Position numbers and translations under genes: made by a program. The notes beneath the pieces were generated by a model. That model saw only the letters and a list, made by a program, of their open reading frames with translations. It searched no databases and was not told where the DNA came from. A stretch of 64,000 bases of DNA. Source: Myroides fluvii (GTDB taxonomy: Bacteria; Bacteroidota; Bacteroidia; Flavobacteriales; Flavobacteriaceae). The stretch is taken from the NCBI RefSeq assembly GCF_009792295.1, contig NZ_CP039934.1, forward strand, positions 1,818,501-1,882,500. Reading direction: 5' to 3'. This document shows positions 1 to 64,000 of the stretch, piece by piece. How positions within the stretch are numbered: position 1 is the stretch's first letter; every line of letters starts with the position of its first letter.

Positions 1-2
1 GC

Positions 3-41
3 GAATTTTTGAGAAGATTTAAAAAAGACAGCAGCGAATAA
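3..41 (+). CDS. C-terminal end of an unidentified protein (partial)
   Basis: An open frame enters from the left edge and reads EFLRRFKKDSSE before a TAA at 39-41. The basic-then-acidic tail is plausible as a protein end, but 12 residues are too few to identify a family. It could be a chance open frame. Confidence 0.3.
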   Translation, partial: EFLRRFKKDSSE

Positions 42-267
42 CCGTTTTTTTCTTTTTGTAAAATCACAAAAAGAAAGGAAGAGATTGATTGGAATTTGCT
101 GTTGTTTGATAAAAAAGTAAAAGATGAGGAGAAAAAGAGGCAAAACAATATAAAAATCTCAAAAGGAGAATATAAACTAACTGCCTCGGGATGTGTTGTG
201 TACAATAAATTTTGAGTATTTGTTTCGGGGGTTTAATGGATAATTTGTATCTTCGAAGGAAAAATAA

Positions 268-666
268 ATGGGACGTAAAATTATTGTAACGGCAACATTA
301 TTAGGTGCTTTAGGTATTGTTTTGGGTGCTTTTGGAGCGCACGGATTAAAAAAGATTGTCAGTGAAACTGCCGTAGCTTCTTATGAGGTTGGGGTTCGTT
401 ATCAGCTGTATCACGTCTTTTTTCTTTTGTTTGTTGGGCTTTCCTCTTTCTTCTCAGACGCAGTAAAAAAGAGGATATTTATCTTGACACTGATCGGTGT
501 TACCTTATTTTCAGGGTCTATCTATCTACTAACGTTCAACGGGTTGCCCGGATTTAACGTTAAATTCTTAGGTCCAATTACTCCAATTGGGGGCGTTTTT
601 ATGATCATAGCTTGGGTGTATGCTGCAATTCAGACCCTTAAAACAGGAAAAAGCACGAAAATCTAG
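268..666 (+). CDS. DUF423 family small membrane protein
   Basis: This is a 132-residue integral membrane protein with four hydrophobic segments (about residues 5-25, 45-62, 70-90 and 98-122). It carries the GAFGAHGL motif near residue 20 that marks the DUF423 (YgdD/YwdK-like) family. The family has no established biochemical role and acts in the inner membrane. The ATG has an AAGGAAAAA purine tract 5-13 bases upstream. It is followed by pckA in the same direction, but pckA appears to have its own promoter, so this is probably a single-gene unit. Confidence 0.85.
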   Translation: MGRKIIVTATLLGALGIVLGAFGAHGLKKIVSETAVASYEVGVRYQLYHVFFLLFVGLSSFFSDAVKKRIFILTLIGVTLFSGSIYLLTFNGLPGFNVKFLGPITPIGGVFMIIAWVYAAIQTLKTGKSTKI

Positions 667-696
667 TTTTGTGTATCGTTATATTAAATTTATTTC

Positions 697-704
697 TAAG
701 TTTG
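697..704 (+). promoter_or_regulatory. Bacteroidetes -7 promoter box before pckA
   Basis: TAAGTTTG matches the Bacteroidetes -7 consensus TAnnTTTG and lies 30 bases before the pckA start codon. A TTTTG lies about 25 bases upstream, slightly further than the usual -33 spacing. Confidence 0.55.
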
Positions 705-733
705 CATATTAATTAAAAAGACAACATAACATA

Positions 734-2353
734 ATGAAAATGGCTAATACGCAATCAATTTCACTTGAAAAATATGGTATTAAAGATGTTGTAGAGATTG
801 TATATAATCCTTCCTACGATCTTTTGTATAATGAAGAAATTAAGTCTGACCTACAGGGTTTTGAAAGAGGACAAGTAACTGAATTAGGAGCTGTAAATGT
901 TATGACAGGTGAGTTCACTGGTCGTTCTCCAAAGGATAAATACATTGTAAAAGACTCAGTTACTGAGAATACCGTATGGTGGAATTCTCCAGAATCGCCA
1001 AATGACAATAAACCAATTGACCAAAAAACGTGGGAAGCTTTAAAAGCAACTACAGTAAATGAGTTGTCAGGAAAAAAACTTTATGTTATTGACGCTTTCT
1101 GTGGTGCGAATGAAAATACGCGTTTGAAAGTGAGATTCATTATGGAAGTAGCATGGCAAGCACATTTTGTAAAAAATATGTTTATCCGTCCTACAGAAGA
1201 GGAATTAGCAAACTTCGGTGAGCCAGATTTCGTAGTAATGAATGGTTCTAAAACGACATTTAAAGATTACAAAGCATACGGATTAAATTCAGAAGTATAT
1301 ATCGCGTTCAACTTAACGGAAAAAGTTCAAATCATCGGAGGTACTTGGTACGGAGGTGAGATGAAAAAAGGATTGTTCTCGATGATGAATTACTATTTAC
1401 CATTAAAGGGAATGGCATCGATGCACTGTTCTGCAAACAAAGGTAAAGAGGGCGATGTGGCGGTATTCTTTGGATTATCAGGTACTGGAAAAACAACATT
1501 GTCGACAGATCCAAAACGCGAGTTGATTGGAGATGATGAGCATGGATGGGATGATGAAGGAGTATTCAACTTCGAAGGAGGTTGTTATGCAAAGACTATT
1601 AGTTTAAGTCAAGAAAACGAACCGGATATCTACGGTGCAATTCGCCGCGACGCTTTATTGGAAAACGTTACGGTTGATGCGAATGGAGTTATCGATTTTA
1701 ATGATGGTTCAGTAACACAAAATACACGTGTTTCTTATCCAATTGACCACATTGAAAATATTGTGAAGCCGGTTTCTAAAGCGGGTCACGCAACAAAAGT
1801 AATCTTCTTAACAGCAGATGCTTTTGGAGTTATGCCTCCTGTGTCTAAATTGACACCAGAGCAAACTAAATATTACTTCTTATCTGGATTTACCGCTAAA
1901 TTAGCTGGTACTGAAAGAGGAGTAACTCAACCAGAACCTACTTTCTCAGCTTGTTTTGGTAAAGCATTCTTGTCTTTACACCCAACAAAATATGGAGAGG
2001 AATTAGTGAAGAAAATGGAGGAGCACAAGGCTACTGCCTATATGGTAAATACAGGATGGAATGGTACAGGAAAGCGTATCTCTATTAAAGATACACGTGC
2101 AATCATTGACAGAATCTTAGATGGTTCTATTGAGAATGCGGAGACAAACATTGTTCCTATCTACAATTTTGTCGTACCAACAGCTTTAGAAGGAGTTGAT
2201 ACTAATATCTTAGATCCTCGTAATACTTACGGAGATGCAAAAGAATGGGAAGATAAAGCAAAAGATTTAGCTGCTTTATTCATCAAAAACTTCAATTTAT
2301 ACACGAATAATGACGCTGGAAAAGCTTTAGTTGAAGCAGGTCCACAATTGTAA
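734..2353 (+). CDS. pckA: phosphoenolpyruvate carboxykinase (ATP)
   Basis: This 539-residue protein is the ATP-dependent PEP carboxykinase that converts oxaloacetate and ATP to phosphoenolpyruvate, ADP and CO2 in gluconeogenesis. Visible signatures are the substrate-binding TGRSPKDK stretch near residue 63, the P-loop GLSGTGKT near residues 247-254, and the DDEHGW segment about 20 residues later, which contributes metal-binding acidic residues. Length matches the family (about 530-540). The frame opens with MKMANT; the second ATG, two codons in, is an equally possible start. The gene ends in a strong terminator and is convergent with hemD. Confidence 0.97.
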
Positions 2354-2354
2354 T

Positions 2355-2387
2355 AAAAAAAAGAGAGCTTTTAGCTCTCTTTTTTTG
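2355..2387 (+). terminator. rho-independent terminator of pckA
   Basis: AAAAAAGAGAGCT, a TTT loop and AGCTCTCTTTTTT form a 13-bp stem ending in a T tract immediately after the pckA stop codon. The A-rich left flank means it could also work on the minus strand. Confidence 0.9.
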
Positions 2388-2393
2388 TTATCA

Positions 2394-2470
2394 GTTATGA
2401 GTTAACGGTTATCTGATAACTCATAACCGTTAACTCATAACCGTTAACTCATAACCGTTAACTCATAACC
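2394..2470. repeat. 14-bp tandem repeat with an inverted copy
   Basis: The unit TAACTCATAACCGT is repeated exactly at 2417-2430, 2431-2444 and 2445-2458, with a 12-base partial copy at 2459-2470. The 19 bases at 2394-2412 are the reverse complement of 2423-2441, of 2437-2455 and of 2451-2469. One left arm can therefore pair with any of three overlapping right arms. The array sits between the terminators of the convergent genes pckA and hemD. Confidence 0.95.
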
Positions 2471-2502
2471 AAAAAAAGTCTTCCGTTAGGAAGACTTTTT
2501 TT
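2471..2502 (-). terminator. bidirectional terminator after hemD
   Basis: AAAAAAAGTCTTCC, a GTTA loop and GGAAGACTTTTTTT form a perfect 14-bp stem with A and T flanks, three bases beyond the hemD stop. It can stop transcription in both directions. Confidence 0.9.
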
Positions 2503-2505
2503 ATG

Positions 2506-3249
2506 TTATTTATTTACTTTGTGAATGTATTTTTCAAGTGCCATGGTCATCGATGGTGCTTCTGGTGAAGGAGCCATGATATCTACGCGTAAATCGTGAT
2601 CTAAGGCTTCTTTTTGCGTGGTTGTACCAAATACTGCAATTCGAGTGTTGTCTTGTGAGAAGTCAGGAAAATTCATGAATAGTGATTTGATTCCCGTTGG
2701 ACTAAAGAAAGCCAAAACGTCGTATTTCACATCGGCTAAATCCGATAAATCACTCATTACTGTTTTGTAAAAAGTTCCAGCAGTCCAGTCTACTTTTAAT
2801 TCTCCTAAAATCGTAGGAACTTCTGCGTTTAATTGATCGGATGCTGACAATAAGAATTTCTCATCCTTGTATTTTTTTATCAAAGGAGCTAAATCAGCAA
2901 AATCTTTTTGACCTACATAAATTTTTCTCTTGCGGTACACCACGTATTTTTGAAGATAAAAAGCGATTGCTTCAGATTGGCAAAAATACTTTAGCGTTTC
3001 AGGCACTTTATAGCGCATTTCTTCTGCAACGCGAAAGAAATGGTCTACAGAGTTCCTACTCGTCAAAATAACAGCTGTAAAGTTGTTTAAATCGATTTTT
3101 TGTTGTCTTACATCCTTAGCAGGTACACCTTCAACGTGTATAAAAGGCCTAAAGTCAATTTTTACTTTATACTTTTGTTCGATCTCAAAGTATGGTGAGT
3201 TTTCTACTTTAGGTTCTGGTTGAGAAACCAAAATTGTTTTCACTTTCAT
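2506..3249 (-). CDS. hemD: uroporphyrinogen-III synthase
   Basis: This 247-residue cytoplasmic protein matches the flavobacterial HemD type that cyclises hydroxymethylbilane to uroporphyrinogen III in haem synthesis. Recognisable features are the opening KTILVSQPEP, the TSRNSVDHF stretch near residue 63, and the FFSPTGIKSL and FGTTTQKEA segments in the C-terminal half. These belong to the two lobes that bind substrate. HemD is poorly conserved, so the call rests on these motifs and on its DUF4271 neighbour, which begins 15 bases upstream on the same strand and is usually its partner in flavobacteria. Confidence 0.85.
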   Translation of the reverse strand: MKVKTILVSQPEPKVENSPYFEIEQKYKVKIDFRPFIHVEGVPAKDVRQQKIDLNNFTAVILTSRNSVDHFFRVAEEMRYKVPETLKYFCQSEAIAFYLQKYVVYRKRKIYVGQKDFADLAPLIKKYKDEKFLLSASDQLNAEVPTILGELKVDWTAGTFYKTVMSDLSDLADVKYDVLAFFSPTGIKSLFMNFPDFSQDNTRIAVFGTTTQKEALDHDLRVDIMAPSPEAPSMTMALEKYIHKVNK

Positions 3250-3263
3250 AGTTTAATTCTTAT

Positions 3264-3935
3264 TTAGGCTCTAAAGTTTTTAAATGCAAAGTATATTATA
3301 AAATAAGGAGCTATTTCAAGGGTGCAAAGATACAAAATAAAATAGAACAACTTATTTAATATCGTTTTTCGATTGTTTTTTATAAAAATAACGTATAAAC
3401 CTAGATTTGTTAAGATTAACGTAATTCCCAAGGTGGTAATGACTATTTGATTGACTATATCGTTGTAAAATAAGAGTAAATCAATGCCCAAGAGATACAT
3501 GCCAATGTAATTTCGATAGGTTGCTTTTTGTAAATTGAAGTAATCTACAAAATCTTCTATTCCAAAGGTAATACCAATGATTTTGTCTAATAAATACTTA
3601 GCAATAACAAAAAAACAAGTAAAATTTAAAATTTGGATATAAGACAATAGGGTATATTGTTCGATCAAGCCAAAAGACCTCGCCGCAATTTGTAAGAAAA
3701 AGGTTATGGATAACAGCTGAATAGTTAAAAACGACAGCGTAAAACTATTGCGCAGATTCGTATTGTCTTTGTATATTTTTAAATATTTATCAGATATAGC
3801 CAAACGAGTAAACTCTGCAAATCGAACACTGAATACAGTTCTGTTAATAGCAATAATGGAGAAGCCCACAAAAAATAGCAGGCTAGCCCAATCTTTATTG
3901 GTCACAATTCGTTCGGTTAAGAGTAGATTATCCAT
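3264..3935 (-). CDS. DUF4271 membrane protein
   Basis: The product has about 223 residues and six or more hydrophobic segments with short loops, typical of the DUF4271 family of Bacteroidota inner-membrane proteins. Function is unknown. I chose the internal ATG at 3935 (MDNLLLTERIVTNKDW) over the upstream one at 3965 because family members begin close to the ERIVTNKDW motif. It is cotranscribed with hemD 15 bases downstream. The upstream start would add ten residues. Confidence 0.8.
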   Translation of the reverse strand: MDNLLLTERIVTNKDWASLLFFVGFSIIAINRTVFSVRFAEFTRLAISDKYLKIYKDNTNLRNSFTLSFLTIQLLSITFFLQIAARSFGLIEQYTLLSYIQILNFTCFFVIAKYLLDKIIGITFGIEDFVDYFNLQKATYRNYIGMYLLGIDLLLFYNDIVNQIVITTLGITLILTNLGLYVIFIKNNRKTILNKLFYFILYLCTLEIAPYFIIYFAFKNFRA

Positions 3936-4013
3936 ATCAATTGCAAAATTAGTAAAAAAATGCATTTGTGAGACTTTGTTAATTATTTAAGGGCTAACTT
4001 TCTATAAAAAGGT

Positions 4014-4021
4014 TATTTTTG
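4014..4021 (+). promoter_or_regulatory. -7 box before the glycosyltransferase-pyrC unit
   Basis: TATTTTTG fits TAnnTTTG and ends 17 bases before the ATG at 4039. No clear -33 element is visible at the usual distance. Confidence 0.45.
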
Positions 4022-4038
4022 TATCCAAAGTATAGACA

Positions 4039-4758
4039 ATGAACGCAGGACTAGTTATTATTCCTACCTATAATGAAATAGAAAATATAAGGCATATTAT
4101 TGAGGCAGTACTCGAATTACCCGAGTGTTTTCACGTGCTCATTGTGGATGATAACTCACCAGATGGTACGGCTACAGTTGTAGAAGAATTACAGCAAGAA
4201 CATCCTGAACTATATTTGTTGAAGCGAGAAGGGAAGAATGGGTTGGGAACAGCTTATGTAGATGGATTTAAGTGGGCTTTAGAACGAGAATATGATTATA
4301 TTTTCGAAATGGATGCTGATTTTTCTCATAATCCTGCAGATTTGAGTCGACTCTTGGCTAGTTGTCAAGCAAATGGAGGAATGGTTGTTGGTTCTCGATA
4401 CGTTACAGGTGTAAATGTGGTCAATTGGCCTTTGAATCGCGTACTGCTCTCCTATGGGGCCTCTATTTATGTTCGTTGGATTACACGTATGCCCATTCAA
4501 GATACAACAGCAGGTTTCGTTTGCTATACAAAAGAAGTGTTACAAGGTATCGATTTAGATAAAATTCGATTTGTAGGTTATGCCTTTCAAATCGAAATGA
4601 AATACAGAGTATACGTGAAGCAATACCCTATTACAGAGGTGCCGATTATTTTTACAGATCGAACGCGTGGGGAATCTAAGATGTCTAAGGGAATTATCAA
4701 AGAAGCTATTTTTGGCGTGATCAACCTTAAAATCAGAAAACTACTAAACAAACTATAA
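4039..4758 (+). CDS. polyprenol monophosphomannose synthase-like glycosyltransferase (GT2)
   Basis: This 239-residue GT-A fold enzyme resembles DPM1. It likely transfers a hexose from a nucleotide sugar to a polyprenyl phosphate at the inner face of the membrane. Visible motifs are the N-terminal PTYNE, VDDNSPDGT near residue 36, the metal-binding EMDADFSH near residue 94, and GFVCY near residue 159. There is no C-terminal transmembrane anchor, so it is the short soluble DPM1 form. Its last base is the first base of the next start codon, implying translational coupling with dihydroorotase. The sugar donor cannot be read from the sequence. Confidence 0.88.
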   Translation: MNAGLVIIPTYNEIENIRHIIEAVLELPECFHVLIVDDNSPDGTATVVEELQQEHPELYLLKREGKNGLGTAYVDGFKWALEREYDYIFEMDADFSHNPADLSRLLASCQANGGMVVGSRYVTGVNVVNWPLNRVLLSYGASIYVRWITRMPIQDTTAGFVCYTKEVLQGIDLDKIRFVGYAFQIEMKYRVYVKQYPITEVPIIFTDRTRGESKMSKGIIKEAIFGVINLKIRKLLNKL

Positions 4759-6095
4759 TGACTAACTACTTAATTAAAAACGGAAACCTTGTCAATGAAG
4801 GTGTTGTTCAAAAAGCGGACCTCCTGATTCAAGAAGGGAAAATTGTGCGCATAGCTGGGGTTATCGAAGCAACAGCTGAGATGCAAGTGATCGATGCAAC
4901 AGGAAAATACGTTATTCCAGGTATGATCGATGATCAAGTGCATTTTCGCGAACCAGGATTGACGCATAAAGGAGATATCGCATCAGAGTCAAGAGCGGCT
5001 GTAGCTGGGGGAATCACTTCTTTCATTGAACAACCCAACACCGTTCCTAATGCAGTTACTCAGGAATTGTTAGAACAGAAATACGAAATAGCGTCTTCCA
5101 AGTCGTATGCGAATTATTCGTTTATGATGGGAGGGACGAATGATAATTTAGATGAATTACTCCAGACAAATCCGCGTAATGTAGCGGGAATTAAATTGTT
5201 TTTGGGGTCGTCAACCGGCAATATGTTGGTGGATCGTCAAGAGGTTTTAGAAAAAATATTTTCGAGTACTTCCATGTTGATTGCGGTTCATGCTGAAGAT
5301 GAAGCAACAATCCAAGCCAATTTGCAACAGCACAAGGAACAATATGGAGAGGATATCCCTGTAGAATGTCACCCAATTATTCGCAGTGAGGAGGCTTGTT
5401 ATATTTCTTCGTCTAAAGCGATAGAATTAGCAAAGAAAACAGGAGCGCGATTACACGTGTTTCACGTGTCTACAGGAAAAGAAACGGATTTGTTTCGCAA
5501 TGATATCCCATTAAAAGACAAAAAAATTACGGCGGAGGTTTGCGTACATCACCTGTGGTTTACCGATAAGGATTACGAGACAAAAGGGAACTTCATTAAG
5601 TGGAACCCCGCAGTTAAAAAAGAAAGTGATAGAGAAAAACTTTGGGAAGCTTTGTTAGATGGACGCATTGATGTTATTGCTACAGACCATGCACCCCATA
5701 CGAAAGAAGAGAAAGCAAAAGCGTACACACAAGCTCCTTCTGGAGGCCCTTTAGTTCAACATGCTTTAGTCTCTTTGTTTGAAGCAAAAAAACAAGGGAG
5801 AATTACTGTTGAAAAAATTGTTGAAAAAACAGCGCACAATCCTGCGATTCTATTCCAAATAGAAAAAAGAGGATTTTTGAAAGAAGGCTATCACGCCGAT
5901 ATTGTTTTAATTGATCCGAATAACAGTTGGGAAGTAAATCAAAACAATATTTTGTATAAATGTGGCTGGTCTCCATTTGAAGGAGAAACATTCTCTTCTA
6001 AAGTTACCCATACATTTGTTAATGGATGTTTGGTCTATGAGAATGAAGAAGTAAAAGAAATACGCTGTGGACAAAGATTGCTTTTTGAACGTTAG
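4758..6095 (+). CDS. pyrC: dihydroorotase
   Basis: A 445-residue amidohydrolase that interconverts carbamoyl-aspartate and dihydroorotate in pyrimidine synthesis. It shows the metal-binding DDQVHFREPG (HxR) motif near residue 58, GGITSFIEQPNT near residue 85, and the C-terminal metal motif IATDHAPHT near residue 306. Length fits class I dihydroorotases. The ATG overlaps the TAA of the glycosyltransferase (TAATG). The DUF4296 lipoprotein follows 13 bases later, so the three genes form one unit. Confidence 0.93.
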   Translation: MTNYLIKNGNLVNEGVVQKADLLIQEGKIVRIAGVIEATAEMQVIDATGKYVIPGMIDDQVHFREPGLTHKGDIASESRAAVAGGITSFIEQPNTVPNAVTQELLEQKYEIASSKSYANYSFMMGGTNDNLDELLQTNPRNVAGIKLFLGSSTGNMLVDRQEVLEKIFSSTSMLIAVHAEDEATIQANLQQHKEQYGEDIPVECHPIIRSEEACYISSSKAIELAKKTGARLHVFHVSTGKETDLFRNDIPLKDKKITAEVCVHHLWFTDKDYETKGNFIKWNPAVKKESDREKLWEALLDGRIDVIATDHAPHTKEEKAKAYTQAPSGGPLVQHALVSLFEAKKQGRITVEKIVEKTAHNPAILFQIEKRGFLKEGYHADIVLIDPNNSWEVNQNNILYKCGWSPFEGETFSSKVTHTFVNGCLVYENEEVKEIRCGQRLLFER

Positions 6096-6108
6096 TAGAA
6101 TTAGAAAA

Positions 6109-6663
6109 ATGAAACAAGTAGTAGTAGCTTTTTGTATGGTGTTACTGTTGTGTTCTTGTGCAAAGGATACAACTAAGCCCAATCCATTTATTGAGCAAGC
6201 AAAAATGGAAGATATTTTGTACGATATAGCGTTGTTGTATGGGATGCAAACAACCAATGCATTTGTGACAGATACAGTAAAGTCAATACAGGTGACAGAT
6301 ATTTTCGAAAAGCACCAAGTAGATAGCTTGACGTTTACTACCAATAACCGCTACTATGTGATGCTGAAAAAAGGCGTGTATTTGGATATGCAAAATCGCG
6401 TGATGGATCGACTGAAAAAGGATAAAGAACGAATTGATTCGCTATTGCCTGCTAAAAATATAGAACTAGCTCCTCTAGAAGCTATGAAAGTAGATAACGA
6501 GATGCAAGAGACGTCGAATCAAATGAAAGAAGAGGTCATGGTAAGTACTACTAATACAACAAATAAAGTAGCTTTGAGTAGTGAGAAAAAAGTTAACATG
6601 AAGGAGATGACTCCAGAAGAAAAAAAGAATTTACGGAAGAAGTTCGACGCAATGCTAAAATAA
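6109..6663 (+). CDS. DUF4296 lipoprotein
   Basis: The product is a 184-residue exported lipoprotein. A signal peptide ends in the lipobox LLCSC, giving an acylated Cys near residue 16. It is followed by MEDILYDIALLYGMQ, the typical opening of the DUF4296 domain, and a basic, charged C-terminal half. The ATG at 6109 is preferred over an in-frame ATG at 6067 because it starts directly at the signal peptide. The function of DUF4296 is unknown. It is probably transcribed from the pyrC unit. Confidence 0.85.
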   Translation: MKQVVVAFCMVLLLCSCAKDTTKPNPFIEQAKMEDILYDIALLYGMQTTNAFVTDTVKSIQVTDIFEKHQVDSLTFTTNNRYYVMLKKGVYLDMQNRVMDRLKKDKERIDSLLPAKNIELAPLEAMKVDNEMQETSNQMKEEVMVSTTNTTNKVALSSEKKVNMKEMTPEEKKNLRKKFDAMLK

Positions 6664-6675
6664 GGAGAACAAGTA

Positions 6676-7674
6676 TTACTTAAAACTTTTGCTTATTTCG
6701 ACTAAAAAATCTTTATAAGAAGTAAACTGAAAAGATAAAATTTGCTCAATTTTTGAAGCATCATAATTAAAACGACTTAAAGAAGCTTTCGCGATAGCAC
6801 GTGTAAAGCTTCTTTTTTTTCGGGTTAATAGTGAAATAAAAGCATCTAAACGCCACGCTAGGGCAAGACCAAATCGTCCAATTTCAAAGCTAGCGGGTTT
6901 CTTGTTGAGCATCGTAGCAATAAAATGTAGCAGTTCGCGGTTTTCTAAATTAGCTGAAACGAGAATATAACGCTCATTTTTGTGTTCACTCTGCATCAGT
7001 TGGCGCATGCAAAATACAACATCTTCAACGGAAACAACAGCTGTGGTTCCAGCAGTGTAAAAAGGAAATCCTTGATGTACCTTATACAGTAATTCACTAC
7101 TGCCTTCTCGGTAAAAACCACGACCGAAAATTACTCCAGGGTTGACGATGATTACATCAAGTCCTTCCTGAGTACCGCGCCAAACTTCCATTTCACCACC
7201 AAATTTACTCAAGGCATAATCACTGTGGTAAAGTTCCGGATTCCAGTCTGTTTTTTCCGTAATGGGGGTAGAAGGATGTAGCGATTCACCTAAAGCTGCA
7301 ATCGAACTAACATGGCATAATTTTACAACCGGATAAGCAATACACAAGTTTACGATATTAGCGGTTCCCTCAATATTGGTTTTGCGTAGGATTTTCTCCT
7401 CTTTAGGGTCAAAGGAAACCATAGCAGCGCAGTGATACACATGTGTGATTTCCTTAAAAGCTTCTTCTAAGGCAGGTACGTCTAAAATATCTGCTTGTTG
7501 CCATTGAATACGTTCAAACAAGGCTAATGCATTGTGAAGCTCAAATACATGTTTAGTCTTGTCGATACTTAACGGATTTCGATAAATAGCACGCACATTA
7601 CTTTCTTCTTGTTGAAGAAGGTGTAAAAGAAGATGGCTTCCAACTAAGCCTGTTGCACCAGTGACTAGTATCAT
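6676..7674 (-). CDS. NAD-dependent epimerase/dehydratase family protein
   Basis: A 332-residue extended short-chain dehydrogenase. The Rossmann motif GATGLVGS lies at residues 5-12, a Ser-Tyr-Lys type active site is carried by the YALSK stretch near residue 153, and NPGVIFGRG follows near residue 180. It resembles nucleoside-sugar epimerases or reductases; the substrate is unknown. The start at 7674 (MILVTGATG) is preferred over one three codons upstream. It is convergent with the DUF4296 gene and divergent from tyrS, with about 180 bases between the two starts. Confidence 0.85.
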   Translation of the reverse strand: MILVTGATGLVGSHLLLHLLQQEESNVRAIYRNPLSIDKTKHVFELHNALALFERIQWQQADILDVPALEEAFKEITHVYHCAAMVSFDPKEEKILRKTNIEGTANIVNLCIAYPVVKLCHVSSIAALGESLHPSTPITEKTDWNPELYHSDYALSKFGGEMEVWRGTQEGLDVIIVNPGVIFGRGFYREGSSELLYKVHQGFPFYTAGTTAVVSVEDVVFCMRQLMQSEHKNERYILVSANLENRELLHFIATMLNKKPASFEIGRFGLALAWRLDAFISLLTRKKRSFTRAIAKASLSRFNYDASKIEQILSFQFTSYKDFLVEISKSFK

Positions 7675-7832
7675 AATGAACAAATGTAAAGTTTATGTTT
7701 TAGAAAGTGAAAGAATTGAACTAAAAGTTTGAAAGTAACGCCCGTATTTTCAGTGTATTGTTTTGAACAGTCTGAAAGCAATAAAAATAGAAAAGCGACC
7801 AAAAAAAGTTCGAATAGCGTAAGGAATTGACC

Positions 7833-7840
7833 TATCTTTG
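7833..7840 (+). promoter_or_regulatory. tyrS promoter -7 box
   Basis: TATCTTTG is a perfect match to TAnnTTTG, with a TTCG 20 bases upstream near the -33 position. It ends 16 bases before the tyrS start, so the transcript leader is very short. Confidence 0.65.
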
Positions 7841-7856
7841 CATAAAATATAATTAA

Positions 7857-9149
7857 ATGAAAAATTTTATTGAAGAAGTGACTTGGAGAGGAATGCTCCA
7901 CGACGTTATGCCAGGCACTGAAGAACATTTGTTGGAGCAGATGCGTGTGGCGTATGTGGGGATTGACCCAACAGCGGATTCATTGCATATTGGACATTTA
8001 GTGGGTGTAATGCTTTTAAAGCATTTTCAAATGGCAGGACACAAACCAATTGCTTTAATTGGTGGTGCTACAGGAATGGTAGGAGATCCATCTGGAAAAT
8101 CAAATGAAAGAAATCTATTGTCCGAAGAAGCTTTACGTCACAATCAAAATGCGATTAAAGCACAGTTAGAACGCTTTTTAGATTTTAATTCTGGTGCTGG
8201 AAATGCTGCCGAACTCGTAAATAACTACGATTGGATGAAAGATTTTTCTTTCCTAGAATTTATCCGAACTGTGGGTAAACACATTACCGTAAACTATATG
8301 ATGGCCAAAGATTCTGTGAAAAAACGCCTAAACGGTGAATTCCAAGATGGAATGTCATTCACAGAGTTTTGTTATCAATTGCTACAAGGATATGACTTTT
8401 TGCACTTATTCCAAGCAAAGAACGTTACCTTGCAAATGGGAGGTTCGGATCAGTGGGGAAATATCACTACAGGGACAGAATTAATTCGCCGTACGATTAG
8501 TGAAAAAGCATACGCATTGACTTGCCCGTTAATTACAAAAGCTGACGGAACGAAGTTTGGTAAATCAGAAGGTGGAAATATTTGGCTGTCTGCAGAATAC
8601 ACTTCTCCTTACAAATTTTACCAATACTGGGTAAACGTATCCGATGCCGATGCCGAAAAATACATCAAAATTTTTACGTTTATTGGACGTGAAGAAATAG
8701 AATCATTAGTGAAAGAACACCAAGAAGCACCGCATTTACGCGTATTGCAAAAGCGATTGGCAGAGGAAGTAACGACAATGGTTCACGGAGCAGAAAATTT
8801 AGCAAATGCAATCAAAGCTTCTGGAATTCTATTTGGTAATTCATCAGCGGATGATTTAAAACAACTAGATGCTAAAACATTCTTAGAGGTTTTTGACGGA
8901 GTTCCTCAAGCAGAAATTTCGAAAGCGGATATAGAAGCAGGTTTGCCAATTATCGAAGCTTTAGCAGGAAAAAGTGGGTTCATGCCTTCGAATGGCGAAG
9001 CACGTCGTTCCTTACAAGCAAATGCAATCGCTGTTAATCGCGATAAAGTGACAGAGGAATATGTAATCTCGGCTTCAGACTTGATTAACAATCAGTTTAT
9101 CCTACTTCAAAAAGGAAAAAAGAATTACTTTATTTTAGATGTAAAGTAA
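7857..9149 (+). CDS. tyrS: tyrosyl-tRNA synthetase
   Basis: A 430-residue class I aminoacyl-tRNA synthetase that charges tRNA-Tyr. The HIGH motif lies near residues 43-46, the tyrosine-site segment [10 protein letters not shown] near residue 195, and the KMSKS loop appears as KFGKS near residue 231. An S4-like RNA-binding domain occupies roughly the last 70 residues ([23 protein letters not shown]). Length and domain order are normal. A terminator follows. Confidence 0.97.
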
Positions 9150-9170
9150 TCCATATCAATACAAAATAGT

Positions 9171-9214
9171 AAAAAAGGTTATCTCTAAATCACTGAGATA
9201 GCCTTTTTTGTTTT
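9171..9214 (+). terminator. tyrS terminator
   Basis: AAAAAAGGTTATCTC pairs with GAGATAGCCTTTTTT across a nine-base loop, with one G-T wobble, followed by further T residues. Confidence 0.85.
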
Positions 9215-9258
9215 AAATCTACCATATACGTGGTATTTACTTTTATTTGTGACGCTGC

Positions 9259-9266
9259 TATCTTTG
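9259..9266 (+). promoter_or_regulatory. -7 box for the leader-susC-susD transcript
   Basis: TATCTTTG matches the Bacteroidetes -7 consensus. Transcription from here would give a leader of roughly 300 bases before susC, long enough for the Cys-rich frame and two hairpins. No convincing -33 element is seen. Confidence 0.6.
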
Positions 9267-9348
9267 CCTTATCAAAAACAAACAAATACGATACTGTTTT
9301 TTCTAATACGTGAAAAATACATTGTCTAAACTTAAAAGTAGTAGTGCC

Positions 9349-9459
9349 ATGCAGTCTAAAGTTTTTTTATCGAAAACGACTTCTATCCTTTATTTTAATC
9401 AACAGGAAGATTCTTCTTTCATGTCGATGACGTGCTGCATGAACTTGTGTTGTTGCTAG
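9349..9459 (+). CDS. 36-residue cysteine-tailed leader peptide (putative)
   Basis: The frame begins at ATG 9349 (a GTG at 9310 is also in frame) and ends at TAG 9457-9459. Its last ten residues are MTCCMNLCCC, so five of the last eight are Cys. Proteins of this host otherwise use Cys sparingly. It lies between the promoter box and susC, with two hairpins behind it. Polycysteine leader frames acting as cysteine-responsive attenuators are known in mycobacteria; a similar role here is inference. There is no export signal, and a structural role for the peptide is unlikely. Confidence 0.55.
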   Translation: MQSKVFLSKTTSILYFNQQEDSSFMSMTCCMNLCCC

Positions 9460-9480
9460 CGCAAGAACTATCTCATCTCG

Positions 9481-9500
9481 GATGTCATAAGTTTGACATC
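9481..9500 (+). promoter_or_regulatory. leader hairpin 1
   Basis: GATGTCA, loop TAAGTT, and TGACATC form a perfect 7-bp stem 21 bases after the leader-peptide stop. The following sequence (TCAATCATTTTAATTC) is moderately T-rich, so termination would be weak. Confidence 0.5.
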
Positions 9501-9536
9501 TCAATCATTTTAATTCTATCACTTTATTATTAATGC

Positions 9537-9558
9537 ATTGCTAGAAACATCTAGCAAT
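9537..9558 (+). promoter_or_regulatory. leader hairpin 2 next to the susC ribosome-binding site
   Basis: ATTGCTAG and CTAGCAAT form an 8-bp stem with a six-base loop. It ends two bases before the purine tract AAAGGGA (9560-9566) that serves susC. The 5' arm repeats TTGCTAG found at 9453-9459 over the last Cys codon and stop of the leader peptide, so the 3' arm has two possible partners. Confidence 0.5.
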
Positions 9559-9572
9559 CAAAGGGACAATTT

Positions 9573-12500
9573 ATGCAAAAAATTTTACAAATTGTTTTTG
9601 TGCTGATGGGAGTTTATCAGTTACAAGCACAGGAGTTTACACTGAAAGGGACTGTTTCCGATATAGGAGGAAGTTTACCCGGAGTAAGTGTAACTGTAGT
9701 TGAAACAGGGAAAGGAGTTGCTACAGATTTTGATGGAAATTACACGATTAAAGTGGAGCCAAATCAAACACTTTCTTTCTCTTTTATTGGATATACCACG
9801 CAAAAAGTGAAAATATCCACTCAAACAGAACTTAATATATACCTAGAGGCTCATGCCGAAAATCTAGAAGAAGTCATTATTCAAGTGCCTTATGGTACAG
9901 CCAATAAAAAGACGTATACAGGATCAGTTGGATTAGTTAGCGCTAAAACGATTGGACAGACTCAAGTGAGTAATGTCTCAAGAGTTTTAGAAGGTTCGGT
10001 AGCAGGGGTTCAGTCTTTTGCAGCAAGTGGACAACCTGGTTCGGAAGCGGAAATCCGCATCCGTGGGATTGGTTCAGTAAATGCGGGGAGCAGACCTTTG
10101 TATGTAGTAGATGGTGTGCCTTATGAAGGAGGACTATCTACTATTGCACCGGCAGATATTGAATCTATTTCTGTATTAAAGGATGCTACATCTGCAACTT
10201 TATATGGATCTAGAGCAGCAAATGGCGTTGTGATGATTACAACCAAAAAAGGAGTGAAAAATCAAGAGCCTCAAATCGAGATATCGGCTAAATACGGAAC
10301 ATCAAGCCGAGCGCGTAGTGATTATAAAACGATGAGTACCAATCAATACATGGAAATGTATTGGGAGGCTATGCGCAATGGACGTATGGATACAGCTGGA
10401 GAAGATTGGGCTACCGCTTCTCAATATGCAACGGCAAATTTAGTTAGCTCGTTGGGAATTAATCCCTACGGATTGGATAACCCTGAACCAGTTGGTACAG
10501 ATGGAAAATTACGTGCTGGATTACGCCCACTATGGAATGACAACTGGACCGACGCTTTATCGCAAAATGCTAATTATACAGATTTGACGGTTCGTGTATC
10601 TGGTGGTGGTGCAAAAACAAGATATTTTGTTTCTGGAGGTTTCTTAAACAACCAAGGATATGTCAAAGAATCCGGTTTTAAACGCTTTAATTTCCGATCG
10701 AATATTGTAATAGATGCTAAGAACTGGTTGGAATTGGGGTTGAATACTTCCGCTTCACATTCGATTCAAGATTATCCGAAACAAGATGATAGTGCCATTG
10801 GCAATGTGATTGGATTTGGTCGTAATATGCCTTCTTTTTACCCGATTTACGAACGCGATTTAACTACAGGAGCCTATTTATTAGATCCTGAAACAGGAAA
10901 TCGTATCTATGATTTTGGAAACTATAGAGCAAGCTCGTATGCTCGTCACAATCTAGTAGCTACACTTCCCTTAGATAAGGCAGAAAATAAAACAGATTAT
11001 GCCTCTGTTCGTACGTATGCTCAAGTGAAGTTCTTAGATAATTTGAAATTTAAAACTTCGTTAAACGTAGATTACAACAGTGTGTATAATCACAATGTAA
11101 CGAATCCTGAAGTAGGGCCATCTAGTTCTACAGGAGGAGGTGTAAGCATGAGAAACACACGTACAACGGCGATGACGTATAACAATGTCCTGAATTACGA
11201 TTTTGATTTAGATGATAAAAATAGTATTGGCGTGATGGTAGGACAAGAGTTCTATAAATATAAATCAAACTATTTTGGAGGAGCAAGAGAACAGTTGATT
11301 ATGTTGGGATACGAACAACCAGATGCTGCCTCTCGATTGGCTGATTTCTATGGAAAAGCAGATGAATATAATATCTTTAGTTTATTTGGAAACTTACAGT
11401 ATTCATATGATAAGAAGTATTACTTATCTGGATCTTACCGCAGTGATCGATCTTCTCGATTTGCTCCAGGAAATCGCACCGCTTCCTTTTGGTCTTTAGG
11501 AGCTTCGTGGCGTCTAATAGATGAAGATTTCATGCAGAAGTATAGAGATTCATGGTTGAATGAATTGATGGTTCGCGCAAGTTATGGTGCACAAGGAAAT
11601 GATAAAGTGGAATATTATGCGTATCAGGCTTTATTTGATATCTATAATAATCTAGGTGATCCAGGTCTAGTAGCTTCTCGTTTGGGAACACCAAATGTGA
11701 GTTGGGAAACAAATATGAACCTAAATTTAGGTTTTGATTTTGGAATTTTCAATAACCGATTAACGGGTACGGTGGAATATTTTGAACGTGCGTCTAAAGA
11801 TTTATTGTTTAATGAAGAACTAGCTCCTTCTCTTGGATTTAGCTCAGTATTAAAAAATATTGGGAAAATGAAAAATTATGGATGGGAATTATCACTAGAA
11901 GGATATCCAATCGTAACAGAGGATTGGAAATGGAAATTGGGAATGAATATTACGACTTATAAAAATAAAATTCAATCTCTTCCTACAGAAGAAATGTACA
12001 GTGGAACTAAAAAATGGATGAAAGGCGGATCATTGTATGATTTTTACCTCATTGAATGGGCAGGGGTTAATCCTGAAACAGGAAAACCAAGATGGTATGG
12101 AACGGATGCTAATGGCGAGCGTTTCATCACGGAAAATTACAGTGAATTAAAAGACAAAGACAAAGTGAAAAGCGGAAACTCACTGCCGAAATTTTCAGGT
12201 GGATTCCAAACCGACTTGTCTTATAAAAATTGGCAATTGATTGCGAACTTCTCTTATGCTGTTGGTGGGAAAATATACAACGGTGATAAGTTGAGTTTAA
12301 TGAAGCAAAATGGAGGAGGAACGTCTTGGAGTGTGGATATGTTAGATCGTTGGACACCTGAAAATACGGATGCTGATGTGGCGCGATTGACCACTTCAAC
12401 GGCTAATGTATGGACGAATAGCTCAACTCGTTTCTTAGTAGATCGCTCATTCTTGAAGTTAAAAACGCTTTCTTTATCGTATAATTTTCCAAAAGAATGG

Positions 12501-12668
12501 TTGGATAAAGTCAATATAGGACAAGCATCCTTGTACTTACAAGCGGAGAATCTCTTTACATGGGCCAAACATCAAGGACTAGATCCTGAACAAAACTATG
12601 ATGGAACAACTTATTTCCGTTATCCTGCAATGAAAACGATTTCAGTAGGAGTAAATTTAAAATTATAA
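9573..12668 (+). CDS. SusC/RagA-family TonB-dependent transporter
   Basis: A 1031-residue outer-membrane barrel. Order: signal peptide ending in QAQ (about residue 20); a carboxypeptidase-regulatory-like domain (residues 23-95, GVSVTVVETGKGVATDFDG); a plug domain with the SusC signatures ISVLKDATSATLYGSRAANG and VVMITTKKG near residues 200-228; and a long beta-barrel ending in hydrophobic SVGVNLKL. With its SusD partner it binds and imports an oligomeric nutrient powered by TonB. No adjacent hydrolase, sulfatase or peptidase reveals the substrate. An AAAGGGA site lies 7 bases before the start. Expression may be governed by the Cys-rich leader. Confidence 0.95.
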   Translation: MQKILQIVFVLMGVYQLQAQEFTLKGTVSDIGGSLPGVSVTVVETGKGVATDFDGNYTIKVEPNQTLSFSFIGYTTQKVKISTQTELNIYLEAHAENLEEVIIQVPYGTANKKTYTGSVGLVSAKTIGQTQVSNVSRVLEGSVAGVQSFAASGQPGSEAEIRIRGIGSVNAGSRPLYVVDGVPYEGGLSTIAPADIESISVLKDATSATLYGSRAANGVVMITTKKGVKNQEPQIEISAKYGTSSRARSDYKTMSTNQYMEMYWEAMRNGRMDTAGEDWATASQYATANLVSSLGINPYGLDNPEPVGTDGKLRAGLRPLWNDNWTDALSQNANYTDLTVRVSGGGAKTRYFVSGGFLNNQGYVKESGFKRFNFRSNIVIDAKNWLELGLNTSASHSIQDYPKQDDSAIGNVIGFGRNMPSFYPIYERDLTTGAYLLDPETGNRIYDFGNYRASSYARHNLVATLPLDKAENKTDYASVRTYAQVKFLDNLKFKTSLNVDYNSVYNHNVTNPEVGPSSSTGGGVSMRNTRTTAMTYNNVLNYDFDLDDKNSIGVMVGQEFYKYKSNYFGGAREQLIMLGYEQPDAASRLADFYGKADEYNIFSLFGNLQYSYDKKYYLSGSYRSDRSSRFAPGNRTASFWSLGASWRLIDEDFMQKYRDSWLNELMVRASYGAQGNDKVEYYAYQALFDIYNNLGDPGLVASRLGTPNVSWETNMNLNLGFDFGIFNNRLTGTVEYFERASKDLLFNEELAPSLGFSSVLKNIGKMKNYGWELSLEGYPIVTEDWKWKLGMNITTYKNKIQSLPTEEMYSGTKKWMKGGSLYDFYLIEWAGVNPETGKPRWYGTDANGERFITENYSELKDKDKVKSGNSLPKFSGGFQTDLSYKNWQLIANFSYAVGGKIYNGDKLSLMKQNGGGTSWSVDMLDRWTPENTDADVARLTTSTANVWTNSSTRFLVDRSFLKLKTLSLSYNFPKEWLDKVNIGQASLYLQAENLFTWAKHQGLDPEQNYDGTTYFRYPAMKTISVGVNLKL

Positions 12669-12669
12669 C

Positions 12670-14190
12670 ATGATGAAAAATTATATCCAATATACAAAAG
12701 CCTTAGCCCTGTTATTTTTCTTTGCGCTTGTTTCTTGTGATCAAGATACATCGCCAACTGATGCAGTGGAAGAGAAAGAAGTATTTAAAACGGTAGAGGG
12801 GAGCGAAAAAGTGTTAAATGGTAGTTGGGGACAATTAATGGAGACCTATTATACCTATGCAAACCCTGGATTTGGTTCTTTTTTACGAACCAGTGATGCT
12901 ATGGGGAATGACGCTGTGTTGCAAACGAATAAATACGGTTTTGGAAATCATTATCAGTTCAGTGCGCTTTATGGAAAAGGAGGGACGAATACACACAGCT
13001 GGAATTTGTCGTACAAAACCATCAACAATATGAATAATATCTTGGCCTATATTGATAATTCAAAAGGAGATGCAGGAGAAAAAAGAAGAATAAAAGGGCA
13101 AGCTTATGCCTTACGTGGATTTATGTATTTGCATTTAGCTTCTTCTTATGCCTTTGCGATTGACAAAGATCCCAATGCTTTAGCCGTACCAATTTATCTG
13201 AAACCTACAACAGTTGATACGCAGCCAGCTAAAAGATCTACGGTAAGAGAAGTGTATAATCAAGCATTAGCTGATTTAGAAGAAGCGTTAGTGCTAATTC
13301 CGGAAGGATATGTGCGCAAACAAAAATTCCAAATAGATCACAGTGTGGTATTAGGGTTGCTGTCTAGAGCCAATTTATATGCTAGAAATTGGGAGAAAGC
13401 AAGGGATTATTCCGATCGTGTGTTAGCGAAGAATGATTATTTGATGACTGAGACAGAATACAAATCAGGATTTAATGATGTAGCGAATCGCGAATGGATT
13501 TGGGGTCATCCGCAAACACCTGATCAAAGCAATGCATCGTATCAATTCCATTATTTGGATGTGACTTCTAAAGATAGTTATTATTATAGCTTTAATGCAG
13601 ATCCATACTTTAAAGAACTCTTTGAGGATGGAGATTATAGAAAATCAATGATTAATTGGGCGCCTGATCCAAGTGCAGATATAGAAAAGGCTTCTGTGGT
13701 TTGGATGCGTTATGGCAAATTCAAGTTTAAGGCAGGACAGCTTGCGGATATGGTGTTGATGCGTACTTCAGAGATTTACTTAATCAATGCGGAAGCGAAA
13801 GCACAATTAAATGACGGGGATGCTATCAATAAATTGAACGAGGTAAAAAGAGCGCGTCATGCAGCTTTAGTTTCGAATGTATCAGGAAAGGATTTATTAG
13901 AAGCTATTTGGGTAGAAAGAAGAAAAGAACTGTTTGGTGAAGGATTTGCTTTAGTTGACATCGTTAGAAATCAAAAGGCTGTAGTTCGAAAAAAATACGA
14001 ACACAATAAAGTAGAGTACTCTTATGTGGTAAGAGATGCACATGGAAATGAGGAAACAAAAACGAAGATAATGACTGCTAATGGGCATTATGCGCTAAAT
14101 TTTCCAGATCAAAGTGCGTTTGTAGCAAATAGCCCTTACTACTTATATCAAATACCAAACGTAGAAGAAAGAGAGAATCCAAATCTTTAA
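12670..14190 (+). CDS. SusD/RagB-family nutrient-binding lipoprotein
   Basis: A 506-residue surface lipoprotein that caps the preceding SusC barrel. The signal peptide ends in LVSC, giving a lipidated Cys at residue 23. The tetratricopeptide-like helices include GQAYALRGFMYLHLA near residue 155 and LEAIWVERRKELFGEG near residue 415, both typical of the family. It starts one base after the susC stop codon, so the two are translationally coupled. Ligand unknown. Confidence 0.93.
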   Translation: MMKNYIQYTKALALLFFFALVSCDQDTSPTDAVEEKEVFKTVEGSEKVLNGSWGQLMETYYTYANPGFGSFLRTSDAMGNDAVLQTNKYGFGNHYQFSALYGKGGTNTHSWNLSYKTINNMNNILAYIDNSKGDAGEKRRIKGQAYALRGFMYLHLASSYAFAIDKDPNALAVPIYLKPTTVDTQPAKRSTVREVYNQALADLEEALVLIPEGYVRKQKFQIDHSVVLGLLSRANLYARNWEKARDYSDRVLAKNDYLMTETEYKSGFNDVANREWIWGHPQTPDQSNASYQFHYLDVTSKDSYYYSFNADPYFKELFEDGDYRKSMINWAPDPSADIEKASVVWMRYGKFKFKAGQLADMVLMRTSEIYLINAEAKAQLNDGDAINKLNEVKRARHAALVSNVSGKDLLEAIWVERRKELFGEGFALVDIVRNQKAVVRKKYEHNKVEYSYVVRDAHGNEETKTKIMTANGHYALNFPDQSAFVANSPYYLYQIPNVEERENPNL

Positions 14191-14236
14191 TAGTGAGTGG
14201 TTCATTAGTTGTTTATTTTATTCAATCAGTAATGGT

Positions 14237-14270
14237 GCAAAAGGCTGTCGATTAGACAGCCTTTTGCTGT
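14237..14270 (+). terminator. terminator of the susCD unit
   Basis: GCAAAAGGCTGTC and GACAGCCTTTTGC form a perfect 13-bp stem with a GATTA loop. The stem itself supplies the T run. Confidence 0.85.
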
Positions 14271-14291
14271 TTAAACCTAAAATTATTTCCT

Positions 14292-14299
14292 TAATTTTG
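14292..14299 (+). promoter_or_regulatory. -7 box before the LuxR-type gene
   Basis: TAATTTTG fits TAnnTTTG and ends 17 bases before the start codon. A TTTTG at 14262-14266 could be a stretched -33 element. Confidence 0.5.
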
Positions 14300-14316
14300 T
14301 ACGACAAAGGTAAGCT

Positions 14317-14976
14317 ATGGTGCATATTGCTATTTTAGAAGAGAAAGAATTGGTTCGTTTGGGAATAAAAACGATAGCAGAGCTGAGTATCCAAGAAGAA
14401 ATCGTTTGGCATGACTTGAAAACGGTGCAAGATATTCGTATGTTCTTGAAAAAGAACAGTTCAGCTTGTGTTTTTTTTAATCCAACTAGCTATCAGTTAC
14501 TCCAACAAGTAGATGTTATTTACGAGTTGAAAAGCACCTATGAACGAAGTGTATGGGTAATGTGGTTAGAAGAATTACCCGAAATTTGGTTAAAAAAAAT
14601 ACTGCATATGAAATCCGTCAATGGGTTTAATATGTTACAGGAAAAAGGAACCTTAGATGAAATTAAAAAAGGGTTGATTGCGATTGGCAGGAAAGAAAAC
14701 TATATTGCCTCTTGTGTACAAGAAGTCTTCAATTCGTATAAAACAACGGCTTTTAAGGTGGATCAAATATTAACCAATGCTGAGCGTGAGATTTTAAAAG
14801 AAATTGCTACTGGTAAGATGACGAAAGAAATTGCTGCGGATCGCAATATAAGTATTCATACGGTCATTACACATCGAAAGAATATTTTTAAAAAACTCGA
14901 GGTTAGTAGTGTGCACGACGCAACGAGATATGCCATTCGAGCGGGGATCATTACCGTAAACGACTATTACATTTAG
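14317..14976 (+). CDS. LuxR-family regulator with degenerate receiver domain
   Basis: A 219-residue cytoplasmic regulator. The C-terminal LuxR-type helix-turn-helix (about residues 150-215) is well preserved: LTNAEREILKEIATG, KEIA, SIHTVITHRKNIFKKL. The N-terminal 120 residues have receiver-like length and alternating strands, but the expected phosphoacceptor Asp is Asn55 (VFFNPTS). It therefore probably works without phosphorylation or has lost phosphorelay control. No histidine kinase is adjacent. It has its own promoter and terminator, so a link to the upstream susCD is only positional. Confidence 0.85.
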   Translation: MVHIAILEEKELVRLGIKTIAELSIQEEIVWHDLKTVQDIRMFLKKNSSACVFFNPTSYQLLQQVDVIYELKSTYERSVWVMWLEELPEIWLKKILHMKSVNGFNMLQEKGTLDEIKKGLIAIGRKENYIASCVQEVFNSYKTTAFKVDQILTNAEREILKEIATGKMTKEIAADRNISIHTVITHRKNIFKKLEVSSVHDATRYAIRAGIITVNDYYI

Positions 14977-14980
14977 AAAT

Positions 14981-15008
14981 AAAAAAAACTGCCTTGGCAG
15001 TTTTTTTG
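14981..15008. terminator. bidirectional terminator between the LuxR gene and engB
   Basis: AAAAAAACTGCC followed by TTGGCAGTTTTTTT forms a compact stem between convergent genes, with A and T flanks for both directions. Confidence 0.85.
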
Positions 15009-15010
15009 TT

Positions 15011-15631
15011 TTATATCGGTAGTGGATTTTTGAAGATATCTTGATTGATTGCGTCAATATACTCTAGTACTTCATCTCGTCCTGTTTTGTGTTCTGAAGA
15101 AGTAATAAAGTAAGGAGGCATTTCTTCCCAAATGCCATTTAGTAGTTGTTTTTTATAGTCAGCTACTAATTGAGGTATTTTGGTTTTGCCAACTTTATCC
15201 GCTTTAGTAAAGATGATGCTAAAGGGAATCCCTGTTTCACCTAAATACTCCATGAATTCCAAATCAATTTTTTGCGCTTCGTGTCTGATGTCGATCAAAA
15301 CAAAAGCAGAAACTAATTGTCTGCGTTTCTCGAAGTACTCCGTAATAAATTTTTGGAATACACTTTTTGTTTTCTTGGAGACTTTAGCATATCCGTACCC
15401 AGGTAAATCAACTAAAAACCAATTAGAATTAATCTTAAAGTGGTTGATTAACTGTGTTTTTCCTGGTCTTGAGGAAGTTTTTGCTAAAGATTTCGAATTA
15501 GTAAGCATGTTGATTAAGGAAGACTTTCCAACGTTGGATCTTCCGATGAATGCATACTCTGGTAAAGGTTCGTTAGGACATTTACTTACATCAGAGTTAC
15601 TCATTACAAATGCTGCAGTATTTATTTTCAT
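15011..15631 (-). CDS. engB: ribosome biogenesis GTP-binding protein EngB/YihA
   Basis: A 206-residue GTPase needed for large-subunit assembly and normal division. The G1 loop [10 protein letters not shown] is at residues 29-38, G2-region TSSRPGKTQ near 54, G3 [10 protein letters not shown] near 75, and G4 TKAD near 142. Length and motif order are those of EngB. It lies 4 bases downstream of the alpha/beta hydrolase gene on the same strand, so the two are cotranscribed. Confidence 0.96.
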
Positions 15632-15635
15632 TGTC

Positions 15636-16400
15636 TTATATGTTGCGTTCGTTGAACCACTTATTCAATAGTTCATTGAATTCATCAGGGTGTTCCATCA
15701 TTGCGGCATGACCACATTTGTCAATCCAATAAAGGTTTGAATCTGGTAGTAATTCGTGAAATTCTACAGCAACTTCTGGTGGAGTCACCTTGTCGTTTTT
15801 TCCCCAAATTAAACAAGTAGGTACCTTTATTTTTGGTAAGTCTTTAGACATATTATGTCGAATGGCACTTTTGGCAATGGTCAAGGTCTTGATTAACTTC
15901 ATGCGATCATTGACTGTCGCAAAAACGTCATCTACGATTTCTTTTGTCGCTATAGCAGGGTCGTAAAATACATCTTCTGCCTTTTTTCTGATATACTCAT
16001 AATCTCCGCGCTTTGGATAACTATCACCCATAGCACTCTCGTACAGCCCTGAACTTCCTGTCAGCACCATAGCTTTTAGATATTGAGGATACATTTTAGC
16101 AAAATACAACGCGATATGACCTCCAAGTGAGTTACCCAATAAAATGACCTCTTCATAACCAATGCGCTCAATAAAGTCTTTGACAAACTTAGCAAAGGCT
16201 TTGACATTTGTTTTTAAAATGCTATTGGTATATAAAGGCAGTTCAGGAATAATAACTTTATAGCCTTTTTGAGGAAAGAAATTGGTAACTCCATCGAAAT
16301 TACTAAGCCCTCCCATTAATCCATGTAAGATGATAATTGGTGTTCCTTCACCAACTTCCAAATATCGGAATTTACCGTCTTCTTTTAAAGTTCGCTCCAT
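15636..16400 (-). CDS. alpha/beta hydrolase
   Basis: A 254-residue soluble alpha/beta-hydrolase fold protein. It shows the oxyanion HGLMGG near residue 26, the nucleophile elbow [10 protein letters not shown] (Ser near residue 93), a late Asp in [11 protein letters not shown] near residue 203, and the catalytic His in [12 protein letters not shown] near residue 232. The triad is complete, so an esterase or amidase activity is expected; the substrate is unknown. Genes of this type commonly precede engB in flavobacteria. Confidence 0.9.
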
Positions 16401-17046
16401 TAGCTCTTACTTGCGATTTTTAAATTCTTACAAATATACATTTTTAATAGAGACAATTATTGTAATAAAAGGATAAAATATAGCCTAAGGTGAAAAAGAA
16501 AATAGACGATACCTTTTTAAGGGTACAAAATAAAAAATTCACAACCGATATTTACACCTAGTCGCAAGAGATTTGTCTTCCATTTAACAGCAAAAAAAGA
16601 GGTAGGCCTGGTTTATTCTCTCTTTGTTTTATTCAAAATGGGGTAGGGTTTGATTAAAAAAAACAATGTTTTTTGAGCGTAGTTAGGCAAACTAAAAAAG
16701 AAAATTAGCCGCATAAGTGTGTGTTTAAAACGCAGGAAAAATAACTTTTTTTAATCCTGAAAAGCAAATAAAAAAAAGTAAAAAGGAAGAGATAAATGGC
16801 GTTTTTATCAAAAAATAGTTTCGGCGTTTTTTAGAATTAAATGACATTTTGTTTGTTTTAAATTGATATTTTGAGTTAAAAAAATAACAATAAGTAAATG
16901 TGGTTTTAGTAGGTGAAAAACGACGAACAGTATAGGGGTAAGTAAGTTTAAATCAAAGAGTTTGCGTAAAAAAAGGCTAAGTATAAGCAATTAATTCGGC
17001 TATTGAAGTCAGTAAATACGCTATTTTTAGAAAACTTATTAACAAA
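16401..17046. other. AT-rich intergenic region upstream of the dcw cluster
   Basis: About 650 bases between the divergent hydrolase gene and the mraZ operator contain many A runs and no convincing gene. The 5' part should hold the hydrolase promoter. I see no tRNA, no strong terminator and no clear long repeat. Confidence 0.6.
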
Positions 17047-17071
17047 GTGGGTAGAAGTGGGTAAAAGTGGT
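17047..17071 (+). promoter_or_regulatory. three MraZ-type operator repeats
   Basis: GTGGGTA, GTGGGTA and GTGGTAA recur at 17047, 17057 and 17067, exactly 10 bases apart, each preceded by AA. MraZ of other bacteria binds tandem TGGG-type repeats with one helical-turn spacing upstream of its own gene. The array lies 12 bases before the -7 box, consistent with autoregulation of the cluster. Confidence 0.75.
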
Positions 17072-17082
17072 AAAAAAATAAT

Positions 17083-17090
17083 TACATTTG
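17083..17090 (+). promoter_or_regulatory. -7 box of the mraZ promoter
   Basis: TACATTTG matches TAnnTTTG, 26 bases before the proposed TTG start of mraZ and directly after the operator repeats. Confidence 0.6.
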
Positions 17091-17116
17091 CTAAGTATAT
17101 ATATATAAACAAAATT

Positions 17117-17575
17117 TTGACGTCGATTATCGGGACATACGAGTGTAAGATCGATACCAAAGGTAGGGTATTGGTGCCTGCTTCTTTGAAGAAGCAGCTG
17201 CCTGCTATGGCTGATGGTTTCGTGCTGAAGCGATCGGTGTTCGAGACGTGTTTGGAATTGTGGCCAATGGCTGAGTGGGAGAAGATGATGTTGAAAATCA
17301 ATAAGCTGAATCCTTTTGATAAAAAAGTAGACACGTTTATTCGTGCATTTATGGCGGGGGTCAAACTCGTTGATATTGATGATGCTGGTCGTTTGCTGAT
17401 TGCAAAGGATCTGTTGCAGTTTGGAAATATCACGAAAGAAATTGTAATGGCTTCTAAAGTGAATATCGTTGAAATATGGGATAAAGACCTGTATGAAGCT
17501 ACGTTAGAACCAGCGGATTTTGATTTTGGTGCATTGGCGCAAGAAGTAATGAGTAATATTAGTTTTGATGAGTAA
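17117..17575 (+). CDS. mraZ: transcriptional regulator MraZ
   Basis: About 152 residues with two SpoVT/AbrB-like MraZ domains: IGTYECKIDTKGRVLVPASLKKQ at the N-terminus and VDIDDAGRLLIAKDL near residue 90. It binds the repeats upstream and controls the division and cell-wall cluster. I chose the TTG at 17117 because homologues start immediately before the IIGTYECK motif. The longer frame from 17003 would begin upstream of the operators and the promoter box. The stop overlaps the start of rsmH. Confidence 0.88.
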   Translation: MTSIIGTYECKIDTKGRVLVPASLKKQLPAMADGFVLKRSVFETCLELWPMAEWEKMMLKINKLNPFDKKVDTFIRAFMAGVKLVDIDDAGRLLIAKDLLQFGNITKEIVMASKVNIVEIWDKDLYEATLEPADFDFGALAQEVMSNISFDE

Positions 17576-18479
17576 AGATTTATACGCATATCATAGACCT
17601 GTTTTGTTAACCGAAACAGTGGATGGGTTGAATATCCGTCCCGATGGCGTTTATGTGGATGTGACATTTGGCGGTGGTGGACACTCAAGAGAAATATTGA
17701 GTCGATTAGGTGAAAATGGAAAATTGTTTGCCTTTGATCAGGATGATGATGCGGTGAAAAATGCCATTGACGATCCTCGATTTGTATTGATTAATCAAAA
17801 TTTTAGATACCTAAAGCGCTATTTGCGTTTTTATGGGGTGAGCGAGGTAGATGGGATACTGGGTGATTTAGGTGTTTCGTCGCATCAGTTTGACGTTGCA
17901 GAACGCGGTTTTTCTACTCGTTTTGCTGGAGAACTTGATATGAGAATGAACCAAAATGGGGAGTTGTCTGCTTATCATGTAGTAAATGATTACGAGGAGA
18001 AAGATTTGAGATACGTGTTGAGTGTATATGGAGAGTTGAAAAATGCGGGTGCAATGGCACATACGATTGTAAACGCAAGAGAAAACGGAGAGATAAAAGA
18101 TACAGATCAACTGAAGCAAGTGTTGTCTCGTTTCTTGCCTGCGCACAAAACAGCTAAGATATTAGCGCAAGTGTACCAAGCCATTCGAATTGAAGTGAAT
18201 CAAGAGATTGAAGTGCTAAAAGAATTGTTGGAACAAAGTGTTGAGGTGCTCAAGCCAGAAGGAAGATTAAGTGTGATTTCATATCACTCGCTAGAAGATC
18301 GATTAGTGAAGCGCTATATGAAAAATGGAATGTTTGAAGGCGAGCCAGAGCGTGATATGTTTGGAAGGTTTGAAGTTCCATTGAAACAATTAGGAAAGTT
18401 GATTGTGCCAACGGAAGAAGAAATAGCAGTAAATAACAGAGCGCGATCAGCGAAGTTGAGAATTGCAGAGAAAAAATGA
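17568..18479 (+). CDS. rsmH: 16S rRNA (cytosine-1402-N4)-methyltransferase
   Basis: A 303-residue SAM-dependent methyltransferase (MraW). It has the opening YHRPVLL, the SAM motif VDVTFGGGGHSREIL near residue 29, DGILGDLGVSSHQFD near residue 95, and the C-terminal SYHSLEDRLVKRYM near residue 240. It methylates the ribosomal P site. The ATG at 17568 overlaps the end of mraZ by eight bases, and the last codon overlaps the ftsL start. Confidence 0.95.
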   Translation: MSKDLYAYHRPVLLTETVDGLNIRPDGVYVDVTFGGGGHSREILSRLGENGKLFAFDQDDDAVKNAIDDPRFVLINQNFRYLKRYLRFYGVSEVDGILGDLGVSSHQFDVAERGFSTRFAGELDMRMNQNGELSAYHVVNDYEEKDLRYVLSVYGELKNAGAMAHTIVNARENGEIKDTDQLKQVLSRFLPAHKTAKILAQVYQAIRIEVNQEIEVLKELLEQSVEVLKPEGRLSVISYHSLEDRLVKRYMKNGMFEGEPERDMFGRFEVPLKQLGKLIVPTEEEIAVNNRARSAKLRIAEKK

Positions 18480-18835
18480 AAAAAACAATAGCAAGTCCAG
18501 TAGATGTAATTAAGGCTAAAATACTCGTTAATGAGAATTCTGCAAAAACGTGGGCCTTTATTATATATGTGATTGTGTTGGGAATGGTATTAATTGGAAA
18601 CACGCAACGATACGAATCTAAAGTGTTTAAAATTGGAAAATTAACGCATGAAGTAAAAATGCTTCGTGCTGAATTTGTCGCTACGCGATCAGAGCTAATG
18701 GAACTGAAAATGGAGTCGACGATTACGAGAAAATTAGAAGAAGAAGGAATATATCCTTCCGAAACACCGCCACAAAAGATTAAGGTGTTGAAGGAGGTAG
18801 ATAATAAAACATTTTGGAGTAAACTATGGCCCTAG
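18476..18835 (+). CDS. ftsL: FtsL-like cell division protein
   Basis: 119 residues with one transmembrane helix (about residues 25-43, WAFIIYVIVLGMVLIG) and a periplasmic part with heptad character (THEVKMLRAEFVATRSELMEL). That is the topology of FtsL, which bridges FtsQ/FtsB and the septal synthase. Sequence conservation is low, so the call relies on topology and position between rsmH and ftsI. It overlaps both neighbours (ATGA with rsmH, 10 bases with ftsI). Confidence 0.8.
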   Translation: MKKTIASPVDVIKAKILVNENSAKTWAFIIYVIVLGMVLIGNTQRYESKVFKIGKLTHEVKMLRAEFVATRSELMELKMESTITRKLEEEGIYPSETPPQKIKVLKEVDNKTFWSKLWP

Positions 18836-20838
18836 GGAACAAAAATATTTACATCAATATTTATGTCGTCACTGCAATAGTATTGTTATTAGCAGGAGGG
18901 GTGATTTATAGGATGCTGTTAATTCAAGGAGTAGAAGGAAGTGAGCTTCGCCAAAAAGCGAGAAGTGAAAACCGAGTGAAAGAGGAAATAATAGAAGCCA
19001 ATAGAGGAAATGTTTATTCTGCTGATGGAAGCTTATTAGCCACATCAGTGCCGGTCTTTGAAATACGTTTTGACGGGGTTGCTCCCAAACAAGAAAACTT
19101 CGAGAACGAAGTTAAGCCTTTAGCTGATTCGCTAGCGGTGATGTTTCACAAACCAAGCTCATATTATGAAAATATGTTGAGAAAGGGAAGAGCATCGAAA
19201 AGCCGCTATATTCTGATTGCTCGAAATTTGAGCTATGTAGAATATGTGCGAATTAAAAATTTCCCCCTTTTTAATAGAGGTGGAAATGGCGGAGGATTTA
19301 TTTCTTCTCAAAAGACTGTGCGTCAGCATCCTATAGGAAGAATCGCCAAGAGAACCATTGGGTATGAACGCAAAAATGAAGATGGAACCTTCGGAAGAGT
19401 GGGGATTGAAGGAGCTTTTACGGATTATCTCAGTGGATATGACGGTAAACGCAAAATGCAGAGTTTAGCCAAGAATCAATGGAAACCGATTAATGACGAA
19501 AATGAAATTGAACCTATCGATGGAAAAGATATCATCTCAACGATCGATGTGTACATTCAAGATATCGCGCATCATGCCTTGCTGCAATCACTAGATAAGT
19601 ATAGCGCAGATCACGGTTGTGTGATTGTAATGGAAACTAAAACAGGAGCTATTCGCGCAATTTCAAATCTAGGAAGAGATGAAAAAACAGGAGGATACTA
19701 TGAAACGGTAAACTATGCAGTGGGGGAAAAACACGAACCTGGTTCTACGTTTAAGTTAGCTTCACTCTTAGCTTTGTTGGAAAAGAAACAAATAGATACG
19801 GCTCGTGTTTACGATACCAATGAAGGAGTAGTTCGCTTTTACAATGCAAGAGTACGCGATTCTAAACGAGGAGGATATGGGAAAATTTCTTTAGCTAGAG
19901 GAATCGAATTGTCATCGAATACTGTAATTACACAAGCAGTAGATGAGGCATTTAAGAATAATCCCAAAGAGTTTACGGATTATTTAGGCACCTTGTGGAT
20001 GGATAAACCTTTAGGATTAAAGATAAAAGGAGAAGCAACACCTTATATTCCTAAACCCGGACAAAAGGGATGGAGTGGATTAGCGTTGCCTTGGATGGCT
20101 TTTGGATATGGATTATCCGTGACGCCTTTGCAAACGCTGACCTTGTATAATGCTGTAGCGAATAATGGTGAAATGGTGAAACCTTATTTTGTATCAGAAA
20201 TCAAGGAGTTTGATCAAACCATACAAAAGTTTGACAAAGTGGTGTTGAATCCGCAAATTGCCTCCCCAGATGTTATCCATCAAGCGAGAGCGATTTTAGA
20301 AAACACAGTGAAAAAAGGAACAGGGAAGAAGCTGTACTCTTCGAATTTTTCGATGGCAGGAAAAACAGGAACGGCACAAGTGAATTACGGAAAAGGAAAA
20401 GGATATGGTTCAGATATGTACTATTCTTCTTCTTTTGCAGGGTATTTTCCAGCAGATGATCCGAAATACTCTTGTATTGTTGTGATTCACAAGCCAGATC
20501 GTTCGAAAAGTTATTATGGAGCAGATGTTGCAGGACCAGTATTTAAGCGAATTGCACAGAAAATTTACACCGATGTTCCTACAACAAAGGAAATGAAAGA
20601 TTCAAATGAGGTACCTACAAGTATTCTAGATAGTTATCAATCTTTCTTAGTACAAAATCAAATGGGGCAGTCAATCATGCCTGATGTAAGAGGAATGCAA
20701 GTAATGGATGCTTTGCCTTTGCTAGAAAACTTGGGACTAAAAGTTCAAGTGAAAGGAGTCGGAAAAGTCAAAACGCAATCAATACTAACCGGACAAAAAA
20801 TAGATAAGAATCAAAAAGTAGTTTTAGAACTATCGTGA
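18826..20838 (+). CDS. ftsI: penicillin-binding protein 3, septal transpeptidase with PASTA domain
   Basis: A 670-residue class B penicillin-binding protein that crosslinks septal peptidoglycan. An N-terminal membrane anchor (residues 10-30) is followed by the dimerisation domain. The transpeptidase motifs are STFK (nucleophile Ser307), SSN near residue 365 and KTGT near residue 513. One PASTA domain (about 613-670, MPDVRGMQVMDALPLLENLG) ends the protein, as in other Bacteroidota FtsI proteins. The stop TGA overlaps the GTG start of murE. Confidence 0.95.
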   Translation: MALGNKNIYINIYVVTAIVLLLAGGVIYRMLLIQGVEGSELRQKARSENRVKEEIIEANRGNVYSADGSLLATSVPVFEIRFDGVAPKQENFENEVKPLADSLAVMFHKPSSYYENMLRKGRASKSRYILIARNLSYVEYVRIKNFPLFNRGGNGGGFISSQKTVRQHPIGRIAKRTIGYERKNEDGTFGRVGIEGAFTDYLSGYDGKRKMQSLAKNQWKPINDENEIEPIDGKDIISTIDVYIQDIAHHALLQSLDKYSADHGCVIVMETKTGAIRAISNLGRDEKTGGYYETVNYAVGEKHEPGSTFKLASLLALLEKKQIDTARVYDTNEGVVRFYNARVRDSKRGGYGKISLARGIELSSNTVITQAVDEAFKNNPKEFTDYLGTLWMDKPLGLKIKGEATPYIPKPGQKGWSGLALPWMAFGYGLSVTPLQTLTLYNAVANNGEMVKPYFVSEIKEFDQTIQKFDKVVLNPQIASPDVIHQARAILENTVKKGTGKKLYSSNFSMAGKTGTAQVNYGKGKGYGSDMYYSSSFAGYFPADDPKYSCIVVIHKPDRSKSYYGADVAGPVFKRIAQKIYTDVPTTKEMKDSNEVPTSILDSYQSFLVQNQMGQSIMPDVRGMQVMDALPLLENLGLKVQVKGVGKVKTQSILTGQKIDKNQKVVLELS

Positions 20839-22289
20839 AAAAGATAAAAGACATAGTATACAAAGTAGAAATACAGTCTATTGTTGGGTCGACAGATGCA
20901 GCAATAGACCAGTTGACTTTTGACTCTCGTCAAGTAAAGGCAAATACGTTGTTTATTGCAATAGTAGGTGAAGTGATGGATGGGCATGCGTATATCAGGC
21001 AAGCAATTGATCAAGGAGCAAGTGCTATTGTATGTCAAGTGTTACCTAGTGATTTGGTAGAAGGAGTCGTTTATATTGTAGTTGAAGATAGCAATAGAGC
21101 ATTAGCAATTATTGCCGCTAATTTCTATGACAATCCTTCGCGAAAATTAAAATTAGTAGGTGTAACAGGTACCAATGGAAAGACCACAATAGCAACCTTG
21201 TTGTACAAGATGTTTAGCAGTTTAGGTTATAAAACTGGATTGCTGTCAACGGTGAATATTCGCATTGGAGAAGACCTATATGAAACATCACATACAACGC
21301 CTGATTCTATTACGATTAATGCGTATTTGAATCAGATGGTAGAAGAAGGATGTGAGTTTTGTTTTATGGAAGTGAGTTCACATGGTGTGGTTCAACATCG
21401 CACATTCGGACTTCATTTTGAAGGGGGAGTTTTTACGAATCTAACCCATGATCATCTAGATTATCACAAAACATTCGCAGCGTATCGCGACGCAAAAAAA
21501 ACGTTCTTTGATCAGTTGGGTAAAACGAGTTTTGCCTTGACGAATTTAGACGATAAAAATGGCTCTGTAATGGTGCAAAATACCCAAGCTAAAGTTTGTA
21601 CGTACGCCTTGAAAAACATGGCAGATTACAAAGGACAAATCTTAGAAAGCCAATTCTCTGGAATGTTGATGAAAATCAACCAACAAGAGTTGTGGGTACA
21701 GCTTATCGGCGCATTCAATGCCTCAAATTTGTTAGCTGTATTTGGCAGTGCGGTTGCTTTAGGAGTGCCGCAAGAAGAAGCGTTGATCCACTTGAGCAAG
21801 TTAACGAGTGTGGAAGGTCGTTTTCAATATATTGTCTCGTCTAAAAACGTGACTGCAATTGTTGATTATGCCCATACTCCCGATGCTTTGGCTAATGTCA
21901 TCGCTACGATTAATACGATCCGTACCAATAACGAACAACTGATTACAGTTGTGGGTTGTGGAGGAAATAGAGATAAAACAAAACGCCCAGAAATGGGGAA
22001 AATAGCATCTGATTTAAGTAATAGAGTCATCTTTACTTCAGATAATCCTCGATTCGAGGAACCCGCTGCTATCTTAGAAGATATAGAAGCAGGTGTGGAG
22101 CCACAAAACAAAATGAAAACTGTTGTGGTAGAGGATCGAAAACAAGCCATTAAATTAGCTTGTCAACAGGCCGTTGCCGGTGATATTATACTAATCGCAG
22201 GGAAAGGACACGAAACGTATCAAGAGATCAAAGGAGTAAGAAGTCATTTTAGTGACTTGGAAATAGTAAAGGAGTTTTTAGAACTATAG
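20835..22289 (+). CDS. murE: UDP-N-acetylmuramoyl-tripeptide synthetase (diaminopimelate-adding)
   Basis: A 484-residue Mur ligase that adds the third stem-peptide residue. The ATP loop GVTGTNGKTT is near residue 112, HTTPDS near 155, and CGGNRDKTKRP near 380. The segment SDNPRFEEP near residue 399 corresponds to the DNPR motif linked to meso-diaminopimelate specificity, although RFEEP differs slightly from the classic DNPRxE form. The GTG start is supported by family-like N-terminal spacing (KDIVYKVEIQSIVGS) and by its overlap with ftsI. Confidence 0.94.
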   Translation: MKKIKDIVYKVEIQSIVGSTDAAIDQLTFDSRQVKANTLFIAIVGEVMDGHAYIRQAIDQGASAIVCQVLPSDLVEGVVYIVVEDSNRALAIIAANFYDNPSRKLKLVGVTGTNGKTTIATLLYKMFSSLGYKTGLLSTVNIRIGEDLYETSHTTPDSITINAYLNQMVEEGCEFCFMEVSSHGVVQHRTFGLHFEGGVFTNLTHDHLDYHKTFAAYRDAKKTFFDQLGKTSFALTNLDDKNGSVMVQNTQAKVCTYALKNMADYKGQILESQFSGMLMKINQQELWVQLIGAFNASNLLAVFGSAVALGVPQEEALIHLSKLTSVEGRFQYIVSSKNVTAIVDYAHTPDALANVIATINTIRTNNEQLITVVGCGGNRDKTKRPEMGKIASDLSNRVIFTSDNPRFEEPAAILEDIEAGVEPQNKMKTVVVEDRKQAIKLACQQAVAGDIILIAGKGHETYQEIKGVRSHFSDLEIVKEFLEL

Positions 22290-22304
22290 AAAAGAAAAAT
22301 AGTT

Positions 22305-23516
22305 ATGTTGTATTACGTATTTCAATACTTAGAGAGTTTTTTCAAGATACCTGGAGCAGGTGTGTTCCAGTATATTACGTTTCGTTCAGGTATGGCGATG
22401 ATCTTCTCTTTGTTGATCTCAATTATCTACGGAAAGCGCATTATTGAACGCTTGCGAAGAATGCAAATTGGTGAAACAGTTAGAGAACTAGGTTTAGAAG
22501 GACAAAAAGAAAAAGCTGGTACTCCAACAATGGGTGGAATTATCATTATTGTAGCAACCTTAATCCCTGTATTATTGTTTGCTAAATTGGATAATATCTA
22601 TGTGTTGTTGTTGATTCTGACAACCCTTTGGATGGGAGCGATCGGATTTTTAGACGATTATATTAAAGTATTTAAAAAAGATAAGGAAGGATTAAAAGGA
22701 AGATTTAAAGTTGTAGGACAAGTAGGGCTAGGGCTTATTGTTGGTTCGGTCTTGTATTTCAGTCCCGCTGTAACCGTACGTGAAGTACCCGCAAAACACA
22801 TGTTGAGCGAAGTAGCAGTGAGTCAATACGATGTAAAATCTACTGCAACGACGATTCCCTTCTTTAAAAATAACGAGTTTGATTACAGCATGTTAATCAG
22901 TTGGATGGGAGAAGGAGCACAAGATTATGCTTGGTTGATCTTTATTCCCATCGTGATTTTTATTGTTACAGCCGTATCAAATGGGGCTAATTTAACAGAT
23001 GGTATTGATGGTTTGGCCGCTGGTACCTCTGCGATATCCACCTTTGTGTTGGGTATTTTTGCCTTTATATCAGGAAACGTGATTTTTGCCAATTATCTCG
23101 ATATCATGTATATCCCGAATTCAGGTGAGATGACGGTCTTTGTCTCCGCTTTTATTGGAGCACTGATTGGATTCTTGTGGTATAATACCTTTCCTGCTCA
23201 AGTGTTTATGGGCGATACAGGAAGTTTAACTATAGGGGGGATTATTGCCGTTTTGGCGATAGCTGTGCGCAAAGAACTGTTGATTCCTGTGTTGTGTGCG
23301 GTGTTTTTCGCAGAAACACTATCTGTTGTATTACAAGTGAGTTATTTCAAATACACCAAAAATAAATGGGGGGAAGGAAAGCGAATGTTTTTAATGGCGC
23401 CTTTGCATCACCACTTCCAAAAGAAAGGATACCACGAAAGTAAAATCGTTACTCGTTTCTGGATTATAGCCATTCTTTTAGGGGTATTTTGTGTGATTTC
23501 ATTAAAACTGAGATAA
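22305..23516 (+). CDS. mraY: phospho-N-acetylmuramoyl-pentapeptide-transferase
   Basis: A 403-residue polytopic membrane enzyme that makes lipid I from UDP-MurNAc-pentapeptide and undecaprenyl phosphate. It has about ten transmembrane helices and the family motifs GTPTMGG near residue 73, FLDDYIK near residue 111, [12 protein letters not shown] near residue 227, FMGDTGSL near residue 305, and the HHHFQ metal motif near residue 366. It begins 15 bases after murE. Confidence 0.97.
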
Positions 23517-23520
23517 AGAC

Positions 23521-24852
23521 ATGAGAGTGGTTGTTTTAGGTGGAGCAGAAAGTGGTGTTGGAACAGCTTTGTTAGCTGTAGAAAAGGGATATGATGTTTT
23601 CGTTTCAGATTATGGAATTATCCAAGAAAAATATAAAGAAGTTCTTATAAATAATGCAATCGATTGGGAAGAACAGCAACATACTGAAGCAAAAATAGTA
23701 AATGCAGACGTGGTGGTAAAAAGCCCTGGAATACCAGATAAGACACCAATCGTAAAAAAAATAGTGGCAAAGGGAATTAAAGTGATTTCTGAGATAGAGT
23801 TTGCTTATCCTTTTAATGAGATGTTGTCGGTAGCTATTACGGGAAGTAATGGAAAAACGACAACTACGATGTTAACGTATCACATATTGAAACAAGGCGG
23901 ACTTGATGTCGGTATAGGTGGAAATATTGGTCAAAGTTATGCGGAGCAAGTGAAGGTGGATCCTGCAAAATGTTATGTTTTGGAGTTAAGTAGTTTTCAA
24001 TTAGATGGTATAGAAACCTATAGACCCCATATTGCAGTAATCACTAATATTAGTCCAGATCATTTAGATCGATATGACTATAAATACGAGAATTATATCG
24101 CCTCGAAATTTCGAATTACGATGAATCAGACCGAAGAGGATTATTTGATTTATGATTATGACGATGTGGAAATTCAGAAATGGTTGAGCGAACACGAGGT
24201 AAAAGCACGTAAAATGCCTTTTTCTATTAAACATAAACTAGAAGAAGGGGCTTATGTGGAAGACGATAAAATTATAGTGAATATGAGTGATGAAAAATTT
24301 GTATTACCTATTAAGGAAGTGGCTCTCGAAGGGATGCACAACTTAAAAAATGTTATGGCAGCAACAACAATAGCGCAGTTAAAGCGAATTAGGAAAAATG
24401 TAATACGTGAAAGTTTGTCTGATTTTCAAGGAGTAGAGCATCGTTTAGAAAAAGTGCTGAAATTAGAAAACGTTCAATATATTAACGATTCGAAAGCAAC
24501 CAATGTAAACGCTACTTTTTTTGCTTTAGAAAGCATGAAAACACCAACGGTTTGGATTGTTGGAGGAGTGGACAAGGGAAATGATTACGATGAGTTGATG
24601 CCTTTAGTGCGTGAAAAAGTAAAAGCAATTGTTTGTTTGGGACTAGATAACCAAAAAATAAAAGCGGCTTACGAAAAGGTTGTAGACGATTTAGTCGAAG
24701 TACAATCCATGCACGATGCCGTGGTTCAAGCAAAAGCTTTAGCTGAAGGCGGAGATACTGTTTTACTGTCACCCGCTTGTGCAAGTTTCGACTTGTTTAC
24801 GAGTTATGAAGACAGAGGGAAGCAGTTCAAGGAAGAAGTAATGAAATTATAA
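23521..24852 (+). CDS. murD: UDP-N-acetylmuramoyl-L-alanine:D-glutamate ligase
   Basis: A 443-residue cytoplasmic Mur ligase. It has an N-terminal Rossmann-like GGAESGVG, the ATP loop ITGSNGKTTTT near residue 108, ELSSFQLD near 154, and NDSKATNVNAT near 322. It adds D-glutamate to UDP-MurNAc-L-Ala. It starts four bases after mraY. Confidence 0.96.
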   Translation: MRVVVLGGAESGVGTALLAVEKGYDVFVSDYGIIQEKYKEVLINNAIDWEEQQHTEAKIVNADVVVKSPGIPDKTPIVKKIVAKGIKVISEIEFAYPFNEMLSVAITGSNGKTTTTMLTYHILKQGGLDVGIGGNIGQSYAEQVKVDPAKCYVLELSSFQLDGIETYRPHIAVITNISPDHLDRYDYKYENYIASKFRITMNQTEEDYLIYDYDDVEIQKWLSEHEVKARKMPFSIKHKLEEGAYVEDDKIIVNMSDEKFVLPIKEVALEGMHNLKNVMAATTIAQLKRIRKNVIRESLSDFQGVEHRLEKVLKLENVQYINDSKATNVNATFFALESMKTPTVWIVGGVDKGNDYDELMPLVREKVKAIVCLGLDNQKIKAAYEKVVDDLVEVQSMHDAVVQAKALAEGGDTVLLSPACASFDLFTSYEDRGKQFKEEVMKL

Positions 24853-24872
24853 TATAGCTAAATTAGAGGTAG

Positions 24873-26117
24873 ATGATGAAAAAATTACTTTCATTATTAC
24901 ACGGAGATAAGATTATATGGGCATTAGCAATTTTATTGGCCATGCTCTCTTTTTTACCCGTTTATAGTGCAAGTACGAATCTAGTTTATACCATCGGAAC
25001 AGGAAAGGCAACCACCGATTATTTGTTTCGACATTTCGTTCATTTATTTATTGGAATTTGCATCATGTGGTATTTTCACAAAAGAGACTATGCACTCTTT
25101 CGGAAAATAGCTATTATCGGTATGCCCGTTATTGCTCTACTATTGCTTTATACCTTACTAAAGGGAAATACAATTGGAGGTGCTAATGCCAGTAGATGGC
25201 TGAAAATTCCCTTGTTGGGACAGTTTCAACCTTCTTCTACAGCAGCAATAATCTTGCTGACGTATGTGGCCCAATATTTAACGGGGATTAAAGATGAAGT
25301 AGTGTCGTTTAAAACATCCTTTTGGCAATTATGGGTTCCTGTATTAGTCATCATAGGATTGATTTTACCGGCGAACTTCTCTACGGCTGCCTTGATCTTT
25401 TGCATGGTTTGCGTTTTAGTGTTTATTGGAAAATATCCCTTTAAATACTTGATAACCATCATCGGAATTGGCGCCTGTGGTATTGTTTTGTTTGTATTAG
25501 TGGCCAAAGCTTTTCCAGGGGCATTTCCCAATCGTGTGGATACTTGGATTAGTCGTATTGATCGCTTTACAGGACCCGATGATGGAACACGAGATTTGTA
25601 TCAAGTCGAAAATGCTAAAATGGCCATCGCCAATGGTGGATTATTCGGAGTAGGACCCGGTAAAAGTGTATTGAAAAACTTTTTACCTCAGTCGTCTTCC
25701 GATTTTATCTTTGCCATCATTGTCGAAGAATGGGGATTGTTCGGTGGGTTAACCATCCTGGGAATTTATCTCTTGCTGTTTTATCGCTTTTTGATTGCAG
25801 TTCATAAAGCACCTACGCTCTTCGGAAAGTTATTAGTTGCCGGATTGGGATTCTATCTCATTTTTCAGGCGCTAATTAATATGGGAGTAGCGGTTTCTCT
25901 TTTGCCTACAACAGGGCAAGCCTTACCGCTTGTCAGCAGTGGAGGAACAGCTATTTGGATGACGTGTTTCGCCATTGCTGTTATCTTGAGTGTAACCAAG
26001 AAAGAAGCAGAAATACAAGCCGAAGAACAAAAGAAAAAAGAAGAAGAAGCGCTTGAACAAGAAATGTTACACGATTTACATTTAGAACGATTAGAAAAAA
26101 ATAGTATAGAAGAATAA
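24873..26117 (+). CDS. ftsW: SEDS-family septal glycosyltransferase FtsW
   Basis: A 414-residue polytopic SEDS protein that polymerises lipid II at the septum with FtsI. About ten transmembrane segments are visible, with family motifs [12 protein letters not shown] near residue 108 and [15 protein letters not shown] near residue 346. A charged coiled-coil tail ([21 protein letters not shown]) is cytoplasmic. A second ATG one codon in is also possible. Confidence 0.95.
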
Positions 26118-26124
26118 AAAGCAA

Positions 26125-27219
26125 ATGGAACGCAAACCGAAGTTTATTGTAAGTGGAGGAGGAACAGGGGGACATATCTTTCCTGCATTGGCAATTGCCG
26201 ATGAATTGAAAGTGAGATTTCCCAATGCCGATATTCTTTTTGTAGGGGCAGAAGGCAAAATGGAAATGCAACGCGTACCTGAAGCAGGCTATCCGATTGA
26301 AGGCTTGTGGATTTCGGGAATTCAACGCAAATTGACCCTAGACAATCTGATGTTTCCCTTTAAGCTCCTAAGTAGCTTGAAGAAATCGAGAAAGATTGTC
26401 AAAGCCTTTCAACCGGATGTTGTCATTGGAACAGGAGGATTCGCCAGCGGTGCTGTTGTAAAAGTAGCCGCAGGAAAAGGAATTCCCACCTTGGTTCAAG
26501 AACAGAATTCATTTCCTGGAATTACGAATAAACTCTTGGGAAAAGAAGTAGACAAGATTTGTGTAGCTTACGATGGATTGGAGCAATTCTTTCCAAAGCA
26601 CAAAATAATAAAAACAGGTAATCCAGTACGACAAGGATTGCTAAACGTGGCATCGAAAAGAGAAGAAGGCCTTGCTTATTTTGGATTGGATCAATCGAAA
26701 AATACGCTATTGGTTATTGGAGGTAGTCTAGGTGCACGTAGAATGAATCAGTTGATCGAGGAACAACTGCCGTTATTTGAAGAAATGGGAATACAGTTGA
26801 TCTGGCAATGTGGAAAATTCTACTACGAAGAGTACAAAAAATACGAATCGACAGGTGTAAAGGTTCGCGCCTTTTTAGATCGAATGGATTTCGCTTATGC
26901 CGCAGCAGATAGTATTATCTCACGCGCAGGAGCATCATCCGTATCTGAGCTTGCATTAGTTGGAAAGGCAGTGATATTCATTCCCTCTCCTAATGTGGCT
27001 GAAGATCATCAAACCAAAAATGCGAGAAGCATCGTGGAAAAAGATGCCGCACTTTTGATTAAAGAAAGCGAGTTAAGTGAAAAGTTTGTAGAAACATTCA
27101 AAGACTTGTTGAACGACAAAGAAAAACAAAGGGAACTGGGACGCAATTTTAGAACATTAGCTTTGCCCCAAGCCACAAAGGATATAGTAGATCAGATCGT
27201 AGAATTAATGAAGAAGTAA
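26125..27219 (+). CDS. murG: UDP-N-acetylglucosamine:lipid I N-acetylglucosaminyltransferase
   Basis: A 364-residue GT-B glycosyltransferase that makes lipid II at the inner face of the membrane. It has the glycine-rich [12 protein letters not shown] at residues 10-21, GTGGFASG near residue 98, [11 protein letters not shown] near 198, and the donor-site [11 protein letters not shown] near 267. It begins seven bases after ftsW. Confidence 0.97.
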
Positions 27220-27222
27220 GAA

Positions 27223-28572
27223 ATGGATATGAATAGCATTAAGAGCGTTTATTTTATTGGAATAGGAGGCATCGGTATGAGTGCCTTGGCTCGTTATTTT
27301 AAATTCATGGGAAAAGAAGTAGCTGGATATGATAAAGTATCTACGCAATTGACACAAGAATTAGAAGCCGCTGGAATTGAAATTCACTATGAAGATACTA
27401 TTGATTTAATCGGCGCAAATTATAAAGAAGTAGCCTCAACGTTGGTTGTTGTTACACCAGCGGTTCCTCAGGAACACACAGAGTGGAATTATTTCAAATC
27501 CAATCAATTTGAAATTAAAAAACGCTCAGAAGTGTTGGGAATTATTACCAAAGATACCTACTGCTTTGCAGTGGCGGGTACACATGGTAAAACGACGACG
27601 ACAAGTATTTTAGGGCATTTGTTGTTTCAAGCTGGACTAGATGTTACCGCATTTGTAGGGGGAGTAGTTGAAAACTACCAAACCAATTTAATCGGAAGCG
27701 GTAAAACGATTACAGTAGTAGAAGCAGATGAGTTTGATCGTTCTTTTTTGCGTTTGTTCCCCAATGTAGCCTGTATCACTTCAACAGAAGCGGATCACTT
27801 GGATATATTTGGAACCGCAGAGGAAATGTTGGTTGCTTTTGAGGATTTTGCTCATCGTTTACCCGATGCAAATAAGTTATTTGTGACAGAAGCGGTAGGT
27901 TTAGACGGAATTCGAGTAGGATTTGGTGCGGATTGCAGCTATCAAGCGAAAAATATAAAAGTAGTAAACGGTTGGTATGTGTTTGATATAGCAACACCAA
28001 AAGAAACTATTCACGAAGTTTCATTTGGTTTGCCAGGAAGACACAATTTATCCAATGCGTTGATGGCTTTTGCCATGGCAAGTGATTACGGAGTAGATAC
28101 GCAGCAGTTGGTCGAAGGGTTGAAAAGCTTCCGCGGTGTAAGACGAAGATTCTCGTATAAAATTAGACGAGAAGATTTGATTTACATCGATGATTATGCC
28201 CATCATCCAACTGAAATTAAAGCCGCAAGTCAGGCCGTTCACGAAATGCACGGAGATAAAAAGATTGTTGCAGTATTTCAACCCCACTTGTACAGTAGAA
28301 CAAGGGATTTTTTGGATGAATTCGCTTCAGCACTTTCAACGTTTGACAATGTTATTTTGTTAGATATTTATCCCGCTCGAGAATTGCCTATTGAAGGGGT
28401 TACCTCGGCCAAAATATTAGAGCAACTAACCTCTAAAGAGAAACATTTAGTTGCCAAAGAAGATTTGATTACACATTTAAAAGCATCAGATGCTGAAATT
28501 ATCCTGACTATTGGTGCGGGTGATATTGGAGAAATGGTGCAAGACATAAAAATAGCTTTAGAAGAAAAATAA
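27223..28572 (+). CDS. murC: UDP-N-acetylmuramate:L-alanine ligase
   Basis: A 449-residue Mur ligase that adds the first stem residue. It has the N-terminal FIGIGGIGMSALA, the ATP loop AGTHGKTTTTS near residue 119, EADEFDRSFL near 172, and DDYAHHPTEI near 323. A start at 27229 (second Met) is also possible. It is three bases from murG. Confidence 0.97.
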   Translation: MDMNSIKSVYFIGIGGIGMSALARYFKFMGKEVAGYDKVSTQLTQELEAAGIEIHYEDTIDLIGANYKEVASTLVVVTPAVPQEHTEWNYFKSNQFEIKKRSEVLGIITKDTYCFAVAGTHGKTTTTSILGHLLFQAGLDVTAFVGGVVENYQTNLIGSGKTITVVEADEFDRSFLRLFPNVACITSTEADHLDIFGTAEEMLVAFEDFAHRLPDANKLFVTEAVGLDGIRVGFGADCSYQAKNIKVVNGWYVFDIATPKETIHEVSFGLPGRHNLSNALMAFAMASDYGVDTQQLVEGLKSFRGVRRRFSYKIRREDLIYIDDYAHHPTEIKAASQAVHEMHGDKKIVAVFQPHLYSRTRDFLDEFASALSTFDNVILLDIYPARELPIEGVTSAKILEQLTSKEKHLVAKEDLITHLKASDAEIILTIGAGDIGEMVQDIKIALEEK

Positions 28573-28576
28573 AAAA

Positions 28577-29314
28577 ATGAAAAAGTTGTGGAAGAAAATA
28601 AAATGGTCAGACTTGCGCATTTTGATGATGCTAGGAGCCTTATTGTTTTTGTATTCTTTTAGCAATGACCGAAGTACACATCGTAATTTAAAAGGAGTAG
28701 ATATTATTTTTAAAGGAGAAGAGACGCATTTTGTAACCTCTAGTGATGTAAAAAAAATTGTTGCAGATAAAAGTGGAAATATTACAGCTCAGGATCGATC
28801 AACAGTAGATTTAAGTACTTTAGAAAAAGGAGTATTAGAGAATAAACTGATTAGAGAAGCAGAGGTGTATGTGACCATTGACGGTGTTTTAAAAGTTGAA
28901 GTCAATCAAAAAAAGGCGATCGGGCGTGTAGTAGGAGAAGCAGAATCCTATTATTTAGATGAAGACGGCCATCGAATGCCGTTGTCAGAGAACTACGCAG
29001 AGCGCGTAATTTTGGTTGAAGGAACGATTAAAAAGGAAACACAAAATGAATTAAAACACATGTTGGACGTGATTAATGCCGATGCGTTTTTAAAACAAGA
29101 AATCACCGGAATTAGCATTCAGCCCAATGAGGTGATTTATCTGAAAAGTCGAGTGAATACATTTGAAATTCTATTTGGAAGTTTTAACGAAATAGAGCGA
29201 AAATTGATGAACTATAAAGCTTTTATGCAATATGCAATCAATGAGAATATAGAAATAGATAGTTATAAAAAGATCAATCTGAAATTTACCCAACAAGTGG
29301 TGTGTTCAAAATAA
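28577..29314 (+). CDS. ftsQ: cell division protein FtsQ
   Basis: 245 residues with a basic N-terminus, a single transmembrane helix (about residues 15-32) and a periplasmic POTRA-like region opening with LKGVDIIFKGEETHFVTSSDV. The topology and its place between murC and ftsA identify FtsQ, although sequence conservation is weak. Its end overlaps no start; ftsA begins nine bases later. Confidence 0.87.
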   Translation: MKKLWKKIKWSDLRILMMLGALLFLYSFSNDRSTHRNLKGVDIIFKGEETHFVTSSDVKKIVADKSGNITAQDRSTVDLSTLEKGVLENKLIREAEVYVTIDGVLKVEVNQKKAIGRVVGEAESYYLDEDGHRMPLSENYAERVILVEGTIKKETQNELKHMLDVINADAFLKQEITGISIQPNEVIYLKSRVNTFEILFGSFNEIERKLMNYKAFMQYAINENIEIDSYKKINLKFTQQVVCSK

Positions 29315-29322
29315 AATTGAGT

Positions 29323-30762
29323 ATGGAAAAAGAAAATATAGCTGTTGGTTTAGACATTGGGACAACAAAGATTGTCGCAATGATTGGTAAAAAGAATGAA
29401 TACGGAAAGCTCGAAATCTTAGGTTTGGGAAAAGCAAAGAGTTTGGGTGTGAAAAGAGGAGTGGTGAACAATATTACACAAACGATTCAATCCATTCAAC
29501 ATGCGGTAGCAGATGCAGAAACTCAAGCGGGTTACAAGATTAAAAATGTTGTTGTGGGTATTGCTGGTCAACATATCAGAAGTATTCAACACAGTGATTA
29601 TATTAGTCGTCCAAACCCTGATGAGGTAATTGGAGATAAGGATATCGAACAATTGATCAATCAGGTGCAGAAATTGAGTATGTTGCCAGGAGAGGAGATT
29701 ATTCACGTTTTGCCACAAGAGTTTAAAATTGATGGAGAACCGGGAATTAAAGAACCGGTTGGAATGTATGGTAGTCGTTTAGAGGCAACCTTTCACGTGG
29801 TAGTAGGACAAGCAGCTTTGATTAAAAACGCAGGGCGTTGTATTAAAGATGCAGGACTTGAACTAGCGGGAATTACCTTAGAGCCTTTAGCATCAGCAGA
29901 GGCAGTACTGAGTCAAGAAGAAAAAGAAGCCGGTGTGGCTTTAATCGATATAGGAGGTGGTACGACGGATTTGGCCATTTTTAAAGATGGAATTATCCGC
30001 CATACGGCAGTGGTTCCTTTCGGAGGAAATGTGATTACAGAAGATATCAAAGAAGGATGTTCGATTATTGAACGTCAAGCAGAAATTCTAAAAGTAAAAT
30101 TTGGTTCGGCATGGCCAGGGGAAAACAAAGACAATGAAATTGTTTCTATCCCAGGTTTACGAGGAAAAGAGCCTAAAGAAATTTCTTTAAAAAATCTTTC
30201 TAAGATTATAAATGCTCGTGTGGAAGAAATTGTGCAATTGGTTTTTTCAGAAATTAAAAGTTATGGATATGAAAATCCACAGAAAAAACTAATCGCCGGC
30301 ATTGTTTTAACAGGAGGAGGATCAGAGCTCAAACACATTAAACAATTGGTCGAATATATTACGGGAATTGATACCCGTATTGGATATCCAAATGAGCATT
30401 TAGCTGGGGATTCAAGTTTAGAAGTTTCTAGTCCATTATATGCAACGGGAGTTGGATTGGTCATGGAAAGCGAAAAACACCGAAAACAAGGTGCTGTTTC
30501 AGTAGAAGAATTAAAAGCTGTTGAAACGAGAACGGAATCAAAACCAGAGGAGAGAAAGGTCGTGTATACTTCTCCTACAGAAGAAGTGGTAAATACACCA
30601 AAAGAGCCTGTTGAGCGCGTGCATCAACCTCGTGTTGAAACGATCTCACAACCTGAGGAAGAAAAAAGAGAAGTGCAGCCAAGTACCGCTGATCGCTTTG
30701 AAAGTAGTTTCATCGGGAACTTTTTTAGAAAAATTAAAGAATTTATTGAAAAGCAAGAATAA
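29323..30762 (+). CDS. ftsA: cell division protein FtsA
   Basis: A 479-residue actin-like ATPase that tethers FtsZ to the membrane. It has phosphate-1 VGLDIGTTK at the N-terminus, the 1C-like SHS2 insert, phosphate-2 LIDIGGGTTDLAIF near residue 206, and the adenosine motif IVLTGGGSELK near residue 327. After about residue 385 a long charged linker ends in the amphipathic helix IGNFFRKIKEFIEKQE, the membrane-targeting sequence. The ATG at 29323 is preferred to an upstream GTG at 29302 because MEKENIAVGLDIG is family-typical. Confidence 0.95.
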   Translation: MEKENIAVGLDIGTTKIVAMIGKKNEYGKLEILGLGKAKSLGVKRGVVNNITQTIQSIQHAVADAETQAGYKIKNVVVGIAGQHIRSIQHSDYISRPNPDEVIGDKDIEQLINQVQKLSMLPGEEIIHVLPQEFKIDGEPGIKEPVGMYGSRLEATFHVVVGQAALIKNAGRCIKDAGLELAGITLEPLASAEAVLSQEEKEAGVALIDIGGGTTDLAIFKDGIIRHTAVVPFGGNVITEDIKEGCSIIERQAEILKVKFGSAWPGENKDNEIVSIPGLRGKEPKEISLKNLSKIINARVEEIVQLVFSEIKSYGYENPQKKLIAGIVLTGGGSELKHIKQLVEYITGIDTRIGYPNEHLAGDSSLEVSSPLYATGVGLVMESEKHRKQGAVSVEELKAVETRTESKPEERKVVYTSPTEEVVNTPKEPVERVHQPRVETISQPEEEKREVQPSTADRFESSFIGNFFRKIKEFIEKQE

Positions 30763-30777
30763 TAAAACGATACGTAT

Positions 30778-32826
30778 ATGGAGAATACAGATTTCGGAGG
30801 AATAAAGTTTGATATGCCTAAGAACCAATCAAACGTTATCAAGGTAATTGGTGTAGGTGGCGGAGGAAGTAACGCAATCAATCACATGTTTAAGCAGGGT
30901 ATTAAGGGAGTGGATTTCATCGTTTGTAATACGGATTCCCAAGCCTTAGAAAATAGCTCAGTTCCTAATAAAATTCAGTTGGGTGTTAATTTAACTGAAG
31001 GGTTAGGTGCGGGTGCAAATCCTGAAGTAGGACAACAATCTGCTTTAGAAAGTATAGAAGAAATTGAGAAAATGCTAGATACCAATACCAAGATGGTGTT
31101 CATCACCGCAGGTATGGGTGGAGGTACAGGAACAGGTGCTGCTCCTGTCATCGCACAACTATCAAAAGAAAGAGATATCTTAACGGTTGGTATCGTGACA
31201 ATTCCTTTCCAATTCGAAGGAAAAGTACGTCAAGAACAAGCGTTAAAAGGGGTTGATCGATTGAGAAAACAAGTGGATTCTCTCATCGTAATCAACAACA
31301 ATAAATTACGTGAAGTATATGGAAACTTAGGCTTTAAGGCAGGCTTCTCCAAAGCAGATGAGGTATTGTCAACTGCTGCCCGTGGTATCGCCGAAGTTAT
31401 TACGCACCATTATACGCAGAATATTGACTTGAAAGATGCGAAAACAGTATTGTCTGATAGCGGTACAGCTATTATGGGATCTGGTACTGCATCTGGAGAC
31501 AATAGAGCAAAAGATGCCATTATTGATGCGTTAGATTCTCCATTGCTGAATGACAATAAAATATCAGGTGCTAAAAACGTATTGTTGTTAATCGTTTCAG
31601 GTACAAATGAAATTACAATTGATGAAATTGGCGAGATCAATGATCACATCCAAACCGAAGCTGGACATAATGCAAATATCATTATGGGAGTTGGTGAAGA
31701 TGAATCATTAGGAGAGGCTATTTCTGTTACTATTATTGCTACGGGATTTAACTACGAGCAACAAAAAAGTATTGTAAATTCTGCTGAACCTCGAGTTATT
31801 ATTCACACTTTAGAAGAGGAACAAAAAGTAGTGCGCGATTTAACGCAAACTGCATCCGTATCTTCTTATGGATTTACGACTCCTGATCAACCTTTGCGCG
31901 TTTCTACTCCAGAAACAACCGAAGGGGCTGTAGAAAAAGAAGAAGTAAACTGCGAAGTAGAAACGAGAAAAGTATTCACCTTAGAGGATGATTACGAAGA
32001 AGGTGACGATGATGATGATTTCGGCGGACCAACAACACCCACACAACCATTAGGGGAAGTGGATGAGGTAGTATTCGAAAGAAAATCAATGGATGCATCG
32101 AATTTGGATGTATTCTTCGAAATCGTAACGCCTAAAACAGAGGAAAGAACGCAAGATCACCACCAAAATGATCCGATGGCATCGAAGCAAAAAGACATCA
32201 GAGATATTCAGGTAATTGATCCGGAGTTTGTCATCGTTACGCCTAAGAAACAAGAGGTAGCTGCACCTATTGTCTATCATTTTGATGAAGAATTAGCTGA
32301 AATGGAAGTGACTGCAGCTGAAGTAGTAGGTCATGCAAGTGAAGCAATGAATCAATCTTCAGCCAAAAAAGAAGAAGTAATTCGCTTTTCTTTGGAAGAC
32401 TATATGGATAAAGAAGAAGAATTAGCTTTAGCTAAACCTATAGTAAATCACAAAGAAGAAATTGCAGAAGAATTTAAATTCTCTGTGCGTGCGGAAGGTA
32501 TGCCCGTTGTAAATAAAGTAGAAGTAGAAGCTTCAACAGAAGATTATGACGAAATGAATCCTACAGAAATGAGCATTGAAGAATTCACGTTGAGAAGTAG
32601 AGCAGCAGAGCGTAGAAGAAAAATGAAAGACTTCAATTACAAATTCAACAACTCAACAGCTCATTATTCGGATTTGGAAAAAGAGCCAGCGTATAAGCGC
32701 TTAGGAGTTGATTTAGAAGATGTAAATGACGAAAGCAATAAATCTAGAATCTCCTTTGGTGTGGACGGAAATAACGACCCTAAATTGAGATCGAATAATT
32801 CGTTTTTACACGATAATGTAGACTAA
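30778..32826 (+). CDS. ftsZ: cell division protein FtsZ, with long C-terminal extension
   Basis: A 682-residue tubulin homologue that forms the division ring. The GTPase core (about residues 15-330) has IGVGGGGSNA, the signature GMGGGTGTGAAP near residue 112, and the NNNKL segment. A highly acidic, probably disordered region follows (DDYEEGDDDDDFGG), then a basic EFTLRSRAAERRRKMKDFNYKF segment near residue 600. Flavobacterial FtsZ proteins are generally long, near 650 residues. It closes the cluster and is followed by a terminator. Confidence 0.96.
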   Translation: MENTDFGGIKFDMPKNQSNVIKVIGVGGGGSNAINHMFKQGIKGVDFIVCNTDSQALENSSVPNKIQLGVNLTEGLGAGANPEVGQQSALESIEEIEKMLDTNTKMVFITAGMGGGTGTGAAPVIAQLSKERDILTVGIVTIPFQFEGKVRQEQALKGVDRLRKQVDSLIVINNNKLREVYGNLGFKAGFSKADEVLSTAARGIAEVITHHYTQNIDLKDAKTVLSDSGTAIMGSGTASGDNRAKDAIIDALDSPLLNDNKISGAKNVLLLIVSGTNEITIDEIGEINDHIQTEAGHNANIIMGVGEDESLGEAISVTIIATGFNYEQQKSIVNSAEPRVIIHTLEEEQKVVRDLTQTASVSSYGFTTPDQPLRVSTPETTEGAVEKEEVNCEVETRKVFTLEDDYEEGDDDDDFGGPTTPTQPLGEVDEVVFERKSMDASNLDVFFEIVTPKTEERTQDHHQNDPMASKQKDIRDIQVIDPEFVIVTPKKQEVAAPIVYHFDEELAEMEVTAAEVVGHASEAMNQSSAKKEEVIRFSLEDYMDKEEELALAKPIVNHKEEIAEEFKFSVRAEGMPVVNKVEVEASTEDYDEMNPTEMSIEEFTLRSRAAERRRKMKDFNYKFNNSTAHYSDLEKEPAYKRLGVDLEDVNDESNKSRISFGVDGNNDPKLRSNNSFLHDNVD

Positions 32827-32865
32827 AGAAAAATCCTAGTCTCTAGGCTCTCTCACTTATAATTT

Positions 32866-32903
32866 AAACAGTAGTAGACTTGGGTTTACTACTGTTTTTT
32901 TTT
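32866..32903 (+). terminator. terminator after ftsZ
   Basis: AAACAGTAGTA pairs with TACTACTGTTT across a ten-base loop and runs into nine T residues. Confidence 0.88.
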
Positions 32904-33128
32904 GCTTCTATTTTGTGGTAGGGATTTGAAATAACATGCGTTAGTTTTGAGTGAGGCAAGTAGTTTTCAATGTTAAAGGGACTACTTTAGTGTTAAATTC
33001 ATTATCCTATTCAAATATTTATGCGAATTGTTTAATAAATACCTTCTTTTATTTGGATGTGTTTTGTAATTTATTTTTACAACTACTTGGTTTACTGTAA
33101 ATTGTCGTCTCTTTTTTAATGTAAAATA
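32904..33128. other. intergenic region between the ftsZ terminator and the lipoprotein gene
   Basis: These bases are AT-rich. I see no gene, RNA or strong promoter box here. Together with the terminator they form the left boundary of the accessory island. Confidence 0.5.
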
Positions 33129-33847
33129 GTGACGATGAAAAAAATATACCCACTTTTTCTTTTAGTATGGATTTCTTGTATCTCGTGTTCTCAGCTTAGT
33201 CCAACCCTTGTGAAATCTAAATATACAGCTGATGAGATTCTTCGGAAGTTAGAATTTACTCAACTTTATACAGTACATGATAGTACGCCTGTTACCTTTG
33301 GTGAGAAAATAGTGAATAGTGCGGTTAATAAAGAAAAATTTATCGATACCCCCTGGGAAGGAGCTATAACAGGTAGAGAGTTTGTTATTGTGGAATATAC
33401 AGATCCCAAACAAAAGACTGAATGGGGCTATTTGTACCAAGTCTACCTTTGGAAGGATCGCTTCTTGCTTTTTTTGTTAATCGAGGAGATGGAATGGGGC
33501 AGAACTTGAGTTATAATGGTCAATCACAACCGTATTATCGCGTGAATTATTCCAGGGATGTCCATTTGTTTAAATACCCAACTTTAGTGAAACCCAATCA
33601 AATTTTGTGTCTGATGTATCTCAAAAAGGAAATTGTCGTAAACAAGGATAAGGTGAATGTTGTATCCTATGATTTTAAAGCAGATGAGAGTAAAGGTGTC
33701 GAATTGATCGCTCAAACAGAAGAACCCTATAAAGGAAGTATTCGAATCACCTATACAATTAAAGTAGTCGCTGATGATGCTTGGATTGTTGTCAATCAAA
33801 TGAAAGAAAGTTATCGCTTCAATTGTAATATAATCGAAGGAGGATGA
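33129..33847 (+). pseudogene. secreted lipoprotein gene split by a frameshift
   Basis: The first frame (33129-33509) opens with a signal peptide and lipobox CISCS and runs into WKDRFLLF. A second frame (open from 33422 to 33847) carries FFVNRGDGMGQNLSY onward to the stop. One extra T in the seven-T run at 33469-33475 would join them into a protein of about 239 residues. Either this copy lost a T, the ribosome slips by -1, or the sequence is wrong by one base. No family is recognised. It is convergent with the usher-like gene. Confidence 0.6.
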
Positions 33848-33885
33848 AAACAAAAAAATGCTTGTAGAAAGGTCTTTTGGGAATG

Positions 33886-36615
33886 TTAGAAACTGATAGC
33901 TTTAAATTTCTTGACTTGTACGTCTTTCGATTTGACTTGAATGTTGAAGTCAATGACTTGATTATTTGTCGTTGTAGTATTAACCTTAATGGTATTTTGG
34001 AGTACTTCTACTTGATTGGGTTGATCGGGATATACAGTTACTGTATAATCTCCTTTGGGTAAATAAAGCGAATATCGCCCTTCATCAGAGGTATAAGCGG
34101 TATAACTCTCACCTATATTATTTTGGGCAACCACGCGTTGACCTGCTAAGTTTTTATTTAATGTTACAGCATGTTCTGCGTATTCATAGTGGATCGATCC
34201 CGTTATGGTTGTTGTTTGCGTGAGGTAAATCACTTGAGATAAATTGGAATCTAAACTCAATTTTAAGGCATTCATAAACCAATGTTGATCATTTTGAACT
34301 TGAACGGTATAGGTACCTGCAGGTAACTTCTTGTAGTCAATGCTTCCATCGACATTGGTAATAAAAGCCTTTTGATTGATCGTTACCACGCGGTTACTTG
34401 CGGGTAATATATTTTGATTTTCATCCTGATAATAGACCAGTACGTTTAGGTTGTATAATTTTTCGTAGGCCTTATAAGGCGTTAATTGTTTAACGAGACC
34501 TACTTGAAAATAATTCGTTTGATTGGCAGCGGAAAATCCGCCATAATTGTTGTAATTACTGACATAAATATCAAAATCCTTTTTGAGTTTGTACTCTACA
34601 CGTGTATTGAATTGCCAAAAATCGCCACTTGTAGAGGTGTTATTGTAATACCCGCTTAACACAATACCTAATTGATTATTGAAAAAACGCTGTCTGTAGT
34701 TCCCCATAATCATGAGGTTGGTATAGGTGTGAATCACCTGCCAATCGTAATACGAAGCATTAATCAACTCACTTAAATTATTGTAGTTGTATTGATAACT
34801 CACACCTAGATCAAAATTCTTGTAATTTGCCCCTACATTGAGGCGATAGTGTAATCTTTCTTGAATTTCTGTTTGGGTGATATAATTACCCAAATCGATA
34901 GACGCATTGTACCCAAAGCCTTTAGCAAAATTACTTTGATGATAGGCCGCATGGAAACGAACCGCTTGGAGCTTTTCCATGGTCGCTGTTTGATAATTGA
35001 ATCGCTTCTCTTGTACATACTGCGGACTTACAAGTAGGGTACTCGAAGCCATGCGATAAGAATAACTCATCCCTAAGGCGTTGGATTGCTGTTGAGCATT
35101 AACGGAATTGGTGTAACTGTATTTCGGCGCATAATCGATAAAATGCTGAATTAGTCCTACACTGTGCTTACCCATATTCCTTCTAATGGTTGTTGCAGCC
35201 TGAGAAACCCCCTGGCGGACACCCGCATAATAGGGGCTGCTGTAGAAGCTGTTGTGTTGAATTTGATACTTCGTTAGGGTGGCATAAGCATTAAGTCCTA
35301 GAAATACGCCCAATTGACTCGTTTCATCTGTCTGAAGCACAGATCCTCCTTGGTTGAAATCAACTTGTAAGATTGGCTTGTTCCACAGCGCAAAAGAATT
35401 GTATTGCAATATTTTTTTCTCTCCATAGCGATGGTTGACATCATAGTAAAACTGAGCGTGTTTCCAGGCGTGTTTTTGCGATTGGAAACCCACCCAGGTA
35501 TTATATCCCACTGAGCGATCATTGGAGTCGCTAATTAAATATGTTTTGTCTAGATAGCCCGCTTGAATATAAAGGGAATCCTGAAGTTTAATTTGCGTTT
35601 GAACTCCGCGACCTTGCAAGGAAAATTCCCCCGATTGAAAAAGGTTACCTGCTTGTACTTGTATGTTTTTCGTTTGAAAATCCGCTAAAAAATGACGGAG
35701 ATTTACTTTGTTTTCTTTGTCCCAATGGATGAGATCCGCAGTTAAACCCAATTGACTGTGTTCCGAAAATTGTACGGTTCCACTTCCGATAAGTTGAGTG
35801 GCTGCCATTACATTTTTACCCATCACGCGATTGAGTTCAATCGAACTGCTGGGATTGTAAGAAGAGGCATACTGATTTTCGGCTCTATATCTTCGCTTGG
35901 ATTTTAGGGAACTTATACTATAGAGGGTACGGCCAATAAAATCGCCATTTTCATAGAGTAAGGTGGTACTAATATCAAAATCCTCTAATTTATAAGCCTC
36001 TTTGTTGATGTATTGTAGAAGAGTAACCAAGGTATCTTGGAAGGGGCGTATTGTAAAATTCAACGCCTCAGTACGCGTCTTGTTTAACTGGTTGGGTAAA
36101 GTAACAATATAGTGCACCTTTTCAGTTGTATTTCCTCTATTTTGAATAATCGCCTTGATGAGAATACTATCGCCAACTTGTCTAAATTGCAATTGACTGT
36201 CTGGATTAGTCAATAAAATTCTTCTGTTTTTCTGAATTAAAATAGGATGTTCTACCCAAGGAATGGCAGGGCCATGCAGTGGAATTAACTGCGCCTTTAT
36301 CGCTAGATCATTCGTTAGTGAACTACTTTGATCTACGTGTGCCAGGATGGGAATATACATCTTTTGTCCGGCAGGTAAACGCAAGGCTTTTGTCTTTGCA
36401 CTAGAAAGGGTAATAAAGGAGGAGTTCCCCTCAAGTTGCACATTTCCTACCCATTCCGATTGACCCAAGTTGGATATTTCGAGCGAAGGAGATACATGAC
36501 CTAATTCATCTGCCTGGGAGGCGACTGTAGTAAATTTTAAAAAAATAGAAGTTCCTTGCCCCCAACTAAAGGTGCAGAGAAAAAGGAAAAAAAAGACAAA
36601 ATACTTTTTAATCAT
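33886..36615 (-). CDS. usher-like outer-membrane barrel protein
   Basis: 909 residues. A signal peptide ends at WGQ (about 20). Two Ig-like domains follow (about 25-130 and 140-230). Residues 235-705 consist of many short alternating strands rich in Tyr, Gln and Asn, as in an outer-membrane barrel. Two Ig/SdrB-like domains end the protein (about 708-800 with DGSIDYKKLPAGTYTVQV, and 805-905 with SDEGRYSLYLPKGDYTVTV). This resembles a fimbrial usher: periplasmic N-domain, barrel, two C-terminal beta domains. I cannot confirm homology to FimD or CsuD. It is last in an operon with a chaperone and pilin-like genes; its ATG overlaps the preceding TAA. Confidence 0.6.
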   Translation of the reverse strand: MIKKYFVFFFLFLCTFSWGQGTSIFLKFTTVASQADELGHVSPSLEISNLGQSEWVGNVQLEGNSSFITLSSAKTKALRLPAGQKMYIPILAHVDQSSSLTNDLAIKAQLIPLHGPAIPWVEHPILIQKNRRILLTNPDSQLQFRQVGDSILIKAIIQNRGNTTEKVHYIVTLPNQLNKTRTEALNFTIRPFQDTLVTLLQYINKEAYKLEDFDISTTLLYENGDFIGRTLYSISSLKSKRRYRAENQYASSYNPSSSIELNRVMGKNVMAATQLIGSGTVQFSEHSQLGLTADLIHWDKENKVNLRHFLADFQTKNIQVQAGNLFQSGEFSLQGRGVQTQIKLQDSLYIQAGYLDKTYLISDSNDRSVGYNTWVGFQSQKHAWKHAQFYYDVNHRYGEKKILQYNSFALWNKPILQVDFNQGGSVLQTDETSQLGVFLGLNAYATLTKYQIQHNSFYSSPYYAGVRQGVSQAATTIRRNMGKHSVGLIQHFIDYAPKYSYTNSVNAQQQSNALGMSYSYRMASSTLLVSPQYVQEKRFNYQTATMEKLQAVRFHAAYHQSNFAKGFGYNASIDLGNYITQTEIQERLHYRLNVGANYKNFDLGVSYQYNYNNLSELINASYYDWQVIHTYTNLMIMGNYRQRFFNNQLGIVLSGYYNNTSTSGDFWQFNTRVEYKLKKDFDIYVSNYNNYGGFSAANQTNYFQVGLVKQLTPYKAYEKLYNLNVLVYYQDENQNILPASNRVVTINQKAFITNVDGSIDYKKLPAGTYTVQVQNDQHWFMNALKLSLDSNLSQVIYLTQTTTITGSIHYEYAEHAVTLNKNLAGQRVVAQNNIGESYTAYTSDEGRYSLYLPKGDYTVTVYPDQPNQVEVLQNTIKVNTTTTNNQVIDFNIQVKSKDVQVKKFKAISF

Positions 36616-37640
36616 TAATTCGGGACAATTATAAAGTAAAGATAGGTTTCATATCTTCCATTGGCTTGTTGAAGTTCGCGGGTATTGGGTGGAATACTAA
36701 GTTCCAAGTTGTATGACATGGATTGACTCCATCCAGGAAAGGAAGCAAGCGCTTGCTCTTGTGCGGATAGGGCTATTGGACCAAATAAGGTGACAGCAGC
36801 AGCATTACCACCTTCAATGCGGTTTAAGGTTGCTTTTAACTTTAATACCGAAACGGGAATACTATTCGTTAATGTTGTGTTGTATAGCAAGTGATCTGCG
36901 GTTTTTACTAAAATTTGGTGGCCTTGATAACTTCGAATATACAGCGCATTATTGATGGTAATCTTTTTTCCTTTGGCGATGTCCTCTGGCGAATCAAAAT
37001 TAAAAATAAATTCATTGGCTCCATTGCGCAATTCTGCGAGTTGATCCCCGTGATTTCCCACGTAGTTGATTTGAAATCGCGCAACACCTGGAGCAGAAGT
37101 TTTACGTGCCAGCAAGACATCTCTTCCCGAAGACGTATCATAGAGCGAAAATTCGTAGGTACTGCGGTAAATACCATTGGGAATAGTCAATACCTCTACT
37201 CCTCCTCGAATGGTTAAATCAAAAGATAAGGTGTAATAATTGCCTTCCGGTAGTGCGGTAGTGCTCTCTACAATGGTGCTTTCTTGAAACTTGCTCAACG
37301 GTAAATTTCGACCGATACTGCTAAAAGCCAATTGATTGAAATTTCCACTTTGTCTATTGAGACTAATGGCGGAATTCTCCGCAGGAACACTGTGATTTTC
37401 TGCTCGATAATCATCGAGTAAACGCACGGTAATTTTCCATTTGGCAGGTGCTTTAATGCCGTAGTTTCTTCTGAATTGTACGGAGATTTGTCGTTCTTCG
37501 CTCTTCCCAAATTTTAAATCATTGTAGGAATTTAATTGAAGCTGTCCGCCGTCATATACATTTAGGTCGTATTGGGCATACAACCCTTGACTTCCCAGTA
37601 AGAAAGCAAAAAGCAATACTATTTTATGTGTTAAACTCAT
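36615..37640 (-). CDS. two-domain pilin-like protein, putative tip adhesin
   Basis: 341 residues, secreted (signal ends at YAQ, about residue 23). The N-terminal domain runs to about 165 and ends in strand-like NGIYRSTYEFSLYD. The second domain (about 185-341) shares the internal DSPEDIAKGK motif and the ending GRYETYLYFIIVPN with the three small pilin-like proteins of the operon. Two beta domains, one pilin-like, is the layout of tip adhesins such as CsuE or FimH. It overlaps the chaperone gene by four bases and the usher-like gene by one, so all three are translationally coupled. Ligand unknown. Confidence 0.6.
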   Translation of the reverse strand: MSLTHKIVLLFAFLLGSQGLYAQYDLNVYDGGQLQLNSYNDLKFGKSEERQISVQFRRNYGIKAPAKWKITVRLLDDYRAENHSVPAENSAISLNRQSGNFNQLAFSSIGRNLPLSKFQESTIVESTTALPEGNYYTLSFDLTIRGGVEVLTIPNGIYRSTYEFSLYDTSSGRDVLLARKTSAPGVARFQINYVGNHGDQLAELRNGANEFIFNFDSPEDIAKGKKITINNALYIRSYQGHQILVKTADHLLYNTTLTNSIPVSVLKLKATLNRIEGGNAAAVTLFGPIALSAQEQALASFPGWSQSMSYNLELSIPPNTRELQQANGRYETYLYFIIVPN

Positions 37641-38428
37641 AAGGTAAAATCAAGCTCGGCTACTTTCACATTGTTTTCCTTGCCGTAGGTTAACTGAACA
37701 ATAAAGGTATGAGTTCCCGATGGTAAGTCTTGAGGTAAAACAAAAGACTGTTTTCTACTATCAAGGGGTAAACTGTAAAAATCAAGGGTACTAAGTGTGT
37801 GTTTAACCCCTGTTTGTTGATCAAAAATGGTGGCTGTGATTTTACCATCACTCCACAAAAGACCTGTATTTTCAAATGAAACATCAATAGCACGTTGTCC
37901 ATCGGCTGTTTTGTTTGGCTCTATATTGACAATGTCTACTGATTCTGTGTGATTGGGAAGGGCGTGATACACTTTCAATCCCATGCGAACTGTTACTTTA
38001 ATTGCGGCTCCATTCTCATCTACCGCGTTCCCTGGATTTAATTGAGTGAAAAATAGCATAGCCGTATGTACTGGAACAGCTGTGGCAAGTGTTGTAGGAA
38101 CATTTAAAATAACGTCCACTTCTTTTATTTCATTTGGTTCAATGACAAAATAAGAATTGGGCAATACCTGAATCCAATTTGCTGCTGAATTAGGTAAGGT
38201 ATTCATCTCTGCAATGTGATTACTTCCTTTTTCATCATAGTTCCAATCGCCCAAAGAAACACCCACTTCAACTGCTTTATCGTTGGGATTAGCAATGCGA
38301 ACTTTTTGCGTGGCAACCGTTCCTGCTGTATTTTTAAAATACATCTTTCCAGGTGAAATTGAGAGCCCTGCTTGTGCAAATGAAGCAATTGAACTTAAAA
38401 TAAAAAATAAAAAAAGTGTTTTTCTCAT
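37637..38428 (-). CDS. PapD-like periplasmic pilus chaperone
   Basis: 263 residues with a signal peptide ending at FAQ (about 19). Two beta-sandwich domains are visible. The N-terminal one opens with AGLSISPGKMYFKN and QKVRIANPNDKAVEV, and holds FVIEPNEIKEVDVIL and HTAMLFFTQLNP, matching strands of PapD-type chaperones including the edge strand that donates to subunits. The C-terminal domain (about 155-263) has ISFENTGLLWSDGKITA-like strands. It follows three pilin-like genes and precedes the two-domain and barrel genes. COG1470-like proteins of other function are the main alternative. Confidence 0.65.
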   Translation of the reverse strand: MRKTLFLFFILSSIASFAQAGLSISPGKMYFKNTAGTVATQKVRIANPNDKAVEVGVSLGDWNYDEKGSNHIAEMNTLPNSAANWIQVLPNSYFVIEPNEIKEVDVILNVPTTLATAVPVHTAMLFFTQLNPGNAVDENGAAIKVTVRMGLKVYHALPNHTESVDIVNIEPNKTADGQRAIDVSFENTGLLWSDGKITATIFDQQTGVKHTLSTLDFYSLPLDSRKQSFVLPQDLPSGTHTFIVQLTYGKENNVKVAELDFTL

Positions 38429-38438
38429 TGTAAATAAA

Positions 38439-38972
38439 TTAATTAGGTAATAGTGTGTATACTATTGTGGTTTGATAGGTTCCTGCCTTCTGATTCAGGG
38501 TGTATCCAATATTTTGTGCGGGAATCGCATAATTGACATCCAATTGTTGACTATTTCCTCTGTTATTCGATTGAAGTAAAAGCTGAGGATTTATGGTCAA
38601 ATCAACGGTTCTCAACTGTAGCGGAAAGTCAACTGTAGTTGAAACCGTTAAACTCGGTTTAATTCGGATAATGGAAACAGGTAAAGCAGAAAGCGAGTTT
38701 TCATATTGAAAGAACGCATTAATCGAACGCACGGTCAATTCATAAGGGGTAGAACACTGAATGAATAGATGATTTTTTAATACACCCGTCTCTACTCCTT
38801 TACTATATCCAGCTCCTTTGTTGAGGTTCAAATCAACAGAAGGATGATTCACAACTAAGGATTGCTGCTCTCTAAAGTTCAATACAATTTTGGCCTTTGC
38901 GGAGCCAATTTGTGCCCAAAGCGAAGTAGTCGTCCAAAGTAAGAGAATCGAAAATATTATTTTTTTGTACAC
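38439..38972 (-). CDS. small pilin-like protein 3
   Basis: 177 residues, exported (signal ends at WAQ, about residue 21). It is beta-rich with no Cys in the mature part except one (FIQCSTPYEL). Shared features are NKGAGYSKGVETGVLKNHL, YELTV, VNYAIPAQ, and the ending AGTYQTTIVYTLLPN. Spore-coat-U and archaic pilins end in a similar GTYxDTVTV strand. It probably is a minor subunit or adaptor. It lies nine bases after the second pilin-like gene and ten before the chaperone. Confidence 0.6.
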   Translation of the reverse strand: MYKKIIFSILLLWTTTSLWAQIGSAKAKIVLNFREQQSLVVNHPSVDLNLNKGAGYSKGVETGVLKNHLFIQCSTPYELTVRSINAFFQYENSLSALPVSIIRIKPSLTVSTTVDFPLQLRTVDLTINPQLLLQSNNRGNSQQLDVNYAIPAQNIGYTLNQKAGTYQTTIVYTLLPN

Positions 38973-38980
38973 GTTTTAAA

Positions 38981-39493
38981 TTACAAAGATAAAATAGTAT
39001 AGGTGATAACCGTACTATATGTACCTATAGGTTTATTTAATAATTCGTCTGAGGCATTCATTTTATACGAAACATTAAAGGTTCGTTTGATATCTCCTAC
39101 ATTAGATTGAATCATGTTTTTTTCTCTCAAAGAAAGAGAAATAGGAAGAAGTGAAATATTGTCTCTAAATTCTCCAATGCCTCCTAAACTTGGATTTAAG
39201 CCAATGTTTTCCAATCGAATCTCATCTGAATCATATTGTAGCGGACTGTTGGCAACTACGCGTATTTCGTAAGTTCCACTACTCATAATTTCGATGTGAT
39301 CGGCTTGATTGCTAATTTTGCCTTTCGTATAATCTTCTACGGTTTCAAAAGACAAATTAATATGCTGTTGTTGGTCGTTAATTTTAATCGATTGAATAGG
39401 TTTCAAAACAACGTGTAAGTTACTTTGAACCGAATTTTGAGCCGAAAGGACAAAACTAAATAACAGGAATAAAGGGGCTAAGAATTTTCGCAT
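38981..39493 (-). CDS. small pilin-like protein 2
   Basis: 170 residues with a signal peptide ending at SAQ (about residue 19). It shares with its neighbours the internal FETVEDYTKGK, the following YEIRVVANSPLQ, the VSYKM strand and the ending IGTYSTVITYTILSL. It begins the second part of the operon, after the terminator that follows the first pilin-like gene. No catalytic residues are visible. A role as a minor subunit is inferred from order. Confidence 0.6.
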   Translation of the reverse strand: MRKFLAPLFLLFSFVLSAQNSVQSNLHVVLKPIQSIKINDQQQHINLSFETVEDYTKGKISNQADHIEIMSSGTYEIRVVANSPLQYDSDEIRLENIGLNPSLGGIGEFRDNISLLPISLSLREKNMIQSNVGDIKRTFNVSYKMNASDELLNKPIGTYSTVITYTILSL

Positions 39494-39642
39494 TTCATCA
39501 AATTATCTAGGTTAAATTTACCACTAAAAAATGAATAATTTAAGTAAATTCTGACCTTTTTAGCGGGTTTGTACGTAAATAGAAGCTTAACTTCTCAACA
39601 AAATTCACTATAAAAAATAACGCCCTTCTAACTAGAGTAGAA

Positions 39643-39686
39643 GCAAAAAAAAATCTACTGTCGCGCCACAAACGCAACAGTAGATA
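39643..39686 (-). terminator. terminator inside the pilin operon
   Basis: On the minus strand ATCTACTGTTGCG pairs with CGCGACAGTAGAT (one internal mismatch) and is followed by nine U residues. It lies directly after the first pilin-like gene. Partial read-through would give far more of that subunit than of the downstream genes. Confidence 0.85.
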
Positions 39687-39710
39687 AAAAGGTTGTATAT
39701 TTTTTTTGGA

Positions 39711-40271
39711 TTATAATGCGTATAAATTGTAAGTTACTGTAGTTGTATACGTTCCTTCTTTTTTATCTGTATAAGCAGAAGTTTGACTTGCTGGAATAGC
39801 ATACTCAACTGCATATCCCATTTTAGCTGTTCCTGCCGATGTTGTTACTAATGGAGAACTCTCTGTCGTTGCTAATTGTGCAGTATTGTGAGAAGCTGTA
39901 AAGTTGCTTGGTCCTGCTCCTTCTGCTAAGTTTGTGTTTCCTTTGATTCTCACTTCTACAGTATTCACTGGAATGGTAACTCCACTGTTGTTTAAGTCGC
40001 TACTCGCCACTACTTTGATTTCATATTTTTGGGTAGCTGTTACCTCTAAGTGGTTTTTTAATTCACCTGATGTACTACCTTTTTGGAATTGCTCCACGGT
40101 ATTCATTGGAATAGTTACTGACGCATTGGTTACGTTTAACTCGTATACGTCTGACAAATTAACGTTTAGGTTAGTAGTTCCTGAACTTTTTTTGTTGCCC
40201 TCTTGAGCAAATGATGTTACACTGATGAAAGATAAAGCGGCTACTAATGCTAATTTGAATGTTGTTTTCAT
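39711..40271 (-). CDS. putative major pilin-like subunit
   Basis: 186 residues. A clear signal peptide ends at SFAQ (about 23). The mature protein is Thr, Ser, Asn and Val rich without Cys: NLNVNLSDVYELNV, PMNTVEQFQKGS, YEIKVVASSDLNN, MGYAVEYAIPAS, and the end GTYTTTVTYNLYAL. This is a small all-beta subunit. First place in the operon, its own promoter box and a strong terminator right behind it fit a highly expressed major subunit. It matches no FimA/Mfa1 type V pilin features, such as a lipobox with an Arg cleavage site. Confidence 0.6.
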   Translation of the reverse strand: MKTTFKLALVAALSFISVTSFAQEGNKKSSGTTNLNVNLSDVYELNVTNASVTIPMNTVEQFQKGSTSGELKNHLEVTATQKYEIKVVASSDLNNSGVTIPVNTVEVRIKGNTNLAEGAGPSNFTASHNTAQLATTESSPLVTTSAGTAKMGYAVEYAIPASQTSAYTDKKEGTYTTTVTYNLYAL

Positions 40272-40316
40272 TTTCGAGATATTTTTTAAAGTTTTTTTTT
40301 ATTTGTTTTGATGAGA

Positions 40317-40324
40317 CAAAAGTA
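40317..40324 (-). promoter_or_regulatory. -7 box of the pilin operon
   Basis: Read on the minus strand this is TACTTTTG, matching TAnnTTTG, about 46 bases before the first pilin start. No clear -33 element is present, which would fit a promoter needing an activator such as the adjacent AraC-type protein. Confidence 0.5.
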
Positions 40325-40485
40325 TAGTAGCTCAGCTTCTCATTATAGGTCAATTCTCTCGAAAGAATGGTCATTTTTATTTGAAATAGCCAAAAAATAC
40401 TTAAAATCGGCTATTTGCTCTCAATTTGTAAATCTAGAGTAGGGGATTTGTGGAGTTTTTACGAATTTACTAAAGTAGATGACGA

Positions 40486-40522
40486 ACAAAAAAGCCATAG
40501 AACGTAGGTTTTATGGCTTTAT
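40486..40522 (-). terminator. terminator of the AraC-type regulator gene
   Basis: Minus-strand AAAGCCATA pairs with TATGGCTTT over a 12-base loop and ends in a U run. It separates the regulator from the pilin operon. Confidence 0.85.
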
Positions 40523-40568
40523 ATATAATTGGTTGTTCGCTAAAAGCGAAAATAATTTCAAAGTAAAT

Positions 40569-41420
40569 TTACAAGTTATCTCTGTATTCTTTCGGACTTA
40601 ATCCTGTCGCTTTCATGAAAAAGCGAGTGAAATTGCTCGTATCTTCAAAATTTAATTCATAAGCAATTTCCTTGATAGTCAAAGGGGTGTGTTTTAATAA
40701 TAGCTTAACTTCATTAACTACCGCACTCGCAATGATCTTTTTAGGGGTGGTTCCATAAATGTCCTTGCTAATTTCATTGAGCTTTGATACTGAGATACTC
40801 ATGTGATCCGCATAAAATTGTACGTTGCGTTCGTTTCGAATATTTGTTTTAATCAGCTCATTAAACTTGATGACATTTTTAAGTTGAGATGGGGATAGCT
40901 TTTCTTTATTAAACTCTACATACGTATTAATATGACAAGCCATAATGAAAAGGAGGACACGTTCAATGATGTTATGAGCGGTCATGTAATTTAAATTGCT
41001 ATACGTTTTGTTTTGTAATTTTAATAGCGAAATAAAATAGTATTGCGCAAACGTCACTTGTTCTGATTTAAGCGTAATGGAATTGATTGCTTTGGTGTTG
41101 TCAAAAAATACACATTTGTCTAAAAAGTGACGATCTACCGCTGTGCGACAATAAAAGGTGTCCGTAAACTGAACATAACTGAGGGAATAGCTCTCGTCAG
41201 CAGTTAAGCGAAATAATTCGTTTTTACCCAGAAATAAACAGTCGCCTTCTGTCAATTCCTTTTTGTTGGTAGACATGATCACGGAAACTTTTCCCTTTTG
41301 CAACCAGAGCAGTTGATACACGTCGTTGTGCTGTTGAAAAAGATGATCATTTTCAGTCAGATAAGTGGCTGTGCCAGCATCAAATCCATAAATGGATTTT
41401 AGTTCAATAGTAGATAACAT
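40569..41420 (-). CDS. AraC-family transcriptional regulator
   Basis: 283 residues. The C-terminal 100 residues form two helix-turn-helix units typical of AraC/XylS proteins (YGTTPKKIIAS, LTIKEIAYELNFEDTSNFTRFFMKATGLSPKEYR). The N-terminal half has cupin-like strands (LWLQKGKVSVIM, GDCLFLGKNELFRL) that may bind a small ligand. It lies immediately upstream of the pilin operon on the same strand, separated by its own terminator, so it is the natural candidate to control the operon. Confidence 0.88.
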   Translation of the reverse strand: MLSTIELKSIYGFDAGTATYLTENDHLFQQHNDVYQLLWLQKGKVSVIMSTNKKELTEGDCLFLGKNELFRLTADESYSLSYVQFTDTFYCRTAVDRHFLDKCVFFDNTKAINSITLKSEQVTFAQYYFISLLKLQNKTYSNLNYMTAHNIIERVLLFIMACHINTYVEFNKEKLSPSQLKNVIKFNELIKTNIRNERNVQFYADHMSISVSKLNEISKDIYGTTPKKIIASAVVNEVKLLLKHTPLTIKEIAYELNFEDTSNFTRFFMKATGLSPKEYRDNL

Positions 41421-41696
41421 TAGATGAAGGGGTAAATAGTGTTTTCTAAAAATTTTTATTAACTGTAAAAATAAAATTTTCTCTGTAATATGCTAGATTA
41501 TGACTCTATTTTAACATTTTACGGAGGCTAAAAAAAGAGGATAATTCCCTTTTTTGGATTTATTTAGAGGAGCAAAAGGCGGTTGCGTCGTAAAATAGAA
41601 GGGAATTATTTGAATTTCCAATTAAATTAGGGATGAATAGTTGAGGATAGTAAAAAGTAAAAATGGGGAATTTGTCTTGTTTTCTCACCTTTTTTA
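41421..41696. other. intergenic region between the AraC-type gene and yqeY
   Basis: AT-rich and non-coding as far as I can see. It must contain the AraC-type gene promoter on the minus strand and the upstream part of the yqeY promoter. A TTG-initiated extension of the yqeY frame to 41641 is rejected because it runs through the promoter. Confidence 0.5.
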
Positions 41697-41704
41697 TATC
41701 TTTG
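41697..41704 (+). promoter_or_regulatory. yqeY promoter -7 box
   Basis: TATCTTTG, with a TTTG 22 bases upstream at 41671-41674. The start codon lies 21 bases downstream. Confidence 0.7.
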
Positions 41705-41724
41705 CAAAACCAAATAAAAAAGAA

Positions 41725-42177
41725 ATGAGTTTACAAGCAAATATTATGGATGCGATGAAAAGCGCCATGAAATCAAAAGATAGTATCGCTTTAGAAGCAC
41801 TTAGAGCAGTTAAGGCAGAATTGTTATTAGCGCAAACTCAATCAGGTTCTAAAGAAGAAATTAGCGAAGTGGAAGAGATTAAGATTTTACAAAAATTAGT
41901 AAAACAACGCAAAGACAGTGCAACTATTTTTGCTGAACAAGGAAGAGCGGATTTAGTAGAACCTGAATTAGCACAAGTAGCTGTTATCGAACAATTTTTA
42001 CCAGCACAATTGTCTAACGAAGAAGTAGAAGCCATTATTGCTAAAATTATTGCGGATGGAAATCACGCAGGTATGGCTGCTATGGGACAGGTAATGGGAA
42101 TGGCATCGAAAGAATTAGCAGGAAAAGCTGATGGAAAAACGATTTCAACAATAGTAAAAACACTATTGACAAAATAA
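41725..42177 (+). CDS. yqeY: GatB/YqeY domain-containing protein
   Basis: A 150-residue cytoplasmic protein of the YqeY family, related to the tRNA-binding tail of GatB. It opens with SLQANIMDAMKSAMKSKDSIALEALRAVKAEL and ends with GKADGKTISTIVKTLL, both family-typical. The ATG at 41725 is placed just after the promoter. In flavobacteria this gene usually follows ftsZ; here it is separated from ftsZ by the pilin island. Precise function is unknown. Confidence 0.92.
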   Translation: MSLQANIMDAMKSAMKSKDSIALEALRAVKAELLLAQTQSGSKEEISEVEEIKILQKLVKQRKDSATIFAEQGRADLVEPELAQVAVIEQFLPAQLSNEEVEAIIAKIIADGNHAGMAAMGQVMGMASKELAGKADGKTISTIVKTLLTK

Positions 42178-42189
42178 ATTTTTTGGTTG

Positions 42190-42263
42190 GTCCGCGTAGT
42201 TCAATTGGATAGAATATCAGATTTCGGCTCTGAGGGTTGGGGGTTCGAAGCCTCCCGCGGACG
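42190..42263 (+). tRNA. tRNA-Arg (anticodon TCG)
   Basis: A full cloverleaf can be drawn. The acceptor stem GTCCGCG pairs with CGCGGAC, followed by discriminator G. The anticodon stem TCAGA/TCTGA encloses the seven-base loop TTTCGGC, giving anticodon TCG at 42224-42226, which reads CGA. The T stem GGGGG/CCTCC encloses TTCGAAG. CCA is not encoded. The phage integrase gene begins 95 bases downstream, so the 3' half is the likely attachment site. Confidence 0.9.
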
Positions 42264-42275
42264 CAAACAAGTGAT

Positions 42276-42315
42276 TTGCAGTGTTTTATGTTGTTTTTTC
42301 AAAACACTGTAAGTC
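42276..42315. repeat. inverted repeat between tRNA-Arg and integrase
   Basis: CAGTGTTTT and AAAACACTG flank a T-rich loop, forming a hairpin 15-50 bases beyond the tRNA. It may be part of the integration (arm-binding) region or a terminator for the tRNA transcript. Confidence 0.45.
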
Positions 42316-42357
42316 GCTATTGGTAAGGGATTTATGATTCCCTTTTAAAAAAAAATC

Positions 42358-43590
42358 ATGACAGACAAAATCTCAAAAAACCCATATTGTTTCCCAAATT
42401 ATTTACCACAAAATTCTATTGGTAAACATTTGAACAAAATCTCATTTAAAATCTTTATTAAAAAAGATTATACACGTTCAGATGGAACAAATGCACTCTA
42501 TATTCAATTGATTTTAGATAGACAAATCAAACGAATTCCTCTTAATATTTACATTTCTCTCTTAGACTTCGATGAAAAGAAACAACGTGTAAAGAAGCGT
42601 AACAAAGGATATGCAGATTTCAATTTACTCATCGAAAAGACCTTAGCAGATCTGAATGAAATAGAAGTGGCCTATCGACTTTCTAAACGTCCCTTGACCA
42701 TGCAGTTGTTGTTGGATGAATTTGAAAATCCTTCTGCATCCATTGACTTTATCAGATTTTATGAAATTGAGCTCGAGAAGGAAAAGCTCGTTTTGGCGAA
42801 TTCAAGCTATGTCCAACAGCGATCTGTTGTTCGCAAGCTGAAACGATACCAGGAACGAATCCTATTCCATGAAATTACAGCTGAATTCATTGATCAGGTG
42901 ATTTACTATTTCAAAACCAAGGAGAAGAATTCACATAATACGATATCGACCTTAACGAAGAATCTCAAGAAGTATTTAGCTCGAGCCAATAAAGCAGGAA
43001 TATGGACTCCTATTTACCATACCGAAGTACCCCATCGTCAGATGAGAGGAACGATCAATTTTTTGACTGGAGAGGAAATTAATAGTATCTATCAATATTA
43101 CAAGTCCCCATTCATTCAAGAACCGCACAAAGTGGCGAGTGCGAAATTCCTATTTAGCTGCTTTACTGGATTGCGTATTAGCGATATTAACGAGCTTAAT
43201 CAGAATAAGATTGTAAATAATGAAACCTTGCTTACATTTCAAGCCGTAAAAACCAAGCAAATCCAACAAATCAAGCTCAACAATATTGCAAAGGAGTTGG
43301 TTCTAGATGGCTTTATATTTGCTCCTTTATCGAAAGAGAAGCTTCGTAAAAGAGTACAAGAGATTGCAGTAATTGTAGGAATTAAAAAACACGTCAACTA
43401 TCATATGTCACGACATTCGTTCGCAACGAACTTTTTAGTGCAAGGTGGTCGAGTAGAAGTGTTACAAAGATTATTGGGACATACCTCTTTAGAAATGACC
43501 ATGAAATACGTGCATGTGGTCCAGGATGTCATGAATGATCAAATTATGTTTTTAGATAATATCATTGCGAAAGAAAAGCCTGCAGAATAG
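42358..43590 (+). CDS. int: tyrosine recombinase, phage integrase
   Basis: A 410-residue site-specific recombinase. An N-terminal arm-type domain (about residues 25-105) and a SAM-like core-binding domain (about 110-220) precede the catalytic domain. Catalytic residues are Arg273 (FTGLR), His349 and Arg352 (YHMSRH), His375 (LLGHTS) and nucleophile Tyr384 (MKYVHV). All are intact, so it should be active. It runs towards the phage genes, next to its tRNA target. Confidence 0.93.
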   Translation: MTDKISKNPYCFPNYLPQNSIGKHLNKISFKIFIKKDYTRSDGTNALYIQLILDRQIKRIPLNIYISLLDFDEKKQRVKKRNKGYADFNLLIEKTLADLNEIEVAYRLSKRPLTMQLLLDEFENPSASIDFIRFYEIELEKEKLVLANSSYVQQRSVVRKLKRYQERILFHEITAEFIDQVIYYFKTKEKNSHNTISTLTKNLKKYLARANKAGIWTPIYHTEVPHRQMRGTINFLTGEEINSIYQYYKSPFIQEPHKVASAKFLFSCFTGLRISDINELNQNKIVNNETLLTFQAVKTKQIQQIKLNNIAKELVLDGFIFAPLSKEKLRKRVQEIAVIVGIKKHVNYHMSRHSFATNFLVQGGRVEVLQRLLGHTSLEMTMKYVHVVQDVMNDQIMFLDNIIAKEKPAE

Positions 43591-43600
43591 CAGGCTTTTA
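43574..43600. terminator. bidirectional terminator between integrase and phage tail operon
   Basis: AAAAGCCTGC, loop AGAATA, and GCAGGCTTTT form a 10-bp stem overlapping the integrase stop codon. It lies between convergent genes. Confidence 0.85.
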
Positions 43601-45427
43601 TATGGGCATCAAATCTAGTTTGATCGTTATCAAGGATGAAATTGAAGATTCCTTACTAAGGGATTCGACATAATAAGGAAGTTTATTTACTAACACCCTT
43701 TTTTTAGTCTCGATTTCATGTAAAACCAACTGAGTGACATTCAGTTCTATATTCAAGCGATTGGATTGAAGGTATTTAGGAGCTGTTTTTTTGTAATAGC
43801 GTTCAAAAATGGCTTCTGTGGTTATTGTTGTGTTTTCTATACTGGTAGTTAAGTCATCTGAGGCACCATTAATAAGAACCAAGCCAACGCCTGATTTACT
43901 TTCTTCTTCCTTGGTTAATGGTGTTTTAGTTTGTTTGAATTTACTTTCAAATACTTTTTCTTTTTCATCTGTAATTTCTAGAGGACTCTCAAATTCTGAA
44001 TAGGTATGTGTTGGATCAATGTCATTGTCAAATTTAAACTTGAGTTGAACGACTTCATGTTTTGGATAACCATCTATATAGACGCTTCCCAAATCAACAT
44101 AATCTACCTCGCTTAATAATTCATCCAGGTAGATCACTTCTAACTTGGTTCCATTGTTGGACTCGATGAATTGAATATTGAATAGAATCCGCAATTGATT
44201 CAAGTATTCTGCAAAAGTCCAATCGGGGAGATATCTCCCGATTTCTATAGTTGGATGGAACATAAATCCACTCGTATGTAATAGTGTTTCAACATACAAA
44301 TCCTCGAAATCACTTTCAAAGATATCACGCCTATTTCGACTTCGAAAATAAATAGCTACAGGATAGCTTGCATCTTCTGGCTGTATTTCAAAATTAAATT
44401 CCCCTTCAAATAAAGATTCTTCCCCTCTAAAATTTCTATGCTCGATCGATTTATTCCATCTTCTATTTCCTACAGCTATAGATAGAATATCGTCGTAGGT
44501 TTTGAATTTATATTTGAATACATATTTACCAGGATCTTGCTTATCCAGTTGAAACCTCTTTTGCCAAGGTGTTGATCCAGGAAAGCCATCTAAATATTCC
44601 CAAGCACTGCTTGCATAATAGATGTTTTCTTTTTCCTGCGTACTATAAATTTCAGTCAAATTAGTTTCCTTGGTCAAGAATGCTAAACTGCTGGCAAATT
44701 TATCTTGTAATAAGTTCGCTGGAAACGACAACCCTAATCGAGCACATTTCAGTAAAAGTGGTGTTAACAGATATACACACCAGGTGGGTACATTTCTCGA
44801 ATCGATTACAATTCCTTCAGCTGTGTTATTCTCTGTATTTAATACATATTTCCCTTCCAATACAGTATTATAACCACCGGCATAATTATACCAAGTATCT
44901 CCTTCTTTTGGTTCTCCAAATTGCGTTGGAAAAGAAATAAAAGGCGCCTTCCATAATTGAGAAGGAAAAGCTCCTTCTTCCGTTGTTTTTACATAATTAG
45001 CATAAGCTATAGGATTAGGGGGAATTCCATCATATTTTTCTGTGAAAGGTCGTGGAGGAAATTCGTTTATAACAGAAATAGAAGTTCCCATTTCTCTAAT
45101 CTTCGATGAACCCGCATTGTATAATTTACTCGCAAAGCGAACATTAGCTTTTCGATATCCTTTTTGACACTCTAAGATTTGCAATTCACCTTGAGTAATC
45201 GTATTAAATGTGCGAACCTCAATCGTAAAATATTGAGGTGTGTGGAGAATTACATTGTTCTTTCCAAAAGCGGTTTCGGTTTTTTCATTTTCGATGATTA
45301 AAAAAGGGTACTCACTAGCTGTAAATTTGAGCGAATCTGGAAAGATGGACTGGTCTGTTTTTAAAGCTAAACTTTCTAAAATATAATCAATCTCAACGCC
45401 GTTATGGTAAATGCTAATTAGCTTCAT
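43598..45427 (-). CDS. phage tail tip or baseplate hub-like protein
   Basis: A 609-residue, mostly beta protein, last in the tail operon. It starts MKLISIYHNGVEIDY, typical of distal tail or hub proteins, and contains a central region with LPDWTFAEYLNQLRILFNIQF near residue 395. Its place after tape measure and another tail protein is that of a tail-tip hub. No hydrolase motif is seen. The assignment to tail tip is inferred from order; I do not recognise the family. It overlaps the previous gene by 14 bases. Confidence 0.6.
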   Translation of the reverse strand: MKLISIYHNGVEIDYILESLALKTDQSIFPDSLKFTASEYPFLIIENEKTETAFGKNNVILHTPQYFTIEVRTFNTITQGELQILECQKGYRKANVRFASKLYNAGSSKIREMGTSISVINEFPPRPFTEKYDGIPPNPIAYANYVKTTEEGAFPSQLWKAPFISFPTQFGEPKEGDTWYNYAGGYNTVLEGKYVLNTENNTAEGIVIDSRNVPTWCVYLLTPLLLKCARLGLSFPANLLQDKFASSLAFLTKETNLTEIYSTQEKENIYYASSAWEYLDGFPGSTPWQKRFQLDKQDPGKYVFKYKFKTYDDILSIAVGNRRWNKSIEHRNFRGEESLFEGEFNFEIQPEDASYPVAIYFRSRNRRDIFESDFEDLYVETLLHTSGFMFHPTIEIGRYLPDWTFAEYLNQLRILFNIQFIESNNGTKLEVIYLDELLSEVDYVDLGSVYIDGYPKHEVVQLKFKFDNDIDPTHTYSEFESPLEITDEKEKVFESKFKQTKTPLTKEEESKSGVGLVLINGASDDLTTSIENTTITTEAIFERYYKKTAPKYLQSNRLNIELNVTQLVLHEIETKKRVLVNKLPYYVESLSKESSISSLITIKLDLMPI

Positions 45428-46397
45428 AATTGATGTATTGGAAGGTTAATTGTGTTGCAGTAACCCACTTATTGGATTCCCATTTTGGAACCTTTTTTTG
45501 AGTCGGCACTACTTGGGTATATGAACCATTAATTTCAATCTCTACCTGAAGGGAATTGAGAATCTGAGAAATCACAAATATCTCTGAATTGAGTAAATAG
45601 CCTGTATTCACAGTAAGATTCGATGAAGAGTTGATTTCGTTGGTCAATAATCGTCCGTTCTGATCGCGAATAGTAGCGTAATTTAGTTCTTCTTCCATTT
45701 TCATAGAAGCGAACAATTGGGTATGAAGTATTGCGCCAAATTGATTTTTAAATCGAATGTTAAGTGGTTTAAAACGCTTATTCTTCAACACGCGAATTTG
45801 TTTTTGAATTGTTTGCTTCCCAATTACTTCTAACGTAAGCGCTTCAACTGGATAATCTAACTGAAGTTGTTTCTCAAATAGATAATATCCTTGAGCATTG
45901 TCGAGAAATTGTAAGGCAATCAAATTGTTTTTTTGATCTATTACACGAACTTGGATAGACTGTTTTTCTTGAATCAGAAACGGAACAGATAATATACCAT
46001 GAGAAGCAATAATCAATGCGTCGGAAATACCCAAAAAAGAAATTGGAGCAACAGGAATTTGTTGCATACTCATCGTCGAATAGATTACTTCTATTAGATT
46101 CGTTAATTTAAGATCAATGTATTCTTCCTTATTTTTTTCAGAAATACTGGCCTGATGTCTAAAAATATTATTGATTTTTTTGATGTATTCAGTTATTTGT
46201 ATCGTTCCTATCTGCTTATTTCGATACAAATTGTTGATTCGAATACTCGCTTTATTCAACTCGTATTTAGGGAGTAACAAACGAAGTTCCGAACTATAAA
46301 ATTCGATGGAGTGATTGGCGTTATCTACTTCAACATCATATTGAATAAAATCAGAGTCCAGGACCATTCCTGAAGGTTGGTTGTTTATTGTGATCAT
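45414..46397 (-). CDS. phage distal tail-like protein
   Basis: 327 residues, beta-rich, directly after the tape measure gene, with which it overlaps by four bases (ATGA). Phages with long tails usually encode the distal tail protein here. The sequence itself (MITINNQPSGMVLDSDFIQY) does not show a signature I can name. Other options are a baseplate wedge or adhesin carrier. Confidence 0.5.
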   Translation of the reverse strand: MITINNQPSGMVLDSDFIQYDVEVDNANHSIEFYSSELRLLLPKYELNKASIRINNLYRNKQIGTIQITEYIKKINNIFRHQASISEKNKEEYIDLKLTNLIEVIYSTMSMQQIPVAPISFLGISDALIIASHGILSVPFLIQEKQSIQVRVIDQKNNLIALQFLDNAQGYYLFEKQLQLDYPVEALTLEVIGKQTIQKQIRVLKNKRFKPLNIRFKNQFGAILHTQLFASMKMEEELNYATIRDQNGRLLTNEINSSSNLTVNTGYLLNSEIFVISQILNSLQVEIEINGSYTQVVPTQKKVPKWESNKWVTATQLTFQYINYEAN

Positions 46398-49300
46398 TGT
46401 ACCTTCGAGTATTTGGAAGATTGATTCATATCTTCATTGAGTTGATTCATTTTGTTTATTTCTTTATAGCCAATGTTCGCTTTGGCTTCAATTCCTACAG
46501 CTAATACTTCATTTAGCTGCATTGTTGCCGCTGCTAAGGCTATCGCTGCACTGGAGAGTTGATTATCAGTCGTATTGTTGGTGCTTTCTCCTCTCAACGT
46601 TTGTTTTCTCTCGTTTTCTAGCCATTGAAAGGTAGAGGCATAACGTGGATTTTGTGTCATGAAAGCAGGAGCAACCCACTCATCCGCATGTGTCATCCCT
46701 GTATAAGCACCGTATTGATCTCCACCAAGGGAAGGATTTCCCGATCCTGTTGGACCTCCATAGTAATAAGAAGGCATTTTCGGGACTTTGGTCGAGGCAA
46801 TTTTTTGCACATTCTTTAATCCCACAGCAATTGATGCTGCCATTGCGATGTATGAAAAAGGAGGAGGGTAAGCAGCTAACGCCTTAGATGCTGCTTGATA
46901 AGTATCAATAGTCGTCTCAGCAATTTTAGTTGCTTTCCATGCAGAAGATCCTTGGTTAAAAAGTTCTGAAGCAGAATTAAAGGCGCCTTTTATAACCCCC
47001 AGTTTTTGATCTTCAAGTTCTTTTTCTTTCTTAACCTTTGCTTCTCCAATTTGTTTTTCTCTTTCAGCAAGACCTAGTTCAATAGCTTCTTTTTTTGTCG
47101 CATATTTCTGTTTTATGGCTTCAATTAAAGATTCTGAATTTTCTACATTTTCAATTTTAGAAATCTCTTTATCCATTTGTAATTGTAGCTCTAAATCATT
47201 AATCACCTTTGTTTTCTCTAACATGGCAAGAGCTCTCTCGTCTTCATCAACAATATTATCCGCATAACGTTGTAGCTCATTCTCTCTCTTACGAATGATA
47301 TTTTCTTCTTCTAATGCGTCAATTTGTTCTTGGTATTCTTTAGCTTTTAGTAGCTTAATTTGCGCTATCTCTTCATTTTTTGCTGCATCTAGCTGTTGCA
47401 TTCTATCCGTGTGTTCGGCATACTTTTGCTTTTCTCGCTCATATTTTAATTCGACAGCCTTGATATCACGATCAATTCCACTTAATAAAGCTAATTCTCT
47501 ATTCTTGACAGATTGAAGTAGTAAATCATCAATTGCTTTTTCACCTGATTCAAATATTTTTTTCTTCTGTTCAAGCTCGCGTTGTGATCTTTGTATTTCT
47601 TTTTCTGATAATTCTTTCTTCTTTTCAGCGACCTGGTTTTCAACATCAAGTTCTCCTTGCTTTGCAATAATATAACGCTGTACACTTTCTATTTCCGAGG
47701 CATTAAAGTCTTTTCCTTCTATACCCCCAAGTTCTTTTGCGACTTTTATCTGTTCCTTAAGAGTGGCTAGTTTTTCTGCATTGGCTTCTCTCTCAGCTTC
47801 TGTGACCAGATTATTTTTTTTAGCTTTCTCATCAACAAGAACCATCTGCTCTTGTAGCTTTACATTAACATCTTGTTCTACGTTTCGTAGCATTTCTATA
47901 TCTTTTAGATATGTTTTAATGTTTGAATAATCAGAAAATAAGAAGGTAGATTTTCCTGTATCTTTTAGTATTTTCATTACTTCTTTTGCTGACTTTTCTA
48001 CATTACTTGTATCAACTACAAAATCAAGATTATGATCACGAACAACTCTACCTAATTTTTTTACTAAATCGCTTTCTAATTTAGCCGCACCCTTTGCAAC
48101 AGTATCTCTTGTATTTCTAAACTCATCTGCTTTTTCCGCTTCGACTTGTAAAGCAATTCGCTCTCGATAGTTTTTATTAATATCTTTTAGTACTGTTAGT
48201 AATTCTTCATTGGACACCTTTTCAATATCAATTTGACTAATGTATTCCGGATAGTTTGCCTTGAGTTCTTTGAGTAAATCTAAACGTTCCCCTTCTTTAA
48301 TATTAGAAGAGGTAATTTTAGATATTAGTTCGTTGATAGCCATTTGTTGTTCAAATAGTTCATCTGTAACATTTCGTGTTGGTGTAATCAATCCAATTAA
48401 AGAAGTACCAAATTGAATGATACCTCTTGTGAAATTCCCAATCGCTCCATCTCCTTTTTCTATCCCTAGGATGAATCCCTCAATCGCTGAGTCAAAGAGC
48501 TTCAAATCTCCTTCAATAGAGTTCATCTTTTCAGCTGCTAGTTTTTCCGCACTCCCAGAACTGTTCTCCAGAGCTTCGGTTTGCCTCTGAATCTTATCTG
48601 TTGAATTGGCCAAGGTAACAGCAACAATGGCATTCTGAGTTCCAAATAGTTCTGTAGCTGTACTTAACTGATTGGTTGAGTTCTTTACACGTTCCAATAA
48701 CTTTTCATAATGAACCCCTTCTTTGGAAGCAATCAATAGAATATTTCTAAAGCTGGTACCCGATGTTTCTGCTGCAATATTTTCATCTGATAGTACGCCC
48801 AAGGTTGCGTTTAATTTTTCAAACGATACATTGGCGACTGCTGCTGCTTTGGAAACCTTCGGTAACGCGGTTGATAAATACTCAAAAGAGGTTGCTGATA
48901 TGTTAGTTGAGTTCGATAGAATATCTGCATATTTTCCCGCTTGAGCACTTCCTTCAGCATAAGAATTCAATTGTCCTGCTACGAGTTCCGCTGCAGGAGC
49001 CAACTCAGAATCCATGGCAATTGCCGCATTCAACACACCTGGTGTCATGTTCTTAATCTCATCCATGGATTTACCAAGTTTCGCCAGCTCTAATTGAGCT
49101 CTAGACACTTCGGTGGAGGTAAAAGGTAGTTTTGCACCAAGCTTGATGGCTTCGAAAGTTAAACCAATAACCCCAAGTTTAGTTGTTTCCAAAATACCCG
49201 CTAAGTCCGCTTGAGCTTGATCAAACTCTTTGATTGTGTTGAATGCACTCTTCACACCATTAACGAAAGAACCAATTACTGCAGTCACGGTAAATGCCTT

Positions 49301-49576
49301 CAGCATGCCAGTTCCCACTTCTCCTAATTCGTTCTTAATATTCTGAAGCAGAGAAGGAGTTTGTCCTAGTTCATCCCGTGCTGCAGCATATTCATTTCGA
49401 ACAGCCTGGAGACGTTGTTGGTGTTGTCGTAAAGTCTCTTGGTAGTCTTTATCGTTCCGATTTAGGTTTCGGATATCCCGCTCTACATTTCGGATTTCAC
49501 TCCTCAATCCGGAAAGGGAGTTGGTGACTTGCTTTCCGTTGATCTCAATGTAGATATTCCTTTTTACATCAGCCAT
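46394..49576 (-). CDS. phage tail tape measure protein (TP901 type)
   Basis: 1060 residues. An N-terminal coiled coil (RSEIRNVERDIRNLNRN) is followed by the TP901 core near residues 150-300 (TEVSRAQLELAKLGKSMDEI, ISATSFEYLSTALPKVSKAAA). Then come a long helical coiled-coil middle (about 540-880) and a Gly-rich segment (YYYGGPTGSGNP) near residue 950. Membrane-like stretches appear around 90-110 and 895-925. It sets tail length and is ejected with DNA. By the rough 0.15 nm per residue rule the tail would be near 160 nm. The upstream motif at 49616-49630 may drive it. Confidence 0.9.
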   Translation of the reverse strand: MADVKRNIYIEINGKQVTNSLSGLRSEIRNVERDIRNLNRNDKDYQETLRQHQQRLQAVRNEYAAARDELGQTPSLLQNIKNELGEVGTGMLKAFTVTAVIGSFVNGVKSAFNTIKEFDQAQADLAGILETTKLGVIGLTFEAIKLGAKLPFTSTEVSRAQLELAKLGKSMDEIKNMTPGVLNAAIAMDSELAPAAELVAGQLNSYAEGSAQAGKYADILSNSTNISATSFEYLSTALPKVSKAAAVANVSFEKLNATLGVLSDENIAAETSGTSFRNILLIASKEGVHYEKLLERVKNSTNQLSTATELFGTQNAIVAVTLANSTDKIQRQTEALENSSGSAEKLAAEKMNSIEGDLKLFDSAIEGFILGIEKGDGAIGNFTRGIIQFGTSLIGLITPTRNVTDELFEQQMAINELISKITSSNIKEGERLDLLKELKANYPEYISQIDIEKVSNEELLTVLKDINKNYRERIALQVEAEKADEFRNTRDTVAKGAAKLESDLVKKLGRVVRDHNLDFVVDTSNVEKSAKEVMKILKDTGKSTFLFSDYSNIKTYLKDIEMLRNVEQDVNVKLQEQMVLVDEKAKKNNLVTEAEREANAEKLATLKEQIKVAKELGGIEGKDFNASEIESVQRYIIAKQGELDVENQVAEKKKELSEKEIQRSQRELEQKKKIFESGEKAIDDLLLQSVKNRELALLSGIDRDIKAVELKYEREKQKYAEHTDRMQQLDAAKNEEIAQIKLLKAKEYQEQIDALEEENIIRKRENELQRYADNIVDEDERALAMLEKTKVINDLELQLQMDKEISKIENVENSESLIEAIKQKYATKKEAIELGLAEREKQIGEAKVKKEKELEDQKLGVIKGAFNSASELFNQGSSAWKATKIAETTIDTYQAASKALAAYPPPFSYIAMAASIAVGLKNVQKIASTKVPKMPSYYYGGPTGSGNPSLGGDQYGAYTGMTHADEWVAPAFMTQNPRYASTFQWLENERKQTLRGESTNNTTDNQLSSAAIALAAATMQLNEVLAVGIEAKANIGYKEINKMNQLNEDMNQSSKYSKVQ

Positions 49577-49615
49577 TTATATCAGTTTTGATACAAATTT
49601 CTGATTGCTTGGAGT

Positions 49616-49630
49616 GGTAAAAAAGGACAG
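49616..49630 (-). promoter_or_regulatory. recurrent phage upstream motif, copy 1 (tape measure)
   Basis: On the minus strand it reads CTGTCCTTTTTTACC, ending 39 bases before the tape measure start. It is identical to the copy at 58369-58383. It has no resemblance to the host -7 box, so it may be a phage promoter or activator site. Confidence 0.45.
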
Positions 49631-49837
49631 GAAATAGGGCTATCAAGCATCTAATAGATATAGCACCATGCTGAGATATATATAGCAAATCATATATCTA
49701 TGAAACATCTATTATTTCTTAAGTTTGGACTGTTAGTTTTGGAAAATTCAAATCTTGTTAATAGCGATCTTTTATGTTTGCTAAGTATTGTATTAGAGGT
49801 GTTTGAAGAACATTTCGGTTCCTATTTAGATAAAAAC

Positions 49838-49868
49838 AATAAGCCAGGTAATAAATACCTGGCTTATT
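49838..49868 (-). terminator. terminator after the gp10-like gene
   Basis: AATAAGCCAGGTA and TACCTGGCTTATT form a perfect 13-bp stem with a five-base loop. On the minus strand it is followed by GTTTTTATC. It splits the fibre/gp10 unit from the tape measure unit. Confidence 0.85.
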
Positions 49869-50219
49869 TTATCTTTTTCCAAATACAGCTACAATATCAT
49901 CCGCACGAAGTTCGGATATATGATCTGCTAAATAGTTCATGATGTCGCTTTCCTTTATCGCATCGTCAATTGTTCGTTTAGCTTTTAAACGCATGTTCAC
50001 TCCATTTCGTTTGGTTCCTTCGAATCCATAGTTTTGGATAAAAACATATTTTGGCGCATCAATGACAATTCGCCTCAATTGATTTTGACTGAAACGAGCT
50101 TTCACATTTGTTTTACTGGAAGCGTCTCCAGTTCGCTCCTGGAGCTGTCGCCCGATCTTGGAAAGTAAATCGTTTTGTAATTTACTTTTTGCGGTGTTGG
50201 CTATTTGGCGTTCGGTCAT
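49869..50219 (-). CDS. HK97 gp10-like phage protein (tentative)
   Basis: 116 residues, basic, opening with MTERQIANTAKSKLQNDLLSKIG. Small basic proteins of this size between head and tail genes are often tail-completion or gp10-like proteins. I chose the ATG at 50219 because it overlaps the fibre stop codon (ATGA); a start eight codons upstream is less likely. Family assignment is by size and position only. Confidence 0.45.
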   Translation of the reverse strand: MTERQIANTAKSKLQNDLLSKIGRQLQERTGDASSKTNVKARFSQNQLRRIVIDAPKYVFIQNYGFEGTKRNGVNMRLKAKRTIDDAIKESDIMNYLADHISELRADDIVAVFGKR

Positions 50220-52531
50220 TTTTTTGTAAATCTTACAACACATTCAACACTCCACTGTTCTCCAATATCAGAAACTAAACTTGTGCTAGAGCCTCTGGAT
50301 CCTAATACTCTGTAATATTTAGAATCGTTTAATCTATCTGCTACCCAATTATCACAAGAATTTCTATACAATTGTTCGTTCTGAATGCCTGAGTTATTGG
50401 GTTTACTAATATCTAACACCTTAGAACTAACTAAACAACCACCATGATCTCCACTAAACGTTATTTCATTACCGTTTTTACTTCTCAACTTATCTCCATT
50501 AGTACCATCTTTTATAGTTTGTTTTGCCCCATATTCATTCACTCCTGTTGTTGCGAAATTTTTACTTACACATACTAGTCCTGTATAAATTCTAATTACT
50601 TCAATAGCTTGTTTATATGTAATGCTGTTTTTTGTAACGTACCCTCCATTTGTGAAAGTTGTTTTTTTATAATGCTCAGCTATGATAGGATGGTTTTCTA
50701 TATGAATGTCAGGATTATCTGAACTACTTGTTTCATGTAAATTAGATAATTGATCATAAAAAAAACTTTTTATTTCTGTTAATTCTATATCTTGATTGTA
50801 ATCAATTTCAACACCATTAGCAATAAATCTTCTATAAATCAATTTTTCATCTCCATGATATCCTCCAGTATGATCAGATTTACCCTTCTGAAGCATCGTA
50901 AATTCATTCTCACTACCAATTAATGCTTGAATATTCTGGTTAATCATTTTTTCATCTTCATATTTATATAAGAAAGAATCCATAATCCTATAATAATCAC
51001 TGTAAATAATTTCAGATAAATCAAGAAACTTATACACTCCAAATCCAATATAATAATCACCTCCAACATTTACATATACGATACACCCATCATTATTTTT
51101 ATACATGTTTTTTTTATACTCAAAAAACAAATCTCCACTACTAACTGTATTGATCTCGTTATTTTCAGTATAGTATTCAGTTATAATATTTTCACTATTT
51201 TCTAATATATTTATCGCTAAATTGTTTATTTTAAGATACGTTATTCCAAACTTTGCCTTACTTGTATAGGCATTTCCTAAATTATTAATTCTTAATTCTG
51301 AAACAAAAGGTTTACTACCCACTATTTCATCATTTATATAAACAACTATATTGTTTTCTTTTACTTCTATTCTTAATTTAAAAAAATTAAAAGTATTTGT
51401 TGGAATATTAAACTTAATGTAAGGATCGGTGTCTTTTCCTTTCATCCATAGTTCATTTATAGTACCAAAACCAATAACATTATCTGTACGTTGTCCTTTC
51501 CCCAAGAAACCTAAACCATCTTTATATCCACTATAGTCTTTATTTATTTTTACAAATGCCTCTATATAATCCCCATCATTTTTAATTACAAAATCTTCTG
51601 AAAAAACCTTTTGAGAAGTTCCATCAAATAAAAAGTACTTTTTATAATCTGACATTAAGAAATCAATTTTATTAGTATTGTCCTTAACAACTTCACTATT
51701 GCTAATTGACTCATTTAAACCAACAATTTTATTAGAATCAACTAACAATCCATATTCTGAAAACTCCTTTAATACACTTCCTTCAGACAACATTGCAGTA
51801 TATTTATATTTGTTATCTGTGGGATTAAGTCCAATACCAGTATCTGAAGATATTACAACGAGTATTTTTTTTGTGCCTAAAGGTGTTTTTAACTTATGAT
51901 ATTCTTCTAAACCGTTAATTCTTGAAATCAATTCATAATTTTGATTAGTATAGCTTACAACATACGTAGTGTTAGGCATTTCTTCTGAAATACCTTGTAA
52001 ATAATATTCTTTATTTTCGTTAACATTATCAATTTCAACACATATATAATTATCTCTATGAGTGTTTTTCATAATATTATTTGCACCTCTTTCCCAAATT
52101 CCAGATTTTACTTTTGAAAAGTCTAATAAATTAGGAGATTGAGAAAAAAAAGCTTTATTATTTTTGTTTACTTTATCTCCAGAAATAGGTCTAATATCCC
52201 CCTCTTTAATCTCTCCATTCGCTTCAATAGGTACAACTACTTTTCTACTATTCGTTCCGTTGTAAATAAGATATACAACTCCCGAAGTAAATTCCTCTTC
52301 CGTTACTGAAATAGACTGATTATTTGAATCTTTAAAATTGGTGTAAACACCAACTGCAGACACAACATATTGTCCGCGTTTGGTCGGAGCTGGAGAAGAA
52401 GGAATGATGGAATCAATGATTCCTGATTCGATGGATTTGATTTGTTTCCCCTGGTGGTTGTATAGTTCCGTAAAAGTATCTGCTACAGACTTTACTTGAT
52501 CTTCAGTTGCGAGTTTTGGTGTATCTGACAT
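50216..52531 (-). CDS. phage tail fibre or receptor-binding-like protein
   Basis: About 771 residues from the ATG at 52531. The N-terminus has a short helical part (ATEDQVKSVADTFTELYN) and a Pro-rich linker (PSSPAPTKRG). Then come beta-rich regions, one of which (about residues 295-450) looks like a concanavalin-type domain (FNFFKLRIEVKENNIVVYINDE). The C-terminal third holds DHTGGYHGDE and GDHGG, which could bind metal. The gene is more AT-rich than portal or terminase. Its position before the tape measure is unusual for a fibre. Function is inferred from architecture. Confidence 0.5.
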   Translation of the reverse strand: MSDTPKLATEDQVKSVADTFTELYNHQGKQIKSIESGIIDSIIPSSPAPTKRGQYVVSAVGVYTNFKDSNNQSISVTEEEFTSGVVYLIYNGTNSRKVVVPIEANGEIKEGDIRPISGDKVNKNNKAFFSQSPNLLDFSKVKSGIWERGANNIMKNTHRDNYICVEIDNVNENKEYYLQGISEEMPNTTYVVSYTNQNYELISRINGLEEYHKLKTPLGTKKILVVISSDTGIGLNPTDNKYKYTAMLSEGSVLKEFSEYGLLVDSNKIVGLNESISNSEVVKDNTNKIDFLMSDYKKYFLFDGTSQKVFSEDFVIKNDGDYIEAFVKINKDYSGYKDGLGFLGKGQRTDNVIGFGTINELWMKGKDTDPYIKFNIPTNTFNFFKLRIEVKENNIVVYINDEIVGSKPFVSELRINNLGNAYTSKAKFGITYLKINNLAINILENSENIITEYYTENNEINTVSSGDLFFEYKKNMYKNNDGCIVYVNVGGDYYIGFGVYKFLDLSEIIYSDYYRIMDSFLYKYEDEKMINQNIQALIGSENEFTMLQKGKSDHTGGYHGDEKLIYRRFIANGVEIDYNQDIELTEIKSFFYDQLSNLHETSSSDNPDIHIENHPIIAEHYKKTTFTNGGYVTKNSITYKQAIEVIRIYTGLVCVSKNFATTGVNEYGAKQTIKDGTNGDKLRSKNGNEITFSGDHGGCLVSSKVLDISKPNNSGIQNEQLYRNSCDNWVADRLNDSKYYRVLGSRGSSTSLVSDIGEQWSVECVVRFTKK

Positions 52532-52532
52532 A

Positions 52533-52652
52533 TTATAAAATTGTTGAATCAATATTGTTTAAAATATAGCTTGAGAAGTCCATATCCGAAATAGGTAAAT
52601 CGGGGATAAATTGACTGCAAGACAATTGATTGTAAGTTGCGTGTACTGGCAT
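52533..52652 (-). CDS. 39-residue phage protein
   Basis: A short frame fills the gap between the neck-like gene and the fibre gene: it opens MPVHATYNQLSCSQFIPDLP and ends in SSYILNNIDSTIL. It stops two bases before the fibre ATG. Tight packing supports it as a real gene. No function can be assigned. Confidence 0.45.
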   Translation of the reverse strand: MPVHATYNQLSCSQFIPDLPISDMDFSSYILNNIDSTIL

Positions 52653-52654
52653 AA

Positions 52655-53581
52655 TTAAATTCCGATAATTGATTTTGTTATGATTGGTTTATAGCCTTTG
52701 TTCCTGTCTTTTGGAATTAAGGCGTTATCGATATCTTCACTTAAGGCGAAAGCTTGTTTCAAATAACTATTCATATCGTTGGTGTGTGCTTCGATAGCAT
52801 TCTTCATTTGTTCTGTGAGTTCCGCTACCTTTTTACGTTCATAATCCAACAAATCAAAGCGTAGAATAATTGAAGAAGGGGTAATCTCATAGATTCCTTC
52901 CGCATACACTTTGGCAATGGTTCCATGAACGATTGCTTTCTGCAGTAATTCTTTCACTTGTCTTTTAGTTCCTGTAATTGTTCCTTTTAGACTTTCAATA
53001 AAATCAAGGGTGAACGATGTTTTTACGATGCGATCTTCTACATTAATGATAGAAGGTTTTAAGCTCAAGAAGGTTTGTCTCGAGTTAAAAATGTTGTAGT
53101 ACTGATCAAACTCCGAGGTACTGTAGACCAATGAATTCTTATAAATAGTTGAATACTTGGAATGCCAATATTCAAACACATCCGCGTTTATCTCGAGTAA
53201 CTCCAAGAGATCATCCATTGCCTCGTGTCCGGATCTCAATAATTCTCGTCGAATATCATTCAATTGAGTTTGTGTAATGGGACTTCTTTTGTCGGTCGTT
53301 ACAACAAACATCCCCGAACTATCCATGGTAATGGATAAGTAAGGAGTATACAAGTAAAAGGCAAAATTGGCAACTGCAGTATCAATTAAAGTTTGTGCTT
53401 CGCGTTTAATTTCAACCGCAGGATCTAAATCGTCAATGGTTTCTAATTCTTTGTACAAATTCCCAACATATCGTTTGATATATGAACGTAAAGCCTTGGG
53501 AATATAGATGGCAAAATCTTCAAAATCGAAATTTCCTGCGATGCTTAAGTACTGTTTTAAATCTTCATTATTGCTAATCAT
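52655..53581 (-). CDS. phage head-tail connector-like protein (DUF6712-like, tentative)
   Basis: 308 residues, largely helical at the N-terminus (NEDLKQYLSIAGNFDFEDFAIYIPKALRSYI). It is placed directly after the portal gene with two bases between. Proteins with this opening in Bacteroidota phages are grouped as DUF6712, from memory, and may act in the neck. It is the only full-size unknown near the portal, so a divergent capsid role cannot be excluded. Confidence 0.5.
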   Translation of the reverse strand: MISNNEDLKQYLSIAGNFDFEDFAIYIPKALRSYIKRYVGNLYKELETIDDLDPAVEIKREAQTLIDTAVANFAFYLYTPYLSITMDSSGMFVVTTDKRSPITQTQLNDIRRELLRSGHEAMDDLLELLEINADVFEYWHSKYSTIYKNSLVYSTSEFDQYYNIFNSRQTFLSLKPSIINVEDRIVKTSFTLDFIESLKGTITGTKRQVKELLQKAIVHGTIAKVYAEGIYEITPSSIILRFDLLDYERKKVAELTEQMKNAIEAHTNDMNSYLKQAFALSEDIDNALIPKDRNKGYKPIITKSIIGI

Positions 53582-53583
53582 AG

Positions 53584-54933
53584 TTAAACTGCTTTTGTTT
53601 GTCCGGTTGGGTTCTTATCTAAGGTTTCTAGGACCACGTTTTCAAATCCAAATTTTAGGTCCGATTCCCATTGGTTGTAATACGCAATGAATTCGATAAT
53701 AGAGATTGTTACGTCTCGGTTGGATTTCATAAAAGACTGCAAGAGATTAAAGGCAATGCGTTTGTCGGAACCGGAACCGCTTCCCATTTTCCCTCCAGGG
53801 ATTCCCGCACCAATTAAACTTGGATCCGTTCCCAAGGCAAATAATACTTCAGAGTTCGCTGCTTCCGCTTCAGGTAAATAAGAACCATCTTTCAATTTAT
53901 CGTCGATGGCGGTTACTTTTACTGCAGATACCTGTTGACCACGACTATCCGTGTACATGATGCTACTAATTGCTTTACCTCCATTATCAGTACCACCCAA
54001 ATTATCTGTAATGGTTTGAATCAAATCATTTCTAATCTTTAGCTTTTTCTCAATATCGTAAGTGCTCCAATCCGCTTCATAAATCTTTTTGAAATACTCT
54101 TCATCAATCTCGATAAGGTATTTAATCGATACCTGGTTGTTGAAAATCCCTAATTTGAATTTAGGTACTGAATTAGCAACTTCCAACCAACCACTGGTTA
54201 CAATCGCATGCCATTCTGGAATAGGGTAAAAGCTTTCATCTAGTAAGGGAAAGAACACTGGAATTACGAACTTGTGAATTTTGTTCTTTTTACAGTGTTC
54301 TAATACTTCATCCATAGTCATATAAGGACTCAGTAGATGAGTAGAACTGACATAATCGTTGTCTTTTACGGATACAGTTCCCTTAGTTCCGAATAGACTT
54401 GAGATGTATAGCGTATCAATATTCCCACTAGCATTTGGTTCAGCATAACGACACCAAGCGGCATTCTGTCTTTTTACGGACACAATCTTGCTATAGTCAT
54501 TAGATAGGATGTATTCAGGAAAAGCAATCCCAAACCATTCTAAATCCTTGATGATTTCTTGGGTAAAAAACTTTACTTTGGATTGTTTGATAAAGTCATT
54601 GATCACCGGAAACTCGTCGAAATCGTAATAGATTACTTCTCGCTTATTTGTTTCGCTATGTCGTTGGGTTTTATAGCAAATTAGTCCATTGCCATAATGG
54701 GCACGTTGTAATAAACGTAAGCCACTTCCTGCAGCTCCATTTCGCTTTACCTTCTTGATGACTTCTTGAGGGTAATTGTCAGACGCACCCCATTTGAGAT
54801 AACCTGAAGTATTTTTTACTTCAGCTTTTACTGTCGTAGCAGATTCGCTCTTTTTAATTTTGACAACTGCTCCCACATTACTGTAAACTTGTGGTACCTG
54901 GACCACTGATATTGAATGGAAACTATTCTGCAT
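53584..54933 (-). CDS. phage portal protein
   Basis: 449 residues. Portal-like features are the helical core with KFFTQEIIKDLEWFGIAFPEYI near residue 125, and the C-terminal stretch ALGTDPSLIGAGIPGG followed by GSGSDKRIAFNLLQ near residues 365-395, characteristic of portal proteins in Bacteroidota phages. It forms the DNA gate at one capsid vertex. It lies downstream of terminase, with one small gene between, and overlaps that gene by one base. Confidence 0.85.
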   Translation of the reverse strand: MQNSFHSISVVQVPQVYSNVGAVVKIKKSESATTVKAEVKNTSGYLKWGASDNYPQEVIKKVKRNGAAGSGLRLLQRAHYGNGLICYKTQRHSETNKREVIYYDFDEFPVINDFIKQSKVKFFTQEIIKDLEWFGIAFPEYILSNDYSKIVSVKRQNAAWCRYAEPNASGNIDTLYISSLFGTKGTVSVKDNDYVSSTHLLSPYMTMDEVLEHCKKNKIHKFVIPVFFPLLDESFYPIPEWHAIVTSGWLEVANSVPKFKLGIFNNQVSIKYLIEIDEEYFKKIYEADWSTYDIEKKLKIRNDLIQTITDNLGGTDNGGKAISSIMYTDSRGQQVSAVKVTAIDDKLKDGSYLPEAEAANSEVLFALGTDPSLIGAGIPGGKMGSGSGSDKRIAFNLLQSFMKSNRDVTISIIEFIAYYNQWESDLKFGFENVVLETLDKNPTGQTKAV

Positions 54934-55280
54934 TAGTAGATAATTTTTTTACCGTTTATTGAAATCATAAAGTCAATTCGTATTTTCCGAACTTCACCAT
55001 CGGAAAGCTCAATGTTTCTCGTTCGATTGGTCCAATGGTTGGGAGGTCGTTTGGTTTTTACTTCATCCAAAACATTGTGCATCGTGATCTTCTCTTTTTT
55101 TCTTCTATCTTTTTCGGGTAGGAGTCGAGCACCTTCAAAAACTCTAATTTTCCCGCCCTGGTATGTTTGGCCATTAAAGGTGCGAATGATCAAGTTGAAC
55201 GGTTTGAATTGTCCATTCACCAAGCGTTCACCCATTAATTTAAGTGCATCATTCAAGAAAATAGTCGATTGATCTTTCAT
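54933..55280 (-). CDS. conserved small phage protein between terminase and portal
   Basis: 115 residues from ATG 55280 (a GTG at 55301 would add seven). It is basic and beta-rich (FKPFNLIIRTFNGQTYQGGKIRVFEG) with a basic loop (PEKDRRKKEKITMH). No family is recognised. It begins 27 bases after the second copy of the recurrent motif and is coupled to the portal gene by TAATG-type overlap. Confidence 0.65.
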   Translation of the reverse strand: MKDQSTIFLNDALKLMGERLVNGQFKPFNLIIRTFNGQTYQGGKIRVFEGARLLPEKDRRKKEKITMHNVLDEVKTKRPPNHWTNRTRNIELSDGEVRKIRIDFMISINGKKIIY

Positions 55281-55307
55281 AGGAACAAATTTCGCTTTCA
55301 CTCCATC

Positions 55308-55322
55308 GGGAAAAAAGGACAG
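55308..55322 (-). promoter_or_regulatory. recurrent phage upstream motif, copy 2 (portal unit)
   Basis: CTGTCCTTTTTTCCC on the minus strand, one mismatch from the other two copies, 27 bases before the start of the portal unit. Confidence 0.45.
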
Positions 55323-55359
55323 CTTTTTAAGGCAAAAACTGTTTTCTAGTATATTTTTA

Positions 55360-55400
55360 GTTATTGAATTGATTTACAGCAAGTAAATCAATTCAATAAC
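55360..55400. repeat. 18-bp perfect inverted repeat between terminase and portal genes
   Basis: GTTATTGAATTGATTTAC and its exact complement GTAAATCAATTCAATAAC flank the loop AGCAA. On the plus strand it is followed by CCCCTTTTTTT, but no plus-strand gene lies upstream. Confidence 0.9.
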
Positions 55401-55487
55401 CCCTTTTTTTCTAAAATTGAACGAGAGACCCCGCCGCTGCCTTAAATTTTTTACACTTTCCATTTTCATTTAGGGCGATATATGAAA

Positions 55488-55509
55488 GAGGCCCCATGAA
55501 AGGGGCCTC
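55488..55509 (-). terminator. terminator of the terminase gene
   Basis: GAGGCCCC and GGGGCCTC form an 8-bp GC-rich stem with a six-base loop. On the minus strand it is followed by TTTCATATAT, 20 bases after the terminase stop. Confidence 0.75.
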
Positions 55510-55529
55510 AAACAGAAAAACAAAAGGAA

Positions 55530-57041
55530 TTAACGAATAATAATCCCACCGAGGGCGGCGTAGCTTGAGTTCCGACCAATAAAGCGATCGTTGTACAACG
55601 CAACATAAGGATGGTCAAAGGCATCGGTATAGTGTGTTGCGTGCTCTTGAGGGAGTGACTTGTTCTTCTCTGAACTTTTATTTTTCTCAACCCCCAAGTT
55701 TCCTTCTTTGGCTTCCGCTCTCTCCAGGGCGAGAATCAAATCGGGATTGTTGTGTTCATTGATTCGGATTATGGGAAGATTTCGATCGGTTCCCTTGAGT
55801 CCAGCATTAATTAACAAGAACTTCTCTGCATGGGTAGCTGCTACGGGTTTGGCTAGTACGTGTACTTTCCATCCTGCTGCAGTAAGTAGATCCGTTACTT
55901 GTTCGAATAATGTTTTAGAACTATTTGGAAAGCGGTGATGTCCATCATGCCCACCGTACAAATGAATCACGCGTTCCTGGTGTGCACGATAGTAGGGAAT
56001 GAATTCTTGAATGAATAGATCATCCAATAGCTTGGGCGACTTCACAAAGAAAGATTTCAATACACGGTATTCATAGTCATGGGGCTGAGACACTACACAA
56101 CAGTTGAACACACCAAAGTCAAGACTCACAATCAGTGGAGCTTTGAAGTCAATGTCGGAATCCTGAAGACAGCTTACATTGTAGCTTTTGTTATGATCAA
56201 TTCCCTCTAAGTAGTTATTGTTGTAATCCGTGTAGTAATGTACTTCCGGATTGAGGTTGGCATAGAAACCATTCTCAATCTTTTTGGGACGAATGTTTAG
56301 AATCTCAGCTTCATACATGGTTTGAGATACCGCTTGATCTTTCATTTTCTTAAACCAATCCGCACGCAAATAAGGATTAGATAAAGCTGAAGCTTTTAGA
56401 AATAACATCTCGTGTGGATTCTGTAATGCTTTCTTTTCCATATCGACGAACCATTGTCCTTTACGCGATACTGGAGTAGAAGAGACGTACATCTGAGAAC
56501 CTAAGAGTTTACACTTCTTAAATTCTTCTTTCTGTGCGCGGTTGGTTGTTTTGACATTGTTGTACAATTTCTCAGGATCGAGCAAAGCAGCTTCATCCCC
56601 CAACTCCGCAAAAGTGTTTAATCCACGTCCAGAGTTGGGGTTATCTAAAGAAACCAATTGAAAGATTGCACCATTAGCCCAATGGATTATGTTGTTCCAT
56701 TGGGATGGGGGCTGGAAAGGCATCGCAAAACCATTCTTTTGACCAGATCGACCAATTACATAATCGATGTCTTTGTAGAAACCAAACATCTCTAAGCCTT
56801 CAATTGCTGAAGGAAGGGTACGCGCCAACATTTGCATATATGTTTGTGCTACCATGGCAAAGGAAGCGCGAGGCATAGACAAAGCTAAGTCTCGCATGCG
56901 TTTTCCAAAAATGGTTGTTTTTCCTGCACCCCTTCCCATTTCTGCAAAGATGTCTTTCTGCGGTGCAATGGATATCATAAGCTGTGGAAGCGTTTGCTCT
57001 ACAACCTTTACTTTCCTAAAGGATTCATTCTTGACTATCAT
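55530..57041 (-). CDS. phage terminase large subunit
   Basis: 503 residues. The packaging ATPase has Walker A GRGAGKTT at residues 36-43 and an acidic Walker B-like segment FAELGDEA near residue 145. The C-terminal nuclease domain starts at LIVSLDFGVFNC near residue 300, with the first metal Asp, and continues to THYTDAFDHPYVAL near residue 472, with later acidic residues. It pumps and cuts DNA at the portal. It overlaps the small-terminase gene by 17 bases. Confidence 0.92.
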   Translation of the reverse strand: MIVKNESFRKVKVVEQTLPQLMISIAPQKDIFAEMGRGAGKTTIFGKRMRDLALSMPRASFAMVAQTYMQMLARTLPSAIEGLEMFGFYKDIDYVIGRSGQKNGFAMPFQPPSQWNNIIHWANGAIFQLVSLDNPNSGRGLNTFAELGDEAALLDPEKLYNNVKTTNRAQKEEFKKCKLLGSQMYVSSTPVSRKGQWFVDMEKKALQNPHEMLFLKASALSNPYLRADWFKKMKDQAVSQTMYEAEILNIRPKKIENGFYANLNPEVHYYTDYNNNYLEGIDHNKSYNVSCLQDSDIDFKAPLIVSLDFGVFNCCVVSQPHDYEYRVLKSFFVKSPKLLDDLFIQEFIPYYRAHQERVIHLYGGHDGHHRFPNSSKTLFEQVTDLLTAAGWKVHVLAKPVAATHAEKFLLINAGLKGTDRNLPIIRINEHNNPDLILALERAEAKEGNLGVEKNKSSEKNKSLPQEHATHYTDAFDHPYVALYNDRFIGRNSSYAALGGIIIR

Positions 57042-57609
57042 CTTCTTCTTCCTTTAGTTCTTCATAATCAATTTCAGTGGCATCGAACTTGTTTAGATCG
57101 ACGGTTCCTCCTTGCATTTTGGCGATGAGCACTTCTTGTAATGCTTTCGGAATGGCAATCGCTACTTCTACATTTTCGAACTTCTCAGGATTGAACTGAG
57201 CGATATCTTCTTCTGATAGTCCGGAACATTTAATCATAAGCTCAATTGCTTTGGCTTCAGCTTTTAAATCGCCTTTTTTGCGTGCACGTTCTAGTAAGTT
57301 AGATGAATATTCAAATAAGAGATTGCGTTTGCTATCGCGATCCAATTTATTCACTTGACCAAATAGCAGTTGTGCGTTTTTGATATCCAAATACGCTTGT
57401 GCCTGAGACAATCCTTTGTCTACTTCCCATTTACGTGCAATGCGTTGCCTTGGCCAATAATTCATAATTAAACCATACGCCTCAACCAAACGCATACGAA
57501 CTTCCTCAAGCGTTGGTGACAACTCGTGTTTGGAAGGATTTGCATAGTATGCACGTATTTTATCCAAGGAAGAATCTCCACGTACCATCAAGGATTTATT
57601 TTCTTTCAT
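57025..57609 (-). CDS. phage terminase small subunit-like protein
   Basis: 194 residues, helical, opening with MKENKSLMVRGDSSLDKI. The region IARKWEVDKGLSQAQAYLDI near residue 60 resembles a DNA-binding helix-turn-helix, and the C-terminus is very acidic (EELKEEEDDSQE). Size, position directly before the large subunit and helical character fit the DNA-recognition subunit. Confidence 0.75.
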   Translation of the reverse strand: MKENKSLMVRGDSSLDKIRAYYANPSKHELSPTLEEVRMRLVEAYGLIMNYWPRQRIARKWEVDKGLSQAQAYLDIKNAQLLFGQVNKLDRDSKRNLLFEYSSNLLERARKKGDLKAEAKAIELMIKCSGLSEEDIAQFNPEKFENVEVAIAIPKALQEVLIAKMQGGTVDLNKFDATEIDYEELKEEEDDSQE

Positions 57610-58342
57610 CGATTTCCGCTTTTAGTTGAAACAACAGTTCTTCCTTCTCCAGGAGAAGTTTCTCTTGTTTTGAAATTTTGATGGAAAGTTTATTTTGTTC
57701 CTGGATATCCGCTTGAACAATTTTGGTTTTGTTTGCTGTGAGTCTCTTTTTCAATCGACTAATAGACGATTCCAATAAATTGCGGTGGTTGATCAATTGG
57801 TCCATGGTAAGTTTGGCAACTACAACCGTATTGTCTTTAGGCAGTTGTTTGTGTTCTAACCAATAATCAATTTTACTCCAGGCAAGTTCATTGGCTTTTA
57901 CGTTTTGATCAATCTTACGCATGATCAAAAGCGCTTGTTCTTCAGCTTCAAAAGGGAGATCGTTGAGTTCTGCCTTGAGTAAACAGTTTTCTTTGAATAG
58001 ATTATTGGCCTCTAACAGTACAGGACGAAGTTGAGAAGGGAGTTGGTGGAACAAAGGAGCGGTTTTGCTTTCTTCTTTCTTGACGGATTCTATAACAGGG
58101 GAACTTGGTTGCACTGGGGCAATTGGTACCGGAACCGGAGTGGATACAGTTGTACTTTGTTTAGGTTGTATACTAATATACTTCTTCAATTCATATCGAA
58201 GCTTCTGTCTATTCAAAGCGGTTTCATTGCGTCTAAGGTTACGCGCTAAGTTCTTGTTGTGATTGGGCAAAGATTCGTATAAATCTAAACCTTCCATATA
58301 GGGTGAATCCTTGGATTCTAACCAAAAAATAATCCTTTCCAT
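57596..58342 (-). CDS. coiled-coil phage protein upstream of terminase
   Basis: 248 residues. A helical N-terminus (NHNKNLARNLRRNETALNRQ) is followed by a Pro/Val/Ser-rich linker (about residues 63-90, STPVPVPIAPVQP) and a long coiled coil (about 190-248). It is first in the packaging operon, 26 bases behind motif copy 3, and overlaps the small terminase gene. Function unknown; a DNA-binding or packaging accessory role is possible. Confidence 0.6.
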   Translation of the reverse strand: MERIIFWLESKDSPYMEGLDLYESLPNHNKNLARNLRRNETALNRQKLRYELKKYISIQPKQSTTVSTPVPVPIAPVQPSSPVIESVKKEESKTAPLFHQLPSQLRPVLLEANNLFKENCLLKAELNDLPFEAEEQALLIMRKIDQNVKANELAWSKIDYWLEHKQLPKDNTVVVAKLTMDQLINHRNLLESSISRLKKRLTANKTKIVQADIQEQNKLSIKISKQEKLLLEKEELLFQLKAEIDERK

Positions 58343-58368
58343 AGTGCAAAAATGGAAAGGATTGATAG

Positions 58369-58383
58369 GGTAAAAAAGGACAG
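58369..58383 (-). promoter_or_regulatory. recurrent phage upstream motif, copy 3 (packaging operon)
   Basis: CTGTCCTTTTTTACC on the minus strand, identical to copy 1, 26 bases before the first gene of the terminase operon. Confidence 0.45.
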
Positions 58384-59133
58384 TTATTTACTATTTAGCT
58401 TTATCAATAAATCATCTATGAGTTTAATAGTTTTTTTTAGTACAGCAAAAAAACTATCAAGATTATTGAAACAATCCTTATCTAAATGCGCTAGCCTTAA
58501 TTCTAAAGCTTCTTTAATAGTCTGAGTACTCCTAACTAAAATATCATTTTTTGATGTTTCTGCGATTTCAATTTTTTCTAAATTCTCATTAATACTTGAT
58601 ATTAAAGCATCATGATCAATCCTATATTTATTCATTAAGTATTCAGGAGTATTATCTTTTAAATATTTAAGATAAGTACTCAATTCAAACAAACAAGAAG
58701 TTTCTATTGCTTTATTTACAAAAATAACATGTAACACATCAATATTTATGTAGTGTTTGAAATCAACATTTAAGGTTATATAAAAATCTTTTGAAGATAT
58801 CGTCTTAGAATCAGTTTCAAGAAAAACAAGATGAGAATCTCGGAGCTCATAAATGTCTTTTAGATTAGGAAGCATCTGATTTTGCAGAATATTTATAAAA
58901 CTATCTAGGGTGTTATTCTGTAAGATTTCTTCTTTCTTTCGCTCTTTTGAATTTGTTAGCTTCATGGAGTAAAAAACAGCCCCAATAGCTCCCGAAACGG
59001 CTATAAAACCTCCGATTATATCTCCAATTATTGTTTTAAACATATGCTCGTATCCAATTAAAAATATTATTAAAATTAAAGCCGCAGTATTTACAACTTT
59101 ATCAGTATTTGTAAACCCTTTATTTTGGTTCAT
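58384..59133 (-). CDS. membrane-anchored helical protein, accessory cassette gene B
   Basis: 249 residues. Two transmembrane helices lie near the N-terminus (about 13-30, TAALILIIFLIGYE, and 36-54, IGGFIAVSGAIGAVFYS). A charged helical cytoplasmic domain follows (KLTNSKERKKEEI onward). No family is recognised. The sequence is AT-rich and Lys/Ile/Asn-rich compared with the neighbouring terminase genes. It follows gene A on the same strand with 22 bases between. Superinfection exclusion or host defence is a guess from position and topology. Confidence 0.65.
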   Translation of the reverse strand: MNQNKGFTNTDKVVNTAALILIIFLIGYEHMFKTIIGDIIGGFIAVSGAIGAVFYSMKLTNSKERKKEEILQNNTLDSFINILQNQMLPNLKDIYELRDSHLVFLETDSKTISSKDFYITLNVDFKHYINIDVLHVIFVNKAIETSCLFELSTYLKYLKDNTPEYLMNKYRIDHDALISSINENLEKIEIAETSKNDILVRSTQTIKEALELRLAHLDKDCFNNLDSFFAVLKKTIKLIDDLLIKLNSK

Positions 59134-59155
59134 AATTAGAGGGAAAATAAAAGTA

Positions 59156-59758
59156 TTATTCTTCTAATTTGGTTATTATCTCTGTTATAATCCTATCTAT
59201 TTTAATCATCCTTTCATTTATCAGCTCTATCTTAATTAATGCAATTGTTTTACTTTTTCTGTAATTTTCTTCTTGTATTACTAATATCCCACTAGCTATA
59301 TAATCATTCATCTCGCTTTTTAAGTCAACAAAATGGCTATTTGACATTGATAGAGTATCGTAATTCATTTTATGATAATCTCGAATAACAGTCACATAAT
59401 TCTCTTCTTTTAAGTCTTGTAATAAGACTGATAATTCAAAAAAGTAGTGATAAGGAAGGTTTTTTGTTTTACTAATTTTAACAAAGAATTGTTTGTCATA
59501 CAAATCAAATAAAGGAGCCTTTAAGTAGCTATAAGGCATTGATAATTCGTTACTTTCTGATTCTTCTATAATCTTTAAAGCTTCATCATATAAACTATTC
59601 ATTTCTTTTAAACGTGGATAATACACGTCCATAATTGTTCTATTAAATGAATAGATATTACACTGCAATTCCTTTTCTTCTTTTATGTTATCATACGAAT
59701 ACTTTAGGTACAATGCTACTATGGCACTAATCAATCCAACTACTATATTTTCTACCAT
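59156..59758 (-). CDS. membrane-anchored helical protein, accessory cassette gene A
   Basis: 200 residues. One N-terminal transmembrane helix (VENIVVGLISAIVALYLKY) is followed by a soluble helical domain with Tyr- and Lys-rich stretches and a final coiled coil (IERMIKIDRIITEIITKLEE-like). It is AT-rich and not recognised. It sits behind a terminator of the upstream phage gene, which supports separate transcription of the two-gene cassette. Confidence 0.65.
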   Translation of the reverse strand: MVENIVVGLISAIVALYLKYSYDNIKEEKELQCNIYSFNRTIMDVYYPRLKEMNSLYDEALKIIEESESNELSMPYSYLKAPLFDLYDKQFFVKISKTKNLPYHYFFELSVLLQDLKEENYVTVIRDYHKMNYDTLSMSNSHFVDLKSEMNDYIASGILVIQEENYRKSKTIALIKIELINERMIKIDRIITEIITKLEE

Positions 59759-59805
59759 TCTATTAAACTAATTTTAGTCAATCTCAAATATACCCAAAAA
59801 CAAGA

Positions 59806-59825
59806 GAGGGACATCCATGTCCCTC
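59806..59825 (-). terminator. terminator between the tail-terminator-like gene and the accessory cassette
   Basis: GAGGGACAT and ATGTCCCTC form a 9-bp stem with a very short loop. On the minus strand a T-rich tract (TCTTGTTTTTGGG) follows. Confidence 0.75.
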
Positions 59826-59848
59826 CCTAAAAAATTAACACAATAAAA

Positions 59849-60337
59849 TTATTCCCACTTATCAGGATCCACCACCATCGATTCTTTATTTTTCAATGTA
59901 TAGAGGACATTCCATCCAAACATATTATCGAATATCGGACCAACCTTTTCAATGCTCAGGCTTGAGACATCATACAACCCATATAACCAATGGTTCGGAT
60001 TATCGGATTGGGTTTTGATGTAAGCGGCAATATCCAAGGCAATCCCTTCCGTAGTATTGAGAACCTCTTCCTGTTTATCGAAGTTGTTGACTTTTCCCGT
60101 GAAGTCCAGGATCAAAAAGGAAACCCTTCGATTATTGAAACTTCCCACTTTATTTTCAGTTCGGGTAAAATCTGATGAAGTACTCTCCAGGAGCAAAGCC
60201 GGAGTTTGGACACCTGATCGGAATTGTCCTTCAATTTCATTCCAATTGAAGCGGTAAAAACCCTTGAGGCCTTTGTACTTCACCACAATTTCTTCATGAA
60301 AATCGACAATCTTCTTATGCGTGACCTTTCTTTCCAT
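59849..60337 (-). CDS. conserved phage protein, tail-terminator-like (tentative)
   Basis: 162 residues, alpha/beta in appearance, opening with MERKVTHKKIVDFHEEIV. It has the size and mixed fold of phage tail-terminator or minor tail proteins (LDIAAYIKTQ, WNVLYTLKNKE near the end), but no signature I can name. It overlaps the preceding gene by 23 bases. Confidence 0.45.
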   Translation of the reverse strand: MERKVTHKKIVDFHEEIVVKYKGLKGFYRFNWNEIEGQFRSGVQTPALLLESTSSDFTRTENKVGSFNNRRVSFLILDFTGKVNNFDKQEEVLNTTEGIALDIAAYIKTQSDNPNHWLYGLYDVSSLSIEKVGPIFDNMFGWNVLYTLKNKESMVVDPDKWE

Positions 60338-61061
60338 ATTGCTCCTTCATTTCTTTTTGTTGTATGATGCTTTCCTCCAGTTCGTTTAAGAAGGTATAAA
60401 CCAAAGTACTTTTAGTTTCATTATAGGTACCAAATTTCTGTCCTGACATTTTCAATACCACATCCAAGAAGCCTGATTTCTTGTTGCTTTTCTGTATCTT
60501 CTTCGCCGTTGGATAGATGTTTTTGTATTTACCTACAATGCTATTCTTGCAGCCATTAAAAGCCAATTGTACCGCAAATAGAAAGTCAGCCGGTGCATGA
60601 CTGAAACGTTTCAAATACACTTGTTCCAATTTTAGGTGATCGTAAGTTTCGTTTGGTTTGCGGTAAAGGATTGCACATAGCAGCTGCAGGTAAACAATTT
60701 TCTTTGTCTTCAAATAAAGATTGTTCATATCATCCGCCATCGCAAACTCCTCGATGCTTAGATTGATCAAGCGATCCATTGGAGCGATGAATGCTTTGTG
60801 CTTCGGAAAGATGGTGCGATCTACATTGTTGTAAATCCATTCAAAATGCTCTTTCAACGTCGATAGTGGAACTTCATTGAGTACCAAGCGCAATTGATAG
60901 GCTTTTTTAAATTGCCACCACTTCACCTGGTTCAAATACATCCACGTCATAAAATCAAACGCAGCTCCTTTTTTATACAACATATTAGCAATTTTACGCA
61001 ACTGCCAATCGTTTAGTTCGTTCCAGTTCTGAGGAATATTTATTTGAATTTTGATCTCCAT
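60315..61061 (-). CDS. conserved phage protein of unknown function
   Basis: 248 residues from ATG 61061 (MEIKIQINIPQNWNEL); a longer frame from 61130 would extend into the lipoprotein gene. It is helical, Trp- and Lys-rich, with NDWQLRKIANMLYKKG near residue 19. I do not recognise a family. A partial match to the recurrent motif (GGTAAAAAGGG on the plus strand) lies just upstream at 61070-61080. Confidence 0.55.
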   Translation of the reverse strand: MEIKIQINIPQNWNELNDWQLRKIANMLYKKGAAFDFMTWMYLNQVKWWQFKKAYQLRLVLNEVPLSTLKEHFEWIYNNVDRTIFPKHKAFIAPMDRLINLSIEEFAMADDMNNLYLKTKKIVYLQLLCAILYRKPNETYDHLKLEQVYLKRFSHAPADFLFAVQLAFNGCKNSIVGKYKNIYPTAKKIQKSNKKSGFLDVVLKMSGQKFGTYNETKSTLVYTFLNELEESIIQQKEMKEQYGKKGHA

Positions 61062-61510
61062 TTTTTTGGGGTAAAAAGGGTTATAATGATTCCAATGGCT
61101 AAGAAGAGTATAGGTAAAATAAGCCACCAATTGTATTGCTTGCGTTCAATGCGTTTGTTTTTATTCTCTTCTGCTTTTTTGATGGCTTCCTCTAAAGTTA
61201 TTGCTTTGTTTTCTTCTTTCTTTTGAAAAGTATCAGTTTCTTCTGCATGGTGGTTATTGTTAAAATCAATTTCTTCTCCTTTGGCGTGGATGGTTCCATC
61301 CGGTTGTATGGTAATCTCACCCCCTCGAACATTCAATCGCTTCATAATTTCAAACATTTTCTTTCGGTCCCATTGGATTTCCTTAACTTCTGTTTGTTCC
61401 TGCAGATGGGTTTCTTTTTCCTCCATAGCGGAGGTTTTATGTAAATCAACCTTTCTAGTTCCGCAACTAGAAAGGAAGATAAAAAGAAAAGTTAGTAGAA
61501 TGATTCGCAT
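61040..61510 (-). CDS. unimolecular spanin-like lipoprotein
   Basis: 156 residues with two membrane signals. A lipoprotein signal (IFLSSC, lipidated Cys16) targets the N-terminus to the outer membrane. A C-terminal transmembrane helix (about 128-147, WWLILPILFLAIGIIITLF) with a basic tail (TPKKWRSKFK) would sit in the inner membrane. The linker is charged and helical (ITLEEAIKKAEENKNKR). One protein joined to both membranes is the hallmark of u-spanins, which fuse the membranes in the last step of lysis. It directly follows the amidase and holin genes. Confidence 0.7.
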   Translation of the reverse strand: MRIILLTFLFIFLSSCGTRKVDLHKTSAMEEKETHLQEQTEVKEIQWDRKKMFEIMKRLNVRGGEITIQPDGTIHAKGEEIDFNNNHHAEETDTFQKKEENKAITLEEAIKKAEENKNKRIERKQYNWWLILPILFLAIGIIITLFTPKKWRSKFK

Positions 61511-61512
61511 AT

Positions 61513-62055
61513 CTATTTGTTTTGATCGTACTTGATTAATAGATCTCCTACAAATTGTACTAACTCCATACGTTTACTGTGAAACGCTTGCATATCACTC
61601 ATATTCGTAATGAAACAGAACTCAATTAGAGCAGCGGTACCAGGCTTATTTAAAATTCCTAGTTTTCCTCGATTGGATTGGCTTTCTGTTTTTACCCCTC
61701 GGTTGGCAATTCCCATAATACACGAACAACCATCGACTAACTCTTTTGCAAAGTCTTTGGAGGTTTGACCTGCGTTATTAGAAATAAATACCTCGCATCC
61801 GGTTGCTGAAGGAGAAGCTGCATTCAAGTGCATATCCAATACGACATCCCCTTTGATGGGTTTGATTCTACTTTGGTATTGGGTATTTGTTTCGTGATTT
61901 TGATCTGTTACAAATCGATGTCCCTTGTACATCAGGTATTCTATTAACAGATTTCGGAACGCATCCATTTCTTTCATTTCTACAAATCCGTGAGCCATTG
62001 CTCCAGGATCTTTGTCGTGATGTCCCGCTGATGGATATACTTTTTCTTGTGCCAT
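61513..62055 (-). CDS. N-acetylmuramoyl-L-alanine amidase, endolysin
   Basis: 180 residues of Amidase_3 type. Zinc ligands are the His of PSAGHHDKDPGA near the N-terminus, a Glu in VEMKEMDAF, and the His of DMHLNA near residue 75. The catalytic Glu is in LIEFCFITN near residue 145. It cleaves the bond between MurNAc and the stem peptide. There is no signal peptide, so it should need the holin. The ATG at 62055 is chosen because the upstream extension overlaps the holin and reads as unrelated sequence. Confidence 0.9.
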   Translation of the reverse strand: MAQEKVYPSAGHHDKDPGAMAHGFVEMKEMDAFRNLLIEYLMYKGHRFVTDQNHETNTQYQSRIKPIKGDVVLDMHLNAASPSATGCEVFISNNAGQTSKDFAKELVDGCSCIMGIANRGVKTESQSNRGKLGILNKPGTAALIEFCFITNMSDMQAFHSKRMELVQFVGDLLIKYDQNK

Positions 62056-62056
62056 A

Positions 62057-62635
62057 TTATAAATCTTGATTGTTATCTTTTTTCGTAAATAATTCATCTC
62101 CATTTTTATTCCCATCAAAGTCAAACCACTGATTGCCTTTGCGCAGAATAAAACCGACAATTCCCTTCATTTCCTTATAACCCAATGCAGCTAAGTTCTC
62201 GAAGTAGCTAACGAGCAATTGAAGAATAATCCAAGTGAAAACCACATAGTACAGCCATTGCATGGGATTGACATCGAAGAATTGAAAAAAGTCAATGGAT
62301 GCCGTCTTATTGGCAAAAGTGGAGAGTAGGTATAGGATGAAAATGTAGGTTCCTATCTTGAGAATCATACGACCTACTTTTCGGCTTTTGAATTTTTCTC
62401 CTCGTTTGAGGATATCCACTTTAATTCCCGTATGCCATTCGGCTATGATCAAAAAAACAAAAGAGAGTATCACGAAAGCATCCATATTAAACAGACTTTC
62501 CGTGCACTCTCTAATGGTTCCTAAAATAACTGCAGATTTAATCAAGTTTTCACTTGAGTTCTTATCTATGGTACTGATAAAATCGGTTTTGTCTGAATAA
62601 CCAAAACCTTGTAAGAGGTAAGTAAACCAGTTCAT
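62057..62635 (-). CDS. phage holin-family protein
   Basis: 192 residues with three to four transmembrane segments (about residues 49-66, 88-106 and 122-142), a basic loop before the second (KFKSRKVGRM), and a charged C-terminus. Its position before the amidase identifies it as the holin or a toxin-secretion/lysis-holin relative. It ends one base before the amidase ATG. A weaker form of the recurrent motif lies about 36-55 bases upstream of its start. Confidence 0.75.
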   Translation of the reverse strand: MNWFTYLLQGFGYSDKTDFISTIDKNSSENLIKSAVILGTIRECTESLFNMDAFVILSFVFLIIAEWHTGIKVDILKRGEKFKSRKVGRMILKIGTYIFILYLLSTFANKTASIDFFQFFDVNPMQWLYYVVFTWIILQLLVSYFENLAALGYKEMKGIVGFILRKGNQWFDFDGNKNGDELFTKKDNNQDL

Positions 62636-62700
62636 TTCTAATTTGTTTCGAACAAAATTAGCGTGTGAATGGTTTTAGAAAAAGGACATGAAAAAACCTC

Positions 62701-63366
62701 TCAAGTGAGAGGTTCTTCTTTATATAGATCTAGTAAACAATTAAATTGAGATGTACCAAGTAAATTGTCTAAAAATTTATTTTGAATCATAAATGTTTTA
62801 AATGTTTCAAATTTAGGATCTAATCCCCAAATACATAAAGCTAATAATTCAAACTTGTCTTTTGGATCAAATAACATTTTGAAGAATGCTTCTTTATATT
62901 TTTTATCTTGTTCTTTTGAATCGAAAATATCAAAATCATCTAATTGATTTATAATTATTATTAAAAGATTCATGTTAGAATCAATTGAAAAAGGCAGTCG
63001 ACCATTATGTACCCAATCGATATATCTTTTAGGGGTTGTGCGCTGTATTGTTTGTTCTAATGAATCAAATAAACTATCATAATTGTTTAAAAACTCTTTA
63101 TCTACAATTGTTTCTAAATAATCATGATACATGTTTTCGTGGTTTTCTCCATAATATTTATGGATATTAACTTTTGTCTCATTATACATAGAGTGCAGGT
63201 TAAAAAACAAATCATTAAACTCTTGTTTATTATCCTTGATCCTTTGCCTTTCAAACTCTTTTCGTTGAGACTTAATAATTGACTCTTGATAAAATAGAGC
63301 TGCAACGACTCCCATAAAAGTAGCAACTTCGATTACAGGTTTTAAACACGATTCATACCACCCCAT
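62701..63366 (-). CDS. putative phage abortive infection-like membrane protein
   Basis: 221 residues. A short N-terminal transmembrane helix (VIEVATFMGVVAALFY) is followed by a basic coiled segment (SQRKEFERQRIKDNKQEFNDLFFNLHSMYNE). This resembles the putAbiC family, though I rate the match as moderate. It is AT-rich compared with the phage structural genes. The ATG at 63366 overlaps the TAA of the upstream DUF4468-like gene; a GTG two codons earlier is also possible. It may protect the lysogen against other phages. Confidence 0.5.
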   Translation of the reverse strand: MGWYESCLKPVIEVATFMGVVAALFYQESIIKSQRKEFERQRIKDNKQEFNDLFFNLHSMYNETKVNIHKYYGENHENMYHDYLETIVDKEFLNNYDSLFDSLEQTIQRTTPKRYIDWVHNGRLPFSIDSNMNLLIIIINQLDDFDIFDSKEQDKKYKEAFFKMLFDPKDKFELLALCIWGLDPKFETFKTFMIQNKFLDNLLGTSQFNCLLDLYKEEPLT

Positions 63367-63893
63367 TACCACTCATCATCATTTGTATTTACTGCGTCCA
63401 CAAACTGTTGTGCAACAGCATTAAAATATGCTTCTAACTCATTTTTCTCCTCTTCCAAACGAAGCTTTCCATTCTTTTCATTCCAAATAGCATAACATTT
63501 CCAAACGTTACCAGTGAATTCCATTCCTCCCATGTCCAAAGCAACAATCTCATATTTTACTTTGCCATCTTTGAAAGATAATTCATTGTCAAATGTTATA
63601 TCAACAGGTATTTTAACTCCTCCATTTTTCACACGCATTGAATGTCTCTGAGAGAATCGTAGTTTTTTATCCTTGATATCCGATTTTATCACGTGATTTG
63701 GATTTTTGAAGGTCTCATTGACAAACAAGACAGCTGCATCGTATAATTCACTAGCGGTTTTTCCTTCAAAGTCTAAAACCAAGTAAGGTTCCTGGTTGGC
63801 TTTGGATTTTAATCCTTCAGGTGTAACTTCAAAATGTTGTGCAAAGGTTACATTCGTTAGTAACACGGCAAACAGGAGTAATAGTTTCTTCAT
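63366..63893 (-). CDS. DUF4468-like secreted protein
   Basis: 175 residues. A signal peptide ends at TFAQ (about residue 19). The mature part has the DUF4468-type pattern: YLVLDFEGKTASELYDAAVLFVNETF at the start, LRFSQRHSM in the middle, and a C-terminal helix ending in NTNDDEW. DUF4468 proteins are exported proteins of Bacteroidota with a TBP-like fold and unknown role. It overlaps the putative abortive infection gene by one base, so the two are coupled. Confidence 0.65.
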   Translation of the reverse strand: MKKLLLLFAVLLTNVTFAQHFEVTPEGLKSKANQEPYLVLDFEGKTASELYDAAVLFVNETFKNPNHVIKSDIKDKKLRFSQRHSMRVKNGGVKIPVDITFDNELSFKDGKVKYEIVALDMGGMEFTGNVWKCYAIWNEKNGKLRLEEEKNELEAYFNAVAQQFVDAVNTNDDEW

Positions 63894-63926
63894 AATTTTT
63901 TATTTTGATCATTAGTTATCAACTTA

Positions 63927-64000
63927 TTACCACTCATCATCACGACTACTCTCTCCATTGATATGTTTGTATAGGTCTTGTAGTATAGTATTTATAGAAG
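63927..64000 (-). CDS. C-terminal end of a second DUF4468-like protein (partial)
   Basis: The frame enters from the right edge and reads TILQDLYKHINGESSRDDEW before TAA. The terminal DDEW equals the end of the neighbouring 63366-63893 product, and the DNA around the stop (TTACCACTCATCATCA on the plus strand) is identical. A tandem paralogue is likely. Confidence 0.45.
   Translation of the reverse strand, partial: SINTILQDLYKHINGESSRDDEW

Follow-up and report, generated by a model that had tools for sequence, protein, structure and literature searches.

Introduction

Does the chaperone-usher (CU) pathway also occur in a phylum for which other pili are considered the rule? The question is raised by six genes at positions 33886-40271 of a 64,000-nucleotide stretch of Myroides fluvii DNA (Bacteroidota), the whole of which is called the window here. 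A sequence-only reading had taken these genes for a Csu-like CU pilus locus, in contrast with the type V (FimA/Mfa1) pili normal for the phylum. In the sections of PMC4654587 used here, Proteobacteria, Cyanobacteria and Deinococcus-Thermus are given as the phyla with archaic CU systems, and the remaining two kinds are assigned to beta- and gamma-Proteobacteria. The portion of PMC4827864 on which we draw tabulates fimbrial ushers for Proteobacteria, Spirochaetae, Cyanobacteria and Deinococcus/Thermus, and Bacteroidetes are not listed in it. In the parts consulted, the survey in PMC4793230 leaves out the CU pathway, and neither that paper nor PMC8551831 or PMC3796261 describes a Bacteroidota CU system; none is described either in the titles and abstract openings among the matches listed, from mostly non-subscription literature.

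Results

Organization and conservation of the locus

All six open reading frames lie within the above span on the minus strand, as the sequence-only reading had it; all features given below are on this strand. The presumed major pilin, pilA (186 amino acids; 39711..40271), is followed by two minor pilins, pilB (170 amino acids; 38981..39493) and pilC (177 amino acids, with a GTG start; 38439..38972), by a PapD-like periplasmic chaperone of family A1 (263 amino acids; 37637..38428), by a two-domain tip protein (341 amino acids; 36615..37640) and by an usher-like outer-membrane protein (909 amino acids; 33886..36615). The gaps measure 217 bases (pilA/pilB), 8 bases (pilB/pilC) and 10 bases (pilC/chaperone); then come overlaps of 4 bases (chaperone/tip) and 1 base (tip/usher). 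Between pilA and pilB lies a terminator-like hairpin with a 15-bp stem and a T run (39653..39685). Its stem is the longest among 7 terminator-like sites, the average in shuffled sequences being 5.8 sites, and in 8 of 39 related loci a simple scan detected a similar hairpin 3' of a pilin. We call pilA "major" solely because it is the first gene and the long hairpin comes after it. Sigma-70-like sites were no more numerous than expected by chance (27 versus 27.3). An AraC-type regulator encoded upstream of the set (40569..41420; HTH_18, 5e-20) has relatives in 21 of the 39 related loci and is a possible regulator of the pilus set.

Of 395 Bacteroidota genomes, 56 have chaperone relatives; at the genus level the count is 31 of 170 drawn from the phylum. 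In every one of the 39 loci reached by way of the chaperone, the genes for chaperone, tip and usher directly follow one another, and 37 of these loci also have pilin relatives (BLAST, E <= 0.01); the six-gene set is therefore not a chance grouping. The best counterparts of pilA in the related loci are 26-98% identical to it. The six genes are real, and they most likely form a CU pilus system.

Pilins and tip protein

The three small proteins end in GTYTTTVTY, GTYSTVITY and GTYQTTIVY, each followed by a few residues, and the translations thus bear out the GTYxTxxxY endings reported earlier. In their signal peptides an A precedes Q at the end and no lipobox cysteine is present, which confirms that the pilins are without the type V lipobox. 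P_gingi_FimA (PF06321), the sole type V family searched, gave no match in the genome, and the control, Bacteroides ihuae, was matched. The signal peptide of pilA precedes an N-terminal extension, a predicted donor strand at residues 23-41 (L35, V37 and L39; 40149..40205). As a sequence pattern, positions -3, -5 and -7 of the extension are hydrophobic in 84-85 of the 87 pilins counted, and the positions between them seldom are. In the model of a pilC relative (93% identical) residues 5-13 are disordered, as is the stretch equivalent to the pilA extension, and the strand at 145-156 ends the chain; this one model suggests that the small proteins lack one Ig strand. Neither the three pilins nor the tip had a match to the Pfam family SCPU at E <= 1. 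SCPU was also without a match across 247 genomes, but no control was matched in that search and hence we give it no weight.

Both halves of the tip match the profile of the small proteins (residues 199-341 at 99.2%, residues 34-167 at 95.0%), and the earlier description of a two-domain, pilin-like protein is correct. The mature chain of the tip starts at the first strand. Its first domain was placeable in 10 of 40 tips, with offsets of -1 to 4 in nine of them and 12 in the other. Judging from these sequence patterns, a donor-type N-terminal extension appears to be a property of the pilins and to be absent from the tip where this is testable.

The chaperone

The profile match of the chaperone to its E. 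coli counterparts dropped from 85.8% to 8.9% on removal of the signal peptide and was rejected as a sign of homology. Because that match was mostly signal peptide, a fold model was used, that of a relative (locus L046) 94% identical to the window chaperone. A profile match between chaperone and pilins was discarded likewise (84.6%, and 0.9% without signal peptides). The model has two Ig domains in the PapD fold and matched CU chaperones in two fold searches, in agreement with the PapD-like chaperone proposed from the sequence, though the top structural match was the Gram-positive WxLIP. CfaA was the nearest CU chaperone in both searches and CsuC was also among the matches; the non-CU proteins Vpr, CEP192, RbmA and axoneme were interspersed with the CU entries. 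Pfam PapD and PapD_N did not match the window chaperone, and PapD_N reached E <= 1 in 4 of 43 relatives (best 4.7e-4). Sequence searches of the PDB with the window chaperone, its profile, and the chaperone and usher of locus L091 gave nothing significant. In databases, some relatives are named "fimbrial biogenesis chaperone" (NCBI) or "P pilus assembly chaperone PapD" (JGI).

The predicted G1 donor strand of the chaperone spans residues 141-152 (I143, V145, V147, M149 and L151; R148 and K152; 37973..38008), with a model confidence of 66 at its start and 93 thereafter. The sequence pattern in the 43 relatives alternates: columns 143, 145, 147, 149 and 151 are hydrophobic with few exceptions, and columns 144, 146, 148, 150 and 152 are mostly K, T, R, G and K. 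K28 and K152 align with R8 and K112 of FimC, an alignment by which the anchor would be of the classical carboxylate type and not of the archaic one. The pair is missing in 14 of 23 wider relatives. The archaic anchor residues in CsuC are Arg89, Tyr196 and Arg174. According to the sections of PMC4654587 used here, the classical Arg/Lys pair has no analogue in archaic chaperones, and alternative (class 5) chaperones have Arg89-type anchors.

The usher-like protein

The model of the 909-residue protein consists of two Ig domains, a barrel of approximately 26 predicted strands and two Ig/transthyretin-like domains, so that the barrel with Ig-like domains at both ends is seen as described. The 12 best PDB matches of this model in Foldseek are all FimD/PapC ushers, with poor global TM-scores (TMq 0.19-0.27). 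When the barrel alone was compared (VIA), TonB receptors were equal to or above ushers. The usher barrel and the chaperone filled the VIA lists, so that these lists say little about solved folds for the pilins and Ig repeats. Names appear for 3 of the 17 usher relatives listed (NCBI "hypothetical protein"; one also UniRef "Outer membrane protein beta-barrel domain-conta...").

For sequence comparison two usher sets were used, those of E. coli and those of five Bacteroidota loci (L089-L092 and L099). The latter loci keep a plug-bearing usher that matches FimD over the plug, in a family that we presume to be Balneola-type. In the model of the window protein two N-terminal Ig-like repeats (residues 24-242; 35890..36546) stand where the usher N-domain would be. 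They match one another at 92.5%, and the profile match for N-domain similarity was below 1% to both usher sets. The notion that this pair is a fused chaperone was rejected for lack of a profile match (0.9%). The modeled barrel (residues 258-710; 34486..35844) has no inserted plug, a domain of about 80 residues in ushers (TC 1.B.11): its longest loop is 22 residues, and among 44 sequences no loop between predicted strands reaches 50 residues or more. Its sequence profile did not match any usher of the two sets (0.07-1.3%). Residues 322-356 may be the plug-flanking usher strands tightly joined, but this is no more than a suggestion, as a sliding deletion of 84 columns (66 positions in the E. coli ushers, 60 in those of L089-L092 and L099) showed no peak at the plug site. 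Pfam Usher (PF00577) did not match the window proteins, and across 395 Bacteroidota genomes it exceeded the cut-off in none (4 were below it; the E. coli control was matched). The two C-terminal Ig/transthyretin-like domains of the model (residues 716-900; 33916..34470) match the plug-bearing ushers of L089-L092 and L099 at 95.2% over 172 columns, mainly through domain 2 (87.2% alone, compared to 9.7% for domain 1 alone), and the E. coli ushers at only 10.5%. An inserted plug and usher N-domain similarity, the lack of which the sequence-only reading had named as evidence against itself, were both not found, and this objection holds in part.

Discussion

The locus very probably encodes a CU-type adhesive pilus, of a branch that is spread through Bacteroidota and is described here from genes and models. 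The chaperone fold, the pilin pattern, the tip, the Foldseek matches and the conservation speak for the CU reading. Against it speak the missing sequence match of the barrel to ushers, the flat outcome of the sliding deletion, the VIA standing of TonB receptors, the poor TM-scores, the fall of the chaperone profile match after signal-peptide removal, WxLIP and other non-CU proteins among the fold matches, and the wider relatives that lack the anchor pair. From the genes and models we infer complex formation, donor-strand exchange, secretion, a pilus and adhesion, as follows. Sec would carry the pilins and the tip into the periplasm, where each incomplete pilin would receive the G1 strand of the chaperone, and K28 and K152 would grip the C-terminal carboxylate of the pilin. 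The chaperone-pilin complex would dock on the 909-residue outer-membrane protein, the tandem Ig-like N-domains of which probably serve in recruitment. In donor-strand exchange, the N-terminal extension of the incoming pilin would take the place of the strand lent by the chaperone to the last pilin, and the fibre would extrude through the barrel. Lacking an extension, the tip protein would lead. In an usher variant without inserted plug and classical N-domain, gating would be by other means.

We lean, with less assurance, toward a separate and old CU branch of Bacteroidota, in which the usher has neither plug nor classical N-domain, the tandem Ig N-domains recruit and perhaps gate, and a second Bacteroidota family retains the plug. 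CU secretion would then have no need of a plug. If the CU reading is right, the pathway extends to a phylum credited with other kinds of pili, and it was overlooked there because the family models miss it. A natural plug-less usher would offer a direct test of the purpose of the plug, and the phylum's own plug-bearing ushers would serve for comparison.

Comparison with known systems

The archaic (sigma) Csu system of Acinetobacter baumannii resembles the window set in its cluster of three small pilins, chaperone, usher and two-domain tip, and in the short N-terminal donor segment of the pilins. The Csu order is pilins, chaperone, usher and tip, whereas the last two genes are swapped here. The earlier label "Csu-like" is partly supported: it fits gene content, near-Csu order and tip design, but not family, as the window set has apparent classical-type anchors, no SCPU match and an usher model that lacks both an inserted plug and the classical N-domain. 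An ordinary archaic (Csu-type, sigma) system, transferred into Bacteroidota and odd only through divergence, would account for this organization, the short pilin extension and the GTYxT ends; it is also in keeping with CsuC among the structural matches of the chaperone and with loci L020-L022, where the order is pilins, chaperone, usher and then a long tip-like gene. We nevertheless consider such a transfer unlikely. The classical-type K28/K152 pair is without analogue in archaic chaperones (PMC4654587, in the sections used here), the pilins are without an SCPU match, the usher is without inserted plug or N-domain similarity, and a single recent transfer would hardly be expected to leave relatives in 31 of 170 genera.

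WxLIP of Enterococcus faecium shares the two-domain fold and gave the highest score against the chaperone model, though with a higher rmsd (6.5 A) than CU chaperones. PapD-like chaperoning without a fibre, by a WxLIP-like holder beside an export barrel, with products that make up a layer or matrix at the surface, is very improbable: a donor-like extension in the pilins that is missing from the two-domain tip makes little sense without head-to-tail assembly, and ushers rank first among the matches of the barrel protein. Least probable is a general Ig-bearing outer-membrane barrel, adjacent by chance and with the true usher elsewhere; the barrel alone is as near TonB receptors as ushers and a C-terminal domain shows a match to CarboxypepD_reg, a widespread family, but its gene stands beside those of the tip and chaperone at all 39 loci, co-occurrence is seen in 12 of 12 genomes, and Pfam Usher has no match in the genome, as in all 395 searched at the cut-off.

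The classical FimC/FimD, PapD/PapC and Caf1M systems have two basic anchors at the same aligned positions as the window chaperone, and FimD/PapC head the fold list of the 909-residue protein. They differ in phylum and in usher architecture, and the window usher and pilins have no sequence match to the E. coli sets. In the alternative class 5 systems (CfaA/EcpB), CfaA is the nearest CU chaperone by fold, but the locus make-up differs and the Arg89-type anchors were not located in the window set. Type V (FimA/Mfa1) pili have the phylum and general role in common with the window set, which differs in its lipobox-free pilins, in the lack of a P_gingi_FimA match in the genome and in having a chaperone and an usher-like barrel. 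The systems of L089-L092 and L099 differ from the window set in that their ushers match FimD over the plug and their chaperones do not keep anchors 28 and 152. Yet the adjacent chaperone is homologous to that of the window (97.6% without signal peptides), and the C-terminal domains of the ushers match (95.2%).

Gene set and genomic setting

The six minus-strand genes named in the sequence-only reading (33886-40271) are present as described there and encode three pilins (pilA, pilB and pilC), a PapD-like chaperone, a two-domain tip protein and a 909-residue usher-like protein. The genome that carries them is a single contig of 3.77 Mb. The proteins of the window are nearest to those of Myroides, the chaperone matching that of Myroides sp. 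1354 at 94%. Between the chaperone gene and the tip gene there is a four-base overlap, an arrangement found likewise in 22 of 39 relatives. A Pfam search with the six proteins (E <= 1) gave no match to Usher, PapD or SCPU, and no fitting model was matched in a search of NCBIfam. Some members of the chaperone family already bear the name of a fimbrial or PapD chaperone in annotation pipelines; that part of the identification is therefore not new.

The pilus set lies between ftsA-ftsZ (29302-32826) and a YqeY-like gene (41641-42177), both names being assigned by eye. Relatives of both flanks are present at three other loci (L046, which is a close relative, L048 and L049), and the site is thus common to several Myroides. 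The gene adjoining the usher (33129-33847, plus strand) resembles that of a small lipoprotein and is broken into two overlapping open reading frames of 126 and 141 residues; the loci L046-L048 have single frames of 232-252 residues at this position. Directly past the YqeY-like gene, the stretch 42358-49576 contains a gene resembling an integrase and, on the minus strand, large genes that by eye look phage-like.

Conservation of the locus in Bacteroidota

Scanning species genomes with the chaperone family yielded 39 loci. By the names of the records they belong to Myroides, Paenimyroides, Flavobacterium, Mesonia, Arenibacter, Cellulophaga, Pedobacter, Daejeonella, Arcticibacter, Mucilaginibacter, Sediminibacterium and Taibaiella, and also to Sphingobacteriales. 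The chaperone, tip and usher-like genes adjoin in all 39, and pilin relatives (E <= 0.01) accompany them in 37. An AraC-type regulator resembling the one encoded in the window (40569-41420) is found at 21 of the 39 loci. Gene order varies: the loci L020-L022 run pilins, chaperone, usher and a long tip-like gene, and L023-L025 run pilin, chaperone, usher and two small genes.

Among 395 genomes drawn from the phylum, 56 have a match to the chaperone (E <= 0.001), the majority of them far weaker than within the group of the window. Seventeen chaperone matches reach E <= 1e-39 and 17 usher loci, fragments of one gene being taken as one, reach E <= 1e-29; both sets fall in the same 12 genomes. Each strong chaperone/usher pair in these genomes is separated by at most 3 kb, and in two pairs the genes have opposite orientation.

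Pilins and tip protein

The pilin sample comprised 89 proteins, three from the window and 86 from the loci; a signal peptide is recognizable in 88, and 87 could be aligned to a common core. Ahead of this core stand at least 11 residues (median 15). Positions -3, -5 and -7 from the core are hydrophobic in 85, 84 and 85 of the 87 placed pilins, and positions -4, -6 and -8 in 16, 11 and 7, counts that are to be read in light of the kinship among these proteins, which are not 87 independent events. In the predicted structure of a relative 93% identical to pilC, the N-terminal extension is disordered and the chain ends with a strand (residues 145-156); the confidence of the pilin part is 58-91. A hairpin of 15 bp with a T run (39653-39685, minus strand) is located after pilA, between pilA and pilB, as would be expected if pilA were made in excess. 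In 8 of the 39 relatives, a simple scan detected a similar hairpin downstream of a pilin.

The tip protein consists of two pilin-like domains. The second was detected in 40 of 40 tips. The first could be placed in 10 of the 40, and there it starts at or near the mature N-terminus (offset of -1 to 4 in nine, and of 12 in one), the arrangement expected of a tip protein under donor-strand exchange.

Other usher families in the phylum

Another Bacteroidota family has plug-bearing ushers, several of which carry long C-terminal extensions (L099, 7200-10919; L089, L090 and L092). The extension in L099 has SPOR domain matches, and that in L091 a weak TPR match. The pilins adjoining these ushers (L091, 9275-9778; L099, 5671-6210) matched DUF4402 weakly and below the cut-off (9.7e-4 and 4.8e-4); DUF4402 may be a pilin family. 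Two further usher-like proteins of approximately 1300 residues (L096, 7310-11332; L100, 6966-10802) have C-terminal extensions in which hydrophobic stretches, seen by eye, are perhaps membrane segments. One more usher-like protein (L097, 2542-5301) adjoins a distant chaperone relative, and its N-domain and plug look canonical by eye; profile comparison with the other usher sets gave no strong match.

Comparison with known systems

A survey table of fimbrial ushers lists Proteobacteria, Spirochaetae, Cyanobacteria and Deinococcus/Thermus (PMC4827864). Our literature search found no chaperone-usher system in Bacteroidota among the matches listed, as covered by titles, the beginnings of abstracts and some passages. 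The top structural match of the window chaperone (37637-38428, minus strand) is a Gram-positive WxLIP (9i1y, 9i25), a likeness which hints that WxL systems and PapD-like chaperones may be linked.

The system of the window very probably works like a chaperone-usher pathway. It had been proposed to be a Csu-like chaperone-usher pilus. The chaperone and the pilins show the general features of chaperone-usher systems. No usher plug, usher N-domain or SCPU match was found, and the anchor of the chaperone is not of the archaic type. With the general features in place but these four lacking, the system is therefore best classified as a Bacteroidota variant of the chaperone-usher pathway, distinct from the Csu pilus.
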